From NCBI RefSeq assembly GCF_013816785.1, contig NZ_JACDDV010000002.1, positions 1 to 64,000 on the forward strand: a stretch of 64,000 nucleotides of DNA, written 5' to 3'. Below the pieces are notes generated by a model. The model was not told the origin of the DNA. It was given only the letters and a program-made list of their open reading frames with translations, and ran no database searches. The position numbers and the translations under genes are program-made. Positions 1 to 64,000 of this stretch are shown piece by piece; position 1 is the first letter of the stretch, and every line of letters begins with the position of its first letter. The stretch comes from Sphingomonas sp. (GTDB lineage: Bacteria > Pseudomonadota > Alphaproteobacteria > Sphingomonadales > Sphingomonadaceae).

Positions 1-1089
1 GCGATGCTCACCAAGGAATTGCGCGCCGATCTGGGTGTGATGATTTCGGCTAGCCACAACCCGTTCGCCGACAATGGCATCAAGCTGTTTGGCCCCGACG
101 GCTATAAGCTCAGCGACGATGACGAGATGGCGATCGAGGCGCGCCTGGAGTCCCCGTCGAAGCTGGTCGATGCTGAAAAGATCGGCCGCGCCAAGCGGAT
201 CGACGACGCGCGGGGGCGCTATATCCATTTCGCCAAGTCGACCTTTCCCGAGACTCTCAGGCTCGACGGGCTCAAGGTGGTGATCGATTGCGCCAATGGT
301 GCCGCCTATCAGGTCGCTCCGGAGGCGCTGTGGGAACTGGGCGCCGAAGTGGTCGCGCTGGGCACCAGCCCCAACGGCACGAACATCAACGATGGCTGCG
401 GGTCGACCTCGCCCGATATTCTGAGCGAGACGGTGGTGGCTTCGGGCGCCGACCTGGGGCTGGCGCTCGATGGCGACGCGGACCGGTTGATTGTCGCGGA
501 CGAAAAGGGGCGGCTGGTCGACGGCGACCAGCTGATGGCGTTGATCGCGCTGGCCCAACATCGACGCGGGACGCTCACGGGTGGGGCCCTGGTGGCGACG
601 GTGATGTCCAACCTCGGGCTCGAGCGGAAGCTGGCCGACGAGGGTGTGGGCATGCACCGCACCAAGGTCGGCGACCGTCATGTGCTCGAGGCCATGCGTC
701 GGCTGGGCTGCAACGTCGGCGGCGAGCAGTCGGGGCACATCATCCTGACCGACCATGCGACCACCGGGGATGGGCTGGTCGCGGGCTTGCAGATCCTCGC
801 CGCGCTGGTCGAGAGCGGCAAGGCGGCGAGCGAGGTGCTGCACATGTTCGATCCGGTGCCGCAGCTGCTGAAGAATGTTCGCTATGCCGGCGGGCGGCCG
901 TTAATGGATGAGACGGTCAAGGCGGTCATCGCCGAGGCCGAGGCCGAACTCGACGGGCGCGGGCGGCTGGTGATCCGCAAGTCGGGGACCGAACCGCTGA
1001 TCCGGGTGATGGCCGAGGGCGACGATCCCAAGCTTGTAAAGAAGCTGGTCGACCGCATTTGCGATGCAGTGAGCGAGGCGGCGACCTGA
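1..1089 (+). CDS. glmM: phosphoglucosamine mutase GlmM (5' truncated by window edge)
   Basis: Interconverts glucosamine-6-phosphate and glucosamine-1-phosphate on the cytosolic route to UDP-GlcNAc. The visible protein has the phosphoserine loop SASHNP right at the start, the metal loop DGDADR near visible residue 156, the sugar-binding GGEQSGH near 240 and the phosphate-binding RKSGTEP near 325. These are the four canonical motifs of the alpha-D-phosphohexomutase family in the right order. The frame is open from base 1, and the ATG at base 4 lies inside the conserved region just before the serine loop. The gene is therefore cut at the window edge, missing roughly 80-90 N-terminal residues of a family normally near 445. 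thiD follows after about 105 bp on the same strand. Confidence 0.96.
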
Positions 1090-1195
1090 TGCTTGAGATG
1101 CAGCCCGATTGCGAGAAGCGCGGGATCGACCGCCCGGCGCGATCGGGCGCCAATCTGAAGTGGCATCCAGCCTCGACAATCCGGAAACATCAAGG

Positions 1196-2362
1196 ATGAG
1201 CACGGTCCGCGTCCTTGCCATCGCCGGGTCGGATTCAGGAGGCGGCGCGGGCATCCAGGCCGACATCAAGACCATCACCATGCTCGGCGGCCATGCGATG
1301 ACGGCGGTCACCGCGATCACCGCCCAGAACACCGAAGGGGTAAGCGCGGTCCATGCGGTGCCGACCGAGATCGTGCTGGCGCAGATCGACGCGGTGGTCG
1401 GCGATATCGGAGTCGACGCGGTCAAGATCGGGATGATCGGATCGCCGTTCACCGCGCTCCACATCGCGGCGAAGCTGGAAGCGCTCGCGGTGCCGGTGGT
1501 GTTCGATCCGGTGATGACCGCGACCAGCGGCGCCAACCTGGCCGACGAAGCGACCATCGCCGCGTTCGGCAGGCTGATGGACGTATCGACCATCGTCACG
1601 CCCAACCTGCCCGAACTGCGCCGCTTGACGAGCGAAGAGGATGAAGTCGCGGCGGCGTTGCAGCTGGTCTCGAAACATCGCTGCGCGGTGCTGATCAAGG
1701 GTGGTCATGAGGAAGGCGACGCGCTCGCCGACGCGCTGATCGAGGAAGATAATATGACCAGCTGGCAGGGCCAACGGATCGACACCACCAGCACTCATGG
1801 CACCGGCTGCACGCTAGCCAGCGCAATTGCCTATTATCTCGGCCGCGGGCTCGGCCTTGCCCAGTCGGTCGAGCGGGCGCGGCTGTTCGTGCGCATGGCG
1901 CTGCACGAGGCGCCGGGCCTCGGCAAGGGGCATGGGCCGCTAGGCCAGCAGGCGGTGCGGCTCGATACCGGCATGGGCCTGAGGCTCAACCAAGTGACCG
2001 TCACCGGCAACGATTATGCCAAGATGGTCAACTTTTATCGGGCGCTCGGCCTCAAGCAGATCATCGACAGTCCGGACAACCAATATGCCCGGTTTGAGAC
2101 CAACGGCGGGGCGACCTTCTCGGTCCAGTGCGACCCCGAGGAGACCGTGTCCGAGACCACGGCCATCTATTTCGAGTGTGATGACCTGGATGAGCGGGTC
2201 GAGCGGCTGGCGCGATCGGGCATCCCATTCGAGCACGGCCCGCGCGGCCAGCCGTGGATGTGGCGCGAAGCTCGACTGCGCGACCCTTCAGGCAACACCA
2301 TTTTCCTTTATCGCGCGGGCGAGGCGAGACGCTACCCGCCGTGGCGAATCGCTGACGCCTGA
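1196..2362 (+). CDS. thiD: ThiD (HMP/HMP-P kinase) fused to a C-terminal VOC/glyoxalase-like domain
   Basis: 388 residues. Residues 1 to about 260 are a ribokinase-fold hydroxymethylpyrimidine / phosphomethylpyrimidine kinase of thiamine biosynthesis. They show the N-terminal GSDSGGGAGIQAD substrate loop (residues 11-23), PNLPE near 136 and the catalytic anion-hole motif HGTGC near 201. Residues from about 264 to 388 are a vicinal-oxygen-chelate (glyoxalase/bleomycin-resistance) domain, with a LNQVTV first strand, FYRALGLK helix and a terminal LRDPSGNTIFLY. The reading frame is continuous across the junction with no internal stop. The ATG at 1196 begins MSTVRV, directly before the kinase fold; the track start at 1109 adds 29 non-homologous-looking residues. 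An AAGG abuts the start with very short spacing, so the ribosome site is weak. The kinase role is secure; the VOC substrate cannot be told. Confidence 0.9.
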   Translation: MSTVRVLAIAGSDSGGGAGIQADIKTITMLGGHAMTAVTAITAQNTEGVSAVHAVPTEIVLAQIDAVVGDIGVDAVKIGMIGSPFTALHIAAKLEALAVPVVFDPVMTATSGANLADEATIAAFGRLMDVSTIVTPNLPELRRLTSEEDEVAAALQLVSKHRCAVLIKGGHEEGDALADALIEEDNMTSWQGQRIDTTSTHGTGCTLASAIAYYLGRGLGLAQSVERARLFVRMALHEAPGLGKGHGPLGQQAVRLDTGMGLRLNQVTVTGNDYAKMVNFYRALGLKQIIDSPDNQYARFETNGGATFSVQCDPEETVSETTAIYFECDDLDERVERLARSGIPFEHGPRGQPWMWREARLRDPSGNTIFLYRAGEARRYPPWRIADA

Positions 2363-2363
2363 T

Positions 2364-2405
2364 TTCACGCGAAGCGTGAAGCAAGAAAATAGGAACTATT
2401 TTTTT
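2364..2405 (+). terminator. tandem hairpins with T-run after thiD
   Basis: Directly after the thiD stop lie two perfect 7-bp hairpins, both closing on a GAA loop: TTCACGC-GAA-GCGTGAA (2364-2380) and AAAATAG-GAA-CTATTTT (2386-2402). The second runs into a stretch of seven Ts ending at 2405. The second plus its T-run looks like an intrinsic terminator separating thiD from rnhB. The role of the first is not clear. Confidence 0.6.
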
Positions 2406-2446
2406 CTGGCTTCGCCAAAGGGTGCCTTCTGGCATAGGCTGGCGCG

Positions 2447-3064
2447 ATGATTGCGGGAGTCGATGAGGCGGGGCGGGGGCCGTTGGCGGGGCCGGTGGTG
2501 GCTGCGGCGGTGGTGCTATGCGGCAAGGAGATCCGCGGGCTGGCCGACAGCAAGGTGCTGGCCGCCGCCGAGCGCACCAAGCTGGCGAAACGAATTCGGG
2601 AGCGGTGTCATGTCGGGGTTGGCCTGGCCAGCGTCGCGGAGATCGACGCGATCAACATTTTCCAGGCGACGATGCTGGCGATGGCCCGCGCGGTTGAGGC
2701 GCTGTGCGCGGTGATTGGCTGCGATCCGCTGCAGGTGCTGATCGACGGCAATCTGACCCCGCGCGGACGGCGCGAGGAATGGCGCTGGCCGGCCCGCGCG
2801 ATCGTCGGCGGCGACGCGAGGGAGCGCTGCATCTCGGCCGCGTCGATCGTCGCCAAGGTCCATCGTGACGCGCTGATGACCGCCGAGCATGAGCGGCTGC
2901 CGCACTATGGTTTCGCGCGCCACAAGGGCTATGGCACGCCCGAGCATCTCGCCGCGCTGCGCCAGCACGGGCCTTGTGAATTGCACCGCCGTAGCTTCGC
3001 GCCGGTGGCCCAGTGTCAGCTTTTCCAGGGTTTGAGTCTTTACGGCCACACCACAAGGGATTGA
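2447..3064 (+). CDS. rnhB: ribonuclease HII
   Basis: Cleaves the RNA strand of RNA/DNA hybrids and removes misincorporated ribonucleotides from chromosomal DNA. The 205-residue protein has the family signature [13 protein letters not shown] at residues 4-16, containing the catalytic Asp6-Glu7 pair. It also has LIDGN near 99 with the next acidic ligand, and [11 protein letters not shown] near 131-141. Length matches the family (about 200). The start ATG sits three codons before the signature, as usual. The gene lies 84 bp after thiD behind a terminator-like structure, and 155 bp before ccrM. rnhB next to ccrM is a familiar pairing in alphaproteobacteria. Confidence 0.97.
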
Positions 3065-3101
3065 GTAAGACCCGCAGTTCCGGCCCTATATTTTGTGCCC
3101 T

Positions 3102-3117
3102 GACTCGTGGCGGATTC
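3102..3117. promoter_or_regulatory. GANTC pair 1 upstream of ccrM
   Basis: GACTC at 3102-3106 and GATTC at 3113-3117 match the CcrM recognition sequence GANTC, with starts 11 bp apart. They lie 103-118 bp before the ccrM start codon, inside the 155-bp intergenic region. In Caulobacter the ccrM promoter itself carries GANTC sites whose methylation represses it. The same autoregulation is inferred here. Confidence 0.6.
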
Positions 3118-3169
3118 CGTTTGTTCTTATGCCTCCGGGGCGCCCAAACATAGCCGCGGCCTTGACCGC

Positions 3170-3185
3170 GACTCCCGCCTGACTC
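3170..3185. promoter_or_regulatory. GANTC pair 2 upstream of ccrM
   Basis: GACTC at 3170-3174 and GACTC at 3181-3185 form a second pair with the same 11-bp start-to-start spacing as the first. They lie 35-50 bp before the ccrM start, where a promoter or 5' leader would be expected. The geometry suggests methylation-sensitive control of the promoter or of a regulator binding there (inference). Confidence 0.6.
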
Positions 3186-3201
3186 ATCGGTGGAGGGATA
3201 A

Positions 3202-4359
<1,158 letters not shown>

Positions 4360-4366
4360 GCGAGCG

Positions 4367-5425
4367 ATGCGAACCCTTCTCCGCCCCACGGGCTTCGTCG
4401 ATTCGCCGTTCGGGCAGGACGGTAAAGTCGCAAGGCTGGCGGGGGGCCTAAGCTGGTTCGCGTCGGTCGAACTGGTCCACGAAGATGGCACGCGCGAACT
4501 GGTGCCTGTCGAGGGGGTCGAGGCACGGTTTGACGCGGCTATGGCGGCAGATTGGGCGCGGATCGTCGCGCCGCGCGCGCCTTTGATCATGGGCACGCGC
4601 ACGATCCGACTCGACCAGCCTCAGGTGATGGGGATCATCAACGCAACCCCCGACAGCTTTTCGGATGGCGGCGTCTATGCCGACGCGACCGCTGCGACCG
4701 AAGCCGGCGCGACGATGACAGCGCAGGGCGCCGCCCTGATCGATGTCGGGGGCGAGTCGACCCGGCCGGGCGCGAGCGAAGTATGGGAGGGCGACGAGAT
4801 CGAGCGTGTCCTGCCGGTCGTACAACAGCTCGCCGCGGGCGGCACGGCGGTGTCGATCGACACGCGCAAGTCGGGGGTTATGAGCGCGGCGATCGGCGCG
4901 GGCGCGGGGCTGGTCAACGATGTGTCGGCGCTGACCTGGGATCCGCAATCGGCGGAAGTGGTCGCCAACGCCGGCGTGGCAGTGGTGTTGATGCACCATC
5001 GGGGCGACCCGGCGACGATGCAGGACGCGCCGCGATACGACGACGTGCTGGTCGAAGTGTTCGAATGGCTCGAGGATCGGGTCGCGGCGGCGCTGGAGGC
5101 GGGAGTCGACCGCGCCAACATTCTGGTCGATCCGGGCATCGGGTTCGGAAAGTCGGTGGCCCATAATCTCGAACTGCTCAACGGTCTGGCGCTACTTCAC
5201 GGGCTGGGCTGCCCGATCGTCGTCGGCGCGAGCCGCAAGCGGATGATCGGCGCGCTGGCGGGCGAGGCGCCCGCCGACCAGCGGCTCGCCGGTAGTCTAG
5301 CGCTGGCGCTGAAGGCGGTCGAGCAAGGCGCACAGATGGTCCGTGTCCACGACGTGCCCGAGACCGTTCAGGCGCTCAAGGCGTGGCGCGGGTTGCGCGA
5401 CGCCGCCCTGACTCCGCGGGCTTGA
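4367..5425 (+). CDS. folP: dihydropteroate synthase
   Basis: Condenses 6-hydroxymethyl-dihydropterin diphosphate with p-aminobenzoate in folate synthesis. Both family signatures are present: MGIINATPDSFSDGG at residues 88-102 and GGESTRPGA near 128-136. SIDTRKS, NDVSAL, VDPGIGFGKS and VGASRKRMIG follow in order. The ATG at 4367 is 7 bp after the ccrM stop and gives 352 residues; the longer track ORF reads back through ccrM in another frame. About 85 residues precede the barrel, so the protein is longer than the usual ~280. The last 50 bp overlap the convergent lipoprotein gene. Confidence 0.95.
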   Translation: MRTLLRPTGFVDSPFGQDGKVARLAGGLSWFASVELVHEDGTRELVPVEGVEARFDAAMAADWARIVAPRAPLIMGTRTIRLDQPQVMGIINATPDSFSDGGVYADATAATEAGATMTAQGAALIDVGGESTRPGASEVWEGDEIERVLPVVQQLAAGGTAVSIDTRKSGVMSAAIGAGAGLVNDVSALTWDPQSAEVVANAGVAVVLMHHRGDPATMQDAPRYDDVLVEVFEWLEDRVAAALEAGVDRANILVDPGIGFGKSVAHNLELLNGLALLHGLGCPIVVGASRKRMIGALAGEAPADQRLAGSLALALKAVEQGAQMVRVHDVPETVQALKAWRGLRDAALTPRA

Positions 5426-6134
5426 ACACCACCACCATCGGCCCGAGGTCGGCAAAAGCGTCCATGCGGTTGTCGACCGGATCCCACAGCGAACTGACCG
5501 AGCCGTCGAAGTAGAGCGCATCGCGGACCCCGACCCGCTCGCGCATGAAGCGGGCCAGCTTGCCGAACGACACTGCATCCAGGCTGATCACGAAATGCGC
5601 TCCACCCTTATAGTCGATCCCCACCGCGTTGCGGACGAAATGCGACGCGCCATCGCGATCGATGCGCGGGTTCATCTGCCCGCCAATCAGCAACATCGGC
5701 CCCGATTGGGTCGCATATTCGATGGTGGGCGTGGGTCCGACCCGATCGCTGGTGACGGCCTCGACCGCACCATTGTCGCGCACCAGGAAAACCCCGTTGG
5801 GCATCAGATGGAAATTGCCGAATCCCTTGCGGCGGTTGATTGCGTGGACCTCACGCCCCTTCTCGACCATCAGCCCGACCGGCTTGCCGGCATCGTCGAA
5901 CATGCCGGCGTTCATGGCGAAGGCGACGTTGCCGGCACGTTCGCCGAGCGCTGCCTGGAGCGCCGCAAAGCTGCGATATCCACTATGAATTTCGATCTTG
6001 CCGCGACCAGGCTCGCAAACGGTAAAGGCGGTGCTTTCGAACCGCTCGTCGTGACAGGGAGATTTGGGGGGCGCGGGCGGGGGCGCGGTCGGCGAGCAGC
6101 CGGTCATCAGGAGCAGGAAGGGCCAGGGCCGCAT
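5376..6134 (-). CDS. phosphodiester glycosidase family (NAGPA/DUF2233) lipoprotein
   Basis: 252 residues. The N-terminus is a short hydrophobic stretch ending in LLLMTGC, a plausible lipobox with Cys13, so an envelope lipoprotein is likely. The body has AFAMNAGMFDD, then PVGLMVEKGR and NGVFLV, followed by TQSGPMLL, FVRNAVGID and LYFDGSVSSLW. These are the recurring motifs of the phosphodiester glycosidase domain, named after the mammalian uncovering enzyme NAGPA; YigE-like bacterial members share them. The natural substrate of bacterial members is not settled. Its 3' end overlaps folP by 50 bp tail to tail, and folP coding constraints probably shape its C-terminal basic tail. Confidence 0.85.
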   Translation of the reverse strand: MRPWPFLLLMTGCSPTAPPPAPPKSPCHDERFESTAFTVCEPGRGKIEIHSGYRSFAALQAALGERAGNVAFAMNAGMFDDAGKPVGLMVEKGREVHAINRRKGFGNFHLMPNGVFLVRDNGAVEAVTSDRVGPTPTIEYATQSGPMLLIGGQMNPRIDRDGASHFVRNAVGIDYKGGAHFVISLDAVSFGKLARFMRERVGVRDALYFDGSVSSLWDPVDNRMDAFADLGPMVVVFKPAESGRRRATRATP

Positions 6135-6152
6135 CGTGTGACCTTGGCGGCG

Positions 6153-7589
6153 TCAGGCGGCGGTGTCGATGCCCAGTTCGCCCAATTTGCGATAGAGGGT
6201 CGAGCGACCGATGCCGAGGCGGCGGGCGACTTCGGTCATGCGGCCGCGATAATGGCCGATGGCGAGGCGGATGATGTCGGCTTCGATGTCCTCGAGGCTG
6301 CGCAAATGGCCGTCCTGCCGGTAGAGCGTTACCTGCGCAGCGCCGGACATGGCGGCGTCGGCCGAAGCCTGGCCGATGTCGGTGGCGACGTCGCTGCGGC
6401 GCCCGGTGAAGCGCGATTGAACGGCGATATGCGGGAAATCATCGGCGGTCAGCGAATGGCCTTCGGTCTGCAGCGCGGACCGGAACAATACGCCGGCGAG
6501 CTGCCGGACATTTCCCGGCCAGCCGTAGCGCATCAGCACGGCCAGCGCGTCATTGCCGATCGACAGCGGGCGCATTCCCGGCTCGCTGGCGAAACGGGTG
6601 AGGAAATGGCGGGCGAGCGCAGGAATATCGCCGCTCCGCTCGCGCAGGGGCGAAAGGGTGACGGTGGTCGCCCCGATTCGATCGGCCAAGTCGGGATCGA
6701 AATCGTTGGGCAGTGGGCGGCTGGATGTGGCGATCAACCGGACATCGACCGAATTGGACCCGTTGCAACCGACCGGCCGAACTTCGCCAGTGGCCAGGAC
6801 TCGGTCAAGTTTCTGCTGCGTTTCAAGGGGCAGCGTACCGATCTCGTCAAGCAGCAGCGTGCCGCCGTCGGCCTCGACCAGCCTGCCGGTCTTTTCCGCG
6901 AAGGCACCGGGAAAGGCGCCGGGGACATGGCCGAATAGCGCCGATTCGATGGCATTGGGCGCGATCGACTTGCAGTCGAGCTGGACCAGAGGACCGCGAG
7001 CGCGAAGGCTCGCGTGATGGATCGCGCGCGCGAAAGTTTCCTTGCCGCTGCCTGGTTCACCGAAAATCAGGACGGGAAGGCGGTTGCGCGCGCCCTTCGC
7101 GGCGACCGCGAGAGCGGCGCGGAAATCGGGCGCGGCGCCGACCAGCTGATCGAGCGACAATATGGGCGCAATCTTTTCCGACAAGGGAGCAAGCTCGCCC
7201 GGCGCTCGGCGGCGATCGGCGTGCGAGGCCAGCGCGTCGAGCAGGCGTTCGGGCGCGATCGGCTTGGCAAGGTAATCGGACGCGCCGGCGCGCATCGCCT
7301 CGACCGCCAGCGCGACCGAGCCGCCGTCGGCGAGCACGATCACCGGCAGTTCGGCGCGGCACGAGCGCAGTGCCGCGATCAGCGCGGGGCTTTGGTCCGC
7401 CGCCCAACTCGACAGGACCGCGGCGCGGACTTCGCGCCCATGGGGTCCCTGGAGCAAGCCTACTGCGGTCTCGGCGCAGACGGCGCCGACTGTGCTCCAG
7501 CCCGCGCGCGAGGCGACCGACGCCAGCTGCCGCCGCTCATTTGCGTCGGCATCGACCAGCAGCAGGGACCGCAAGACTTCGTCGGGCAT
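6153..7589 (-). CDS. NtrC-type response regulator with degenerate receiver and variant GAFTGA loop
   Basis: 478 residues. A CheY-like receiver (about 5-120) keeps the strand-5 Lys (DYLAKPI) but has Ser-Ser-Trp where the phospho-acceptor Asp should be (around residue 60). An AAA+ domain follows with Walker A GEPGSGKE (177-184), Walker B GTLLLDEIG (243-251) and the PLRER..DI segment. A C-terminal Fis-type helix-turn-helix (MTEVARRLGIGRSTLYRKL) ends the protein. The sigma-54-contacting loop reads GAFPGA instead of GAFTGA. The start at 7589 is chosen because GGAGAAG lies about 5 nt upstream; the longer track ORF runs into the divergent gene. A DNA-binding regulator, possibly acting without phosphorylation and perhaps without classical sigma-54 activation (inference). 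Confidence 0.9.
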   Translation of the reverse strand: MPDEVLRSLLLVDADANERRQLASVASRAGWSTVGAVCAETAVGLLQGPHGREVRAAVLSSWAADQSPALIAALRSCRAELPVIVLADGGSVALAVEAMRAGASDYLAKPIAPERLLDALASHADRRRAPGELAPLSEKIAPILSLDQLVGAAPDFRAALAVAAKGARNRLPVLIFGEPGSGKETFARAIHHASLRARGPLVQLDCKSIAPNAIESALFGHVPGAFPGAFAEKTGRLVEADGGTLLLDEIGTLPLETQQKLDRVLATGEVRPVGCNGSNSVDVRLIATSSRPLPNDFDPDLADRIGATTVTLSPLRERSGDIPALARHFLTRFASEPGMRPLSIGNDALAVLMRYGWPGNVRQLAGVLFRSALQTEGHSLTADDFPHIAVQSRFTGRRSDVATDIGQASADAAMSGAAQVTLYRQDGHLRSLEDIEADIIRLAIGHYRGRMTEVARRLGIGRSTLYRKLGELGIDTAA

Positions 7590-7722
7590 CGGCTTCTCCG
7601 TCCGGCAAGCATATCGACGAGGAGTAAAGGGCAGCTTAAGCACTGGCGAAAAAGGCGCTTGGGCGGCGACGGCAGGCTTGTTAAGACGCCTGCCAACGAT
7701 CGTTTCACCAAGGGAAATCGCC

Positions 7723-7872
7723 ATGGCCGCCGACGAGGCTCATCCGACCGTTACCGAAATGGATTACCCGGCGCATGAGCGCAATTATTCGGGCTTCATC
7801 AACCTGTTCAAATGGGGGACGGTCGGCGCAGCGATCATCGCTGCCATTGTCCTCTATATCATCGCCAACTAG
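7723..7872 (+). CDS. aa3-type cytochrome c oxidase subunit IV (small)
   Basis: A 49-residue protein with a short polar N-terminus (ERNYSGFINLFKWG) and one C-terminal membrane helix (about residues 30-48). This is the architecture of the small bacterial aa3 oxidase subunit IV family found in alphaproteobacteria. The ATG at 7723 is preceded by AGGGAA at suitable distance; the track ORF starting at 7492 is an upstream read-through over the divergent regulator gene. It ends 9 bp before pntAA and is probably cotranscribed with it. Identification rests on length, sequence pattern and context. Confidence 0.85.
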   Translation: MAADEAHPTVTEMDYPAHERNYSGFINLFKWGTVGAAIIAAIVLYIIAN

Positions 7873-7881
7873 GCCGCCCGC

Positions 7882-9003
7882 TTGAAGATCGCGGTCCTCA
7901 AGGAGAGTGGCGAGGAGACGCGGGTCGCCGCCATCCCCGAAACGGTGAAGAAATTCAGCGCGCTGAGCGCCGCAATCGCGGTCGAGCAAGGGGCCGGGAC
8001 AAAGGCGTCGATCGCCGATCATGACTTCGAGACAGCGGGCGCGAGAGTCGCGCCGCGGGGCGAGGTTCTGAAAAACGCGGACATCATCCTGTGCGTGGCG
8101 GGGCCGGAGGCAGCAGCGCTGGCCAGCGCGACGCCCGGGGCGCTGCTGGTTGGGGCGCTCGACCCGGTACGGCGCGGCGCCGAGATCGCGGCATACGCCA
8201 CGGCCGGCATCGAGGCGCTGGCGATGGAATGGATGCCACGCATCACTCGCGCGCAATCGATGGACATATTGTCCTCCCAGTCGAACCTGGCAGGGTACAA
8301 GGCGGTGGTCGATGCCGCGTCCCTGTATGGACGCGCCTATCCAATGATGATGACCGCGGCCGGTACGGTCAGTCCGGCCAAGCTGTTCGTGATGGGAGTA
8401 GGGGTCGCCGGGCTGCAAGCGATCGCCACCGGGCGGCGACTCGGAGCGCAGGTCAGCGCGACCGATGTCCGTTCGGCAACACGCGAGCAGATCCAGTCAT
8501 TGGGTGCCAAGCCGATCTTCGTCGAGAATGTCGCCGGGATCGAAGGCGAAGGGCAGGGCGGCTATGCCGGCGAGACCAGCCCCGAATATCAGGCGGCGCA
8601 GGCCGAGCTGGTGTCGGGCCATATCGCTAAGCAGGACATCGTCATCACCACCGCGTTGATCCCTGGGCGGCCGGCGCCGCGGCTAATCAGCGATGCGCAG
8701 CTGGCGACGATGCGCCCCGGAAGCGTGATCGTCGACCTGGCGGCGGAGGCTGGAGGCAATGTCGAGGGCTGCGTCGCGGGCGAGACAATCGATCGCCACG
8801 GAGTGAAAATTGTCGGCGCGGTGCAACTGGCGCGCAGCCTGGCGGCCGACGCATCGGCGCTATATTCACGCAATCTGTACAATTTCCTCGCCGCCTTTTG
8901 GGACAAGGAGGCGGGCCTGGCGCTCCCCGACGAAGACGAGATTGTGAAAGCGATTCGCCTGACGCGCGCGGGCGCAGTGGTTCATGAACGAGTTCGGCCC
9001 TAG
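7882..9003 (+). CDS. pntAA: NAD(P) transhydrogenase subunit alpha part 1 (soluble NAD-binding)
   Basis: Soluble domain I of proton-translocating transhydrogenase, which drives hydride transfer from NADH to NADP+. 373 residues. It begins KIAVLKESGEETRVA, contains the membrane-domain-independent NAD fold with GVGVAGLQAIATGRRLGA (172-189), and has VIVDLAAEAGGNVEGC downstream. The start is a TTG (TTG AAG ATC) because no ATG lies before the conserved N-terminus. The next subunit, pntAB, normally adjacent, is displaced by 2.8 kb. Confidence 0.94.
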   Translation: MKIAVLKESGEETRVAAIPETVKKFSALSAAIAVEQGAGTKASIADHDFETAGARVAPRGEVLKNADIILCVAGPEAAALASATPGALLVGALDPVRRGAEIAAYATAGIEALAMEWMPRITRAQSMDILSSQSNLAGYKAVVDAASLYGRAYPMMMTAAGTVSPAKLFVMGVGVAGLQAIATGRRLGAQVSATDVRSATREQIQSLGAKPIFVENVAGIEGEGQGGYAGETSPEYQAAQAELVSGHIAKQDIVITTALIPGRPAPRLISDAQLATMRPGSVIVDLAAEAGGNVEGCVAGETIDRHGVKIVGAVQLARSLAADASALYSRNLYNFLAAFWDKEAGLALPDEDEIVKAIRLTRAGAVVHERVRP

Positions 9004-9192
9004 CCCGAGTCGCAGGCGGAAATCGGTCGCGAATTCGGCGATGCCCGGTCGATACGAAAAAGGCCCAGCGCACCCGTGACGGAGTGAGCCAAGCACAATT
9101 CAAATAGAGCGTAAACGACAAACAGCGATCTGCGCCGAACCGCAAATCGCCTTTTGTCTCAAATTGTTACCCGGCCGAGGCCGAGAAAATTG

Positions 9193-9276
9193 TTAGCCGC
9201 GACCGCCTACGCCGTCCCAGCCGCCGCCGAAGAGCCAAGTCCACAGCCCGCGGTTCGGGCGTTGAATCTTCTTCAT
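9193..9276 (-). CDS. candidate 27-residue Trp/Gly-rich peptide
   Basis: An unlisted short ORF, ATG at 9276 to TAA at 9193. It encodes a basic N-terminus (MKKIQRPNR), a hydrophobic/Trp stretch (LWTWLF) and a Gly-rich tail (GGGWDGVGGRG), with three Trp and ten Gly. A strong ribosome site AGGGGA sits 5 nt before the ATG. The gene lies 86 bp downstream of the EAL gene on the same strand. The gap holds AT-rich sequence with a TTGATA at 9344-9349 that could be a -35 element. I recognise no family; it could be a small membrane-active or signalling peptide, or a modified-peptide precursor without a nearby enzyme. Coding status rests on the start/SD/stop arrangement. Confidence 0.5.
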   Translation of the reverse strand: MKKIQRPNRGLWTWLFGGGWDGVGGRG

Positions 9277-9362
9277 GATCGTCCCCTGTGTTCGCACGGC
9301 CACTCATGCCGTCGACAGGGACGTTAACCTTAATCGAAATGGTTATCAAGAAATTTACCAAG

Positions 9363-11657
9363 TTATGCGGCCCGGCGTTTCCTCTCGCTAGTTAGCCGTC
9401 TGCTTAAATCGCTGAAGCTGGACGGGCGGGCGATGACGAAACCTTGCGCAACTTCACATTTCATTGCGACTAGGAGGTCCAGGGTCTCGCGGTTCTCGAC
9501 TCCTTCGGCGACAACCGTGCGACCGAGGGAGTGGGCGAGTGCGATCGTCGATTGAACCATGACCAGATCGCTGCGGTTGTCGCGCATTGATTTGACGAAG
9601 CTCTGGTCGATCTTGATCTCACTAGCCGGGATTTTCTTGAGATATTCGAGGGTCGAAAGTCCGGTGCCATAATCGTCGATCGAAATTTTGATTCCCAGAT
9701 CGCGCAGGCGTAATAGCGGCTCGATATCGGATCCGTTGGTGGCCAGCGTGGCGGTTTCGGTCAGTTCCAGGGTTAGCCTGGCCGGGTCGAGATGATGCTT
9801 TCGGAGCAGCGCGCTGACGCGTGAGGGAAGAATGGGGTTCGACAACATGCGCGCCGAAAGGTTGACCGCCATATCGAACGGGCGGTGGTCGCGGTTGACC
9901 TTGGCCGCCACCGCAATCGCGCGGTCGAGGACGAAAAAGGTCAGCTTTTCGATGCGGTCATTCTGCTCGGCCGCCGCAATAAACTCGCTTGGGCTGATCG
10001 GCCCTTTTTCCGGGTGGGTCCAACGCGCAAGCGCTTCCGCGCCCTTGGTGAAACCGGTAGTGAGGTCCATCTGCGGCTGAAAGGCGACCCACACTTGGCC
10101 ATTGTCGATGGCATTGTCGAGCTGGCCGAGCAGCGAAAGCCGCCATTCGGCATCCTTCAGCCGTTCCGGATCATGGTATTTCCAGCGAAGCCCCTCTCTA
10201 TGCGCTTCGTCGGCCGCGACCAGCGCACTGCCAAGACGATTGGAGATAGATCGCCCACTGCCGATTTCGACGCCAAAACTCACCGAAATATCAAATTGTT
10301 TTCCATCGACCTTGGCAGGACTGCGGAACAAAGCATGCAGCGCCTCGACATGATGGCCGATTGCTGTGTCGGGCTGGACGGTCCAGGCGAAGATGCCCTC
10401 GTCTCCTTGATAGACGGTCTCAATTTCCGAGCCCACCTTGAGACGAGCGACGATTTGTTCAATCAGATTTGCCTCCTGCGCGAGCGACATCGTCGAGACG
10501 ATTTGCGGGAAGTTGAGAATTCGCGCGGCGACTAGCGTCCGATTGCGTTCTTGATGGGACCGCCGCAGCGCGTGCATATTCGGCAGGCCGCTGACGGTGT
10601 TGACCAATCCGCGTTTCTTCGCGTGGGCCCACCCAAGCGCTGTACCCACAAAAATCAGCGTGAAGAGCGCTGGAGTGATGTCAATGAAGATTAGGTTTGC
10701 TTCCAAGGCCACCGGTACGGCCAAAAGTCCGATACCCACGGCAACGAGGACTAGAGGGCGCTTCGGTCCGCTCATTCGCAAGCACAAAAGAATCGCGCCT
10801 AAGGTAATCACAAGTACAAGTAGCCACCCCATGTCAACTGGATCGCCCGCCTTCAGGGTTTCTGCCGCAATTATATGGACGTACACGCCGCCGTATTTTC
10901 CCTGACCGGGTATCATATATTGGTCATATTGTCGCCAAGCGTCCGGGCCAACGATAACGACTTTACCGCGCAAAGCAGAAGCGGGCACTCGGCCCGCGAG
11001 TAAATCAATTGCGCTGATTTTTGGGATGGATTTTACGTCGAAGGCGTAATCGATCCGAAATGACGGTCGGTCGCTAACCTTCCTCTCCGTCATGATTGTC
11101 GCAAAAGTTGGAAACTTTCTACCTCCAATCGGGACCCAATAGTTCAAGTTCCAAATTTCGTTTGCATAATTATAATGAGCAGAAATCGAACCAATTTGCG
11201 CATTTCGATAAAAACGCGGAAGTGAACGCACACTAACGCCCGGTTCGTTGTCAATCCCTACCCGATCAAGAATAGCTAGCACGACGTTCGTGTTCGAAGA
11301 GATGGCGCGTTCCAAGGCGGCGTCTTCGACGGGCGTCGTCCGATCAGGGAAAATGAAGTCATGCACCTGCATTTTGGGATGCGAGGCGCCAATCTTGCTG
11401 ATCAGTTCGGCATAGCGCGACCGAGGCCACGGCCAGCGGCCGACCTTCTGCACCGATTTTTCGTCAATCGCGACCAGCACGATATCGCCGCTGACCGGCC
11501 GTTCATGAAAATAGTTGCGCACGACACGTAAGCGGTCCTCAGGATATTCGCCTGCGCCAATCAGCCCGAACAGTAGGCCAAGCAACACCGCCCAGATGAC
11601 CGTCCGATACGGGCCTCGGGTTGCGGACTTGCTACCGGTTCGGCGCAACAGGGGCAT
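9363..11657 (-). CDS. CHASE2 sensor, degenerate GGDEF, EAL phosphodiesterase
   Basis: 764 residues, inner membrane. The order is an N-terminal membrane helix (about 18-36), an extracytoplasmic CHASE2 sensor (about 45-290; IVLVAIDEKS, GRWPWPR, GKVVIVGP), then three closely spaced membrane helices (about 293-355). A GGDEF-like domain follows (SGLPNMHAL start) whose active-site loop reads YQGDEGIF rather than GGDEF, so no cyclase activity is expected. The C-terminal EAL domain is intact: EALARW, NLSARML, ELTETA, IDDYGTGLSTLEYL, KIDQSFV and VAEGVEN keep the usual metal and catalytic residues. Predicted c-di-GMP phosphodiesterase. The CHASE2-coding half is visibly more AT-rich than neighbouring genes. 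The gene lies between pntAA and pntAB on the opposite strand. Confidence 0.92.
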   Translation of the reverse strand: MPLLRRTGSKSATRGPYRTVIWAVLLGLLFGLIGAGEYPEDRLRVVRNYFHERPVSGDIVLVAIDEKSVQKVGRWPWPRSRYAELISKIGASHPKMQVHDFIFPDRTTPVEDAALERAISSNTNVVLAILDRVGIDNEPGVSVRSLPRFYRNAQIGSISAHYNYANEIWNLNYWVPIGGRKFPTFATIMTERKVSDRPSFRIDYAFDVKSIPKISAIDLLAGRVPASALRGKVVIVGPDAWRQYDQYMIPGQGKYGGVYVHIIAAETLKAGDPVDMGWLLVLVITLGAILLCLRMSGPKRPLVLVAVGIGLLAVPVALEANLIFIDITPALFTLIFVGTALGWAHAKKRGLVNTVSGLPNMHALRRSHQERNRTLVAARILNFPQIVSTMSLAQEANLIEQIVARLKVGSEIETVYQGDEGIFAWTVQPDTAIGHHVEALHALFRSPAKVDGKQFDISVSFGVEIGSGRSISNRLGSALVAADEAHREGLRWKYHDPERLKDAEWRLSLLGQLDNAIDNGQVWVAFQPQMDLTTGFTKGAEALARWTHPEKGPISPSEFIAAAEQNDRIEKLTFFVLDRAIAVAAKVNRDHRPFDMAVNLSARMLSNPILPSRVSALLRKHHLDPARLTLELTETATLATNGSDIEPLLRLRDLGIKISIDDYGTGLSTLEYLKKIPASEIKIDQSFVKSMRDNRSDLVMVQSTIALAHSLGRTVVAEGVENRETLDLLVAMKCEVAQGFVIARPSSFSDLSRRLTSERKRRAA

Positions 11658-11820
11658 ATGGTTTCGGCTTCCTGCTTCTTCCCACCCGCGATGCGCAGAA
11701 AAAGGTTATCAAATCGGAAACCGCGCCGGAATTAATCGGGCGCGGCAGTGATGCGCCCGGCCGCCCTCGACAAGCCGCCACGGCCTTGCCACAACATCGG
11801 CTTTGCCAAGGGAGGCCGGC

Positions 11821-12111
11821 TTGGACTTCATCTCGATCCTATCGATATTCGTGCTGGCCTGTTTCGTCGGCTATTTCGTCGTCTGGTCGGTGACCCCGGC
11901 GCTGCACACGCCGCTGATGTCGGTGACCAACGCGATTTCTTCGGTCATCATCGTTGGCGCGTTGATCGCCAGTGCTGCAGGCGGCTCTGTCACGTCGAAA
12001 TGGCTTGGGCTGGTCGCGGTCGCGTTGGCCAGCGTCAATATTTTTGGCGGTTTCGCGGTGACCGCGCGGATGCTGGCGATGTACAAGAAAAAGGACCGCG
12101 GCGATGCATGA
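11821..12111 (+). CDS. pntAB: NAD(P) transhydrogenase subunit alpha part 2 (membrane)
   Basis: Small membrane subunit (domain IIa) of the proton-pumping transhydrogenase. 96 residues with three to four hydrophobic helices (FISILSIFVLACFVGYFVVWSV; TNAISSVIIVGALIASA; GLVAVALASVNIFGGF). The track start at 11803 is a TTG inside the ribosome site. AGGGAGG at 11810-11816 sits 4-5 nt before the TTG at 11821, giving LDFISILS, so I take the later TTG. Overlaps pntB by 8 bp. Confidence 0.93.
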   Translation: MDFISILSIFVLACFVGYFVVWSVTPALHTPLMSVTNAISSVIIVGALIASAAGGSVTSKWLGLVAVALASVNIFGGFAVTARMLAMYKKKDRGDA

Positions 12112-13600
12112 GGCGGTGACCCCGGCGTGGGTGCTGATCGCTTATCTGATCGCCGGCATTTGCTTCATCCTCGCACTGCGCGGCCTGTCGAGCCCGGCAA
12201 CCAGCCAGCGCGGCAACCGGCTAGGCATGGCGGGGATGGCTATTGCCGTCATTACGACGTTGTGGACGCAATTTCTGGACTTTTCGGCGGTGGGTCTGGA
12301 CGGCCAACACATTCGGCCATTCGAAATGATGTTGATCGATTGGACGGCCATCGGTGAAATTCTGGCCGCCATCGTGATCGGCGGCGGCATTGGGCTGGTT
12401 ACCGCCCGCCGGATCCAGATGACCGCGATGCCTCAGTTGGTCGCGGCTTTCCACAGTTTGGTCGGCTTGGCCGCGGTGCTAGTCGGAGCGGCCGCCTTCC
12501 TCAACCCGGAGGCGTTCGGAATCGCCGTGCGGATCACGCCGATCGCCACCCCCTCTTTCCTTAGCATCCTGCCGGTAAGCAGGGTCGAGATGGGGCTTGG
12601 CGTCGCGATTGGCGCGATCACCTTCTCTGGCTCGGTTATCGCCTTTCTGAAGCTCAACGGCACCATGTCGGGCGCGCCAATTCTGCTGCCCCTGCGGCAT
12701 GTCCTCAACCTTGGCACACTGGTCGCGATCCTCGGGCTGATCGCCTATTTCACTCAGGATCAGTCGCCCTGGATATTCTGGACCATCACCGCGCTCGCCT
12801 TCGCGATAGGCTTCCTCCTCATCATCCCGATTGGCGGCGCGGACATGCCCGTCGTGATTTCGATGCTCAACAGCTATTCGGGTTGGGCGGCGGCGGCGAT
12901 GGGCTTCACGCTGCACAACAGCGCGATGATCATCACCGGCGCGCTGGTCGGATCGTCGGGCGCGATTTTGAGCTATATCATGTGCCGCGCGATGAACCGC
13001 AGCTTCATCAGCGTCATCGCCGGCGGGTTCGGCGCGGTTGCCGGCTCCGGCGGCGGCGAAGCGATCGACCGGCCCTACAAGCGCGGCTCGGCCGAGGACG
13101 CCGCGTTCCTGATGAAACAGGCCGACAAGGTGATCATCGTTCCGGGCTATGGCATGGCGGTGTCCCAGGCCCAGCATGCGCTGCGCGAAATGGCCGAGAT
13201 GCTGAAGAAAGAGGGGGTCGAGGTCAAATATGCGATCCACCCGGTGGCGGGGCGGATGCCGGGGCACATGAACGTTCTCCTTGCCGAGGCCAATGTTCCC
13301 TATGATGAGGTGTTCGAACTGGAGGACATCAACAGCGAATTCGCGCAGGCCGACGTCGCCTTCGTGATCGGCGCCAACGACGTCACCAATCCGGCCGCAA
13401 AGACCGACAAAACATCGCCGATTTACGGCATGCCGGTGTTGGACGTGGAGAAGGCGCGGACCGTTTTATTTATCAAGCGGTCGATGGGCGGCGCGGGTTA
13501 TGCCGGGGTCGATAACGAGCTATTCTATCGCGACAACACGATGATGCTTCTGTCCGACGCGAAAAAGATGGTCGAGGAAATCGTCAAAGCGCTCGGCTAG
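12104..13600 (+). CDS. pntB: NAD(P) transhydrogenase subunit beta
   Basis: Membrane domain IIb plus the NADP(H)-binding domain III. 498 residues. Eight or more hydrophobic segments fill roughly the first 300 residues, including GGADMPVVISMLNSYSGWAAA. The soluble C-terminal domain carries IIVPGYGMAVSQAQHA, HPVAGRMPGHMNVLLAEA and VIGANDVTNPAA, the nucleotide-binding landmarks of PntB. It starts inside the end of pntAB, a normal coupled arrangement. Together with pntAA and pntAB it completes the enzyme that supplies NADPH at the expense of the proton gradient. Confidence 0.96.
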   Translation: MHEAVTPAWVLIAYLIAGICFILALRGLSSPATSQRGNRLGMAGMAIAVITTLWTQFLDFSAVGLDGQHIRPFEMMLIDWTAIGEILAAIVIGGGIGLVTARRIQMTAMPQLVAAFHSLVGLAAVLVGAAAFLNPEAFGIAVRITPIATPSFLSILPVSRVEMGLGVAIGAITFSGSVIAFLKLNGTMSGAPILLPLRHVLNLGTLVAILGLIAYFTQDQSPWIFWTITALAFAIGFLLIIPIGGADMPVVISMLNSYSGWAAAAMGFTLHNSAMIITGALVGSSGAILSYIMCRAMNRSFISVIAGGFGAVAGSGGGEAIDRPYKRGSAEDAAFLMKQADKVIIVPGYGMAVSQAQHALREMAEMLKKEGVEVKYAIHPVAGRMPGHMNVLLAEANVPYDEVFELEDINSEFAQADVAFVIGANDVTNPAAKTDKTSPIYGMPVLDVEKARTVLFIKRSMGGAGYAGVDNELFYRDNTMMLLSDAKKMVEEIVKALG

Positions 13601-13627
13601 GTTGGGCGACAGTTCGCGCGCTGTCGT

Positions 13628-14089
13628 CTAGCGAACCTCGATTGCGATGACGGTGATCGCTTTGCCCGAGCCCGGCAACTCGACCTCCTCCCCGACTTCG
13701 GCGCCGAGCAAGGCGCGGGCGAGGGGCGCGGAAAAGGCGATGCGGTCGGCGGCGGGATCGGCCTCGTCGTGCCCCACGATTTCCATTGCGCGCGTTTCGC
13801 CAGCGCGAACAAACGTCACGCGCGTCCCGATCGCGACCATATCGCCCTTGGGGGCAGCGGCGATCTGGGCACTGGCGAGGCGGTTGCGCCAGTAGCGGGC
13901 GTCTCGCAGCAGCGCCTTGCGCTCCTCCTCGCCAAGTTCGGCGCCAAGCTGAGCCTCGATCGCGTCATGGCGCGCCTCGATCAGCGCATAGCCCCGTTCG
14001 GTGACGAGGTTGGGGCCGGGCGGCATCGGCAGCTCGAACTTTGGCTCGAGATGCTCCTCATCGCTCTCGCGGCGAAAGGCGACGCTCAT
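13628..14089 (-). CDS. GreA/GreB-family transcription elongation factor
   Basis: 153 residues. The N-terminal part (about 25-85) is a helical hairpin-like segment (LVTERGYALIEARHDAIEAQL then RKALLRDARYWRNRLASAQI). The C-terminal half is an FKBP-like Gre domain with IGTRVTFVRAGETRAMEIVGHDEAD, ISFSAPLA-type and GEEVELPGSGKAITVIAIE motifs. Gre factors rescue backtracked RNA polymerase. It is convergent to pntB with a 27-bp gap containing a weak CGACAG...CTGTCG hairpin (13607-13626). Whether it acts as GreA, GreB or an anti-Gre paralogue cannot be decided from sequence. Confidence 0.85.
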   Translation of the reverse strand: MSVAFRRESDEEHLEPKFELPMPPGPNLVTERGYALIEARHDAIEAQLGAELGEEERKALLRDARYWRNRLASAQIAAAPKGDMVAIGTRVTFVRAGETRAMEIVGHDEADPAADRIAFSAPLARALLGAEVGEEVELPGSGKAITVIAIEVR

Positions 14090-14208
14090 CGGCGGGCGCG
14101 GGGGCGGTGGGCAATCATCGTCGGCCTATTAGCATAGGCGGACGTCCTCGCACGAGGATTGGCGCGCTGCCTATCGCAACTCTGTCGCTTAGCCTCTAAA
14201 TCCTTCTC

Positions 14209-16146
14209 GTGAGCAAAGCCGATCGCCCAGACCAGCCCAATGCTTCCGCGCGCTTCAATGAGGAGGCGGCGACCTATACCGTGCGCGGGTCAGGCGCGCC
14301 CGACATCGAGGCGGGGGTGGCCGCTATCCGCAACGTGTTGAAGACGTTACCGGTGCGGCCTGGCGTTTATCGGATGCAGGATGCGCGGGGCGACGTGCTC
14401 TATGTCGGCAAGGCCAAGGGGCTCAAAAGCCGGGTGGCCAATTACACCCAGGTCGCGCGGCTGCCCAAGCGGTTGCAGCGGATGGTCAGCCAGACGCGGT
14501 CGATGACCATCGTCACCACACGTACCGAGGCCGAGGCGCTGTTGCTCGAGGCGCAGCTGATCAAGCGCTTCCGTCCGCCGTACAATGTTCTGCTGCGCGA
14601 CGACAAAAGCTTCCCGTTCATCCTGCTGCGCGACGATCATGCCTTTCCGCGGGTCCAGAAGCATCGCGGTGCGCGACGCGCGAAGGGGCAATATTATGGG
14701 CCGTTCGCCAGCGCCGGATCGGTCACGCGGACGCTTAATGCGTTGCAGAAGCTATTCCTGCTAAGAAGCTGTTCCGACAGTTTTTTTACCAACCGCTCGC
14801 GTCCGTGCCTTCTGTATCAAATCCGCCGCTGCTCGGCACCGTGCGTCGGGCGGATCGGTGAGGAGGAGTATGGCGAGCTGGTCGCCGACGCCAAGAATTT
14901 CCTCACCGGCAAATCGACTGGGGTCCAGGCGCGGCTGGGCAAATCGATGTCCGAGGCGGCCGACAAGCAGGATTATGAGCTGGCCGCGGTCTTTCGCGAC
15001 CGGCTGCGCGCGCTGACCTATATCCAGGGCAGCCAGACGGTTCATGCCGAGGGGCTGGGCGATGGGGACATTTTTGCGCTCGCCTGCAACGCCGGCCAGA
15101 TGTGCATCCAGGCTTTTTTTATCCGCGGCGGGCAGAATTGGGGGCATCGCGCCTTCTTCCCGGCGCACACCAACGATGTGCCCGAAGCCGAAGTGCTGTC
15201 GAGTTTTCTCGTCCAATTCTACGAGGATGTCCCGCCGCCGCGCCGCATTCTGCTCGACCGCGACCTGCCAGAAGCAGCGCTGATCGCCGAGGCGTTGAGC
15301 GAGCGCGCCGAGCGCAAGGTCGAGATCGACCGGCCGCAGCGTGGCGCGCGCAAGAAGCTGATCGACCAGGCCAAGCGCAACGCCGAAGAAGCGCTCGAAC
15401 GGCGGCAAGCGGAATCGACTACCCAGGGCAAATTGCTGCGCGAGCTGGCCGAGACGTTTGAGCTGGCCGAACCACCGAAGCGCATCGAGGTTTATGACAA
15501 CAGCCACATCATGGGCGCCAACGCCACCGGCGCGATGATCGTCGCCGGGCCGGAAGGGTTCCGCAAGAATCAGTATCGCAAGTTCAACATCAAGTCGGGG
15601 ATTACGCCAGGCGATGATTTCGGGATGATGCGCGAAGTGCTCGAGCGGCGCTTCGCCCGGCTGGAAAAGGAGGACCCGGACCGTAGCTCCGGCGAATGGC
15701 CGGACCTGTTGCTGATCGACGGCGGCAAGGGGCAACTCTCCACCGTGTGCGAAATACTGGAGAATGCCGGGGTCCACGACATTCCGGTCGTCGGGGTCGC
15801 CAAGGGGCCTGATCGCAACGCCGGGCGCGAGACGTTTCATATGCCGGGCGGCCGCGAAATCACTTTCCCGCCCAACGCGCCGCTGCTGTTCTACTTCCAG
15901 CGGCTGCGCGACGAGGCGCACCGCTTTGCCATCGGCACGCATCGGGCCAAGCGCGCCAAGAGCCTGACCACCTCGACCCTCGACGAAGTTCCCGGGATCG
16001 GCCCCAACCGCAAGCGCGCGCTGCTGATGCACTTCGGCACGGCCCGGGCGGTCAAGGGCGCGGCGCTCGATGATCTCGAGCGGGCGCCGGGTATTTCGAA
16101 GACGATGGCGCTGCAGCTCTACGACTATTTCCACCCGCACGGCTGA
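14209..16146 (+). CDS. uvrC: excinuclease ABC subunit C
   Basis: Dual-incision nuclease of nucleotide excision repair. 645 residues. The GIY-YIG nuclease domain begins near residue 45 ([29 protein letters not shown]). The Cys cluster region [11 protein letters not shown], a UVR motif ([17 protein letters not shown]), the RNase H-like domain ([20 protein letters not shown]) and C-terminal helix-hairpin-helix motifs ([22 protein letters not shown]) follow. The start is GTG. The stop overlaps the recO start as TGATG. Confidence 0.97.
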
Positions 16147-16883
16147 TGCGCTTCACCACGCCCGCTATCATCCTCTCGCTGCGCCCCCACGGCGAGCATG
16201 GCGCAGTGCTGCGGGTGATGACGCCGGAGCATGGGCTGCAGGCGGCCTACGTGCGCGGCGCGCGCGGACGGCGGATGCGTCCGGTGCTGCTCGCCGGGAA
16301 TTTGGTCGAGGCCACCCTCCGCGCGCGGACCGACACGCAGTTGCCGCAGGCGACGGTCGAGCTGCTGCATAGCCGAGCCCCGTTGCTCGCCGAGCCGCTG
16401 CCCGCTGCGGCGATCGACTGGGCGACCGCGCTGACCACAACGGCCTTGCCCGAAGCGCAGCCCTATCGGCGGCTCTATTCCGCGCTTGATGGGTTGCTGG
16501 CGGCGGTCGAAGCGGCCCCGGCTGCGAGCGGCTGGGGCGCTGCGCTGGTTCGCTACGAACTGCTGCTGCTCGCTGAGCTCGGCTTCGGGCTCGACCTCGA
16601 TCGCTGCGCGGTGAGCGGCGACGCAGAGGATTTGATCGCGGTCAGCCCGCGCTCGGGCAGGGCGGTTAGCGCGGCCGAGGCCGAGCCCTATCTCGGCAAG
16701 TTGCTGCCCCTGCCACGCTTTGTGCGCGAGGGTGGGATAGCGTCATGGGCGGATATTCTCGACGGACTGACTCTAAGCGGCCACTTTCTGCTCCGCGATG
16801 TGGTCACGGATCGTTCGGCGACGGTCGCCGATGCGCGGGGACGGCTGGTCGAGCGGATGCGGCGTGCTGCCGGGCCCGGCTAA
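16146..16883 (+). CDS. recO: DNA repair protein RecO
   Basis: RecFOR-pathway mediator that loads RecA at gaps. 245 residues. The N-terminal OB fold starts [26 protein letters not shown], with [13 protein letters not shown] following, then the all-helical C-terminal domain ([23 protein letters not shown]). No CxxC zinc finger is present. It is translationally coupled to uvrC through TGATG. Its stop shares CTAA with the convergent epimerase gene. Confidence 0.92.
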
Positions 16884-17890
16884 GGTCTGGCGATATACCA
16901 GGGCAGGGCTTCATCGAGGCCGCGTTTGACCGAATAGGCCGGTTGATAGCCGAGCTTGCGGCGCGCCTTCGAAATGTCGGCCTGGGAATGGCGCACGTCG
17001 CCGGCGCGAAAGTCGGCCATCGTCGGCTTTCGGTCATAATGGACTTGGTGATCGCGCAGCCCGTCGCGGATGAACGCGAACAACTCCCCGAGCGTGGCGC
17101 GGTCGCCGAACGCGACATTATAGACCTCCCCTTGCGCTTCGTCGGGGCCGAGCGCGGCTAGCAGGTTTGCCTGAACGGCATTGGCGACATAGCAGAAATC
17201 GCGGCTGGTCTCGCCGTCGCCATTGATGACGACCTCCTCGCCCGCGATCATCGCCGCGACCCATTTGGGGATCACCGCCGCGTAGGCCCCATCAGGGTCC
17301 TGGCGTGGGCCGAACACGTTGAAATAGCGCAGCCCCGTGGCCTGATAGCCATAGCATCGGGCATAGACCGAGGCGTAAATCTCGTTGGCCAGCTTCGTTG
17401 CCGCATAGGGCGACAGCGAATTGCCGATTCGCTCCTCGCGCTTGGGCAAATTGGGTTCGTCGCCATAAGTTGAGCTGGAGGCGGCGTAAATGAAGCGTGA
17501 CACGCCGGCGGACCGCGCTGCATCGAGCATGTTGAGGAAGCCGGTGACGTTGACGTCGTGGCTGGTCAGCGGATCGGCGATCGATCTCGGCACCGATCCG
17601 AGCGCTGCCTGGTGGAGGACGATATCGGCACCGGCGACGGCCGCGGCGCAGGTATAGCGATCGCGAATGTCGCCAACAATCATCCGGAAGGTCCCGCGGC
17701 TGGAACTCAGCGCCTCGTCGAGGTTGCGTTGATGCCCGGTTGCGAAATTGTCGAGGCCGACCACGCTCTGGCCGTTAGCGAGCAGCACCTCGACCAGGTT
17801 CGATCCAATGAATCCAGCGGGGCCGGTCACTAGCCATCGCCTCTGGCGGCCCTCGAGCAAGCGAGGAAGATCAAAGTCCGACGGATCCAT
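16880..17890 (-). CDS. UDP-N-acetylglucosamine 4-epimerase-like SDR (WbpP/TviC type)
   Basis: 336-residue extended short-chain dehydrogenase/reductase. The NAD-binding [11 protein letters not shown] is at 22-32. The catalytic Tyr-Lys pair lies in [11 protein letters not shown] (Tyr162, Lys166), with SSSTYGD before it. The pattern [25 protein letters not shown] and [21 protein letters not shown] is characteristic of UDP-GlcNAc/UDP-GlcNAcA C4-epimerases of the WbpP group. It would supply UDP-GalNAc-type donors for the nearby polysaccharide locus. It shares a 4-bp overlap with recO, tail to tail. Exact substrate is inferred. Confidence 0.82.
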
Positions 17891-17977
17891 GCCGGGCTTC
17901 TTGGCGCGATAAAGTGATCCTGTCGATTGGCGATGTTGCGGCTTGCGAAGGTCGCGGCCACGAGCCTAGCTTCAGCT

Positions 17978-18391
17978 ATGGCCGATTTGCTCGCTTCGCT
18001 GTTTCCTCATGTCGCCGAAACGCGTGGCATGACGGTGCGGGTGGCTGTGAGCTTCCTTGCCGAACAGTCAGCGCCGGCGCAGGGCCGCTGGTTCTGGTCC
18101 TACCATGTCCGGCTTGAAAATCATGGTGAAGGCGTGGTCCAGTTACTCGCCCGCTACTGGAAGATCGTCGACGGGCGGGGCAATGTGCACGAAGTGCGCG
18201 GCCAGGGAGTGGTCGGGGATATGCCGGTCATTCCGCGGGGCGAAAGCTATGACTATGTCTCCGGCTGCCCGCTCGACACCCCGACAGGAACAATGAGCGG
18301 TCATTATCAGCTGGTCGACGAATCGGGGACCGCGTTCCACGTCGCCATTCCGAAATTTGCGTTGCTCGCGCCGGCCGAAATACGCGAATGA
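17978..18391 (+). CDS. apaG: ApaG domain protein
   Basis: 137 residues forming a single ApaG immunoglobulin-like fold: WFWSYHVRLENHGEGVVQLLARYWKI, GRGNVHEVRGQGVVGDMP, PRGESYDYVSGCPLDTPTGTMSGHY. The domain is tied to Co2+/Mg2+ handling in enterobacteria; its molecular role is not settled. I choose the ATG at 17978 (MADLLASLFPHVAETRG) because the fold starts soon after it. The track start at 17927 (TTG) and an ATG at 17933 add residues of low plausibility. The stop codon lies inside a 10-bp hairpin. Confidence 0.85.
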   Translation: MADLLASLFPHVAETRGMTVRVAVSFLAEQSAPAQGRWFWSYHVRLENHGEGVVQLLARYWKIVDGRGNVHEVRGQGVVGDMPVIPRGESYDYVSGCPLDTPTGTMSGHYQLVDESGTAFHVAIPKFALLAPAEIRE

Positions 18392-18413
18392 CGCCGCGCA
18401 AGGGCGGCGTCAT
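18388..18413. terminator. 10-bp hairpin spanning the apaG stop
   Basis: ATGACGCCGC-gcaagg-GCGGCGTCAT is a perfect 10-bp inverted repeat with a 6-nt loop that includes the apaG TGA. It lies between apaG and the convergent small exported-protein gene (ends 18440). No T-run follows on either strand, so it is terminator-like rather than a textbook intrinsic terminator. Confidence 0.5.
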
Positions 18414-18439
18414 TCAGTGGCGCGACGTTGAGTCAGGCC

Positions 18440-18787
18440 CTAATTGGGGCTGCGCGGGACCGGAGTGAAGTCGAGATCGTCGTTGTCATCCCTGGTGAGA
18501 ATGTAAATCCCGAGCGCTATCGTACCCAAAATCACCGCCAGAACGGGAAGAGGGGGGAAGCCTATCCCGTCGTCATCATCGTCGTCGTCGTCACGATAGT
18601 TCTGAGCCGCAGCCAGCGACGCGGCGCTCGCGCTGCTCAAGGAACTCATCGCCCCCAGCGCAAGCCATGGGTTGACCGCCGTAGCGCCAATCGCGGGAGC
18701 CGGGGCAGCCGCAATGGCGCTTGTCGAAACCGAGCACAGCGCTAGGGCGGCGACGGCTGCTGTTAACTTGCGCATGGAACTCGACAT
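18440..18787 (-). CDS. small exported protein with poly-Asp tract and C-terminal membrane helix
   Basis: 115 residues of unknown function. A signal peptide (residues ~5-27, RKLTAAVAALALCSVSTSAIAAA) is followed by a short Ala/Ser-rich segment. Then come eight consecutive Asp near 66-73, one strongly hydrophobic helix (FPPLPVLAVILGTIALGIYIL) and an acidic tail. The start at 18787 is supported by GGGAG about 9 nt upstream; an internal Met at residue 5 is an alternative. The gene reads away from the polysaccharide locus and shares an AT-rich divergent promoter region with the glycosyltransferase at 19036. No family recognised. Confidence 0.7.
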   Translation of the reverse strand: MSSSMRKLTAAVAALALCSVSTSAIAAAPAPAIGATAVNPWLALGAMSSLSSASAASLAAAQNYRDDDDDDDDGIGFPPLPVLAVILGTIALGIYILTRDDNDDLDFTPVPRSPN

Positions 18788-18833
18788 GGTGCTAAACTCC
18801 CGGATGATGGCGCGACCTTATCCAATAAAACGC

Positions 18834-18855
18834 TTAACGCCAAGTCATTTAACGC
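18834..18855. repeat. direct repeat TTAACGC x2 in divergent promoter region
   Basis: TTAACGC occurs at 18834-18840 and 18849-18855, 15 bp start to start, in the 248-bp AT-rich gap between the divergent exported-protein gene and the glycosyltransferase gene. It could be a regulator binding site; no function is claimed. I see nothing else definite in this gap. Confidence 0.35.
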
Positions 18856-19035
18856 ATTTCTTTGACGCAGGTTTCATGAAATCTGTCGCCGGAACGCCAC
18901 GGTCCGTCGATGCGGAGGAGGAATAATATTCCGAGTCGCCCCCGGAGTGTTGTCTAACGGTGAGCGAGGCTTCTATGCGATTGACGTCATTTCCGTCGCC
19001 GACGGCTCCGCCGCCCCGCCATTCTTGAGGCACTC

Positions 19036-20178
19036 ATGCACCCCGGCAAGGTCAAGCCAACACCTACCATCCTTATTTCTGCCAACAGTCTGTTCAATAT
19101 CGTTAACTTTCGTGCCGGGCTGGTACGGGGCATCGCTGCTGAGGGGTTCAGGCCGATCCTGGTCGCACCGCTCGACCCGGCCTTTGAGCCGTTAACCACT
19201 CTGAATGCCGAAACCATTGCCGTCCGTATCGATCGATCGGGGATCAACCCGCTGATCGATGCCGCCTTGCTGCTCGCGTATTGGCAGCTGTGTCGGCGGA
19301 AGCGGCCCGCAGCCTACCTGGGGTTCACGATCAAGCCCAACATCTACGGGGCGCTGGCGGCAAGGGCGGCCGGTGTGCCCAGCATCCTCAATGTCAGCGG
19401 GCTCGGCACAGCGTTCCTCAGCAGCGGCCTGTTCGCGTGGTTCATAAGTCATTTGTATCGCGTCGCTTTCAATCGAGCTGCGACCGTCTTCTTCCAGAAT
19501 CCCGACGACCGTGACTTATTTCTCACACGCAAGATCGTGCGCCCCGAACAAGTCCGGCTGCTTCCCGGTTCAGGAATTGACCTTGATCGCTTTCGCCCGA
19601 TCGAGGTCGATCCCGGAGCTGAGCCGGTGTTTCTGTTCATCGGCCGCCTGATCGCCGACAAGGGAGTGAGGGAATTTGTCGAGGCCGCGGGCCAAGTCCG
19701 CCAAACTCATCCGGGCGCTCGGTTTCAGCTGCTTGGCGCGATCGATCCAGGAAACCGGACGAGCGTCACGCCGACCGAGCTAGAGCGCTGGGTCCGGTTA
19801 GGAACGGTCGAGCATTTAGGGCAAATGGACGATGTTCGGCCGGCAATCGCGGCCGCCAGCGCGGTGGTGCTACCTTCCTACCGCGAAGGCTTGCCGCGGT
19901 CGCTGCTCGAAGGTGGCGCCATGGGCCGGCCGCTGATCGCCACCGATGTCCCGGGCAATCGCGAGCTGGTCGAGGAAGGTTTGACCGGCATGTCATGCCG
20001 CCCCCGAGATGCTTCCTCCCTGGCAGAAGCGGTGCGTCGTTTCCTCGACCTTGAGGCGGTCGGGCGACGCGCCCTTGGCCAAGCGGCGCTTGAGCGGGTT
20101 CGCGGACGTTTCGGCGAGCGCAAGGTGATCGACGCTTATCTGGGCGCGTTGAAACCATATCGCACCTCCACCGGTTAG
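19036..20178 (+). CDS. family 4-type glycosyltransferase
   Basis: 380 residues, GT-B fold. The N-terminal Rossmann half has ANSLFNIVNFRAGLVRGIAAEGFRPILVAP, as in lipid-linked sugar transferases of the GT4 group. The C-terminal half has VFLFIGRLIADKGVREFVEAA and the donor-binding E-x7-E region SYREGLPRSLLEGGAMGRPLIATD. No membrane helices beyond a weakly hydrophobic patch. First transferase gene at the left border of the polysaccharide locus. Donor and acceptor cannot be read from sequence. The phosphatase-like gene follows 8 bp later. Confidence 0.88.
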   Translation: MHPGKVKPTPTILISANSLFNIVNFRAGLVRGIAAEGFRPILVAPLDPAFEPLTTLNAETIAVRIDRSGINPLIDAALLLAYWQLCRRKRPAAYLGFTIKPNIYGALAARAAGVPSILNVSGLGTAFLSSGLFAWFISHLYRVAFNRAATVFFQNPDDRDLFLTRKIVRPEQVRLLPGSGIDLDRFRPIEVDPGAEPVFLFIGRLIADKGVREFVEAAGQVRQTHPGARFQLLGAIDPGNRTSVTPTELERWVRLGTVEHLGQMDDVRPAIAAASAVVLPSYREGLPRSLLEGGAMGRPLIATDVPGNRELVEEGLTGMSCRPRDASSLAEAVRRFLDLEAVGRRALGQAALERVRGRFGERKVIDAYLGALKPYRTSTG

Positions 20179-20186
20179 CGGTCCGC

Positions 20187-20954
20187 ATGTTCGGTTACGA
20201 CAAAGAGGCGAAGGGTCCACCGCGAACCCCTAAAGGCTACCGCGCCTATGCGGTCGGCGACGTTCATGGTCGGCTCGACCTCCTCGAGCTGCTGCTTGCC
20301 GACATCGAACGGGACATGGTCGAGCGCCCTTCGCGCCGATCGCTGCTGGTTTTCCTGGGCGACCTTATCGATCGCGGATCCTCGTCGCGCGGCGTGATCG
20401 AGCTTTTGCGAACATTTCACCGACCCGGAGTGCGTCCGGTCTTTCTTGCCGGTAACCACGAAGAAGTGCTGCTGCGCCTGCTCGCCGGCGAACGCGGGTT
20501 GTTCGCCGATTGGCTGAAATATGGCGGGGCCGAGTGCCTGGCGAGTTATGGTGTCGACCCGACGACGGTCCAGCAACATGGCGAGCGAGCGGCCCTGGCG
20601 CGCCTCAAGGCCGCCATTCCGGCCTCGCATCGCCAGTTCATGGCCAGTTTCGTGGACACGTTGCGGTTCGGCGACTATCTGTTCGTGCACGCTGGCATTC
20701 GGCCCGATGTCGACCTGACGCTCCAAACTCAGTCGGACCTTCGCTGGATCCGCCAACCCTTCCTCGGTGACGAGCGCGATCATGGCTTCCTCGTGATCCA
20801 TGGCCACACGATCACGACGAGCGTCGACGAATGTGCCAACCGGATAGGCCTGGACACAGGCGCCTACCGTACAGGGGTACTCACTGCGATTGCCCTCGAC
20901 GGATGCGAGCGGCGCTATTTCTCTGCGAAGAAAACCCACGATGGAGCAAAGTAG
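20187..20954 (+). CDS. calcineurin-like metallophosphoesterase
   Basis: 255 residues with the complete metallophosphoesterase signature of the PPP-like bacterial phosphatases: GDVHGRLDLL (24-33), FLGDLIDRG (56-64), LAGNHEE (87-93), FVHAGIRP and the late HGHT. It would dephosphorylate a phosphoprotein or nucleotide. Position directly ahead of the Wza/Wzc genes suggests it might counter the Wzc-type tyrosine kinase or act on pathway intermediates (inference). ATG start, 8 bp after the glycosyltransferase. Confidence 0.85.
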   Translation: MFGYDKEAKGPPRTPKGYRAYAVGDVHGRLDLLELLLADIERDMVERPSRRSLLVFLGDLIDRGSSSRGVIELLRTFHRPGVRPVFLAGNHEEVLLRLLAGERGLFADWLKYGGAECLASYGVDPTTVQQHGERAALARLKAAIPASHRQFMASFVDTLRFGDYLFVHAGIRPDVDLTLQTQSDLRWIRQPFLGDERDHGFLVIHGHTITTSVDECANRIGLDTGAYRTGVLTAIALDGCERRYFSAKKTHDGAK

Positions 20955-21017
20955 CCCGACATTGATTTGGTTATGAGGCCGGTTTAGGGCGTCACCACTA
21001 TAGGGATCGCGTGTAGG

Positions 21018-21746
21018 ATGATTGATATGCAGGACAGGTCCCTGGAGCGGAAGTCGCACCGCCGAACGATTCTTGCCGTGCTTGCTTGCGCGGCGGTGAT
21101 GGCGCCCGGCTGTGCCGACAAGCGCGGCGGGCCCATCCCCTACGGAGTGTCGACGTTTGGCGTGCCGGACTCGCCGGCCGTGATCCCGCTCGAGGCGGGC
21201 TACAAGATCGCGCCGATGGACACGCTCAGCGTCAAGGTGTTCAAAATGCCCGATCTGTCGGGCGATTATGAGGTCGACCTGACGGGCCAGGTGTCGCTGC
21301 CGCTGATCGGCAGTGTATCGGCGGCCGATCTGACCACCACCCAGCTCGACGACGCGCTGACCCGCAAGCTGGGCGAAAAATATTTGGAAAACCCAGACGT
21401 CAGCGTCGGCATCAAATCGTCAACGCGCCGCAATCTGACGGTCGATGGCGCGGTCAACAAGGCCGGATCGTTCGCGCTCAACGGACCGACTACGTTGATG
21501 CAGGCTGTGGCGCTCGCCGGCGGCACCGGGCCGGATGCCAATCCCCGCCGCGTTGCGATCTTCCGGTCGATTAGCGGTAAGCGTCAAGCGGCCGCATTCG
21601 ACTTGACCAGCATCCGCCGCGGCGAAGCGGAAGATCCGCAGGTCTATGCCGGCGACATCGTCGTGATCGACGGGTCTTCGGTCAAGGCCATTCAAAAGCA
21701 GCTCCTCAACGGCCTGCCCATCCTGTCGATATTCAGCCCATTCTAA
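21018..21746 (+). CDS. Wza/GumB-like polysaccharide export lipoprotein
   Basis: 242 residues. Signal sequence with lipobox-like VMAPGC near residue 32. A polysaccharide-export domain begins with YKIAPMDTLSVKVFKMPDLSGDYEVDLTGQVSLPLIG, and an SLBB-like segment follows (RNLTVDGAVNKAGSFALNGPTTLMQAVALAGG). It forms the outer-membrane/periplasmic channel of a Wzx/Wzy-type exporter. It is shorter than Wza, like GumB/GelD-type proteins of sphingans and xanthan. The Wzc-like kinase follows 45 bp downstream. Confidence 0.92.
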   Translation: MIDMQDRSLERKSHRRTILAVLACAAVMAPGCADKRGGPIPYGVSTFGVPDSPAVIPLEAGYKIAPMDTLSVKVFKMPDLSGDYEVDLTGQVSLPLIGSVSAADLTTTQLDDALTRKLGEKYLENPDVSVGIKSSTRRNLTVDGAVNKAGSFALNGPTTLMQAVALAGGTGPDANPRRVAIFRSISGKRQAAAFDLTSIRRGEAEDPQVYAGDIVVIDGSSVKAIQKQLLNGLPILSIFSPF

Positions 21747-21791
21747 TGGAAACGCCGATAAGCCTTCCGATATCAATTTGGGCGATGTGCC

Positions 21792-23990
21792 GTGAACCAT
21801 AATATTGCCGTGACCGACGACAATGATTTCTACCTGGATCGGGTGCCGCCCGACGGTCGTGTCGGGCAGCGCCGGACGACGGTAAACCCGCCCCCCGCTA
21901 GCCTCGACCTTCCCGCCCTGCTCCGGATCATTAGCCATTGGCGTTGGCTGATCCTGGGGGCGATTGCGCTTGGATTGCTTGGCGGGATCGTACTCACGAT
22001 GTTGACCACTCCGGTCTATCGTTCGTGGGTGACTCTCGAGGTCAACCCGCCGACCGTGGAGATCATGGACGAGCAGTCGCGCGAGCGGGCGTCGGCGTCG
22101 AGCAGCTGGGATTTTGTCGCGACTCAAGTTGGGCTGCTGTCGAGCCGCAGCATTGCCGAACGCGCGGCCCAGGACCTCAACCTAGCCAACAACAAGACAT
22201 TCGTAGGCGAGGGCGGCGACGCATCGACCCGCCTAAAGGCGGCGACCGGCAAGGTCGCGGGCGGAATCAACGTGATCGCGCCCAAGGAAGGACAGCTGAT
22301 CAAATTCAGCTATGACGACACGTCCCCGCAACTGTCGGCGGCGATCGCCAACCAGTTGGCCGACAGCTTCATCAACAGCAATTTGCAGCGGCGCTACGAC
22401 GCCTCGGCTTACGCCCGCAGTTTCCTTGAAAAGCAGATCGCCAAGACACGTGCCGACCTGGAGCGGTCGGAAAAGCAGGCGGTCGCCTATGCGCAAGCGC
22501 AAGGGATTATCAACACCGGCGCCGCCGACGGCAAGGCACCGGGCGACACCAACTCTCTGCAAGGCGAATCCCTGGTCGCCCTCAACCGGGCGCTGGCCGA
22601 TGCGGTGGCGCGACGGGTCGCGGCCGAAGGCGCTTTCCGGCAGGGGGGCGCGGTCGGAGCAACCGCCGAGGTCAACGCCAGCGCTCAGGCGCTGCGTCAA
22701 GCGCGGGCGGTGCTGGAAGCGGAATATTCGGAGAAGCGCACGCTGCTGAAGCCCGAACATCCCGACATGCTCAGTCTCAAATCGCGGATCGACGAGCTCA
22801 ATCGACAGGTCAACCGTGAAACCGCACAGGCATCCTCGGGCCGGTCGAACACGCTGCTTGCGGATTATCGCTCGGCGTTGGCTGCCGAGCGCTCACTGCA
22901 AGGACAGGTGGCGGGGCTTAAGGGATCGGTGCTCGACCTTCGCGGGCGGAGCATCCAATACACCATCCTGCAGCGCGAAGTGGACACCAACCGTGCCCTC
23001 TACGACGCGCTGTTGCAACGCTATAAGGAAGTTGGGGTAGCGGGCGGCATCGGTACTGCTCCGGTTTCGGTCGTCGATAGGGCCGATGTGCCCGGCGGGC
23101 CATTCAAGCCCAATCTGCTGCTCAACTTGCTGCTCGGGATGATGGCCGGCCTGCTTGCTGGGCTTGGCATCGCGGTTGCGCTCGAATTTCTTTATGACAC
23201 AGTCAAGACGCGGGACGATGTGCGGACCAAGCTTGGCCTCGCCTGCCTTGGCGCGATTCCCAAAGCGGGGGGCAAGGACAGCTTCATCGACGAGCTAAAG
23301 GACCCCAAGTCGATCGTCTCCGAAGCCTATTCGGCGGTGGTCGCGTCGCTTCGCTTCAGCACCGAGGAGGGGCTACCCAAGACGCTGCTGGTGACAAGCA
23401 CTCGCCCAACGGAGGGCAAATCATCCTCGTCGCTGGCGCTGGCACAGAATTTCGCCCGCCGCGGCGCGACTGTGCTGCTGATTGATTGCGACCTGCGCAA
23501 GCCGGCATTCAGGGCATCGTCGGAAAAGGTTGGGCTGACCCGCCTCCTGACCAGCGAGGACGAAGAAGTCCGCAAGCACGTCTTGCCGACCCAGTTTTCC
23601 GACCTGTGGCTGCTTCCCAGCGGGCCGCTGCCGCCCAATCCCGCCGACCTTTTGTCGAGCGGGCGCTTTCCTGAAATCCTCCGCCAATTCAACGAGCATT
23701 TCGACATCGTCATCTGCGACGCCCCGCCGGTGTTGGGACTAGCGGATTCTCTGTTGCTAGCCTCGGTCGCCGGCAATGTTCTGTTCGTCATCGAAAGCGG
23801 CAAAACACGGACCAAAGCCGCGCTCGAAACGCTTCGCCTCCTGCGCGACACCGGGACGAATATTGTCGGCGCGGCGTTGACCAAGTCGTCCGAAGACATG
23901 GGCGGTTACGGCTATAAAGCCTATGGCTATGGCGCACTTGACCGGAAACGGACCGAAATCCTCATGATCCCACACGAGGCCGACAGCTGA
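21792..23990 (+). CDS. Wzc/GumC-like chain-length determinant and BY-type tyrosine autokinase
   Basis: 732 residues, inner membrane. Wzz-type periplasmic domain between two membrane helices (about 50-72 and 440-462), with coiled-coil segments in the middle. A cytoplasmic BY-kinase carries Walker A TEGKSSSSLA (about 540), Walker A' LLIDCDLRKPAF and Walker B DIVICDAPPVLGLAD. A C-terminal Tyr cluster (GGYGYKAYGYG, about 703-713) is the autophosphorylation site. It controls chain length and export together with the Wza-like protein. The start is GTG at 21792; no ATG in frame lies closer. Confidence 0.94.
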   Translation: MNHNIAVTDDNDFYLDRVPPDGRVGQRRTTVNPPPASLDLPALLRIISHWRWLILGAIALGLLGGIVLTMLTTPVYRSWVTLEVNPPTVEIMDEQSRERASASSSWDFVATQVGLLSSRSIAERAAQDLNLANNKTFVGEGGDASTRLKAATGKVAGGINVIAPKEGQLIKFSYDDTSPQLSAAIANQLADSFINSNLQRRYDASAYARSFLEKQIAKTRADLERSEKQAVAYAQAQGIINTGAADGKAPGDTNSLQGESLVALNRALADAVARRVAAEGAFRQGGAVGATAEVNASAQALRQARAVLEAEYSEKRTLLKPEHPDMLSLKSRIDELNRQVNRETAQASSGRSNTLLADYRSALAAERSLQGQVAGLKGSVLDLRGRSIQYTILQREVDTNRALYDALLQRYKEVGVAGGIGTAPVSVVDRADVPGGPFKPNLLLNLLLGMMAGLLAGLGIAVALEFLYDTVKTRDDVRTKLGLACLGAIPKAGGKDSFIDELKDPKSIVSEAYSAVVASLRFSTEEGLPKTLLVTSTRPTEGKSSSSLALAQNFARRGATVLLIDCDLRKPAFRASSEKVGLTRLLTSEDEEVRKHVLPTQFSDLWLLPSGPLPPNPADLLSSGRFPEILRQFNEHFDIVICDAPPVLGLADSLLLASVAGNVLFVIESGKTRTKAALETLRLLRDTGTNIVGAALTKSSEDMGGYGYKAYGYGALDRKRTEILMIPHEADS

Positions 23991-24018
23991 GTGGCGACCG
24001 GTCCGAGGGGAGATGTCC

Positions 24019-25206
24019 GTGATCCGGCTAGTCGCGATCGGCCTGCTGTCATTGCTTGCGATCGTCCAGATTGCCCGCCAGGCCGTGGTGTCGGCCTTTG
24101 CAAAGACCCACCCGGCCTATGCTCGCGCAACGTGGGGCGCTCATCCCGACGTCGCGTTCAAGTTCGGCCTGGAGGCTATCGCCGCGGCCGCCGCCGAACA
24201 TCGTTCGGCGCCGCGCGCCCGCATCCAGGATATGTTGGCCAGGGCCCGATGGTCGCCCCTTTCGCCCGAACCCTTCCTCGTCCGAGGCGTCGATTTGCGC
24301 CTATCCGCCAATGAGGGCGGGGCCGGTCGGGCCTTTGCCGCAGCCCTGCGTCGCGACCCTAGGTCGATCGCCGCGCGCTATTTCCTCGCCGACCATTATT
24401 TGCGCAGTGGGCAAGGCGACAAAGGCCTGACCGAACTGGCAATGCTGACGCGGCTTGTGCCCAACTCGATCTCCGGTGTGGCGCCATATTATGCCGCCTT
24501 CGCCAGCCGCCCCGGGGGCGCAGCGCGGATCAAGGCGATGTTGGACGACCATCCCGAGTTCGAGCCGGTGGTCCTGGCGGCGCTGGCAGACGACGCCCGC
24601 AACGCCGATCTCATCCTCTTTTTATCGTCGGGCCGGAAGAATTTCGACGAAGCGCCCCCGGGTTGGCAAGGTCGCCTGGTTCAGGCCCTGGTCGCAGCAG
24701 GGCAATATGAGAAAGCGCGCACGGTCTGGTCGCGAATTGCTGGCACCTCAGCGGCCACCGCATCCGGCGCACTATTGTTCGACCCGGAGTTTTCGCATGG
24801 GTCGGCGCCGCCGCCATTCGGCTGGACGCTGGTCTCGAACGGCTCGGCAGTAGCCGAAGCGCAAGCAGGCGGACGGCTCCACCTGATTTATTTCGGGCGC
24901 GACAACATCGTCCTGGCGAGCCAGTTGCTGTTGCTGAAGCCGGGCCGATACCGACTGACGGCCGATGTCGACCGAAGCATCGACGCGACATCGATTGCCT
25001 GGCGCCTGACGTGCCGCCCGACGGACAAGCCGATCCTGTCGCTGCGTCTGGGCAAACGGGGAGAGGGGAATTCGCTTACCGGGGCGTTCGCCGTCGCCGG
25101 CGACTGCCCAGCCCAATTGCTCGAGCTTGCCGGTACCTCGCCCGAATTCCCGGAGACGGTCGATCTCACCCTTGCCAACCTTCGGCTGACAAGAGTGGCT
25201 TCATGA
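24019..25206 (+). CDS. EPS-locus membrane-anchored TPR-like protein
   Basis: About 395 residues. An N-terminal membrane anchor (IRLVAIGLLSLLAIVQIA) is followed by helical repeats resembling TPRs (AFAAALRRDPRSIAARYFLADHYLRSGQGDKGLTELA). A C-terminal beta-rich segment follows (DPEFSHGSAPPPFGWTL, KPGRYRLTADVD) with a carbohydrate-binding-module look. The GAGGGGAG ribosome site abuts the ATG at 24013, so the GTG at 24019, about 6 nt away, is the better-spaced start. It overlaps the ligase gene as ATGA. Function unknown; the location suggests an assembly or scaffold role in polysaccharide polymerisation or export. Confidence 0.72.
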   Translation: MIRLVAIGLLSLLAIVQIARQAVVSAFAKTHPAYARATWGAHPDVAFKFGLEAIAAAAAEHRSAPRARIQDMLARARWSPLSPEPFLVRGVDLRLSANEGGAGRAFAAALRRDPRSIAARYFLADHYLRSGQGDKGLTELAMLTRLVPNSISGVAPYYAAFASRPGGAARIKAMLDDHPEFEPVVLAALADDARNADLILFLSSGRKNFDEAPPGWQGRLVQALVAAGQYEKARTVWSRIAGTSAATASGALLFDPEFSHGSAPPPFGWTLVSNGSAVAEAQAGGRLHLIYFGRDNIVLASQLLLLKPGRYRLTADVDRSIDATSIAWRLTCRPTDKPILSLRLGKRGEGNSLTGAFAVAGDCPAQLLELAGTSPEFPETVDLTLANLRLTRVAS

Positions 25207-25250
25207 CCCGTGAAAAGCTGCGAGCCATGACCCGGGAAAAGCTGCGCGCC
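25203..25250 (+). repeat. 24-bp tandem duplication at the start of the ligase/polymerase gene
   Basis: ATGACCCGTGAAAAGCTGCG... at 25203-25226 is followed directly by ATGACCCGGGAAAAGCTGCG... at 25227-25250, with two mismatches. Both copies encode MTREKLRA, so the gene has two in-frame start codons with the same coding context. Confidence 0.85.
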
Positions 25251-26588
25251 GCCCTGGGCCCGACCTATCTCTTCTTCTGCCTGGTTCTGGGCGGCAGCGT
25301 CCAGGGCGTGTGGGGCGCGACCTCGTTGCAGCTGTTGGCGGTGTTGATCATCGCCTGGTCGTTCGCCGAACCCGGGCAAACCAACTTGCAACGCCCCATG
25401 CGGCAGTTGGGCTGGTTGGTCGTGGCCGCGGTGACGCTGTTCGCCGTGCATCTGCTCCCCCTTCCGCCGGCAATCATAATGGCGATGCCCGGGCGTGAAA
25501 TCGTCGCCGAAGGCCGGGTGATCCTCGGTCTCCGGGCGGGCTGGAGCAGCCTGTCGCTATCGCCTTACGATACGGCGGCAGCGATATTGCCGCTTTTGCC
25601 GCCGGTCGCCATGCTCTGCGCCATTGTGCGCCTGAGGGCCTATTCGCCGCACGGGCTGGCGGTGGCGGTGCTAACGGCAACCGTTGCGGCGGTCGCGCTC
25701 GGCGCGCTCCAAACCGGATCGCCCGATCCGCCCACCTCCCCCTGGTACCTTTACAAGATCAGCAATTTCGGGGTCGCGACCGGCTTCTTTGCCAACAGCA
25801 ATCATATGGCCTCGATGCTGCTGGTCTCGATCCCGTTCATGGTCGCCCTGGCGGCCCATTCGAGCCGCGCGGCCAAGGAAGCGCGCAAACGCTTCACCTT
25901 GCTCGTCGTTGGCGCTGCCGGGCTGGGCCTGATCATGGTCGGCCTGGCGCTCAACGGATCGCTGTCCGGCTACGGCCTGGTCATCCCGGTGACGATCGCT
26001 AGCCTGCTGATCGCAATTCCGCTTGGCCTGACGGCACGCAGGGCCGCGCTCGGACTGTGCGCCGCCGGTATGCTGGCCTTCTTCCTTTTGCTGTTCAGTC
26101 CGCTCAGCAATCATATGCCGGGTGCCGCGACCTCGATCGATAGCCGCCAGGAGATGCTAGCCGGAGGCACCGCCGCCTTTACCCAGTTCGCGCCGGTCGG
26201 ATCAGGTTTCGGCACCTTTACCAGAGTGTATCCCCTGTTCGAGCGACCCGGCGAGGTAGATGCGACCTTCGTCAACCACGCCCATAACGATTATCTCGAG
26301 CTGGCGGTCGAGACCGGGCTGCCCGGGATTGCTTTGATGCTGCTTTTCCTCCTGTGGTGGGCCGCGGCGGTGCGGCGGATGCTGGCGTCGCCCGCCGCGG
26401 ACGGGTTCGCCATGGCAGGCGCGATTGGATCGGCCGCGGTCCTGGTGCACAGCGCGGTCGATTACCCGCTGCGGACGGCAGCGGTGGCGGCGCTATTCGC
26501 CACCTGTATCGCGTTGATCCTGGTGTCGCGGCGAACCGCGAGCGCCAAGACCGATATCCGGCCCACCCGCCACCTCGTCATCGGCTGA
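25203..26588 (+). CDS. O-antigen ligase/Wzy-family membrane protein
   Basis: 461 residues with about ten to twelve hydrophobic helices. A large periplasmic loop has the Wzy_C/WaaL pattern GSGFGTFTRVYP and NHAHNDYLELAVETGLPG. It polymerises repeat units or ligates polysaccharide at the periplasmic face. The start ATG at 25203 overlaps the previous stop (ATGA). The first 24 nt are tandemly repeated so that a second ATG lies 8 codons in. The last 96 bp overlap the convergent membrane-protein gene. An EpsG-type protein later in the locus is a second polymerase candidate. Confidence 0.88.
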   Translation: MTREKLRAMTREKLRAALGPTYLFFCLVLGGSVQGVWGATSLQLLAVLIIAWSFAEPGQTNLQRPMRQLGWLVVAAVTLFAVHLLPLPPAIIMAMPGREIVAEGRVILGLRAGWSSLSLSPYDTAAAILPLLPPVAMLCAIVRLRAYSPHGLAVAVLTATVAAVALGALQTGSPDPPTSPWYLYKISNFGVATGFFANSNHMASMLLVSIPFMVALAAHSSRAAKEARKRFTLLVVGAAGLGLIMVGLALNGSLSGYGLVIPVTIASLLIAIPLGLTARRAALGLCAAGMLAFFLLLFSPLSNHMPGAATSIDSRQEMLAGGTAAFTQFAPVGSGFGTFTRVYPLFERPGEVDATFVNHAHNDYLELAVETGLPGIALMLLFLLWWAAAVRRMLASPAADGFAMAGAIGSAAVLVHSAVDYPLRTAAVAALFATCIALILVSRRTASAKTDIRPTRHLVIG

Positions 26589-26903
26589 GCGCCGCACAAA
26601 CAAGCCCGGGCGGGCGCGAGCCAGCAGCACCAGCAGCGTCGGCAAGAACATCGTCGACGCGATGTCCTTCAAGCTTTCACCATATTGCGCGGCGGGGTCG
26701 GGCCATACTTCGACCCACAGATCGTTGGCTTCGTTGGCTAGTTCGAGCGCCAGCACGACAAGCCATGGACGCCAGTTGGCGACGCTCGTTCGCAGTCCGA
26801 CCGCAATGAGGATCGACAGGAGCGTCCCCGCGACGATATGCAGGGCGTCCATGCTGAGCGAGGTCGCATGCGCGGCGAGCAGCTTTACCTGATACCAGAT
26901 CAT
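26493..26903 (-). CDS. small integral membrane protein, VanZ-like topology
   Basis: 136 residues. Three hydrophobic helices (LHIVAGTLLSILIAVGL, WRPWLVVLALELANEAND, KDIASTMFLPTLLVLLARA) follow an amphipathic N-terminus, and a polar Gly/Arg-rich tail ends the protein. The acidic motif LANEANDLW lies in or near helix 2. The tail overlaps the convergent polymerase gene by 96 bp. That overlap explains its unusual composition and raises the chance that the true end or reading is constrained by the other strand. No confident family; similar small proteins occur near sphingomonad envelope loci. The nucleotidyltransferase gene ends 7 bp upstream on the same strand. Confidence 0.6.
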   Translation of the reverse strand: MIWYQVKLLAAHATSLSMDALHIVAGTLLSILIAVGLRTSVANWRPWLVVLALELANEANDLWVEVWPDPAAQYGESLKDIASTMFLPTLLVLLARARPGLFVRRSADDEVAGGPDIGLGARGSPRHQDQRDTGGE

Positions 26904-26909
26904 CGCGCG

Positions 26910-27962
26910 CTATGCGCCGCGCCGGACGATCGACGCAAGCTGACGCGTAGCTTCGGACATTTTGAAGCGCCAACCGGGCAGCAGAACGAGTTGCGACGCC
27001 CTGATGGGAAGGGTACCGAGCATCGTCTCGGTCGGCTCGCGGCGCGACCAGACACCGTCCAGATAGATCATGGCCGATGCGACCAGCCAGCGATTCGCCG
27101 GGTCGGACAACAGGCGATTGCGCAAGCCGCCCAGGGGGATGGCATAAAGCCGTTCCGCCAACAGCAACGCCTGCCCCGCGCTACGGCCGGCCCCGGCATC
27201 GATGGCGAACCGATAAAACCGTTCAAACTCTGCCGGGTCACGGCCATGGAGAAAGGCGGCGAGGTCGGTAATCCATTTGAGCCGAAACCAGGCACTGGAT
27301 GCGCCGTGAATGCACAAATAAGCGAACAGAGGGTCGTCGGCGAGGGTCGGAAGCATGAGCTTTGGCGAAATCTCGACGCTCTGCCGCGTCGTGCCGACGT
27401 CGATAGCGGGGATCAAGGCGGGATGGTCGGCGAGCCGGCCGTGCAGTTCGACGAAAATCGATTCCTTGCCCTTGCGCCAGACCGATTCCTTGTTCCGATC
27501 GTGCCACTGGGCAATGCGCCGGGCATCGCCTGGTGCGACCGGCCGATAGCCGAGCTCGACCAGTCGGTTGGCGGCATCGCCGATCCGCGACGGTGCGACA
27601 AGCAAGTCGATGTCCCACCCCATTTTCACGAATGGGTCGCCATAGGCGATGACGCCCAGCGTCAGCCCTTTGAGGAACAGCAGCGGAATCCCGGCCCGAT
27701 CGAACGAGGCGAGGAGGCGGGCGCTCTCGGCGGCGTTCAGCATGCCGGCTTGGGCGATCGACGTCGCCGCGGCTGTAAGGCGATCGGCTGTGGGTCCATC
27801 GACGGGCAGGTCCAAGTCGTTGATCGCCCGCCAGACGAGCCCTTCGACGCGATTTCGCCGGGCCAGCGCCAACAGAGCATCCCCATCCACAGCCTTTGCC
27901 ATCGCACATAGTTCCGTCCGGTCCGGCGCGGGCGCGAACGCCTGCCGGCACAAGGCCAGCAA
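26910..27962 (-). CDS. nucleotidyltransferase-family protein of the lasso-like RiPP cluster
   Basis: 350 residues from the TTG at 27962. Nucleotidyltransferase fold of the NTP_transf_5 type: PLLFLKGLTLGVIAYGDP, then the metal-binding KMGWDIDLLV (Asp117, Asp119), then ELHGRLADHP and a helical C-terminal half (YLCIHGASSAWFRLKWITDLA). Members occur in paeninodin-type lasso clusters with a tailoring kinase and may modify the peptide. The N-terminus is odd: ATG at 28011 encodes MDKPDP then hits TAG. The next frame reads PSRRLSPAFRYLLALC straight into this gene, as if one C had been inserted. Divergent from the B2 gene. Confidence 0.8.
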   Translation of the reverse strand: MLALCRQAFAPAPDRTELCAMAKAVDGDALLALARRNRVEGLVWRAINDLDLPVDGPTADRLTAAATSIAQAGMLNAAESARLLASFDRAGIPLLFLKGLTLGVIAYGDPFVKMGWDIDLLVAPSRIGDAANRLVELGYRPVAPGDARRIAQWHDRNKESVWRKGKESIFVELHGRLADHPALIPAIDVGTTRQSVEISPKLMLPTLADDPLFAYLCIHGASSAWFRLKWITDLAAFLHGRDPAEFERFYRFAIDAGAGRSAGQALLLAERLYAIPLGGLRNRLLSDPANRWLVASAMIYLDGVWSRREPTETMLGTLPIRASQLVLLPGWRFKMSEATRQLASIVRRGA

Positions 27963-28087
27963 ATATCGAAAGGCGGGGGAGAGGCGGCGGCTAGGGATCG
28001 GGTTTATCCATCTTCGGTCTACTACCTTCTAACTGCTGATTGCTGTGCGTATAGCAAACCGCCAACCATCCGGGATTATGTATCAGC

Positions 28088-28558
28088 GTGCCCGCTTCGC
28101 GTTTCACCTCAATGCTCGCCAAGGCCCGCCAACTGGGCTGGAGCGACCGTTTGGTCCTTCTGGATGCCTTGGCTTCGCTTGCATTAGCGTCTGCGCTGAT
28201 CCGCCTCGCGCCGTTCGAGCGCGCCGTCCGTTCGGCCTCTCGCCGCCGGCCGGGAACGCCGCGCGCTTCCGATGCGACCGTTCGACGAGTCGTGTGGAGC
28301 GTCGACGCGGCCGCGGCGCGAGTGCCATGGAAGGCTATGTGTTTTCAACGGGGACTGGCCGTCCAGCGGATGCTGCGTCGTAGAGGCCTTGACGCGTTCC
28401 TCCATTACGGCCTGGGCCATGGCGGGGCGCGCGACCTAGAGGCCCATGTCTGGGTTACGGTGGGCGGCGTGGTAGTGATCGGCGGAGAAGAAGCGCGTCG
28501 ATTCCATCAAGTCGCCGTCTTTCCCGATTGGGGGCCGACCGTTGCGCGAAGCAAATGA
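28088..28558 (+). CDS. lasso-peptide biosynthesis B2-type (transglutaminase-like) protease
   Basis: 156 residues. The C-terminal half has the B2 leader-peptidase pattern: PWKAMCFQRGLAVQRMLRRRG with nucleophile Cys85, and DLEAHVWVTVGG with His120. The third catalytic residue is not obvious. The N-terminal half is helical and hydrophobic. In lasso pathways this protein, guided by the PqqD-like B1, removes the leader before macrolactam closure. The start is GTG at 28088; an ATG at 28112 is possible. It overlaps the kinase gene by 17 bp. Confidence 0.88.
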   Translation: MPASRFTSMLAKARQLGWSDRLVLLDALASLALASALIRLAPFERAVRSASRRRPGTPRASDATVRRVVWSVDAAAARVPWKAMCFQRGLAVQRMLRRRGLDAFLHYGLGHGGARDLEAHVWVTVGGVVVIGGEEARRFHQVAVFPDWGPTVARSK

Positions 28559-29444
28559 TTATCGCCTGTTCGGGCTGACGCTGCGCAGCGACTTGCCGTT
28601 GCCCGAGTTGGTCCGGGTGGACGGAGTCGTGGATCCAGATGTTCGAGTGGTGCTTGCCGATTCCTCCATGCCCCAATCAGGGCGGGGCTTAGGCTTCGCG
28701 GTCGAGGGGGTAGCGCGGTTCGAGGTGATTGGCGGTTCGACTATCATCGTCGCCGTCGACCCGGATTCGGCTCCGCGCAACGTAAGGCTCTATTTGCTAG
28801 GTTCGGCGATGGGCATGCTGCTTCACCAGCGGCAGCTTCTACCTCTCCACGCCAACGCGATCGAAATCGACGGGAAAGCTTATGCTTTTCTCGGTGCCTC
28901 GGGCGCGGGTAAGTCGACCCTGGCCGCGGCGTTTCAGGATCGCGGATATCGGGTGCTCGCCGACGATGTCTGCGTGATTCGTTTTGAGGATAACGGGCGT
29001 GCCATGGTTGCTCCCGGCATGCCGCGCCTCCGCCTCTGGCGCGATTCGCTCGAAGCGAGCGGCCGGGACGCCTCCGCTTATCCGCGTTCCTATGCGGGTG
29101 ACGAGACCTGGGACAAATATGACGTCGGGCTGCCGCCGTCGGCGACCCTTGCCGACTCTGTCTCGCTGGCGTCAATTTTCGAGCTTCGCGCTGCTGACCG
29201 GTTTTGCGTGACGGGCCTTGGCGGGATGGATGCGGTATCGGCCCTGATGGCGAATACCTATCGAGGATACTTCGTCGCCGAGGCCGATGGTGCCAGGAAT
29301 CATTGGCAGGACTGTATCAGGCTGGCAAAGTCGGTGCCCGTCATGACGTTCGCGCGGCCACTCGATTTTACCCAGCTCGATGCCTGTGTCTCCTATCTCC
29401 TTTCGGCCATCAAGGCGGCGGCATCCGGGCACGCGACGGGCTGA
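28542..29444 (+). CDS. HPr-kinase-like RiPP tailoring kinase
   Basis: 300 residues. The P-loop GASGAGKST is at 118-126, preceded by LLPLHANAIEIDG, and followed by YRVLADDVCVI with the acidic pair at 141-142, all as in HPr kinase/phosphorylase C-terminal domains. The N-terminal HPrK regulatory domain is replaced by a beta-rich segment. No PTS genes are nearby. In paeninodin-type lasso clusters this kinase class phosphorylates the C-terminal Ser of the precursor, and the precursor here ends in Ser. The start is TTG at 28542 behind a GGGGG, overlapping the B2 gene. Confidence 0.87.
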   Translation: MREANDYRLFGLTLRSDLPLPELVRVDGVVDPDVRVVLADSSMPQSGRGLGFAVEGVARFEVIGGSTIIVAVDPDSAPRNVRLYLLGSAMGMLLHQRQLLPLHANAIEIDGKAYAFLGASGAGKSTLAAAFQDRGYRVLADDVCVIRFEDNGRAMVAPGMPRLRLWRDSLEASGRDASAYPRSYAGDETWDKYDVGLPPSATLADSVSLASIFELRAADRFCVTGLGGMDAVSALMANTYRGYFVAEADGARNHWQDCIRLAKSVPVMTFARPLDFTQLDACVSYLLSAIKAAASGHATG

Positions 29445-29487
29445 ATGGCCGAGGCCGGCGGTGTCCGCGGGCCGGACGAACAAACGA

Positions 29488-29516
29488 TTGAACCCAGAGC
29501 ATGCTGTTGCTAAGCA
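29488..29516 (+). promoter_or_regulatory. possible promoter for the precursor gene
   Basis: TTGAAC (29488-29493) and TAAGCA (29511-29516) are separated by 17 bp within the 128-bp gap between the kinase and precursor genes. The -35 match is fair and the -10 match is poor. A separate promoter for the abundant precursor is typical in such clusters, but this assignment is weak. Confidence 0.25.
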
Positions 29517-29572
29517 AAAGTTCGCAGTTTCATGGACTTCGGCGTTCACGACTCGCGTAATGGAGGCAATGT

Positions 29573-29710
29573 ATGACGAATATTTCTGACAATTCGGGCC
29601 GCAAGCCCTGGTCCACGCCGCGTCTCAAGTCGATCAAAGCGGGTTCTGCCGAGTCCAAAAAGGGCAGTGGCATTGCTGATGGCGGGGCGGGCGGCAACAA
29701 CAAGTCGTAA
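29573..29710 (+). CDS. candidate RiPP precursor peptide (lasso-like cluster)
   Basis: A 45-residue ORF missing from the ORF track. GGAGG at 29562-29566 lies 6 nt before the ATG, the best ribosome site in the cluster. The leader half carries GRKPWSTPRLKSI, matching the aromatic-xx-P-x-L pattern recognised by PqqD-like B1 proteins in lasso systems (Trp in place of Tyr). AGSAES follows, then a Gly/Asn-rich C-terminus KKGSGIADGGAGGNNKS ending in Ser. It contains no Cys, and no Thr at the -2 position of any plausible Gly1/Asp7-9 core. The only acidic residues after the leader motif are Glu27 and Asp36. It sits 26 bp before the cyclase-like gene. Precursor role is strongly implied by context; the mature product is unknown. 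Confidence 0.8.
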   Translation: MTNISDNSGRKPWSTPRLKSIKAGSAESKKGSGIADGGAGGNNKS

Positions 29711-29736
29711 CCTGTTCGGGACTTTCCCGCTAAGTC

Positions 29737-31644
29737 GTGTCAGCGATCGCTGGATTTGTCCGTCGGAAGACCGATACCAATCCCGAATTGGCATGTCGTG
29801 ACATGCTCGCGGCGTTGTCCGCGTTCGGTTCGGACGGTCGCGTCATTGCCCACGCCGATCGTGCTGCGTTTGGCCGCAATCTTTTCAAAACACTTCCTGA
29901 AGACGATTTCGACGCACAGCCGACGCTTTGGCCACAGGGCCGTCTGTTTGTAGCCGATGCCCGAATTGACAACCGAGCGGATGTCGCACGATCGCTCCGG
30001 ATCGCCGCGGCCGATGCAGCCATTCTATCCGATGGAGCATTGCTGGCAGCGTCTTGGCGCCGATGGAAATTTGACGCGGTCGAGCGGGTTTTGGGCGACT
30101 ATGCGTTTGCAACTTGGGACGGCGAGCGCGAGTGCCTTACGCTGGTTCGCAGTCCATTTTCGCTGAAGCCCTTATTCTTCTGCTCGGAGCCACGATTTGC
30201 GGCATTCGCCTCGATGCCCGCCGGGCTTTTTGCGCTCCGGGAATTTTCGAAGAAAATTAACATCCATTATGCGGCCGGAGTTGCCGCGCTTTATTCATAT
30301 CTCGGCTCCGCCACCATCTTCGAGGGGGTCGAAATGGTGCGGCATGGTCATGCCGTGGAATTGGCCCGAGATGCGACGCGAAGCTTTCCAATCTGGACTC
30401 TAGAGCGGAAGATGTCGCCGATCCGGCGCGCTGAAGAAGCCGGTGAAGCGCTGCGTGCCGAGTTTGATCGGGCAACGCGGTGCAGCCTTCGTCGTCACAA
30501 GGGGTCGGTTGCATCGCAGTTGAGTTCAGGGCGCGACAGCAGCGCCGTTACCGCGAGCGCGGCCATCGCGATGAAAGACGGTCGGGAGCTTCTGACCGCG
30601 CTAACCGGCGCACCGCGCGAGGGCTTTTCGGCCGCCGATCCGCCCGAAATGTTGTCCGACGAAAGCGGCATGGCTTCGAAGATGGCTGCAATCCACCCCA
30701 ATTTGCGCCACGTCATCTGCCGGCCTTCTTCCGGCTCGATAATTCCGACGATGGAGGCGATCAATGCGGTCCATCACGGCCCCCTTCTCAATCCCTCCAA
30801 CCTGCCATGGTGGGCCGCGATTAACGATGCGGCATCGACCCAGGGCAATTCGGTTCTCCTGCATGGGACGACCGGTAATTTTACGATCAGCGCTGGGGGA
30901 CCCGATCATATAGGTGACTTCCTGCACGAGGAGGGGCCGCTGGCGTGGGCGCAAGTCCTCACCACGATCGGCGGCGGGCCGCCTTCCCGCTGGATCGGTG
31001 CATTGAGCCAAATCGTCGGGCCCTTCCTGTCGCGCTCGGCGTACGACCTCATTCTCAAAGCCAGCGGCCGCTCGTCGGACGATGTCTGCCGCGTCCTTGT
31101 CCTGCGAGAGCCCTACCGCACCCGGGCCGAGGCGCTCCTTCGAGAAAAATTCGGTGATGCGCGTCCTCCGCTAAGCGCCTTTGAGTATCGCCGTGACATG
31201 CTGATGTTGCGCGACAATCCGGAAAAGATGTCGCTGGGCAAGTGGGGTCTCGACCCGCGCGATCCGACGTCGGATCGAGCGGTGGTGGAGCTCTGCTTTT
31301 CATTTCGTGCGAGGCATCTGTTTTCGTCCGGCGCCGGGCGCCCGGCGTTCGACGCGGCATTCGGCAACCGTATCCCGCGTGAGAGCCTTTGCTCCACCAG
31401 GCGTGGGTATCAAGGTGCCGACTGGTTCGAGCATTTTCCACTGCGGCAAGTCGCAGCTGCATTTATGACCTATGGGAAGAACGAGTTAGTTCGCGAGCTG
31501 TTGGACTATCGGTATATCGAAGCGCTGCTCGATGCCTGGCCGGCCGACGGCTGGGATCGCCGCGAGCGCTTGCTGACTTATCGGAACAGCCTGATCGGCG
31601 CGCTCGCGCTGGCCAGTTTCATAGATTTTCATTTTCCCGATTAG
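29737..31644 (+). CDS. asparagine-synthetase-like macrolactam synthetase (lasso cyclase-like)
   Basis: 635 residues. The N-terminal class II glutaminase-like domain starts SAIAGFV, so the catalytic Cys2 of AsnB is missing and glutamine hydrolysis is not expected. The synthetase domain keeps an ATP-pyrophosphatase loop as SSGRDSSAV (about 265-273; SGGxDSS in AsnB). Lasso cyclases of the McjC/LarC type adenylate an Asp/Glu side chain and close an isopeptide bond with this architecture. The start is GTG at 29737, 26 bp after the precursor. The stop shares TTAG with the convergent pqqD-like gene. The product could equally be another side-chain amide. Confidence 0.88.
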   Translation: MSAIAGFVRRKTDTNPELACRDMLAALSAFGSDGRVIAHADRAAFGRNLFKTLPEDDFDAQPTLWPQGRLFVADARIDNRADVARSLRIAAADAAILSDGALLAASWRRWKFDAVERVLGDYAFATWDGERECLTLVRSPFSLKPLFFCSEPRFAAFASMPAGLFALREFSKKINIHYAAGVAALYSYLGSATIFEGVEMVRHGHAVELARDATRSFPIWTLERKMSPIRRAEEAGEALRAEFDRATRCSLRRHKGSVASQLSSGRDSSAVTASAAIAMKDGRELLTALTGAPREGFSAADPPEMLSDESGMASKMAAIHPNLRHVICRPSSGSIIPTMEAINAVHHGPLLNPSNLPWWAAINDAASTQGNSVLLHGTTGNFTISAGGPDHIGDFLHEEGPLAWAQVLTTIGGGPPSRWIGALSQIVGPFLSRSAYDLILKASGRSSDDVCRVLVLREPYRTRAEALLREKFGDARPPLSAFEYRRDMLMLRDNPEKMSLGKWGLDPRDPTSDRAVVELCFSFRARHLFSSGAGRPAFDAAFGNRIPRESLCSTRRGYQGADWFEHFPLRQVAAAFMTYGKNELVRELLDYRYIEALLDAWPADGWDRRERLLTYRNSLIGALALASFIDFHFPD

Positions 31645-31916
31645 GAACTCACTGAATCGACGAGCCCCTCGTCGACCAACTGCGCGAGAAGTTTTTCGAC
31701 CTCAGTCCGGCAAGCCGCGGGCTCTACGTCATAAATTTCGGTCAAACGATCGCATATTCTCTCAAGGTCGGTCGGCTCGCTCAGCAAATCCCATACGTCG
31801 CGCGTGACATTTTCCATTCCAAAGCACTGACCGCGCTTTAGGTGGAGCGCGACGATATCATCGCCGACCCGAGTGAAGAGAGCGTCGCTCGATCGACTGA
31901 AGGTAAATTTTGTCAT
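31641..31916 (-). CDS. PqqD-family RiPP recognition protein (B1-like)
   Basis: 91 residues, a winged-helix RiPP recognition element: FTRVGDDIVALHLKRGQCFGMENVTRDVWDLL, then DLERICDRLTEIYDVEP and a C-terminal helix (VEKLLAQLVDEGLV). In lasso systems this protein binds the leader peptide and delivers the precursor to the B2 protease and cyclase. I take the ATG at 31916, preceded by GGAGA; the 241-residue track ORF reads back through the YkgJ gene in another frame. It overlaps that gene by 4 bp (ATGA-type coupling) and the cyclase by 4 bp. Confidence 0.88.
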   Translation of the reverse strand: MTKFTFSRSSDALFTRVGDDIVALHLKRGQCFGMENVTRDVWDLLSEPTDLERICDRLTEIYDVEPAACRTEVEKLLAQLVDEGLVDSVSS

Positions 31917-32422
31917 GGTGTCTCCGCACTGGCGCCTTGGTCGTGAGAGGGGTGGGCAGGCTTTCGGAAAAACTTGTCGAAATAATGCCTCACGGCAGCC
32001 CATTGCAATTTTCGATTCATTAGAGCCAGATCGCGCTCGGACTGCTCGCTCTCGCCGGGGGCGTCTGCCCGTGCCCGCGCGACAAGTTGCTTCGCGACGG
32101 CAACGTGGTGGAGCGCGCCCTCGAGCGCAATATTGCCGGCTTCTAGATTCTGCAGCAAAACGCATTTGTAACGGGAGCATACGCGTGGCCGGTCGGGATA
32201 GACGGTGCATTGGCTGCCCGAAAGGCGAGGGCAGGGCAGCTCGAACCTGAGTTCGCCGTCGGATCGGACCGTCAAACCCAGCCTTTCGGCGACTGGCACT
32301 TCGTCGGAATCGAGCACGGCGGCACCGTGAAGGTCGCCGGCGCAACAAATGCCGCAGCTCGTGCACAGAAGGGTGGCGTCCCTCTGGTTTGGCGCAGGGT
32401 CGAGCGAAGGTAACGTTTCCAT
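31913..32422 (-). CDS. YkgJ-family Cys-cluster protein
   Basis: 169 residues. The N-terminal Cys array LCTSCGICC, then PCPRLSGSQCTVYPDRPRVCSRYKC, matches the zinc/iron-chelating YkgJ (CxxCxxCC) family. The helical C-terminal part is unassigned. It is translationally coupled to the pqqD-like gene, placing it in the RiPP cluster. Cys-cluster proteins of this kind occur beside PqqD-like genes, but no reaction can be assigned. It could be a metal-dependent modifying enzyme or an accessory protein. Confidence 0.78.
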   Translation of the reverse strand: METLPSLDPAPNQRDATLLCTSCGICCAGDLHGAAVLDSDEVPVAERLGLTVRSDGELRFELPCPRLSGSQCTVYPDRPRVCSRYKCVLLQNLEAGNIALEGALHHVAVAKQLVARARADAPGESEQSERDLALMNRKLQWAAVRHYFDKFFRKPAHPSHDQGASAETP

Positions 32423-32543
32423 CGTTCGCGAACTAGCGCGTGAAATGCGAAAGCCAAAGTATCAACCGAATGCTGGACGCTGTTCATCTCAACACCTAGG
32501 ACCGCACGGTGCCGGCTCGGGCACGCTGCCTCGGGGAAGCGTC

Positions 32544-33590
32544 TTGGTCGTTTACTGGTTGCTTTTCGCCTATTTTGCCCTGGGTGCGGTGCTCACGACC
32601 AACCGTGAGCGCGATCAAGACCAGACGCCGCTTTTTTTCTTTTTCGGCATGCTGTTGATCTTGCTGGCAATCGGACTGCGCTACGAGGTCGGCGCGGATT
32701 GGCAAACATACGAGTTCCTGTTTTCCTTCGCTCGTTACGCCAGCCTAGGCGAGATGATGGAGTTCGGCGATCCCGGCTATCAGTTCGTCAACTGGCTGGT
32801 GAGGCAGATTGGGCTCGAGGTTTGGCTGGTCAATCTGATTTGTGCCGGCTTTTTCACTTGGGGGTTGACCCGCCTCGCGCGTGCACAGGCCAACCCATGG
32901 CTCGCGGTGCTGGTCGCCATTCCCTATTTGGTCGTGGTGGTTGCGATGGGCTATTCGCGCCAGGCTGCGGCGATCGGGGTGTTGATGGCCGGACTTGCCG
33001 CGGTGCAGCAGGGGGCGTCGACGCTTCGCTTTCTCGCCTATGTTGCTGTGGCCACGCTGTTTCACCGCACAGCCCTGGTCACGATTCCGCTGGTGATCTT
33101 TGCCGGCAATCGCACTGGATTTCTTAACCTGGTCGCCGGAGTTGCGGGTTCGTTTGTCCTTTACGACCTGTTTCTGTCCGATTCAGTAGACGTCTACGTC
33201 AGAAACTATGTGGAAGCGGAATATACCTCCCAGGGCGCGGCTGTCCGAGTTGCAATGAGCGTCATTCCCGCCTTCTTGTTCTTCACGCTGCGGCGGGCAT
33301 TCGATTTCAACCTGCACGCGGACCGCTTGTGGCGCAATTTCAGCCTTGCCGCGTTTGGTATACTGATCCTGCTGTTCACCTTGGCCTCCTCGACCGCTGT
33401 CGACCGTCTCGCTTTGTACCTCATTCCGCTTCAGGTCGCCGTTCTGCCGCGAACGGTTCGCCTTTTTCGCGGGCAGGAAATCGGCACTTTCCTGGTTCTC
33501 GCTTATTCCTTCGCGGTGCTTTTCGTCTGGCTGAACTTCGCCGACCACTCAAAATATTGGCTGCCCTACCGAATTTATCCGATATTCTGA
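32544..33590 (+). CDS. EpsG-family polysaccharide polymerase-like membrane protein
   Basis: 348 residues, about ten membrane helices. Family landmarks are [17 protein letters not shown] near the first loop, [25 protein letters not shown] and [11 protein letters not shown]. EpsG-type proteins are Wzy-like polymerases of capsule and exopolysaccharide repeat units. The track ORF from 32349 runs antisense over the YkgJ gene and lacks homologous-looking sequence there. GGGGAAG at 32533-32539 precedes the TTG at 32544, which starts directly at the first membrane helix, so I use that TTG. Confidence 0.82.
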
Positions 33591-33697
33591 TTCTGATCGG
33601 CCATGTTGAGGGTTGCCGTGTTCCCCGGCAGGCGACTACAGCCAGAAGGTGTCCTCCCAGAGGGATTGGCCCGTCCGCGTCGAGATGGAGTGGCGAA

Positions 33698-34579
33698 GTG
33701 AAGGGAATCATCCTCGCCGGCGGAAGCGGGAGCCGTCTATATCCGGCGACGCTAGCCGTCTCCAAGCAGATGCTCCCGATCTTCGATAAGCCGATGATCT
33801 ACTATCCACTCGGCGTGTTGATGCTGGCCGGCATTCGCGATATCCTGATCATTTCCACTCCGGTTGACCTGCCTCGCTTCGAGGCCCTGCTTGGTGACGG
33901 CAGCGAGTTTGGCATCACGCTAAGGTATGCCGAGCAGGCCGCGCCCAATGGGCTGGCCGAAGCGTTTCTGATTGGCCGAGAGTTCATAGGGGAAAGTTCG
34001 GTAGCCCTCATCCTCGGCGACAATATCTTCTATGGAGCCGGGCTCGGCGAAATGGTCAGGCACGGCGCCGCCCAGGTCCTCGGCGCAACCGTGTTCGCCT
34101 ATGCCGTCGATGATCCTGAGCGTTATGGCGTGGTAACATTTGACCCCGCAACCGGTCTTGCCGTGACGATCGAGGAGAAACCGGAGAAGCCGACGTCCCG
34201 CTGGGCGGTCACCGGGCTCTATTTCTACGATAATCAAGTTGTTGAGATTGCCGCGAGCCTGTCGCCATCGACACGCGGCGAGCTGGAGATCAGCGACGTC
34301 AATCGCGCATATCTGGAACGAGGGCAGTTGCAGGTGACCCGATTGGGACGTGGCTATGCCTGGCTGGACACCGGAACGCATGACAGTTTGCACGAAGCGT
34401 CGTCATTCGTCCGCACAATAGAGCATCGCCAGGGGTTGAAGATCATGTGCCTGGAAGAAATCGCACTCGACCTTGGCTATTTGAAGCCGGAGCATCTACG
34501 CGACCGCGCCGACAGACTGGGTAATACGCAGTATGCCGCCTATCTTCGGCGCCGGGCCCAAGAGGCCGCCGATGGTTGA
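33698..34579 (+). CDS. rmlA: glucose-1-phosphate thymidylyltransferase
   Basis: Makes dTDP-glucose from dTTP and glucose-1-phosphate, the first step to dTDP-L-rhamnose. 293 residues, exactly the RmlA length. [16 protein letters not shown] is at residues 3-18, followed by [31 protein letters not shown] and [18 protein letters not shown]. The start is GTG at 33698 with GGAG 7 nt upstream; the upstream track extension is non-coding in this frame. It overlaps rmlC by 8 bp and heads the rmlACBD operon. Confidence 0.96.
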
Positions 34580-35132
34580 TGTGCGCCCCCTCGACCTGCC
34601 TGGTCTGGTGGAGCTACGGCCCCGGCGTTTCTCCGATGACCGTGGCTTCTTCTCGGAAACCTGGAATCAGGCGAGTTGGCAAGATGCGGGCATCAACGTA
34701 GATTTTGTCCAGGACAATTACAGCTTGTCATCCGAGCGTGGCGTACTTCGCGGCCTCCATTACCAAGCGCCGCCCGCCGCGCAGGACAAGCTGGTGCGCG
34801 TCTCGCGCGGCGCGGTGTTCGATGTCGCGGTCGATATCCGGCACGGTTCGCCGACATTTGGACGATGGACGGGCCTGATCCTGTCCGCGGCCGAGTGGAA
34901 TCAGCTGTTCGTGCCCAAGGGATTTGCTCACGGTTTTGTCACGATCGAGCCGGGCAGCGAGGTTCAGTATAAGGTCTCCGCGGCTTACAGTCCGGAGTAC
35001 GACCGCGCGATCCGGTTTGACGATCCCATCATTGCGGTCGAATGGCCGATTGAAGCGGGTGCCTTGCTTCTTTCGGACAAGGATTCGGCCGCTCCGCTAC
35101 TGGCCGACCGCAACACCGGCTTCACCTATTGA
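34572..35132 (+). CDS. rmlC: dTDP-4-dehydrorhamnose 3,5-epimerase
   Basis: 186-residue cupin. [17 protein letters not shown] near the N-terminus, [21 protein letters not shown] with the catalytic His region, [18 protein letters not shown], and [12 protein letters not shown]. It epimerises C3 and C5 of dTDP-4-keto-6-deoxyglucose. The ATG at 34572 ([15 protein letters not shown]) is chosen over the longer track start because it gives the normal length. Overlaps rmlA by 8 bp and rmlB by 1 nt. Confidence 0.95.
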
Positions 35133-36208
35133 TGGACACTGGATCGGGCCTGCAGCGAACTCTCGTCACCGGCGGCGCCGGCTTCATCGGTAGCGCGGTG
35201 GTGCGCCTGCTCGTCGGCAAAGGCTATCATGTCGTCAATCTGGACAAGCTTACCTATTCGGGCAGCCTGACGTGCGTCGCCGGCGTTGCCGATGCGACGA
35301 ACTACCGCTTCGTCGAGGCCGACATTTGTGATCAGCCGGCGCTCGCGCGAATCCTCGCGGAAGAGCGGATCGAGGCAATTATGCATCTCGCCGCCGAAAG
35401 CCATGTCGACCGGTCGATCGACGGTCCCGGCGTGTTCATCGAAACCAATATCGTCGGCACTTTTCGGCTTCTGAACGCCGCGCTCGACCATTGGCGCGGG
35501 CTCGACGAAAAAGCGCGGGCGCGCTTCCGGTTCCACCACGTTTCGACCGATGAGGTATTCGGGGACCTGCCGCTCGATCAAGGGGTGTTCACCGAGGAAA
35601 CACCTTACGCGCCGTCGTCGCCCTACAGCGCGTCAAAGGCGGCGTCGGATCATCTCGTTCGGGCGTGGCACGAGACCTACGGACTGCCGGTCGTGCTTTC
35701 GAATTGCTCGAACAATTACGGGCCTTTTCATTTTCCCGAAAAACTCGTTCCGCTAATTATCCTGAATGCGCTCGAGGGCCGCGAATTGCCCGTCTATGGC
35801 AAGGGCGAAAATGTCCGTGACTGGCTGTTTGTCGAAGACCATGCTCGGGCGCTTGAGATGGTTTTGACTAAGGGAATCGTCGGTCAGAGTTACAATGTCG
35901 GCGGGCGAGCCGAGCGGTCCAACCTTGCTGTCGTCGAAGCCGTTTGCGATCTGCTCGACCAGCGCCGGCCACGCCCGGATCTGACCGCCTATCGAACGCT
36001 CATTCGGTTCGTAGCAGACCGTCCCGGGCATGACCGTCGGTACGCGATCGACCCCTCGAAGATCGAGCGCGATCTTGGTTGGCGCGCGCAGGAGAGTTTC
36101 GAAAGCGGGATGACCCGAACCGTCGACTGGTATCTCGCCAACGAGGATTGGTGGCGGCCGATCCGGGAGCAGCGCTACGCGGGAGAACGGCTGGGCATGG
36201 GTCGATGA
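35132..36208 (+). CDS. rmlB: dTDP-glucose 4,6-dehydratase
   Basis: Dehydrates dTDP-glucose to the 4-keto-6-deoxy sugar. 358 residues from the ATG at 35132, which overlaps the rmlC stop as TGATG. NAD motif [11 protein letters not shown], then [56 protein letters not shown] (Tyr-x3-Lys) and [14 protein letters not shown]. All are hallmarks of RmlB rather than UDP-sugar epimerases. Coupled to rmlD by a 4-bp overlap. Confidence 0.96.
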
Positions 36209-37092
36209 GGATATTGGTGACCGGGAAGCATGGGCAACTGGTCCGAAGTCTGCTCGAAACGCCGTCAGCGCGCGAGGCGGTTGAGTGGCTGGTCACCGGA
36301 CGCCCGGAGGTTGACCTGCAATGTCCGGGCTCGCTCGCCCGGGCGATCCGCGACCAGGCACCCGACTTAGTGATCAATGCCGCTGCCTTCACCGTGGTCG
36401 ACCAAGCCGAGGAAGACGAGGCGGCCACCATGCGGGTCAATGCCGACGCTGCCGGCGAGGCGGCTTCGGCGGCTCGCGATCATGCCATCCCGATCATCCA
36501 GGTTTCGACCGATTACGTCTTCGACGGCCGTGCCGCGGCCGCCTATAGGGAGGACATGGCGACCAGCCCGCTCGGTGTCTATGGCCGCTCCAAGCTGGCC
36601 GGGGAGGAGCAGGTCCGCGCGGCCAATCCGGACCACCTCATCGTCCGCACCGCGTGGCTCTACAGTCCGTTTGGAAACAATTTCGTCAAGACGATCATGC
36701 GCGCCGCCGGGCAGCGCGATGTCTTGACCGTGGTCGACGATCAGCTGGGTAGCCCCACATCCACTCTGGACCTTGCCGCCGGCCTGATGAGCGCGATCAA
36801 CGGTTTGGCGAAGGGTAACCGCACGGGGCTAGGCGAGACCTATCACCTTGCGGGCTCGGGCCGCACAACCTGGTGCGGCCTTGCAACTGAAGTCATGGCT
36901 AACTGCCGGCGGCTGGGGCTTGATCATGTCGACGTCCTGCCGATCGCCACAGCCGACTGGCCGACCCGCGCGCCCCGACCCCACAACAGCGAACTCGACA
37001 GCGGCAAATTCGCGGATGCTTTCGGCTTCACCATGCCTGACTGGAGACATTCGGTGCGAAACGTCGTCGAACGGCTCGCCGCCGATCGATGA
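36205..37092 (+). CDS. rmlD: dTDP-4-dehydrorhamnose reductase
   Basis: Final NADPH-dependent reduction to dTDP-L-rhamnose. 295 residues from the ATG at 36205 ([16 protein letters not shown]). [51 protein letters not shown] (Tyr-x3-Lys) and [16 protein letters not shown] follow as in RmlD. The upstream track extension is in the rmlB region and is discarded. The ATGA overlap couples it to the following glycosyltransferase. Confidence 0.95.
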
Positions 37093-38285
37093 CGCCCGGC
37101 ATCCTCTACATCAGCTACGACGGCATGCTCGAGCCGCTCGGGCAGTCGCAGGTGCTGGCGTATCTGGAGAAACTGGCGCCGGGGAGACGGATCCACTTGA
37201 TCAGCTTTGAAAAGGCTGGGGACTGGCGGGACGAGTCCAAGCGGAACAAGGTGCGACAACGAGTGGTCGCCGCTGGAATCACTTGGCACCCTTTGCGCTA
37301 TCACAAAAGCCCATCGGCGCCCGCGACTGCCTATGACGTAGCGCGCGGAACGACTGTCGCGCTCTCGCTTGCGATTCGGCATCGGCTATCGATCGTTCAT
37401 GCCCGGAGCTATGTTCCGGCGTTAATGGCGTTGGCCGTTAAGCGAGCTACCAGTGCGCGCTTTCTGTTCGACATGCGCGGGCTTTGGGCGGATGAGAGGG
37501 TGGACGGCGGTCTCTGGCCGGCGGGCGGAAGATTATACAGAACGGCCAAGGCTCTCGAGCGCCGGTTCCTGTTGGCCGCCGACCATGTCGTGGCACTGAC
37601 GAATGCCTCGGCCGCCGAGATTCGTCGCTTTTCCTATCTCGCCAATCGGGCGCTCGGGATGTCGGTCATTCCTACCTGTGCCGATCTCGACAAGTTCAAG
37701 ATCCAAGGTGCAATGCCCCGATCGCCGTTCACGCTCGGCTATGTCGGGTCGGTCGGCACCTGGTATCTTCTTGATGAAATGCTGAGCAGCTTTCGTTTTG
37801 TCGCTGCCGAATTGCCGGATGCGCGCCTTCTCATCGTGAATCGCAACGAACACGGCCTTATCCGCGAGCGAATCGCCGCGGCGGGGATCAATTTCGCTTC
37901 GGTTGAGCTCGTGGCGGCGGACCATTTCGACATTCCAACGCAGATCGCGCGAATGACCGCCGCCATGGCAATCATCAAGCCAAGCTATTCCAAGATTGCC
38001 AGCGCGCCGACCAAATTGGCCGAATATTTGGGATGCGGCGTGCCCTGCCTCGGCAATGTCGGGGTTGGGGATATGAAAGAAATACTCGAAGGGGAGAGAG
38101 TTGGCGTCGCGCTATGCGGCCTTGCCGACGACGAGCTCAAGGAAGGCGCGCGGAGCTTAATTGCGCTGTCGCGCGAGCCTGACATTAGTCACCGTTGTCG
38201 CTCGACCGCACTAAAGCTCTTCTCACTCGAAACCGGCGTAGGGGCGTATCAGTCCATTTATGACGCACTGGGAATTCGGCAGTGA
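37089..38285 (+). CDS. GT4-type glycosyltransferase
   Basis: 398 residues, GT-B fold. N-terminal GILYISYDGMLEPLGQSQVLAYLEKLA is a recurring start in this family. VHARSYVPALMAL and FDMRGLWADERVDGG occur in the middle, a VSIPTCADLDKF-like linker follows, and the C-terminal half has LGYVGSVGTWYLLDE and PTKLAEYLGCGVPCLG. Likely adds one sugar of the repeat unit, possibly rhamnose given the preceding rml genes (inference). Overlaps neighbours by 4 bp on both sides (ATGA, GTGA). Confidence 0.86.
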   Translation: MTPGILYISYDGMLEPLGQSQVLAYLEKLAPGRRIHLISFEKAGDWRDESKRNKVRQRVVAAGITWHPLRYHKSPSAPATAYDVARGTTVALSLAIRHRLSIVHARSYVPALMALAVKRATSARFLFDMRGLWADERVDGGLWPAGGRLYRTAKALERRFLLAADHVVALTNASAAEIRRFSYLANRALGMSVIPTCADLDKFKIQGAMPRSPFTLGYVGSVGTWYLLDEMLSSFRFVAAELPDARLLIVNRNEHGLIRERIAAAGINFASVELVAADHFDIPTQIARMTAAMAIIKPSYSKIASAPTKLAEYLGCGVPCLGNVGVGDMKEILEGERVGVALCGLADDELKEGARSLIALSREPDISHRCRSTALKLFSLETGVGAYQSIYDALGIRQ

Positions 38286-39403
38286 GTGCGACGCACGATA
38301 GGCGAAAGAAAATGCTGGTCGTTTGTCCATTTCCATTCGGCGTCGCGGCGGGACAGCGCCTCAAGTTCGAGCAATATTATTGCGACTGGCGCGCGGCGGG
38401 GTGGGACGTCGCTATTGCGCCGTACATGGACATGGCACTGTGGAACGTTCTTTACGAGCGTGGCCATTTCGCCGCCAAGTTGTGGGGCGTTTTAAGGGGA
38501 TATTTGCGGCGAATCGGCGATCTGGCGCGGCTTGGCCGCTTCGATTTGGTCTATTGCCACATGTCGATGACGCCGCTCGGGACCTCGCTGTTCGAGCGTT
38601 TGCTCCGCGCTCGATCACACCGCCTCCTGTTCGACGTCGAGGATAATGTTATCCTCGATGGGGCCCGTGCGGTTAACGACCATCCCAATCCTTTGCTGCG
38701 TTACCTCCGCGGCACCGGGAAAGCGCGGTACCTGATCCGAACCGCGGACCATGTCGTAAGCAGTTCGCCCGCTCTCAATGAGCGCTGCCTCGCGATCAAC
38801 CAGCGGCGGAAGTGCAGCTACGTCTCTTCTTCGGTCGATACCGATCGGTTCGTGCCCGCCAATTCCTATTCAAACGAGCGTCCAATCGTCATCGGCTGGA
38901 CGGGGACTTTTAGCAGCCGGGTCTATCTCGACTTGCTGCGTCCCGTGTTCCGGGCGCTCGCTCGCCGTCGCGACTTTCGCCTGCGGGTGATCGGCAACTT
39001 CGATTACGACTTGCCCGGAGTCGACCTGGAGGTGATCCGCTGGACCGCCGAACGGGAGGTCGAGGATTTGCAGGGGATCGACATCGGCGTCTACCCGTTG
39101 ACGATCGACGAATGGGTGACCGGGAAGAGCGGATTGAAGGCGATCCAGTATATGGCGTTCGGCCTACCATGCGTAGCGACCGATGTTGGGACTACTCCGG
39201 ACATCATCCGCCACGGAGAAAACGGCCTGCTGGTGCGGACAGAGGAGGAATGGATGGCCGCGCTGGAACAGTTGATTGATCAGCCCGGCCTTCGTCGACG
39301 GCTGGGCGAACAGGCGCGGGCCGACGCGGTTGCGCGTTATTCCATCAAGGCCGTCGCCGCCGACTATCGCCGGGCGCTGGCGAGTGCCATGGAAGCCGAA
39401 TGA
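38282..39403 (+). CDS. GT4/GT1-like glycosyltransferase
   Basis: 373 residues starting with GTG at 38282. The N-terminal half has LVVCPFPFGVAAGQRLKFEQYY and FDVEDNVILDGA. The C-terminal half has IVIGWTGTFSSRVYLDLL, DIGVYPLTIDEWVTGKSGLKAIQYMAFGLPCVATDVG (donor-binding region) and ARYSIKAVAADYRRAL. A polymer-locus transferase whose specificity is not readable. It sits between two coupled genes, so it belongs to the same operon as rmlACBD. Confidence 0.84.
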   Translation: MSATHDRRKKMLVVCPFPFGVAAGQRLKFEQYYCDWRAAGWDVAIAPYMDMALWNVLYERGHFAAKLWGVLRGYLRRIGDLARLGRFDLVYCHMSMTPLGTSLFERLLRARSHRLLFDVEDNVILDGARAVNDHPNPLLRYLRGTGKARYLIRTADHVVSSSPALNERCLAINQRRKCSYVSSSVDTDRFVPANSYSNERPIVIGWTGTFSSRVYLDLLRPVFRALARRRDFRLRVIGNFDYDLPGVDLEVIRWTAEREVEDLQGIDIGVYPLTIDEWVTGKSGLKAIQYMAFGLPCVATDVGTTPDIIRHGENGLLVRTEEEWMAALEQLIDQPGLRRRLGEQARADAVARYSIKAVAADYRRALASAMEAE

Positions 39404-40326
39404 CGACCGAAAGGCCGCGCATTTACCTGGCCGGATCGGGCGGTATGCTCGGCGAAGCCTTTCATCGCGTGTTCGCCCCCAGCCATGAGCTGAAATGCAC
39501 CGATATCGATGTCAACGCGCCATGGCTGAGCTATCTCGATTTCCGCGATGCCGACGCCTATCGCGCCGACGTTGCCGCCTTCCGGCCGGACTTTCTGTTC
39601 CATCTCGGCGCCCACACCAGCCTCGAATATTGCGAGCAGAATGTCGATGATACCTACGCCACCAACACGCTGGCAGTCGAAAATGCGGTCCACATTGCTA
39701 ACGACCTAGGCGTTCCTCTCCTTTACATCAGCACGGCAGGAATCTTCGACGGCGCGCAAGAAACCTATGACGATTGGGATGAGCCCAACCCGCTCGGTCA
39801 CTATGCGCGCAGCAAATTTATGGGGGAACGGTTCGTCGCCGCCAATTGCCGCCGGCATCTCGTCTGCCGCGCCGGATGGATGATGGGCGGCGGGCCGGCC
39901 AAGGACAAGAAGTTCATTCAAAAACTGATGAAGCAGCTGAAGGATGGCGTGCGCGAGTTGCACATCGTCGACGACAAGCTGGGCACGCCAACCTACACCG
40001 TCGACTTCGCGCGCAATGTCCAGCTGCTGCTCGAACAGCGTCTGTGGGGCATTTACAACATGGTCTGCGGTGGGGTCACCAGCCGGATCGAGGTCTCCCG
40101 GCATCTGATCGCCACGCTCGGTCTCACCGACACGGTCACCATCACGCCGGTGTCGTCCGACTATTTCGCCGAGGAATATTTCGCGCCGCGCCCGCCGTCG
40201 GAACGGCTGATCGCTGCCAAGCTGACGTTGCGCGGCCTTAACATCATGCGCGACTGGCGCCTGTGCGTCGACGAATATCTTGCAGAATATTATGCCGGGT
40301 ACCTCGATGGCGCGCCGCGGCGCTAA
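39400..40326 (+). CDS. RmlD-like NAD(P)-dependent sugar reductase
   Basis: 308-residue atypical/extended SDR resembling RmlD: RIYLAGSGGMLGEAFHRVF nucleotide-binding N-terminus, FLFHLGAHTSLEYCEQNVDDTYATNTLA, YISTAGIFDG, YARSKFMGERFV (Tyr-x3-Lys) and VDDKLGTPTYTVDFARNV. It is clearly a paralogue of rmlD only 3 kb away, so it probably reduces a different 4-keto sugar nucleotide, which would add a second deoxy sugar to the polymer (inference). ATGA coupling to the previous gene. Confidence 0.82.
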   Translation: MTTERPRIYLAGSGGMLGEAFHRVFAPSHELKCTDIDVNAPWLSYLDFRDADAYRADVAAFRPDFLFHLGAHTSLEYCEQNVDDTYATNTLAVENAVHIANDLGVPLLYISTAGIFDGAQETYDDWDEPNPLGHYARSKFMGERFVAANCRRHLVCRAGWMMGGGPAKDKKFIQKLMKQLKDGVRELHIVDDKLGTPTYTVDFARNVQLLLEQRLWGIYNMVCGGVTSRIEVSRHLIATLGLTDTVTITPVSSDYFAEEYFAPRPPSERLIAAKLTLRGLNIMRDWRLCVDEYLAEYYAGYLDGAPRR

Positions 40327-40331
40327 CAGCC

Positions 40332-41450
40332 ATGGCCCACCTCGCGTTTCTCCTTCCCGACATGCGTTGCGGGGGCGCGGAACAGGTTGCGCTGTCTTTC
40401 ATCAGAAATTTCCTGGCTTCCGGCCATGAGGTCGACTTGATCTTGCTGGAAGCCAAGGGCGAACTGCTGCCTCTTGTGCCGCCCAAGGTTCGAGTGATCG
40501 GCCTTGGCGTAAGGCGCATCAGGGCTGCGATCGGGCCGTTGATCAACTATCTCCGGTCGGAGCGTCCCGACGCACTCCAGGCCTTGATGTGGCCGCTGAC
40601 CTCGATCGCAGTCGTTGCGCACCGGCTGGCGCGAAGCAGGGCTCGGCTGGTGATCTGCGACCACACGATGCTGTCGCTGCAGCCAACCTTAGGCGCAGGC
40701 CGGGGGCGAAGGGCGTTGGCGCGGGCGTCGATTCGGCTCACCTATCCGCTGGCCGACGCACGGGTGATTGTGTCGCACGGCGCCGCCGACGATCTTGCCG
40801 AGTTCGGCCGCATCGACCGCAAGAGCATCACGGTGATCGCCAACCCGGTCAGCCCGCCGGGGTCGGATTGCGCTTCAACCCCCGACATCGAGGCGATGTG
40901 GCGCCAGGAGTCTTCGCGGATCATCACAGTCGGTGCGCTTAAGTCGGAGAAGAATCATTTCCTGCTGCTGGAAGCCTTCGCGCTCTTGCCCGCGACCCTC
41001 GAAGCCAAGCTGATGATCGTCGGCGACGGCGAGCTTGGGCCGGCGCTGAAGGCGCACGCCAAGGTCCTGGGTGTGGCCGATCGAGTGATCTTCGCCGGTT
41101 TCACGCTCGATCCGCGGCCTTATTACGCTTCGGCCGACCTGTTCGTGCTGTCATCCGATATCGAAGGCTATCCGCTGGTTCTGGTTGAAGCGATGCACGC
41201 CGGGCTGCGCATCGTCAGCAACCGCTGCCAGAGCGGGCCCGAAGAAATACTCGCGGGGGGAAAATATGGCACGCTGGTCCCGCCTCGAAATACCCGGGCG
41301 TTGGCGCAGGCCATGACCGCCGCGCTCTCCGAGCCGCACGATCCCGAATCGATCAAGGCGCGGGCGCTCGACCTGTCGAAAGACAGTTTCGACCGCTATG
41401 CGGAGGTGATGCTGGGAAAAGACGAGAGCATTGCCGCTCCCGCCAACTAA
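40332..41450 (+). CDS. GT4-type glycosyltransferase
   Basis: 372 residues from the ATG at 40332 (AHLAFLLPDMRCGGAEQVALSF), 5 bp after the preceding stop. The track start at 40263 lies inside the previous gene. The donor-binding half has IITVGALKSEKNHFLLLEAFALL, LMIVGDGELGPALKAHA, VIFAGFTLDPRPYYASADLFVLSSDIEGYPLVLVEAMHAG (E-x7-E) and LVPPRNTRALAQAM, a textbook GT4. End of the long plus-strand operon. The stop shares CTAA with the convergent GT2 gene. Confidence 0.92.
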   Translation: MAHLAFLLPDMRCGGAEQVALSFIRNFLASGHEVDLILLEAKGELLPLVPPKVRVIGLGVRRIRAAIGPLINYLRSERPDALQALMWPLTSIAVVAHRLARSRARLVICDHTMLSLQPTLGAGRGRRALARASIRLTYPLADARVIVSHGAADDLAEFGRIDRKSITVIANPVSPPGSDCASTPDIEAMWRQESSRIITVGALKSEKNHFLLLEAFALLPATLEAKLMIVGDGELGPALKAHAKVLGVADRVIFAGFTLDPRPYYASADLFVLSSDIEGYPLVLVEAMHAGLRIVSNRCQSGPEEILAGGKYGTLVPPRNTRALAQAMTAALSEPHDPESIKARALDLSKDSFDRYAEVMLGKDESIAAPAN

Positions 41451-42436
41451 TCCCCAGTTCGCACGAGGTCGCGGGCGGCGCTCACTGGTCCGTGGAAATA
41501 TCGATAGCCGCCCGACAGAAGTAGACGGGCGATCGACATCACCCGGCGAACCGCCGGTTGCCGGACCAGCGCCACCCGCGCTTCTAGGCTGCGGTGTTCA
41601 TGGTCAATCAGGGTTAACGCCGCCTCGACATTCGATAGTCCGAGTCGTTCGATTCGCGCTCGATTGGCGAGCATCCAGTTGCGATAGATGCGCAGCGCCG
41701 CAATACGCTGCAGCCACGCCTCGACCGGCGGGTGGACTAGGCGGTTTTCGACCAGGTCCGTGACGGCGACGCCACGCCAGTCATGAAGGAGACTCTGCGA
41801 AGCATTGCCTCCATATCGTCGAAAATACTGCAGTGGCTCTTCGATTTGTTTGCGGACCCCCAGCAAGGTGGACAGTTCGTTGATCCAGCGATCATGGGTG
41901 ATGAACCCGACCGCAATCAAAGCCTCGGCTTTTTCGGGGATTGGAAGCAGAATATCGCTCCATGCCTTGCGGATACCCGAGCTGCATCCGCTCACCAGGG
42001 CTTCTCGATTGTAGCCGAGCGTCCGCAAGTTATCGGTCATGGTATGATTGGCGTGATGAAGGTTTTCGTCGGTAATAATTTGATCATTGATGACGGCCAT
42101 CGTCGAAGCGTCGTCGAAGGCCTTGTGAGCGATTTCCAACTTCCGGGGAAACCAGCTGTCATCCTGGTCGCTGAGAAAAATCAGGGCGCCTTCGCAATAG
42201 CCGATGGCCGTTTCGAAATTTCTCGTGAATCCCAGCCTCTCGGAATTCCGGATAAGCCTGACGGAAAACGGGGCGTTGCGCGCAAACTGTTCGACGATGG
42301 CGATCGTCTCATCGCTCGATCCATCGTCGGTGATCACGATCTCGTCGGGAAGGAGCGTCTGCGACGCGAAGCTATCCAGCTGCTCGCGGATGTAGCGCGC
42401 GCCATTGTATGTTGCCATGGCGATGGATGTTCGCAC
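41447..42436 (-). CDS. family 2 glycosyltransferase
   Basis: 329 residues, GT-A fold. N-terminal SIAMATYNGARYIREQLDSFASQTLLPDEIVITDDGSSDETI is the classic GT2 nucleotide-sugar binding start. FLSDQDDSWFPRKLEIA contains the DxD-like metal site. The family resembles rhamnosyl/alpha-sugar transferases of O-antigen loci. The start codon is GTG at 42436; an ATG at 42418 begins MATYNGARY. Shares 4 bp with the convergent GT4 gene. Confidence 0.9.
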   Translation of the reverse strand: MRTSIAMATYNGARYIREQLDSFASQTLLPDEIVITDDGSSDETIAIVEQFARNAPFSVRLIRNSERLGFTRNFETAIGYCEGALIFLSDQDDSWFPRKLEIAHKAFDDASTMAVINDQIITDENLHHANHTMTDNLRTLGYNREALVSGCSSGIRKAWSDILLPIPEKAEALIAVGFITHDRWINELSTLLGVRKQIEEPLQYFRRYGGNASQSLLHDWRGVAVTDLVENRLVHPPVEAWLQRIAALRIYRNWMLANRARIERLGLSNVEAALTLIDHEHRSLEARVALVRQPAVRRVMSIARLLLSGGYRYFHGPVSAARDLVRTGD

Positions 42437-42441
42437 GGTCG

Positions 42442-43515
42442 TTACCTCGGCTTGACCGCGGTCAGCGTCAGGAATTCCGCCCGTCTGCGAGCAGACATCG
42501 CCTTCAATTGCATAGGCAAGCGCGGCGCTGCAGCCAACTCAATTGACCGATCATCCTTATTTGGATCGAGGCCGGCCGCCATGCGCCGGCTCTGGATGGA
42601 CAGGCTTTGGAATGGTTGCAATCGGGGGCGGTAGCGAACCGATCGAAACCCGGCCTGTTCGAGGATGCTTCGCAAGCTTCGGCGATTGAACAGGATTAAG
42701 TGCCGCGGTGTCTCCAACCCGCGCCAGTTTGTTCCGTACAATTCGTGACCGATGGCATCGATATTCGGCGTATCGATGTACAGTCCTCCACCCGGCCGTA
42801 ATAAATCATATGCTTCCTGAAGGAGTAATATTGGATCATGCACATGTTCAATGACGTGACTTAATGTGATGAAGTCGAAGCTTTCTGCTTGGTCCAGCCA
42901 ATCGGTTACGCTCTCCCGGACTTCTATCACTTTCTCTTGAGCGAGCTGCCTGGCGACCGGATCCGGGTCCACACCCGCTACCTGCCAGCCGGCCCCCTTC
43001 GCCAAACTAAGGAAGGCCCCGTTGCCACAGCCAATATCAAGCACCTTCCGGGGTGTCCCGGATCTGGGACGCGGGAGAAATCGATAGGCGATATCGATGG
43101 GCCATTTGAGCGGTGGAATGAGCGCTGCGACCATGTTTCCTATGGCTGAGGATGACTTGAACGACGTGCCAAATCGATGATTGCGATAGCCATTGCCAAG
43201 TCGGGAGCGGAGTCGCTCGAAGAACGTGTCCGGGATCTGCAGGGCGACATCTTCATGCGTGTAATAGCGGCCATACGCGATTCCGATTGTGTCTTTGGTC
43301 GGACGAGGGTCCAAGTAGGCGCTGCGACAATTCCCACATCGCCACATTGTCCACTCGCCAGGAGCGGCGAAGAAGACGTTGTCGACCAATCGCTCGTGAA
43401 GCATGGTGCGCAGCGGCGCGTGGCATATCGGGCAGATTGTTTGCCGTTCGAGCCCTTCCTTGGGCCAGCCGGTCTTCTGCGTCGCGAGGGCACGGGACTG
43501 GATGACGTTGGGCAT
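42442..43515 (-). CDS. class I SAM-dependent methyltransferase with N-terminal zinc ribbon
   Basis: 357 residues. An N-terminal Cys-pair motif (CPICHAPL ... WRCGNCRSAYLDPRP) resembles the zinc ribbon seen on sugar and O-antigen methyltransferases. The SAM domain has KVLDIGCGNGAFLSLAKGAGW (motif I), VDPDPVA, SFDFITLSHVIEHVHDP and LRPGGGLYIDTPN. The ATG at 43515 is chosen; the 529-residue track ORF extends antisense into the flippase gene. Likely O-methylates a sugar of the polymer (inference). It follows wzx on the same strand. Confidence 0.87.
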   Translation of the reverse strand: MPNVIQSRALATQKTGWPKEGLERQTICPICHAPLRTMLHERLVDNVFFAAPGEWTMWRCGNCRSAYLDPRPTKDTIGIAYGRYYTHEDVALQIPDTFFERLRSRLGNGYRNHRFGTSFKSSSAIGNMVAALIPPLKWPIDIAYRFLPRPRSGTPRKVLDIGCGNGAFLSLAKGAGWQVAGVDPDPVARQLAQEKVIEVRESVTDWLDQAESFDFITLSHVIEHVHDPILLLQEAYDLLRPGGGLYIDTPNIDAIGHELYGTNWRGLETPRHLILFNRRSLRSILEQAGFRSVRYRPRLQPFQSLSIQSRRMAAGLDPNKDDRSIELAAAPRLPMQLKAMSARRRAEFLTLTAVKPR

Positions 43516-43532
43516 GACGCTTTCCGTTCCTT

Positions 43533-44987
43533 TTACCGGCTTTGCAGTCGCGATAACGGGATTGCGAGCATTTCGTCCAGTTGGCGAGGCGGTGACCGCA
43601 GCATGACCACGGCGGTCATGATCCCGACAAATGCGGCCAGCGGCCAGCGCAGGGGGCCGACGAGTGGCCATAAAAAAGCCAGAGCGACCGCTGAGGCGAC
43701 GAGGAATCCGTGGGTGACAAGAATGAGTATTGTTGCGCGATCGTATCTCGCCAGGCGATGCATGACGACCGCGTCGACACTGCAGCGCAGCGACCATGCG
43801 ACCGCCGCGCCAACAAGCCCGAACGCCTTCATGAAGAAGTAGAGAAGCACGAAGTAAGGAATGATTTCGGCAACATGGAGCTTGGCGATAAGGTCCGGCC
43901 GACCGCTCGCCTGAAGTTTGACGAACGGCATCCGCGCTAGACTGTTGATCCAGAATCCGGCGAGCAAGACAAGGGCTGGTTCCCGGGCGGTTTGGCCGTT
44001 TGCCGCTCCAAGCCAAAGCTGCAGAAACCATCCGGCGCCAATCGCCATGACGATTGTTGCGGGAGTGATCATGAACGCCAGCAGGCGGGACGCCTCCAGC
44101 GTCAAACTTGCCGCCTCGTTGCTCATTTTTTCGCCGGCAAGGCGAGGCAGAAGAGCAGATGACAACGCAGCCGGTAGAACCGTCAGTTGGCTGACCAAAT
44201 TAAATGGGGCGACGTATAGAGCAAGCGCTGCGGCCGTCAGCACCGCGCCAATCGCAAACCGGTCGATGAAAACCAGAATCGGTCCGACAATGTTTGACAC
44301 GGTCGTCCAACCTCCGAAGCGAAGAAGTTCTTTGATGTGTGTCCTCTCGGCAAGCTGTGGGCGGTGGAGTTTAACTGCGCGAACGCAGCTGACGGCCAAG
44401 GCGACAAGCATGACGGCCCTGCCAATCAGGCTCGTCGCAAGAAGGAGGGGTAATTCGCGGCTGACATACAATGCGGCCAGCAACGGCAGGACCGACGTTG
44501 TAATCGCCCCGATGCCCAAGATGAGGTTGATTCGAAGAAATTCTCTCCGTCCCTCGAGCGTTCCGACAAGCAGGCTCTGCATGACACCAAAGGGCACCGC
44601 CAGGATCAAAAACGGCAGGGCGCCCGAAACTTCCTTGCGAAGCGTAGGATCGGCCAGTTTGATGGACCCCAAAGCAGTCGGGGCGATCGCCACGAAGACG
44701 AGAACCGCAATCAACGAGAGCGAGGCCGATAGTAGCGCGCTCGTCCAGAAGATGCGGCTGCGTTCCAGGGAAGTCGACCGGGCCATTGTCGCCAGTTTCT
44801 GCGACGTGGCTTTCCCAAGGCCGAAATCGAACAGATTGAAATACCCAACGAGCAGCCAGCAGATCGCCAGCACCCCATATCGATCGAGCCCGATGGACTT
44901 GAGATAGAGCGGGACAGTGACGACCGAAACAGCGATCGGGATCACCGACCCGGCCAGATTATATACCGTGTGCTTCGCGACGCTCAT
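43533..44987 (-). CDS. Wzx-type polysaccharide flippase (MATE/MVF superfamily)
   Basis: 484 residues with about twelve to fourteen membrane helices. The N-terminus KHTVYNLAGSVIPIAVSVVTVPLYLKSIGLDRYG is characteristic of polysaccharide translocases, followed by FDFGLGKATSQKLA. It flips undecaprenyl-linked repeat units across the inner membrane. The ATG at 44987 has GGGAAA just upstream; the track start at 45032 is upstream of the ribosome site. Only Wzx candidate in the locus. Confidence 0.9.
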   Translation of the reverse strand: MSVAKHTVYNLAGSVIPIAVSVVTVPLYLKSIGLDRYGVLAICWLLVGYFNLFDFGLGKATSQKLATMARSTSLERSRIFWTSALLSASLSLIAVLVFVAIAPTALGSIKLADPTLRKEVSGALPFLILAVPFGVMQSLLVGTLEGRREFLRINLILGIGAITTSVLPLLAALYVSRELPLLLATSLIGRAVMLVALAVSCVRAVKLHRPQLAERTHIKELLRFGGWTTVSNIVGPILVFIDRFAIGAVLTAAALALYVAPFNLVSQLTVLPAALSSALLPRLAGEKMSNEAASLTLEASRLLAFMITPATIVMAIGAGWFLQLWLGAANGQTAREPALVLLAGFWINSLARMPFVKLQASGRPDLIAKLHVAEIIPYFVLLYFFMKAFGLVGAAVAWSLRCSVDAVVMHRLARYDRATILILVTHGFLVASAVALAFLWPLVGPLRWPLAAFVGIMTAVVMLRSPPRQLDEMLAIPLSRLQSR

Positions 44988-45106
44988 GCTTTTCCCACGG
45001 TGAACTGGCCGCCACGCTGCCGATACCAGCAAACGCCCGCCTCCCTTGCCTTAGGACAGCCGGCGGGCCAAGGGGAAGGCCGTCGTCGCGGCCGAAGGGT
45101 CCTGTC

Positions 45107-47095
45107 ATGTGCGGAATAGCGGGTTTGCTAGGGCCCGACGCGGCCAAGCCGGACGTAGTGCGGCGGATGACCGCGGTCATCGCGCATCGCGGCCCCGACG
45201 ATCATGATGTCTGGACCGATCCGGAGGCCGGCATTGCGCTCGGCCATCGCCGCCTAGCGATCCTCGACCTTTCGCCACACGGACATCAGCCGATGCACTC
45301 CGCCGATGGCCGCTTCGTCGTCAGCTACAATGGCGAACTCTACAACCACACCGACATTCGCCATGAGCTTGAGCAATGCGGCAAGACGCCCGAGGGCGGC
45401 TGGCGCGGCCATTCGGACACCGAGACGCTGGTCGAGGCGATCGCCGCCTGGGGCCTGGAACGGGCGATCGACAAGGCGGTCGGGATGTTCGCCTTCGCGC
45501 TGTGGGACCGCAAGGATCGGATGCTTCGCCTGGTGCGCGACCGGTTTGGCGAAAAGCCGCTTTACTACGGGCAAATCGGCAAGGACCTGGCGTTCGCGTC
45601 CGAGCTGAAATCGCTGCGTGAGCATCCCCGATTCAACGCCGAGATCGATCGCGACGCGCTAAAGCTCTACGCCGCGCGGACTTATGTTCCCGCGCCTTAT
45701 TCCATCTATCGCGGCATCTACAAGCTGCAGCCGGGCTGCATCCTGTCCATCCCCGCGGGCGAGCCGTTGGGGATGCTCAATGCGCCGCCCGAGGAGGGCG
45801 CCGCCGGCCCGATACGCCTGACACGTTACTGGTCCTATCGGGGCGTCATGGCTGCCGGCCTTACCGATCCGATCCACTCGGAGCGGGGTGCGCTCGAGGC
45901 GCTGGATAAGGTGCTCGGTACGGCGATCCGGAGGCAGGCGATTGCCGATGTGCCGGTCGGCGCCTTCCTGTCGGGCGGGATCGACAGCTCGACCATCGTC
46001 GCCCTCTACCAGAAATATTCGTCGACACCGGTGCGGACCTATTCGATCGGCTTCACCGAAGCCGGTTTCGACGAAGCGCAGCACGCCAAGGCGGTGGCGG
46101 CTCACTTGGGCACCGTCCATCACGAACATTATGTGTCGGTCGCCGAAGCCCGCGACGTCATCCCGCTGCTCCCCGCTATCTATGACGAACCGTTCGCGGA
46201 CTCGTCGCAAATTCCGACATTCCTGGTCAGCAAGTTCGCGCGGTGCGAAGTGACGGTCGCGCTGACCGGCGACGGCGGGGACGAATTGTTCGCCGGCTAC
46301 AACCGCCACATCATGGCGCCGCGATTGTGGCAGCGGTTGCAGAAGATGCCACGGGCGGCACGGGCTTTGGCTGCGGGTCCGCTGGGACTGGTGCCGCCGG
46401 CAGTGTGGGGCCGGCTCGCGTCAATGGTGGGCGGTGGTGGCAGCCCGTTCTTAGGCGGCAAAATCCAGAAAGGGATCAGGGTCGCCGGCGGTGCCAGGCG
46501 TTTTGACGATGTCTATCTGAGCTTCCTCGACGAATGGAGCCAGGAGCGCTCGCCGGTGCTCGGCGCGGGCCCGGGAAGCGCGGGCTTCGACCTCGACCCT
46601 CCGCGCGAAGCCGACGACACGCATCGCATGATGTATGGCGACGCGGTCAGCTATTTGCCCGATGACATTTTGTGCAAGGTCGACCGCGCGTCGATGGCGG
46701 TCAGCCTGGAAACTCGCGTGCCGTTTCTCGATCATCGCGTCGCCGCGCTGGCGGCGCGGATCCCACTCAACCTCAAGGTGCGAAACGGTACAGGCAAGCA
46801 TATACTTCGTGAACTGCTGTTCCGTGAGGCTCCTCGGGCCCTGTTCGACCGGCCCAAGGCCGGCTTTGCGGTGCCTGTCGGCGAATGGATCAAGGGACCG
46901 CTCCGAAGTTGGGCCGAGGACCTGCTCGATTCTCGACGGATGACGGCGGAAGGGTGGTTCGATGCCTCGATCGTCCAGAGGCGATGGCGCGACCACCTCG
47001 CCGGGCGGCGTGATTCGACACCCGCGCTATGGGCAGTTTTGATGTTCCAGGCTTGGCTCCGCGAGCAAAAGGAGATGCGCGCGCTCGCCGCCTAA
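45107..47095 (+). CDS. asnB: asparagine synthase (glutamine-hydrolysing), AsnB/WbpS-like
   Basis: 662 residues. Intact N-terminal glutaminase: MCGIAGLL with Cys2, AHRGPDD, RLAILDLSPHGHQPM and YNGELYNHTDIR. Synthetase domain with the pyrophosphate loop GAFLSGGIDSSTI and GDGGDELFAGYNRH. Unlike the cyclase-like gene at 29.7 kb, all catalytic elements are present. Inside polysaccharide loci such enzymes often amidate a uronic acid; free asparagine synthesis is the alternative. A divergent 119-bp gap separates it from wzx. The stop shares CTAA with the convergent ABC transporter gene. Confidence 0.92.
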   Translation: MCGIAGLLGPDAAKPDVVRRMTAVIAHRGPDDHDVWTDPEAGIALGHRRLAILDLSPHGHQPMHSADGRFVVSYNGELYNHTDIRHELEQCGKTPEGGWRGHSDTETLVEAIAAWGLERAIDKAVGMFAFALWDRKDRMLRLVRDRFGEKPLYYGQIGKDLAFASELKSLREHPRFNAEIDRDALKLYAARTYVPAPYSIYRGIYKLQPGCILSIPAGEPLGMLNAPPEEGAAGPIRLTRYWSYRGVMAAGLTDPIHSERGALEALDKVLGTAIRRQAIADVPVGAFLSGGIDSSTIVALYQKYSSTPVRTYSIGFTEAGFDEAQHAKAVAAHLGTVHHEHYVSVAEARDVIPLLPAIYDEPFADSSQIPTFLVSKFARCEVTVALTGDGGDELFAGYNRHIMAPRLWQRLQKMPRAARALAAGPLGLVPPAVWGRLASMVGGGGSPFLGGKIQKGIRVAGGARRFDDVYLSFLDEWSQERSPVLGAGPGSAGFDLDPPREADDTHRMMYGDAVSYLPDDILCKVDRASMAVSLETRVPFLDHRVAALAARIPLNLKVRNGTGKHILRELLFREAPRALFDRPKAGFAVPVGEWIKGPLRSWAEDLLDSRRMTAEGWFDASIVQRRWRDHLAGRRDSTPALWAVLMFQAWLREQKEMRALAA

Positions 47096-48873
47096 GTCGA
47101 TTCGCCCGGCCTGGGCTCGCGTGGCCCGAACAATTGTTCATAAGATCCTGTTTCGACGATCCGTCCGTGATCGAGCCGAACGATCCGGTCGCAGGATCTG
47201 ATGGTGGTCTTGCGGTGGGCGACAATGAGGATCGTGCGGCCTTCCGCGCCGAGCCGGTCGAGCGCGCCCATCAAAGCTTCCTCAGTTTCCTCGTCGAGCG
47301 CGCTGGTCGCTTCGTCGAGTATCAGCACCGATGCGCCCTTGTAGACTGCCCGCGCTACGCCAAGGCGTTGCCGCTGGCCGCCCGAAAGGCGCACCCCGCG
47401 CTCGCCGACCATTGTCTCGTATCCCTCGGGTAGCGTGGCGATGAAGTCGACGAGTTGAGCGACGGAAGCCGCATGGTCGACCCGCGCGAGGTCGATAGCC
47501 TGCGCGGGCTCGCCGAACGCGATGTTGCGCGCAATGCTGCCGTCAGCGAGGAAAATCGCTTGAGGGACGTGCGCGACATTCTTTTGCCAGGCCCGGACGC
47601 TGGCATGGTTGAGCACGACCCCATCAATCGTGATATGACCCGTGCCCGGCTCAAGCAGGCCCATCAGCAGATCGGCAAGCGTGCTTTTGCCCGCGCCCGT
47701 GCGCCCGATGAGGGCAATGCGCTCCCCCCGGGGAATCACCAAGTCAATGCCGCCGACTGCCGCCGCCGCCCGGCCTGGGTAATGGAAGCCAACCTGGTCG
47801 AACCGGATTTCGCGGGCGAAAGCGATCGGCGGCCCCGGCGGACTCTCTTTGGCTACGGCGACCGGGAGGGTGAGCAATTCAACGACGTCGGCGACAATCG
47901 CCTGCTCGGCAGCGAGCGTCGTCCATCCGTTGTAGAGTGTTTGGGTCAGTGGCAGTAGCCGCTGCGCCGCCAGCGCCAGCGCGCCGAGCACGGGCAGGGC
48001 ATTCGCCAGGCCGCCGGTCCGTTCCGAAAGGACGATCGCCACGCCGACCAGCAGCAACAAGCCGAGCGCTTCGATCACGAACCGCGGGGCTGAGGAAATG
48101 AACGCGGAGCTGGCCGCCGCGCGCATGAAGCGCTCATCGATCGACCGAAATGCCTCGACGTAGGGAGCTTGCGAGTGGTCGAGGATGATATCGCGAATCC
48201 CGCCCAGGCTTTCCTGGACCGTCTGAATGCGTCGTTCGTACGATTCGCCGATCACGTTCGAATTACCGGCCAGGCGGCCGCGGATGGCGAGCAACCCGGC
48301 GGCATACACGCTCGCCACGAACAGGGCCGCAATGGCCGCGCTTGTTGCATCGATCATCAGCAGGGCCGCGACGATGAAGAGCGACATTATCAACGCAGAG
48401 GCGGTCTGGAGCAGTTGGAGAACCACGCTGAATACCAGCCGTTCCACCTTCGCTAGGGCGGCGACGATCTGGCTGCTGTTGCGCTGAAGGTGGAAAGCAT
48501 AGGGCTGGAGCAGGATACGCCGCTGAATCTCGACCATCCAGTCGTGGCCCAGGCCGTAGGCGAAACGCTGCGTGGCCCAGGACAGGATCAGGCGAAGCAC
48601 CGCGGCGAGGATCGCAGCCAGCGCAAACAGGCCAGCAGCGGTGACCATAGGCTCGGTGCCGGTTCGCATGCCAATTTGGGCGACTAGCCGGGCCATCCAG
48701 CTTGCCCCTTTCCCGATCGAGGCGTTGGTAAGCAGCGCGAGGAGCGGGATCAAGGCGCTGATTGTTACCAACTCGGCGAGCGCCGCCAGCGGCATCAATC
48801 CGCCGATCAGGACCAACTGACCGCGCCGTCGCCGCGGTATCATGCGCAACAGCTGGCGGACCGGCGCGGCCAA
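47092..48873 (-). CDS. ABC exporter, fused permease and ATPase
   Basis: 593 residues. Six membrane helices in the N-terminal ~310 residues (QLVLIGGLMPLAALAELVTISALIPLLALL is helix 1). The ATPase domain has Walker A IGRTGAGKSTLADLL, Q-loop AHVPQAIFLADGSI, signature LSGGQRQRLGVARAVY, Walker B VLILDEATSALDEE and the switch His in VAHRKTTI. It is similar in layout to PglK/MsbA-type lipid-linked glycan or peptide exporters. It may export a lipid-linked sugar for the locus or the RiPP product 15 kb away; neither is shown. The start is TTG at 48873; an ATG at 48843 is possible. surE lies 6 bp upstream. Confidence 0.88.
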   Translation of the reverse strand: MAAPVRQLLRMIPRRRRGQLVLIGGLMPLAALAELVTISALIPLLALLTNASIGKGASWMARLVAQIGMRTGTEPMVTAAGLFALAAILAAVLRLILSWATQRFAYGLGHDWMVEIQRRILLQPYAFHLQRNSSQIVAALAKVERLVFSVVLQLLQTASALIMSLFIVAALLMIDATSAAIAALFVASVYAAGLLAIRGRLAGNSNVIGESYERRIQTVQESLGGIRDIILDHSQAPYVEAFRSIDERFMRAAASSAFISSAPRFVIEALGLLLLVGVAIVLSERTGGLANALPVLGALALAAQRLLPLTQTLYNGWTTLAAEQAIVADVVELLTLPVAVAKESPPGPPIAFAREIRFDQVGFHYPGRAAAAVGGIDLVIPRGERIALIGRTGAGKSTLADLLMGLLEPGTGHITIDGVVLNHASVRAWQKNVAHVPQAIFLADGSIARNIAFGEPAQAIDLARVDHAASVAQLVDFIATLPEGYETMVGERGVRLSGGQRQRLGVARAVYKGASVLILDEATSALDEETEEALMGALDRLGAEGRTILIVAHRKTTIRSCDRIVRLDHGRIVETGSYEQLFGPREPRPGEST

Positions 48874-48879
48874 GTGCGG

Positions 48880-49653
48880 CTAGCCTACCGCCGCAAATCG
48901 CTCGGCGAGCGATGCAAGGCCCGGGCCGTGGGTAAGGTCGAGGTGTAGTGGTGTTACCGCGACATAGCCCTCGGCGACGGCTTCCAGGTCGGTCATATGA
49001 CCCGGCGTCTCAATCGCGGGGACAAGGCCGAACCAATAATAGGGATAGCCGCGCGGGTCGGTTCGCTCGACGACCCTCAGCCGGCCATAGTCGCGGATCC
49101 CTTGACGACAAACGCGCACGCCGTTGACCATGCCCGGCGCCAGCGCCGGAAAATTGATGTTGACCAGTGTGCCCGCCTCGAACGGCATCTCGAGCAATGG
49201 CGCGAGCACCCGCCCGGCCCAGCTTTCAGCGGCTGCGAAGGGGACCGTATCGCCCATCCCTTCGCGCGGGTAGACTTGGCTGAGCGCGATCGAGCGCACC
49301 CCGGCCAGCGCACCTTCCATGGCCGCCGACACGGTGCCGGAATAGGTTACGTCCTCGGCCAAGTTGGCGCCGCGGTTCACACCGGACAGGATGAGGTCGG
49401 GCGGCGCATCCTTCATGACGTGCGCCAGCGCCAGCATGACGGCGTCGGTCGGTGTGCCGCTGACCGAGTAGCGCTGGTCGCCGTGGCGCTTGAGGCGAAT
49501 CGGGCGGGAAAGAGTCAGGGAGTGACCCGCGCCAGACTGTTCCTCACCCGGTGCAACCGCCCAGACATCGTCCGACAAGGTTCGGGCGATTTGCTTCAGC
49601 ACGGCCAAGCCGGGCGCGTGAATTCCGTCGTCGTTGGTGATCAGGATGCGCAT
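48880..49653 (-). CDS. surE: 5'/3'-nucleotidase SurE
   Basis: 257 residues. RILITNDDGIHAPGL at the N-terminus holds the paired Asp metal ligands, APGEEQSGAGHSLTL follows with the phosphate-binding Ser/Asn region, and SGVNRGANLAEDVTYSGTVSAAMEG is unmistakable SurE. It dephosphorylates nucleoside monophosphates, a survival and stationary-phase function. ATG start at 49653. Same strand as the ABC transporter, 6 bp apart. Confidence 0.96.
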   Translation of the reverse strand: MRILITNDDGIHAPGLAVLKQIARTLSDDVWAVAPGEEQSGAGHSLTLSRPIRLKRHGDQRYSVSGTPTDAVMLALAHVMKDAPPDLILSGVNRGANLAEDVTYSGTVSAAMEGALAGVRSIALSQVYPREGMGDTVPFAAAESWAGRVLAPLLEMPFEAGTLVNINFPALAPGMVNGVRVCRQGIRDYGRLRVVERTDPRGYPYYWFGLVPAIETPGHMTDLEAVAEGYVAVTPLHLDLTHGPGLASLAERFAAVG

Positions 49654-49845
49654 CGTCTTGCTATGCGATGTGTGCGACGTTGGGACAATGGCCCAAGCGA
49701 CCTGCGTCCAATCGGCAACAATCCCCAGCTAAATCGCGTTGAGGCCGGTCAGTTCTTGTTAAGGCGGAAGAGCTTAACTATGAGCGCCATGGGGATACCG
49801 ACTGCACCGACTAAGTGTCGGGAAAGTCAAATGTATTTGCCTCCG

Positions 49846-49890
49846 GCCGAACCCGGTGGCCCGGGTTCGGCTCGGGCAGGCGCTTGCGCC
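49846..49890 (+). promoter_or_regulatory. structured 5' leader of dksA
   Basis: Two hairpins lie directly before the dksA ribosome site: GCCGAACCCGG-tggc-CCGGGTTCGGC (49846-49871, 11 bp perfect) and GGCGC-tt-GCGCC (49879-49890). The second ends at the base before the GGGGAGG ribosome site (49891-49897). Such placement could gate translation. The remainder of the 249-bp gap from surE shows no other definite element. Confidence 0.5.
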
Positions 49891-49902
49891 GGGGAGGGTG
49901 TG

Positions 49903-50367
49903 ATGGCTACCGCTCTTGTTGACCTATACGGGATTGGATCTGGTCTGTTCGACCAGATAATCTTGCCGGACGGATATCGTCCTTCGGACGGCGAAGAATT
50001 CATGGGCGACAATCAACGCGCCTATTTCCTGCGCAAGCTCAAGGACTGGAAAGAGTCGATTGTCGAGGAAAGCCGCGCGACGATGGCGCAGCTCCAGGTC
50101 GACTCGCTTCGCGAGCCCGACATCGCCGACCGCGCGTCGAGCGAGACCGACTGGTCGATCGAGCTTCGCACCCGCGATCGCCAGCGCAAGCTGATCGCCA
50201 AGATCGATGCCGCCGTCCGCCGTCTCTACGAAGGCGATTATGGCTATTGCGAAGTCACCGGCGACCCAATCTCGCTGGCGCGCCTCGAAGCGCGGCCGAT
50301 CGCGACAATGACGCTGGAAGCCCAGGAAAAGCACGAGCGAATCGAGCGCGTCTCGCGCGACGATTGA
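49903..50367 (+). CDS. dksA: RNA polymerase-binding transcription factor DksA
   Basis: Binds the RNA polymerase secondary channel and mediates the (p)ppGpp response. 154 residues. Long helical hairpin (AYFLRKLKDWKESIVEESRATMAQ ... IADRASSETDWSIELRTRDRQRKLIAKIDAAVRRL), then the compact C-terminal GDYGYCEVTGDPISLARLEARPIATMTLEAQEKHE. Only one Cys remains of the four-Cys zinc site, as is usual in alphaproteobacterial DksA. The ATG at 49903 follows GGGGAGG by 5 nt; the 456-residue track ORF is rejected as read-through. Confidence 0.94.
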   Translation: MATALVDLYGIGSGLFDQIILPDGYRPSDGEEFMGDNQRAYFLRKLKDWKESIVEESRATMAQLQVDSLREPDIADRASSETDWSIELRTRDRQRKLIAKIDAAVRRLYEGDYGYCEVTGDPISLARLEARPIATMTLEAQEKHERIERVSRDD

Positions 50368-50389
50368 GTTTTTAGATCAGGGAATTGGG

Positions 50390-50416
50390 AGGGCCGGCGG
50401 GAAACCGTCCGGCCCT
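50390..50416. terminator. GC-rich hairpin between dksA and DUF465 gene
   Basis: AGGGCCGG-cgg-gaaa-ccgt-CCGGCCCT forms an 8-bp stem extended by three more pairs with one bulged T, and is followed by TTTC. It lies in the 60-bp gap between convergent genes and probably terminates dksA transcription, possibly both sides. Confidence 0.65.
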
Positions 50417-50427
50417 TTCGCTTGGCC

Positions 50428-50586
50428 TCAAAAGTGGCCGGTAATCGCGTCCTTGAGGCGTAGCTTTTCTTTTTTTAGCCGGTGGAGGAGGGTTTCGTCT
50501 GGGTGGGTGCGATGCTCTTCGGTATCGATCTGCTCGTGGAGCGCGGCATGCTTGGATGCGAGGGCGTCGACTTGTCCTTTGTCCAT
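50428..50586 (-). CDS. DUF465/YdcH-family small protein
   Basis: 52 residues, not in the ORF track in this frame. It reads MDKGQVDALASKHAALHEQI, then EEHRTHPDETLLHRLKKEKLRLKDAI, a helical hairpin typical of DUF465 (YdcH) proteins (ALxxKHxxLdxxI ... LKKxKLxLKDxI). AAGGAA lies about 8-9 nt before the ATG at 50586. The 88-residue ORF given in the track for this region is a different frame and is rejected. Function of the family is unknown. A second DUF465 gene is divergently placed 164 bp away. Confidence 0.85.
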   Translation of the reverse strand: MDKGQVDALASKHAALHEQIDTEEHRTHPDETLLHRLKKEKLRLKDAITGHF

Positions 50587-50750
50587 CGGTCAATTTCCTT
50601 TCGTTGGCTGACACGTGACAGGCAATTGAATAAATCACGAAAACTCACTCTTGTCGCTACCCTTTGTCATCGCCTCGGCGGATGCAGGGTGCGGCTGGGC
50701 GTTGACGGCCCGCGCGTGACGGCAAGCGGCGCTTCGGATAAGAGGTAGCG

Positions 50751-50948
50751 ATGAACGACGACGACCCGCTCGAGTTGTTGGCCCTACTGAAAAACGAGCA
50801 TCGTCGGCTTGACGGGGAAACGGAGCTGCTGCGGCTGTCGGGCAACTGCGATCAGCTCGAGCTGGCGCGGATGAAGAAGCGGAAGCTTGCGCTCAGAGAC
50901 CAGATTGAACAGCTGTCCGACCGCATCGTACCCGACATCATCGCTTGA
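50751..50948 (+). CDS. DUF465-family small protein
   Basis: 65 residues, mostly one helical hairpin: LLALLKNEHRRLDGETELL, then LELARMKKRKLALRDQIEQLSDRI. Same family as the divergent gene at 50428-50586 but with a longer and more divergent N-terminus. The RcdA-like gene begins about 80 bp later on the same strand. No function known for the family. Confidence 0.82.
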   Translation: MNDDDPLELLALLKNEHRRLDGETELLRLSGNCDQLELARMKKRKLALRDQIEQLSDRIVPDIIA

Positions 50949-51029
50949 CGGATGCTGTCCGATCGCGGGACGGGTCCGGCGTTGGCGGTGACATCCGGTG
51001 ACGAGGGGCGTTTCATCTTGGTCCCCGAC

Positions 51030-51539
51030 ATGGCAGAATTGCTTTCGATGACCGACTCGACCCAAGACCCTGGACCTGAAGCACGGATCACGCCGCGGCT
51101 GATCGACGCGCTCTATACCGAGGCGATGATCCTCGCCGACGAGGCGCGCGCCTATTTCGATGAGGCCGGGCGCGACGACCGGCAGTCGCTGGAGCCTTAC
51201 GCCCGCGTCGGATTTGCCTGCGAGTCGCTTAAGGTGACGACGCGGATCATGCACATCGTCGCCTGGCTATTGACCCAGCGCGCGGTCGAGAGCGGCGAAT
51301 TGCGCGCGATCGAGGGGCGCCGTCCCGAACGCCGCCTCGGCCACGCCAATGAAAGCGACCCTTTGGTCGTCGCCCAGCTGCCTGAGGCCGCGCAGCGGCT
51401 GATCCGGGCCAGCGCCGACCTTTATTCGCGTATTCAGCGGCTCGACGAGGGCCAGCTTGCCGGCGAACCGGCGCCGAGTCCGGCGCGAGCGCTGATGGGC
51501 CGGCTGGAGCGCGACCTCATCTGGAATCGCGGCGCCTAA
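51030..51539 (+). CDS. RcdA/DUF1465-family protein
   Basis: 169 residues from the ATG at 51030. The conserved core ITPRLIDALYTEAMILADEARAYFDEA, YARVGFACESLKVTTRIMHIVAWLLTQRAVESGEL matches the DUF1465 family, which includes the Caulobacter ClpXP adaptor RcdA that promotes CtrA degradation. With CcrM in the same window, it points to the alphaproteobacterial cell-cycle network. The start is uncertain: TTG 51018 has GAGGGG about 9 nt upstream, while ATG 51030 and 51048 lack good ribosome sites. The track start at 50952 seems too early. Confidence 0.82.
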   Translation: MAELLSMTDSTQDPGPEARITPRLIDALYTEAMILADEARAYFDEAGRDDRQSLEPYARVGFACESLKVTTRIMHIVAWLLTQRAVESGELRAIEGRRPERRLGHANESDPLVVAQLPEAAQRLIRASADLYSRIQRLDEGQLAGEPAPSPARALMGRLERDLIWNRGA

Positions 51540-51557
51540 GGGCATAAGATCAGGGCC

Positions 51558-52700
51558 ATGCGCCCCTTCACGTTCCATTATGGCCCTTCCGTCCTGTCCG
51601 GCAGCGACGGAGCTGAGGGCCTTGTCGAGTTGTTGCCCGAGGGACGCTGCCTGTTCGTCACCGACGATGCGCTGTTGTCGCTCGGGCTGCCCGACCGATG
51701 GTTGGCGGCGATGCGCGAGCGGTGTGAGGTGGCGATGTTTAGCGCGGTCGAGGCCGACCCGTCGCTGGAGACTCTGCTTGCCGCGGTCGAGGTTGGGCGA
51801 CGCCATGACGTCACCCATGTCGTCGGGTTCGGCGGGGGGAGCCCGATGGATGTTGCCAAGCTGGCCGCATATTTGCTCGGCTCAGGTGACGTCCTCGATG
51901 AGATTTGGGGCGTCGAACTCGCCAAGGGGCAGGGCCTGCCCCTCTCGCTGGTGCCGACCACCGCCGGGACCGGTTCGGAAGCGACGCCGATTTCGGTCAT
52001 CACGGTCGAGGGCGGGACCAAGCTGGCGGTCAATGCGCGCGCGCTAACCGCCAAATGGGCGCTGCTCGATCCGACGCTGACCATCGGCCTGCCGCGCCAC
52101 GTTACGGCGGCGACCGGAATCGATGCGATTGTCCATGCGGTCGAGGCCTACACCTCGGCGCGGCTCAAGAATCCGGTGTCCGACGCCCTGGCGCGCGAGG
52201 CGCTCCGACTGTTGAGCGCGAATTTGCTGACCGCCTGCAATGAACCCGCAAACCTCGAGGCTCGTTCGGCGATGCTGCTGGGCGCGCATCTGGCCGGCGT
52301 CGCCTTTTCCAATGCGCCCGTCGCCGGCGTTCATGCGCTGGCCTATCCGCTCGGTGGAATCCATCATCTGCCGCACGGCCTGTCGAATGCGCTGATGCTG
52401 CGCCATGTGCTGCAGCATAATAGCGAGGTAGCGCGCGACGATTATGCCGAGCTTGCTGAAATCCTTGCGCCCGACTGCGCGGGGCAGGGCAGCCAAGCCA
52501 AATGCGCGGGGTTGATCAACCGGCTCGACCAGCTGGCGACCGATTCGGGTTTGGCTTTACGGCTGCGCGACCATGGCGTGCCGGAGGGTGACATCCCGAT
52601 GCTCGCTCAGGAAGCGATGAAGCAGCAGCGGTTGCTGGTGAACAATCCGTGCCCGATCGACGAAGCCGACGCGCGCCGGCTCTACGAGGCGGCCTGGTGA
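51558..52700 (+). CDS. iron-containing alcohol dehydrogenase
   Basis: 380 residues of the group III metal-dependent dehydrogenases. NAD-binding VVGFGGGSPMDVAKLAA near 93-110, LSLVPTTAGTGSEATP, then ATGIDAIVHAVEAYTS with metal ligands Asp and His, and ALAYPLGGIHHLPHGLSNALML with further His ligands. Oxidises an alcohol or reduces an aldehyde/ketoester such as maleylacetate; substrate not readable. Overlaps the thioesterase gene by 4 bp (GTGA). Confidence 0.9.
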   Translation: MRPFTFHYGPSVLSGSDGAEGLVELLPEGRCLFVTDDALLSLGLPDRWLAAMRERCEVAMFSAVEADPSLETLLAAVEVGRRHDVTHVVGFGGGSPMDVAKLAAYLLGSGDVLDEIWGVELAKGQGLPLSLVPTTAGTGSEATPISVITVEGGTKLAVNARALTAKWALLDPTLTIGLPRHVTAATGIDAIVHAVEAYTSARLKNPVSDALAREALRLLSANLLTACNEPANLEARSAMLLGAHLAGVAFSNAPVAGVHALAYPLGGIHHLPHGLSNALMLRHVLQHNSEVARDDYAELAEILAPDCAGQGSQAKCAGLINRLDQLATDSGLALRLRDHGVPEGDIPMLAQEAMKQQRLLVNNPCPIDEADARRLYEAAW

Positions 52701-53128
52701 GCCGGGAGGCGCCACGGGGGCGCGACGCCTATCGCCACTTCACGCGCATCGCGACGCGCTGGGCCGACAACGACGCCTATGGGCATGTCAACAACACCGT
52801 CTATTACCAATGGTTCGACAGTGCGGTGAATGGCTGGTTGGTGGGCGAGGGGCTGCTCGATATCGCGTGCGGAGACCCGATCGGGCTGGTCGTCGAGACG
52901 GGCTGCAGCTATTTCACGGCGCTAAGCTTTCCAGGCGAAGTCGATGTCGGCATAGCCATCGACCGGATGGGGTCGTCGAGCGTTACTTATTTGATCGGCG
53001 TGTTCCCCGTGGAGCGGGTAGAACCCTCGGCTCAGGGGTTTTTCACCCATGTCTATGTCGGTCGCGGCAATCGTCGGCCAACGCCGCTGCCCGAGGAATG
53101 GCGGGCGAGCCTGGATAAGCTGGCCTAA
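52697..53128 (+). CDS. hotdog-fold acyl-CoA thioesterase
   Basis: 143 residues from the GTG at 52697, which overlaps the preceding stop. 4HBT signature: TRWADNDAYGHVNNTVYYQWFDSAVNGWL (Asp and the long central helix), then VETGCSYFTALSFPGEVDVGIAIDRMGSSS. Hydrolyses acyl-CoA thioesters. Coupled with the alcohol dehydrogenase. The stop shares CTAA with the convergent nitronate monooxygenase gene. Confidence 0.9.
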   Translation: MSREAPRGRDAYRHFTRIATRWADNDAYGHVNNTVYYQWFDSAVNGWLVGEGLLDIACGDPIGLVVETGCSYFTALSFPGEVDVGIAIDRMGSSSVTYLIGVFPVERVEPSAQGFFTHVYVGRGNRRPTPLPEEWRASLDKLA

Positions 53129-54078
53129 GCCGCCAGTCGCGCCTTGGCCGCAGCATATTCACGGGCGATGCGGGCGATGAGGCCGGCCGCCGGCTCAACT
53201 TTGTCGATCACGCCGATTCCCTGGCCCGATCCCCAAATGTCGCGCCATGCCTCGGCGCCGCTGGCAGATTCGAAGTTCATCGCGTCGCCGCCGGGCTGAG
53301 CAAGGTTTTCGGGGTCGAGGCCAGCGGCGACGATCGAGGCCCGCAAATAATTGCCGTTGATTCCGGTAAACAGGTTGGAATTGACGATGTCGCCGGCGCG
53401 GCCGTCGACGATACCCTGCTTATACTCGGGCGTGGCGTGCGCCTCCGGCGTGGCGATGAATGGCGAGCCGATATAGGCGAGGTCGGCGCCCATCGCCTGT
53501 GCCGCCAGCACCGCTCCCCCGGTCGCGATCGCGCCTGACAGGATTAACGGACCGTCAAACCAGGCGCGAATTTCCTGAACCAGCGCGAACGGCGACCATT
53601 TGCCGGCATGGCCGCCCGCGCCCGCCGCAACCGCGATCAGCCCGTCGGCGCCTTTCTCAACTGCTTTCCGTGCGAAGCGGTCGTCGATGATGTCATGGAG
53701 CGTGATCCCGCCCCAGGCGTGAACCGCCTCATTCAGCTCGGTCCGTGCGCCCAGCGAGGTTATCACCAACGGCACCTTCCACTTAGCGCAGGTCGCGACG
53801 TCGGCTTCGAACCGGTCGTTGGAGCGATGTACGATCTGGTTGACCGCGAACGGCGCCGAGAGCGCCTCGGGATGGTCGCGGTCCCAGGCGGCGAGCTCTT
53901 CGGTGATCTGGTGAAGCCATTCGTCGAGCTGGCTCTGCGGCCGCGCATTCAATGCCGGGAAGCTGCCGACGATGCCGGCCTTGCATTGCGCAATCACCAG
54001 GCCGGGGTTCGAGACGATGAACAGTGGCGCGCCGATGATGGGCAGGCGCAGGCGATCGAATACGGCGGGGAGGGGCAT
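53125..54078 (-). CDS. nitronate monooxygenase-like flavoprotein
   Basis: 317-residue FMN TIM barrel. LPIIGAPLFIVSNPGLVIAQCKAGIVGSFPALNAR is the N-terminal FMN-binding start, followed by VAAGAGGHAGKWSPFAL, LSGAIATGGAVLAAQAMGADLAYIGSPFIAT and the LF/NSNLFTG region. The family oxidises nitronates and related compounds. GGGGAGGGGC precedes the ATG. The epimerase gene upstream ends 9 bp away on the same strand. Confidence 0.9.
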   Translation of the reverse strand: MPLPAVFDRLRLPIIGAPLFIVSNPGLVIAQCKAGIVGSFPALNARPQSQLDEWLHQITEELAAWDRDHPEALSAPFAVNQIVHRSNDRFEADVATCAKWKVPLVITSLGARTELNEAVHAWGGITLHDIIDDRFARKAVEKGADGLIAVAAGAGGHAGKWSPFALVQEIRAWFDGPLILSGAIATGGAVLAAQAMGADLAYIGSPFIATPEAHATPEYKQGIVDGRAGDIVNSNLFTGINGNYLRASIVAAGLDPENLAQPGGDAMNFESASGAEAWRDIWGSGQGIGVIDKVEPAAGLIARIAREYAAAKARLAA

Positions 54079-54087
54079 GCGGTCTCC

Positions 54088-55089
54088 TCAATCGATCCGG
54101 TGGTAGCGTTTGAACCAGTCGACGAAGCGCGGAATCCCCTCGTCAATGCTCGTGGTCGGGGCGAAGCCTAGGTCGCGCTCGATCGCCGTCAGGTCGGCAA
54201 AGGTATCCTTGACGTCGCCCGGCTGCATCGGTTGACGGTCCAGGATCGCGGTCTTGCCGGTTGCCTGTTCGAGCAGGCCGATCATCCGCATCAATTCTTC
54301 CGAGCGATGGTTGCCGAGGTTGTAGATGGCGTGCGGGCTGTTGCTACCGCCAGCCTTTTCCTCGCCATTGTCGATTGGTGCCGTGTCGACGCAGGCAAGG
54401 ACTCCACGGACGATGTCGTCGATGTAGGTGAAGTCGCGCCGCATCTCGCCATTGTTGAACAGCGTGAGCGGCAGGCCGGCGAACAAGGCGGCGGTAAACA
54501 GCCACATCGCCATATCGGGGCGGCCCCACGGCCCGTAGACGGTGAAGAACCGCAACCCGGTCATCGGCAGGCGGTAGAGATGCGCATAACTCTCCGCCAT
54601 CAGCTCGCCCGACTTCTTGGTCGCGGCATAGAGCGAGACCGGCTGGTCGGCGCGGTCCTCGACGCGAAACGGCAGGCTGTGGTTGGCGCCATAGACCGAT
54701 GACGAACTGGCATAGACCAAGTGCGCGGTCTCCTGCGCCCGCGCCAGCTGCAGTATGTTGATCTGGCCCATCAGGTTCGACCGCGCATAGGCCGCCGGGT
54801 TGGTCAGCGAGTATCGCACGCCGGCCTGTGCGCCAAAGTGTACGATACGGTCGAAGCGAAAGGGCGCGGCGAACTCGGCCAGCGCCCCCTCGTCGGCGAA
54901 ATCGACCTGATGAAAGGTGAACGCTTTACCATGATGCTCGTCAATCTCGGCCAGCCGCGCGCGCTTCAATGCCGGGTCGTAATATTCGTTGAGGTCGTCG
55001 ATCCCAACGACCCGCTCACCGCGGACCAACAAGGCACGCACGGTGGCCGATCCGATGAAGCCCGCGGCGCCGGTAACGAGGACGGTCAT
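54088..55089 (-). CDS. UDP-glucuronate 4-epimerase-like SDR
   Basis: 333 residues. TGAAGFIGSATVRAL NAD motif at residue 6, VVGIDDLNEYYDPALKRARL, HFGAQAGVRYSLTNPAAYARSN, YASSSSVYGAN, YAATKKSGELMAESYAHLY (Tyr-x3-Lys) and RFFTVYGPWGRPDMAMWLFT. The DLNEYYDP and GPWGRPDMA motifs are diagnostic of UDP-glucuronate 4-epimerases (LpsL/WbnF/Cap1J), which make UDP-galacturonate. It would feed the envelope polysaccharide although located outside the main locus. Confidence 0.9.
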   Translation of the reverse strand: MTVLVTGAAGFIGSATVRALLVRGERVVGIDDLNEYYDPALKRARLAEIDEHHGKAFTFHQVDFADEGALAEFAAPFRFDRIVHFGAQAGVRYSLTNPAAYARSNLMGQINILQLARAQETAHLVYASSSSVYGANHSLPFRVEDRADQPVSLYAATKKSGELMAESYAHLYRLPMTGLRFFTVYGPWGRPDMAMWLFTAALFAGLPLTLFNNGEMRRDFTYIDDIVRGVLACVDTAPIDNGEEKAGGSNSPHAIYNLGNHRSEELMRMIGLLEQATGKTAILDRQPMQPGDVKDTFADLTAIERDLGFAPTTSIDEGIPRFVDWFKRYHRID

Positions 55090-55218
55090 GCAGTTCTGCT
55101 AGCGGAGCATCGCGCGCGACGCGAGTGCTCTCGGTTGCGAAACGAAATTGGCCCTATTCGGGCTTTGCATGCGCCGCGCGGCGGCTAGACTGCCAAGCCG
55201 GCACAAGGAGCGGCGAGC

Positions 55219-57156
<1,938 letters not shown>

Positions 57157-57265
57157 AATGAGCGGAGAAAAGTGCAATTTGCGCGTGCTGAGTTCCACGC
57201 TTAGTGGGTGATCGTCGATCACAATATTGGCGAAGGTACCTGATAGCCGCGCGGAGAGTTATTTT

Positions 57266-57787
57266 ATGGAAACGACCGATCCTCGATTTATCGCAAGTTG
57301 GGTAAGACGCAGCCTTAGAATTTTATGCGCCGCTTCGGCTCTCACAGCGTGTGTACCGGCCATTGCTGCAAAAAGAGCAACATTACCCCCTAACGGCTGT
57401 CCAATTGCAGGTTGGGTCTGGGTCCGGTGGAATGATGTTTATGGTCTCAACCTCGTCGGCATGGTGCAGTCCTACCCCGGGTGGACCTACGGCTTCCGCC
57501 CCGGCGCGCGGGTTGTTAATTCTACCGCTGGCGCAAATAGCGAGATTGAGGTCGTTCTAGTCCCAGTGCCTCTCGGCAAGCGTCGACCGCCGACGACGTC
57601 GGACCAGCATGTCTATGGCTACTGGTCGCACACTGAATTGGGCGTCAAACCGAATTGGGTGACGATCAGGTGCGGGAAATTACCCCCGATGCGATCGAGC
57701 ACGGCGCCTGGAGATCTGTTCAATCCAGAACCTCCCAAGCCGCCACCGACCTTCCCGCCTCCGCCGCCTCCGCGCCCGGGTAAGTAA
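57266..57787 (+). CDS. exported protein with Pro-rich C-terminus, unknown function
   Basis: 173 residues from the ATG at 57266, preceded by GGAGAG about 8 nt upstream; the track start at 57227 adds 13 residues without a ribosome site. A signal peptide-like segment (RRSLRILCAASALTACVPAIAA) is followed by a domain with GCPIAGWVWVRWNDVYGLNLVGMVQSYPGW and WSHTELGVKPNWVTIRCGK. A Pro-rich tail PPKPPPTFPPPPPPRPGK ends the protein. Two Cys remain in the mature part. Codon use is more AT-rich near the start than in acs. No family recognised. Confidence 0.6.
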   Translation: METTDPRFIASWVRRSLRILCAASALTACVPAIAAKRATLPPNGCPIAGWVWVRWNDVYGLNLVGMVQSYPGWTYGFRPGARVVNSTAGANSEIEVVLVPVPLGKRRPPTTSDQHVYGYWSHTELGVKPNWVTIRCGKLPPMRSSTAPGDLFNPEPPKPPPTFPPPPPPRPGK

Positions 57788-57843
57788 GGAAAGCCAGGAA
57801 GAGGAACTGCCGATGAGCTTCCGTTGCATTGGGTTTTTTCAGT

Positions 57844-59853
57844 TCAGGCTGTATAACCAAATTTTTCGATCCACGGCCTCAGAACCGGAAGGATGGGCTC
57901 CAATTGCGATCGGTACCGTTCCCAGCGGCCCACGGCGCTCTTATACAAAGGTTCGGTTACCTGCGCATAGCTTGCGGTCGTGATCAGGCCGCGACGTTCC
58001 GCCGTTATTTGATGATCGAGCATCTCCGGTGCCCACTTCAGCCCTAGTCTTTCGACTACGGGCAGGATCGCCGCCTTCGGATCCTCAACCATCTTCTCGT
58101 AGACAACCGTATTAGCTTCGACGGGGAATAAGGAGAGGGATTTTTCCCACATTGAAAAAGTGAGGTCGTAGAATTCCGCGGAAGTTTCCAGACTCAAAAA
58201 ATTCGCCATGGCTGAATTCAGCCGGAAATTCGCCATGAAGCAGCTCAGGACAGCATCCGCCGGGTGCCGCAGCGCCAGAATGAAGCGCGCCTTGGGGAAC
58301 AAGCGATAGATCTGCGGGATGCTCTGCATATGCAGTGGAGACTTATCGATCAGCAGCGACCCCTCGCGCAGTTCCGCATAGTTGCTTGCGATCTCGAAAT
58401 AGCGCTCCTGGGCGCGGCGCACGTCCGCCTCGCTCATCCCAGCGATCGCATCGAAGCCGCAGCCTTCTGCCCGCAACTGATGGAGGACCGGTTTTTCCTC
58501 CATGACTTCGACGTCCGGGTGGCCCATCAAAATCGTGTCGAGGAGAGTTGTTCCGGAACGAGGGAAGCCGACGAGGAACACCGGCGCCGGAGCGGTCGGC
58601 AGGATTGGCGGGGTCGACCAGTTGTTGCGCCACTCGGGCGTCATGCATTGCAATTGATCTCGAAGCTGCGCGCGGACTTCAGCGGCGCGCTGAAGCGGCA
58701 AGGTCCGATCGGCAGCTAACGCCTGATTCATCCGAGAAAATGCATTGAAGGCGTCGTCAAAGTCGGCGAGGCCGTCGAGCAGTTGCCCGGCGAGGTGCCA
58801 ACGCTGGATTGGTTCGAAGTCCTCGGGAACATCTTTCAACGCGTCCGCGCCGCGCCGGTATCGCCCTTCGCGCCGAGCTACTAAAGCGCGGATGAGATTT
58901 GCCGAAGCCTCGTCGATATTCGCTAATTGTGCTTCCGCAATCAGTGCTGGAAGCGATTTTGGTCGGTAATGCTCGAAGAGGTCGCAAAGGCCGAGGTAGG
59001 CATCTCCGTTCGCCGGCTCCAGGTCCAAAGCTCTGCGAAAGCTTCGTTCTGCCGCTTCGTCTTCAAAGCGGAGGAGATACTGCCGGCCGAGAGCGATCAG
59101 CATCTTGACGTCAGCCGGATCTCTTTCGACCGCTCGCTCCAAGATAGCATCCGAGTCCCCGCCGCCGCCCAGCGACTGAAGCAGGTCGAATAGCTCCGCC
59201 AGTGGCCCCGGATCGTCGGGGAAATCGTCAGCCATGCGCCGATATTCGGCGTCCGCTTCCGAGACCTTGCCTGCATCACGCAGGGTTCGAGCCAGATTTA
59301 AACGCGTTGAAATTGAATAGGGATTCAGTTCCACGGCGCGCTGAATTGCCGTTAGCGCGGAAGTCAGGTCACCCGAGCTTGCCCGCGCGTTGCCTAGATT
59401 GTTCCAGGTTTCCCAATCACTCGGTTCGGCCGCAACAACCTGCTCATAAGCGTCAATCGACGCAGATAAGTCGCCCGCCATTTGTGCAGCAAAGCCGAGG
59501 AGTCGCTGCAGATCGCCGCCTCGGTCGAGAGCAACCACATCATGGTTCAGAGCGCCCAGTGCGTCGGCATAGCGTTCGCACCCGACCATAGCCCTCGCAA
59601 GATTCTTGAGGATGAGCGGATCCGAGGGCCGCGCCTCGTGCGCTGCCTGCAAGTGGACAACGGCAGGTTCGAAGTCGCTTGCGCCCAGCAGGATCGAACC
59701 GATCAGCGCATGCAGAGCGACAGGGTCGCAGCCCCTCATCAGCCCGCGCTCGCCAATATCGCAGGCTTCACTGGTACGCCCGGCGGCTGCCGCAGCGACC
59801 GCCGAACGGATGACTTCAATCGTCTGGCTGTCCAGCGTTGGAGTTGTGTTCAT
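57844..59853 (-). CDS. TPR-containing sulfotransferase-family protein
   Basis: 669 residues. N-terminal ~370 residues are TPR arrays (for example WETWNNLGNARASSGDLTSALTAIQRAVELNP and AERSFRRALDLEPANGDAYLGL). The C-terminal ~240 residues are a sulfotransferase domain with the PAPS 5'-phosphosulfate loop FLVGFPRSGTTLLDTIL, LIDKSPLHMQSIPQIYRLFPKARFILALRHPADAVLSCF (3'-phosphate region) and a late RYRSQLEPILPVLRPW. The acceptor is unknown; such genes often sit beside TonB-dependent receptors in sphingomonads. It follows the receptor gene with a strong terminator between, so the two may be separate transcripts. Confidence 0.87.
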   Translation of the reverse strand: MNTTPTLDSQTIEVIRSAVAAAAAGRTSEACDIGERGLMRGCDPVALHALIGSILLGASDFEPAVVHLQAAHEARPSDPLILKNLARAMVGCERYADALGALNHDVVALDRGGDLQRLLGFAAQMAGDLSASIDAYEQVVAAEPSDWETWNNLGNARASSGDLTSALTAIQRAVELNPYSISTRLNLARTLRDAGKVSEADAEYRRMADDFPDDPGPLAELFDLLQSLGGGGDSDAILERAVERDPADVKMLIALGRQYLLRFEDEAAERSFRRALDLEPANGDAYLGLCDLFEHYRPKSLPALIAEAQLANIDEASANLIRALVARREGRYRRGADALKDVPEDFEPIQRWHLAGQLLDGLADFDDAFNAFSRMNQALAADRTLPLQRAAEVRAQLRDQLQCMTPEWRNNWSTPPILPTAPAPVFLVGFPRSGTTLLDTILMGHPDVEVMEEKPVLHQLRAEGCGFDAIAGMSEADVRRAQERYFEIASNYAELREGSLLIDKSPLHMQSIPQIYRLFPKARFILALRHPADAVLSCFMANFRLNSAMANFLSLETSAEFYDLTFSMWEKSLSLFPVEANTVVYEKMVEDPKAAILPVVERLGLKWAPEMLDHQITAERRGLITTASYAQVTEPLYKSAVGRWERYRSQLEPILPVLRPWIEKFGYTA

Positions 59854-59897
59854 CCCACGAGTCTAACTTGGCTTTCGAAACTGTCAGCATGCATCCC

Positions 59898-59933
59898 AAA
59901 AAAAGGGGCGGCGGACGCTAGTTCCGCCGCCCC
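59898..59933 (-). terminator. intrinsic terminator of the TonB-dependent receptor gene
   Basis: Read on the minus strand, GGGGCGGCGGA-actagcg-TCCGCCGCCCC forms a perfect 11-bp GC stem with a 7-nt loop, followed by seven Ts. It lies just after the receptor stop at 59958 and ahead of the sulfotransferase gene. The clearest intrinsic terminator in the window. Confidence 0.92.
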
Positions 59934-59957
59934 ATCAATGGTTAGCTCAGTCGTCTA

Positions 59958-62900
59958 CTAACCGCGCTCCGGGCCTGGCGCGGGTGGCGGCGGCGCCGGC
60001 GGCGGTGGCGGCGTCGGGCATACCTGGTTTGCCACGATCACCAGTCCGTCCGGGCAAGTGATCGTCTCCAGAGCAGCCGGAGGTGGCGGCGGCGGAGCGA
60101 ATTCAACCGGCGCCGGCCGTTCTGAGCGATGCTTGAAGTTCACCGTCATGGCAGCATAGAGAAACCGCCCCATGTAATCCCAGGTACCCGGGAAAGTGTT
60201 CCCGGCGCAGGCCGAAGTCGGGCAGGAGCCGTGTCCTGACGGAATAATCGGCGGGGTCTTGTCGAACACATTGTTGACACCTGCGCGCAGGTTGACCGAG
60301 TCCAGCAACGTGTAAGTCGCTGCGAGGTCGATATAGTCCTGCGGTTTCACGTGCGCATTCAGCTGATCTGCGGAGTTCGGCGCCGTCAACGCCGCATCGT
60401 CGCTGAGCGTCTCCAGGGCGACCTTACCTACGTGACGCCAATTCACAGAAACACCCAGGCCGAAAGGCATTTGAAGGGTAGCACGCGCCTTGTGCCGCCA
60501 CTTTGGCATCGCCGATGTGCTGGCTACCGTGGCACCCGAGCAGACAGTGCCGTAATAGCCTGCGCAGTCGTAAGTGGGGGCGATCCCGTTGTTAACTTTG
60601 TACTTTTTGAGATAGGTTCCGAGGAAGCTCAGCGACAGATTGCCGAGGCCGCCGAGCCGACGGGAATAGGAAGAGTTGAAGTCATAACCGTTGGTCTTGA
60701 TCCGGCCGACGTTCGTCGGAGTGTCGACGATATAACCGGCCCCTGGCCCTGCCGGCACCAGCCAGAGTGAGCCGCCGCCGTCGCGACGGATTAACGAGCA
60801 CGAGGGGGCAATTGTAGTGGCTGTCGAATTGGCGACGCAATCGGAGATGACGGTATCGGCGCCAAACCCCTGGATCGCGTCCTTCAGATCGATGTTCCAA
60901 TAGTCGACGCTGAACGCGAACCGCGGCAGGAAGCGAGGTTGCAGCACGATACCGGCCGTCTTGGTCGTCGCTTTTTCCGGCAGCAGGTCCACATTGCCGC
61001 CAAGCAGGCCGTTATACTGTTCCGACGGATTTGCAGGCGTGTTTTGTCCTACTCGTAAACCTTGGGCGATGCAGCCGTAGTCCGTAGCTTTTATCGTCAC
61101 GCCGGCGCACGGATCGTTCGAACCGTCCAAAGCTACGTGAGGCTGAGTGAACAGCTCGAGAATGTTCGGTGCCCGGCTCGCCCGGTTGTACGACGCACGG
61201 AAGCGGATGTCCGCGATAGGAGCGAACTCGGCCGACAGCTTGTAAGTGTCGGTGTCATATTTGCGGCCGGCGCCGGTCTTGTACCACGACTTGCGGTAGC
61301 CAGCTCCGAACGTTAGCTCGTCGATGAAATTATGCTCGACGATCGGGAGCTGCACTTCGGCAAAGGCTTCATTGACATGGAAGTTTCCGCTGACCGGAAG
61401 CGTCGGAGCTCCCTGGCCGGTCAGATCGCCCGTTATGAATTCTTGATCCGGGGTGAGCGAAAGCTGTTCACGACGATACTCCCAGCCAACGTTAATCCCG
61501 AACCCATTGCTCGCCCATGGCGTCGCGACGCCGAGTTCGCCCAGTTGGCCGGTCAAATTGACGTTGGCAATCTGCTCTGAGGTTTCGCCCGGGTCGACGC
61601 CGTAGACGTTAACGTAATCGATGGCTGCTTGAGAGGGTGTACCAAAATAATTAAATGGTGCGCAGCCCGGGTCGGAACCATCTAGCACCGAGCGGCACAC
61701 TGGCTGCCCAAACGTGGGGCTGCCTGCCCGCGGGTCATTCACTACGTTCACCGACCGTGCCAGTCGCACAGCCGATTGTTCGCCTTCGAAGACCTGCAGA
61801 TATTTGGTCCGGCCGTATTGATAGTAAGCATCGTAGGAGAAAGCGTTGCTCAGGTCACCTCGAGTTCCGATGATCGCGCGATAGGAGGTGTGGCTGAAAT
61901 TGCCGATACGAGGGCCGCCTTCGACGTTGCGCCGGAAAATCTGGAAGAAGCCCTGCTGATACGGTTTACCCTGCGCATCGATAAATGTCTGCGGCGGGGC
62001 ACCCGGATTTGTAGTTCTTGTTAGCGGATAACTGCCCAAATTTCCATTAATGAGGTTTGTCGGACTGCAAACGATCGCCCTTGTGGCGGCCGTCATATAC
62101 GGGTTGTCGCAGTTGATCGTGAAGGTGTTTCCGAAATTGCCTGACGGAGCAATTTGAGCGTTCGTCTTGTCGTCCATGAACATGAATTCGAGATACGGCT
62201 TAATTTGCGGCATGATCTCGTAATTAGCGAAAACGCCGGCGGTATATCGTTCGTCCGGCCGCACCCAGTGATTGAGCGGCGCGAAATTGTACCTCGTTCT
62301 GCCATTCACGATGTCGCCATTGCCGCCACGCGTGTAAAAAGTCGAAGTGCCGCCTGCGGCGTTGGTGTCAGGGACAAAGAGCAGAAAATTACCTTCCGCC
62401 GAGAAGGACGAACCGCCGCATTGCGGATTTATAGCGGCGGGAATTATGCCGCCCTTCTTCCGGACATCGTTGAGCGTACAGGCGCTATAATCCCGGTTGC
62501 CTTGCAAGGCCGCATTCTGCTTGCGGTAGCCGACGTAGCCGACGACATGACCACGGCCGTCGTCGAATCCCGCGCCCAATGAAACTGTCGCGTCGATCGC
62601 GCGCCCGTCCCATACACTGCCCTTGGGGTAGTCGTAGTTTACCCGGTGCAGAACGTTCGTGTTCCTATCTAGCTCATCACAAACTGACCGGCCCCCGCCG
62701 ATGCTGGGGCAGTTATTATTGTGCTGATAGGTCGAAATTTGCCCGTCGAACCGAAGTCCCTCGAATTCGGTGTCCATGATGAAGTTGACGACGCCCGCGA
62801 CCGCGTCCGCTCCATAGACCGACGATGCGCCGCCCGTCAGAATTTCCACGCGTTTGACCAGCGACGCTGGAATGATGTTGACGTCGGCCGCTCCAGTCGA

Positions 62901-63383
62901 ACCTTGGTTCGGGTCGCCTGGTGTAAGCCGCCGCCCGTTGACCAGCGACAAGGTGCGCTTTGCGCCCAAGTAGCGCAGATCGATTTCTGCTGTCCCGGTG
63001 GATGGATTCGGCAGGCTGGGCCCCTGCGGCGCGGCCGCGGAGGGCAACTGGTTGATGAGGTCGTCAATGCGCGTCGTGCCACTCAGCTTGATATCCTGAT
63101 CGCTGATCGTCACGACGGGTGCAGCAGAGGTCAAGTTCGGCTGCGGGATGCGTGAACCGGTGACGACAATGTCAGCCGTCTGGGCAACCTGCTCGCCCGT
63201 TGCGGAGACCGCGGGCGTCGGGTTCGCTTCGACTGGGCCGGCTGGCGGCGCGGCTGCAGGGTCGGCTGGCTGGCTTTGATCGGGAACAGCTGTCGGTGCA
63301 GCTTGCGCAAACGCCGGCACAGCGGACAGGGAAATTCCAGCAAGTACCGTCGTTGCGAGAATGTGAGTGCGAAAACTGATCAT
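59958..63383 (-). CDS. TonB-dependent receptor with Pro-rich C-terminal tail
   Basis: 1141 residues, outer membrane. Signal peptide ending near AVPAFAQA (about 27), a Pro/Ala linker, then a TonB-box-like DIVVTGSRIP and the plug (IKLSGTTRIDDLINQLP, RRLTPGDPNQGSTGAADVNIIPASLVKRVEILTGGASSVYGADAVAGVVNFI). A large beta-barrel follows. The barrel appears to end near AAMTVNFKHR, leaving about 60 residues with a two-Cys motif TCPDGLVIVANQVCP and Pro runs. Sphingomonads use many such receptors for unknown ligands. AGGGGG precedes the ATG. Confidence 0.93.
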   Translation of the reverse strand: MISFRTHILATTVLAGISLSAVPAFAQAAPTAVPDQSQPADPAAAPPAGPVEANPTPAVSATGEQVAQTADIVVTGSRIPQPNLTSAAPVVTISDQDIKLSGTTRIDDLINQLPSAAAPQGPSLPNPSTGTAEIDLRYLGAKRTLSLVNGRRLTPGDPNQGSTGAADVNIIPASLVKRVEILTGGASSVYGADAVAGVVNFIMDTEFEGLRFDGQISTYQHNNNCPSIGGGRSVCDELDRNTNVLHRVNYDYPKGSVWDGRAIDATVSLGAGFDDGRGHVVGYVGYRKQNAALQGNRDYSACTLNDVRKKGGIIPAAINPQCGGSSFSAEGNFLLFVPDTNAAGGTSTFYTRGGNGDIVNGRTRYNFAPLNHWVRPDERYTAGVFANYEIMPQIKPYLEFMFMDDKTNAQIAPSGNFGNTFTINCDNPYMTAATRAIVCSPTNLINGNLGSYPLTRTTNPGAPPQTFIDAQGKPYQQGFFQIFRRNVEGGPRIGNFSHTSYRAIIGTRGDLSNAFSYDAYYQYGRTKYLQVFEGEQSAVRLARSVNVVNDPRAGSPTFGQPVCRSVLDGSDPGCAPFNYFGTPSQAAIDYVNVYGVDPGETSEQIANVNLTGQLGELGVATPWASNGFGINVGWEYRREQLSLTPDQEFITGDLTGQGAPTLPVSGNFHVNEAFAEVQLPIVEHNFIDELTFGAGYRKSWYKTGAGRKYDTDTYKLSAEFAPIADIRFRASYNRASRAPNILELFTQPHVALDGSNDPCAGVTIKATDYGCIAQGLRVGQNTPANPSEQYNGLLGGNVDLLPEKATTKTAGIVLQPRFLPRFAFSVDYWNIDLKDAIQGFGADTVISDCVANSTATTIAPSCSLIRRDGGGSLWLVPAGPGAGYIVDTPTNVGRIKTNGYDFNSSYSRRLGGLGNLSLSFLGTYLKKYKVNNGIAPTYDCAGYYGTVCSGATVASTSAMPKWRHKARATLQMPFGLGVSVNWRHVGKVALETLSDDAALTAPNSADQLNAHVKPQDYIDLAATYTLLDSVNLRAGVNNVFDKTPPIIPSGHGSCPTSACAGNTFPGTWDYMGRFLYAAMTVNFKHRSERPAPVEFAPPPPPPAALETITCPDGLVIVANQVCPTPPPPPAPPPPAPGPERG

Positions 63384-63638
63384 GCGAGCCCCCTAATAAT
63401 AGAGCGGTCGCAATTCCGGTTTGTGCGAAATGAAGATATCAATTTTTTAAGATCACTCGATCCACAGTATCGAGCGCTAATGAATCAAGGCGCAATCTGC
63501 CCCGGCTGTGTTGTTGCGGTTACAGTTGGTGAATTCACGTGCGGGAGGCGCGCACAAGTCGGCGAGCCAATGTCAAGGCGAATGCCACCTCACAACGGAT
63601 TGCTAGTCTGTTCACAACCGGGATGTGATCAACCGCGA

Positions 63639-64000
63639 TCAGGCGGCTCGCTTACGCTTCGCGACGCTATCGTCCCAATTCATTTGTGTCTCGAAAGCCC
63701 GGGGGCGTCGCTCGAGCGCCGGCTGGCCCGATCGATACTGCGAGGGAGTCACGCCAAACGCCTTGCGAAAAACCGACGTGAAATGGCTGTGGCTTGAAAA
63801 GCCAAGATCGAGTGCGAGCTCCGTGATGTTGTTGCTGTACGGTAGCTTGAGCAGGGCGCGGCTCAGACGCAATCGAAGTTGATACTGGTAGAGCGGCATA
63901 CCCTCGGAACGGGTGAATTCCTGGGTCAAGTATACGGGGCTGACGCTGACCAATTTTGCCATCTGTTGAAGTGAAAGGCGCTCGCCGCTGTGCGCGTGCA
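63639..64000 (-). CDS. AraC-family regulator (5' truncated by window edge)
   Basis: The visible C-terminal ~120 residues hold the AraC/XylS DNA-binding domain with two helix-turn-helix motifs: SLQQMAKLVSVSPVYLTQEFTRSEGMPLYQYQLRLRL and ITELALDLGFSSHSHFTSVFRKAFGVTPSQYR. The frame stays open to base 64000, and conserved residues (HSGERLSLQQ) precede the track's Met, so the gene continues beyond the window. It is codirectional with the TonB-dependent receptor and lies 255 bp upstream of it, so it could regulate it (inference). I see nothing definite in the intervening gap. Confidence 0.92.
   Translation of the reverse strand, partial: HAHSGERLSLQQMAKLVSVSPVYLTQEFTRSEGMPLYQYQLRLRLSRALLKLPYSNNITELALDLGFSSHSHFTSVFRKAFGVTPSQYRSGQPALERRPRAFETQMNWDDSVAKRKRAA

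Follow-up and report, generated by a model that had tools for sequence, protein, structure and literature searches.

A kinase-tailored lasso-type peptide gene cluster within an exopolysaccharide locus of Sphingomonas

Several described systems resemble the locus presented here. The paeninodin-type kinase systems (PMC9266682) combine split B1 and B2 proteins and a cyclase (C) with an HprK-like kinase (K) carrying a His-Lys-Asp-Asp motif, and their precursors have a conserved C-terminal Ser; the motif was tested by mutation in a kinase of this type, and SyanK, the kinase of this comparison, comes from a sphingomonad. In pseudomycoidin (psm cluster, Zyubko et al. 2019, reviewed in PMC9266682), whose host is a Bacillus, the kinase is accompanied by a nucleotidyltransferase (NT)-family gene, and hexosylation of the phospho-Ser depends on the NT homologue. 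The Bsf cluster of Bradymonas sediminis (PMC10368454) encodes B1, B2, C, a kinase and an NT, and its leader lacks Thr at position -2; its lasso kinase, BsfK, phosphorylates Ser3 of the core, and BsfA ends in Asp. Thr(-2) is indeed usual and not obligatory, as Ile at this position has been validated, and leaders with Ile or Val(-2) were already noted in Sphingomonadales (PMC10368454). Furthermore, paeninodin-like clusters of Bacilli have been reported to co-localise with capsule loci, and there, as in the clusters for linear phosphopeptides (LPPs), kinase, NT and RRE-type RiPP genes stand among polysaccharide genes and the leaders carry [Y/W]xxP motifs (PMC13381572). LPPs are made with a signal-peptidase-like enzyme and no cyclase, the paeninodin clade is described as restricted to Bacillota, and the same paper states that the function of lasso peptides tailored by kinases is unknown (PMC13381572).

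The window, a stretch of 64,000 nucleotides from a Sphingomonas sp. (NZ_JACDDV010000002.1), contains at positions 26910-32422 a real and conserved gene cluster of the kinase-tailored lasso type. It shares with the paeninodin-type systems the split B1/B2, a putative cyclase, the kinase motif and the C-terminal Ser of the precursor, with pseudomycoidin the pairing of a kinase and an NT gene, with the Bsf cluster the set of B1, B2, C, K and NT and a leader without Thr(-2), and with the capsule clusters of Bacilli the setting among polysaccharide genes and the leader motif. Conversely, it differs from the paeninodin-type systems in a leader ending in Ala-Glu rather than carrying Thr(-2), in a short Gly/Asn-rich tail, in its position within an exopolysaccharide (EPS) locus and in the dispersal of the genes in some relatives. 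The NT product is only predicted here, the host is not a Bacillus, the precursor ends in Ser and not in Asp as BsfA does, and the capsule clusters belong to a different phylum, Bacillota. With regard to LPPs, B2 and C are present, and no SpI-like peptidase was found among the genes of 26910-32422. Because the strict paeninodin clade is restricted to Bacillota (PMC13381572), we call the window paeninodin-like only.

An initial annotation, made from the sequence alone, had proposed seven genes in this region, and the ORF check found all of them, including the 45-aa precursor; the family assignments of NT, B2, B1 and YkgJ also held. The NT gene (26910-27962, minus strand) encodes an NTP_transf_5 nucleotidyltransferase (PF14907, E 1.5e-40), probably a tailoring enzyme acting on phospho-Ser, in which the DxD motif (D117, D119) and K98-G99 are invariant across relatives. 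The B2 leader peptidase (28112-28558, plus strand, from an ATG; it may instead start from a GTG at 28088) scores 75.6 bits against NF033537 (cut-off 33) and also matches PF13471. Its Cys85 and His120 (numbered from 28088) are invariant; in the alignment of relatives the third residue of the catalytic triad was not evidently conserved, and the structure comparison matched no solved structure. The B1 gene (31641-31916, minus strand) encodes a PqqD-like RRE protein that exceeds the cut-off of PF05402 (56.6 bits, cut-off 23.4) and reaches 53 bits against NF033536, under its cut-off of 80.

The cyclase gene (29737-31644, plus strand) encodes an asparagine-synthetase-like protein whose nearest model is the lasso cyclase NF033535. 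As the initial annotation had read it, the N-terminus, MSAIAG, is without Cys2, whereas another synthetase of the window (45107-47095) begins with MCGIAG and has Cys2 present; the synthetase motif S263-G265-D267-S268 is invariant. Family scores are also weak for the kinase (28542-29444, plus strand), and both C (165 bits, cut-off 525) and K (best NCBIfam match TIGR04352, 43 bits, cut-off 200) fall below curated cut-offs, which, together with the unclear third residue of the B2 triad and the absence of Thr(-2), weighs against the lasso reading. The AlphaFold2 model of K (pLDDT 91.5) has PEPCK as its structural matches. This fold is common to HPr kinase. Furthermore, His103, Lys124, Asp141 and Asp142 are unchanged among relatives and fit the mutation-tested His-Lys-Asp-Asp motif (PMC9266682); we annotate K as an HprK-like kinase. 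The best match of K, together with a weak TIGR04353 match of B1 and the EPS setting, could point to a system of HprK-related kinase A and PqqD_rel_X instead of lasso biosynthesis. We rejected this identity as highly improbable: K reaches 43 of the 200 bits required and B1 21 of 35, and the locus also has B2, a ring-type precursor and a Cys-less cyclase. Most genes of the cluster resemble the flanks in GC content, but it is lower in B1 (0.54) and in the precursor gene (0.57).

The seventh gene (31913-32422, minus strand) encodes a YkgJ-like CxxCxxCC protein (PF03692, 29.9 bits, cut-off 23). Its stop overlaps the B1 start by four bases, so the two genes are probably co-expressed. Relatives mostly have one to three PF03692 proteins. 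The copy in the window differs from the two others of its genome but is related (36-38%) to proteins encoded next to lasso genes in S. parva (L081) and in another genome (G207, L039); for most remaining members of the subfamily, the flanks covered contain no lasso gene. A role as core component was rejected, since the protein is absent from nearly all relatives, and we keep it as an optional partner. In one genome of the same genus (G199, L247) a YkgJ of this subfamily precedes NTP_transf_5 and Asn-synthetase-like genes, possibly another RiPP-like set.

The precursor gene (29573-29710, plus strand) lies between K and C. Homologous precursors sit by homologous cyclases in dozens of genomes, thus it is not a chance ORF. 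The initial annotation had staked its reading beforehand on a conserved precursor in syntenic genomes, and this was found: the precursor adjoins the cyclase or the kinase in four genomes of the genus (G408, G420, G434, G422), and in S. cremea (G240) it (L075) is displaced by about 15 kb, none being found beside the cyclase. A family search with the 45-aa precursor alone, taken up to E 10, was dominated by noise, yet led to L075 and to a second precursor type, L073. We then collected short reading frames whose leader is of the W/Y..P.[LV] type around approximately 100 related cyclases, leaving the last residue free. Of these precursors, 58/65 end in Ser, the residue that kinases of the paeninodin type phosphorylate, against a background of 10% of all short ORFs, and several of the remaining 7/65 look spurious; in later precursor searches the C-terminal Ser was one of two alternative criteria, and in another a scoring term. 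Many precursors share the leader W..P.[LV]...AG.AE, followed by a hypervariable core, and have D/E 8 or 9 residues after AE, a position partly built into the search pattern.

In the window, the leader (codons 1-27, 29573-29653) carries the RRE-binding motif W13xxP16 and ends AG-S-AE. Alignment shows Ala(-2) and Glu(-1) and no Thr at -2; since the canonical Thr(-2) of a Pseudomonas PDM16 precursor (L101) aligns at the Ala of AE, we place the cut after AE. The predicted core is thus SKKGSGIAD-GGAGGNNKS (residues 28-45, 29654-29707), with a ring from Ser28 to Asp36 and Ser45 as the predicted phosphorylation site; residues 24-45, first proposed as the core, started four residues too early. The Asp is at core position 9 from this cut, and at 8 or 7 if the cut is later; S28 was preferred as the more probable start over K29 or K30, which would give rings of 8 or 7 residues, as the T(-2)-x of L101 and L104 aligns with A-E.

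We consider it likely that the cluster makes a kinase- and NT-modified, cysteine-free lasso-type peptide, and that this peptide acts in an EPS-coupled pathway. In such a scheme, B1 would bind the WxxP leader, K would place a phosphate on Ser45, the last residue of the precursor, and to this phosphate NT would add a further group, a hexose in the one homologue studied. B2 would then cleave after Ala26-Glu27, and C would join the new N-terminus, Ser28, to Asp36 in a nine-residue ring, giving a product with a short Gly/Asn-rich tail and a modified terminal Ser. We infer the order of reactions, the phosphorylation and the hexosylation by analogy with the studied systems; from the role of the pseudomycoidin NT (PMC9266682), a phosphohexosyl C-terminus would be the likeliest product. 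The calculated monoisotopic masses are 1585.78 Da for the cyclised core, 1665.75 Da with HPO3 and 1827.80 Da with HPO3 and hexose, or 1498.75, 1578.72 and 1740.77 Da for a cut one residue later. The core in the window has Ser at positions 1, 5 and at its end, and the near-universal C-terminal Ser favours phosphorylation at the end over an internal site of the BsfK kind.

The tail GGAGGNNKS contains no bulky residue able to lock a threaded knot, and several other precursors of the genus are also devoid of bulky plug residues. It is therefore conceivable, if rather unlikely, that the product is a phosphorylated branched-cyclic peptide (an unthreaded lariat) or a linear one, for which the LPPs of Bacilli are analogues (PMC13381572). 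Two points argue against this: a cyclase gene is found in 24/24 genomes with linked Wzy and NT genes, and the precursors have D/E at position 8 or 9 of the ring, which the search pattern partly presupposed.

The initial annotation had placed the set between a Wzy-type and an EpsG-type polymerase gene, and the flanks are genuine EPS genes (PF04932, PF14897, Wza, Wzc). On the left are Wza, Wzc, a TPR protein, the Wzy_C gene (O-antigen ligase/polymerase family, 25011-26588, plus strand, PF04932, 46 bits) and a small membrane protein; on the right, the EpsG-family gene that borders the cluster (32349-33590, plus strand, PF14897, 152.6 bits; the true start is probably further in), dTDP-sugar genes (named from sequence, without family scan), glycosyltransferases and an ABC transporter. 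The surroundings of the cluster are thus an exopolysaccharide locus. The NT and Wzy genes are convergent, therefore they do not form one operon. The small membrane protein between Wzy and the cluster (26493-26903, 136 aa) matches no family over cut-off, and it also adjoins Wzy in genomes with an empty site (L186, L271). The ABC transporter gene (47092-48873), about 15 kb downstream, belongs to a type that some lasso clusters contain; relatives of it lie inside those of L213 and L221, so it could be the missing exporter. The absence of a dedicated receptor holds within the cluster, but a TonB receptor gene is present about 27 kb away (59958-63383).

The EPS linkage is stronger than could be seen from the window. 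In a scan of 61 genomes of the same genus (the named relatives come from GTDB genomes; two locus records, L083 and L110, are apparently the same as G422 and G407 and were counted once), the distance between NT and Wzy is at most 1 kb in 24/27 genomes having both, which are non-independent events, against an expectation under random placement of roughly 0.2% per genome, a null that ignores shared descent. The pair EpsG-Wzy, within 6 kb in only 8/28 genomes, is a better internal comparison than random placement. All 24 genomes also have K and C matches, and K is usually the next gene after NT beside Wzy; among Wzy-positive genomes without NT, a K match was found in only 1/12. In several genomes (G410, G415, G416, G417, G418, G425, G428, G451) NT and K are beside Wzy though the best cyclase match is at least 50 kb away or on another contig. 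The EPS location is thus not an accident of one genome: the position is kept genus-wide for NT and usually for the kinase. Order and orientation of the genes vary from relative to relative, so that the split strands, initially regarded as unusual, are ordinary here. A lone B2 was observed beside EpsG in G407, G441, G442 and G449. Lone B2 genes directly beside EpsG are at L187:3134, L196:3127, L198:3135 and L201:13488, and a lone B1 at L194:13649, with the cyclase and kinase matches elsewhere in these genomes.

In the kinase tree, the Wzy-linked kinases fall in one cluster (23-24 rows, long branches), so that the linkage may have a single origin and have persisted since. Mapping the presence of NT onto the Wzy tree requires seven changes, indicating that the module was repeatedly lost, or gained through recombination, at one site; G276, the nearest kin of S. 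cremea in this tree, shows an empty site with the order EpsG-DUF-Wzy. The NT-Wzy linkage may be due to common descent and to recombination of the EPS locus. Taken further, the peptide could be an ordinary phosphorylated lasso peptide, for example an antimicrobial or a signal, and the EPS locus a recombination hot spot for variable cassettes, with NT-Wzy inherited and not selected. Presence and absence recurring at one site, the hypervariable cores, related clusters of the family lying outside EPS loci and often near an ABC transporter, and the patchy distribution in Bacilli, read as typical of conflict genes (PMC13381572), are coherent with this explanation. We nevertheless regard it as unlikely, because NT, usually with K, persists beside Wzy while the cyclase and precursor are elsewhere, and a similar co-localisation exists in a distant phylum. 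The linkage suggests that peptide and EPS work together, and action of the product in an EPS-coupled pathway would account for NT, usually with K, being kept beside Wzy; such a functional tie is plausible but unproven.

The Wzy_C family includes ligases, and the phosphate-sugar on the C-terminal Ser might even be where peptide and polysaccharide join, with Wzy_C or another enzyme of the locus transferring EPS chains onto the phosphohexosyl lasso peptide, or building them from it. We hold this to be improbable; if true, EPS chains would be capped or anchored by a knotted peptide. In the open-licence papers searched, capsule co-localisation was found only for Bacilli (PMC13381572), and a report elsewhere may exist; as the Bacilli case is known, the novelty is the alphaproteobacterial version. 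With this second, phylogenetically remote case, which has a tailoring gene beside one polysaccharide gene and the ring-forming genes elsewhere, the polysaccharide hypothesis becomes specific and can be tested in relatives, Sphingomonas cremea among them.

With a single-sequence query, C homologues at E<=1e-30 were found in 17/401 genomes of the family; the profile search gave a C-like match in 44/61 and a K-like match in 39/61 same-genus genomes, some of them partial and possibly other synthetases. Outside the genus, most related clusters are not in EPS loci. NT is present in 11/15 EPS-type loci, a class including some extra-genus loci with a single EPS-like match, against 28/87 elsewhere (Fisher p 0.004, with rows sharing descent), and no significant depletion of the ABC transporter was seen among clusters linked to EPS (2/15 vs 32/87, p 0.08).

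Two minor observations concern other genomes of the genus. In G420, the cyclase (L188:4046-5955) consists of two overlapping ORFs, a frameshift or a true split. Moreover, there is a second precursor type, whose leader ends A-x-x-AR and is followed by M.G......EG...GKS; it ends in Ser and sometimes has cysteines. Its members are at L073:10539-10697 and 10826-11029, L222:10114-10275 and 10374-10520, L216:7828-7953, L217:11228-11356 and L223:11163-11291, and in G377 two tandem copies lie near EPS genes.
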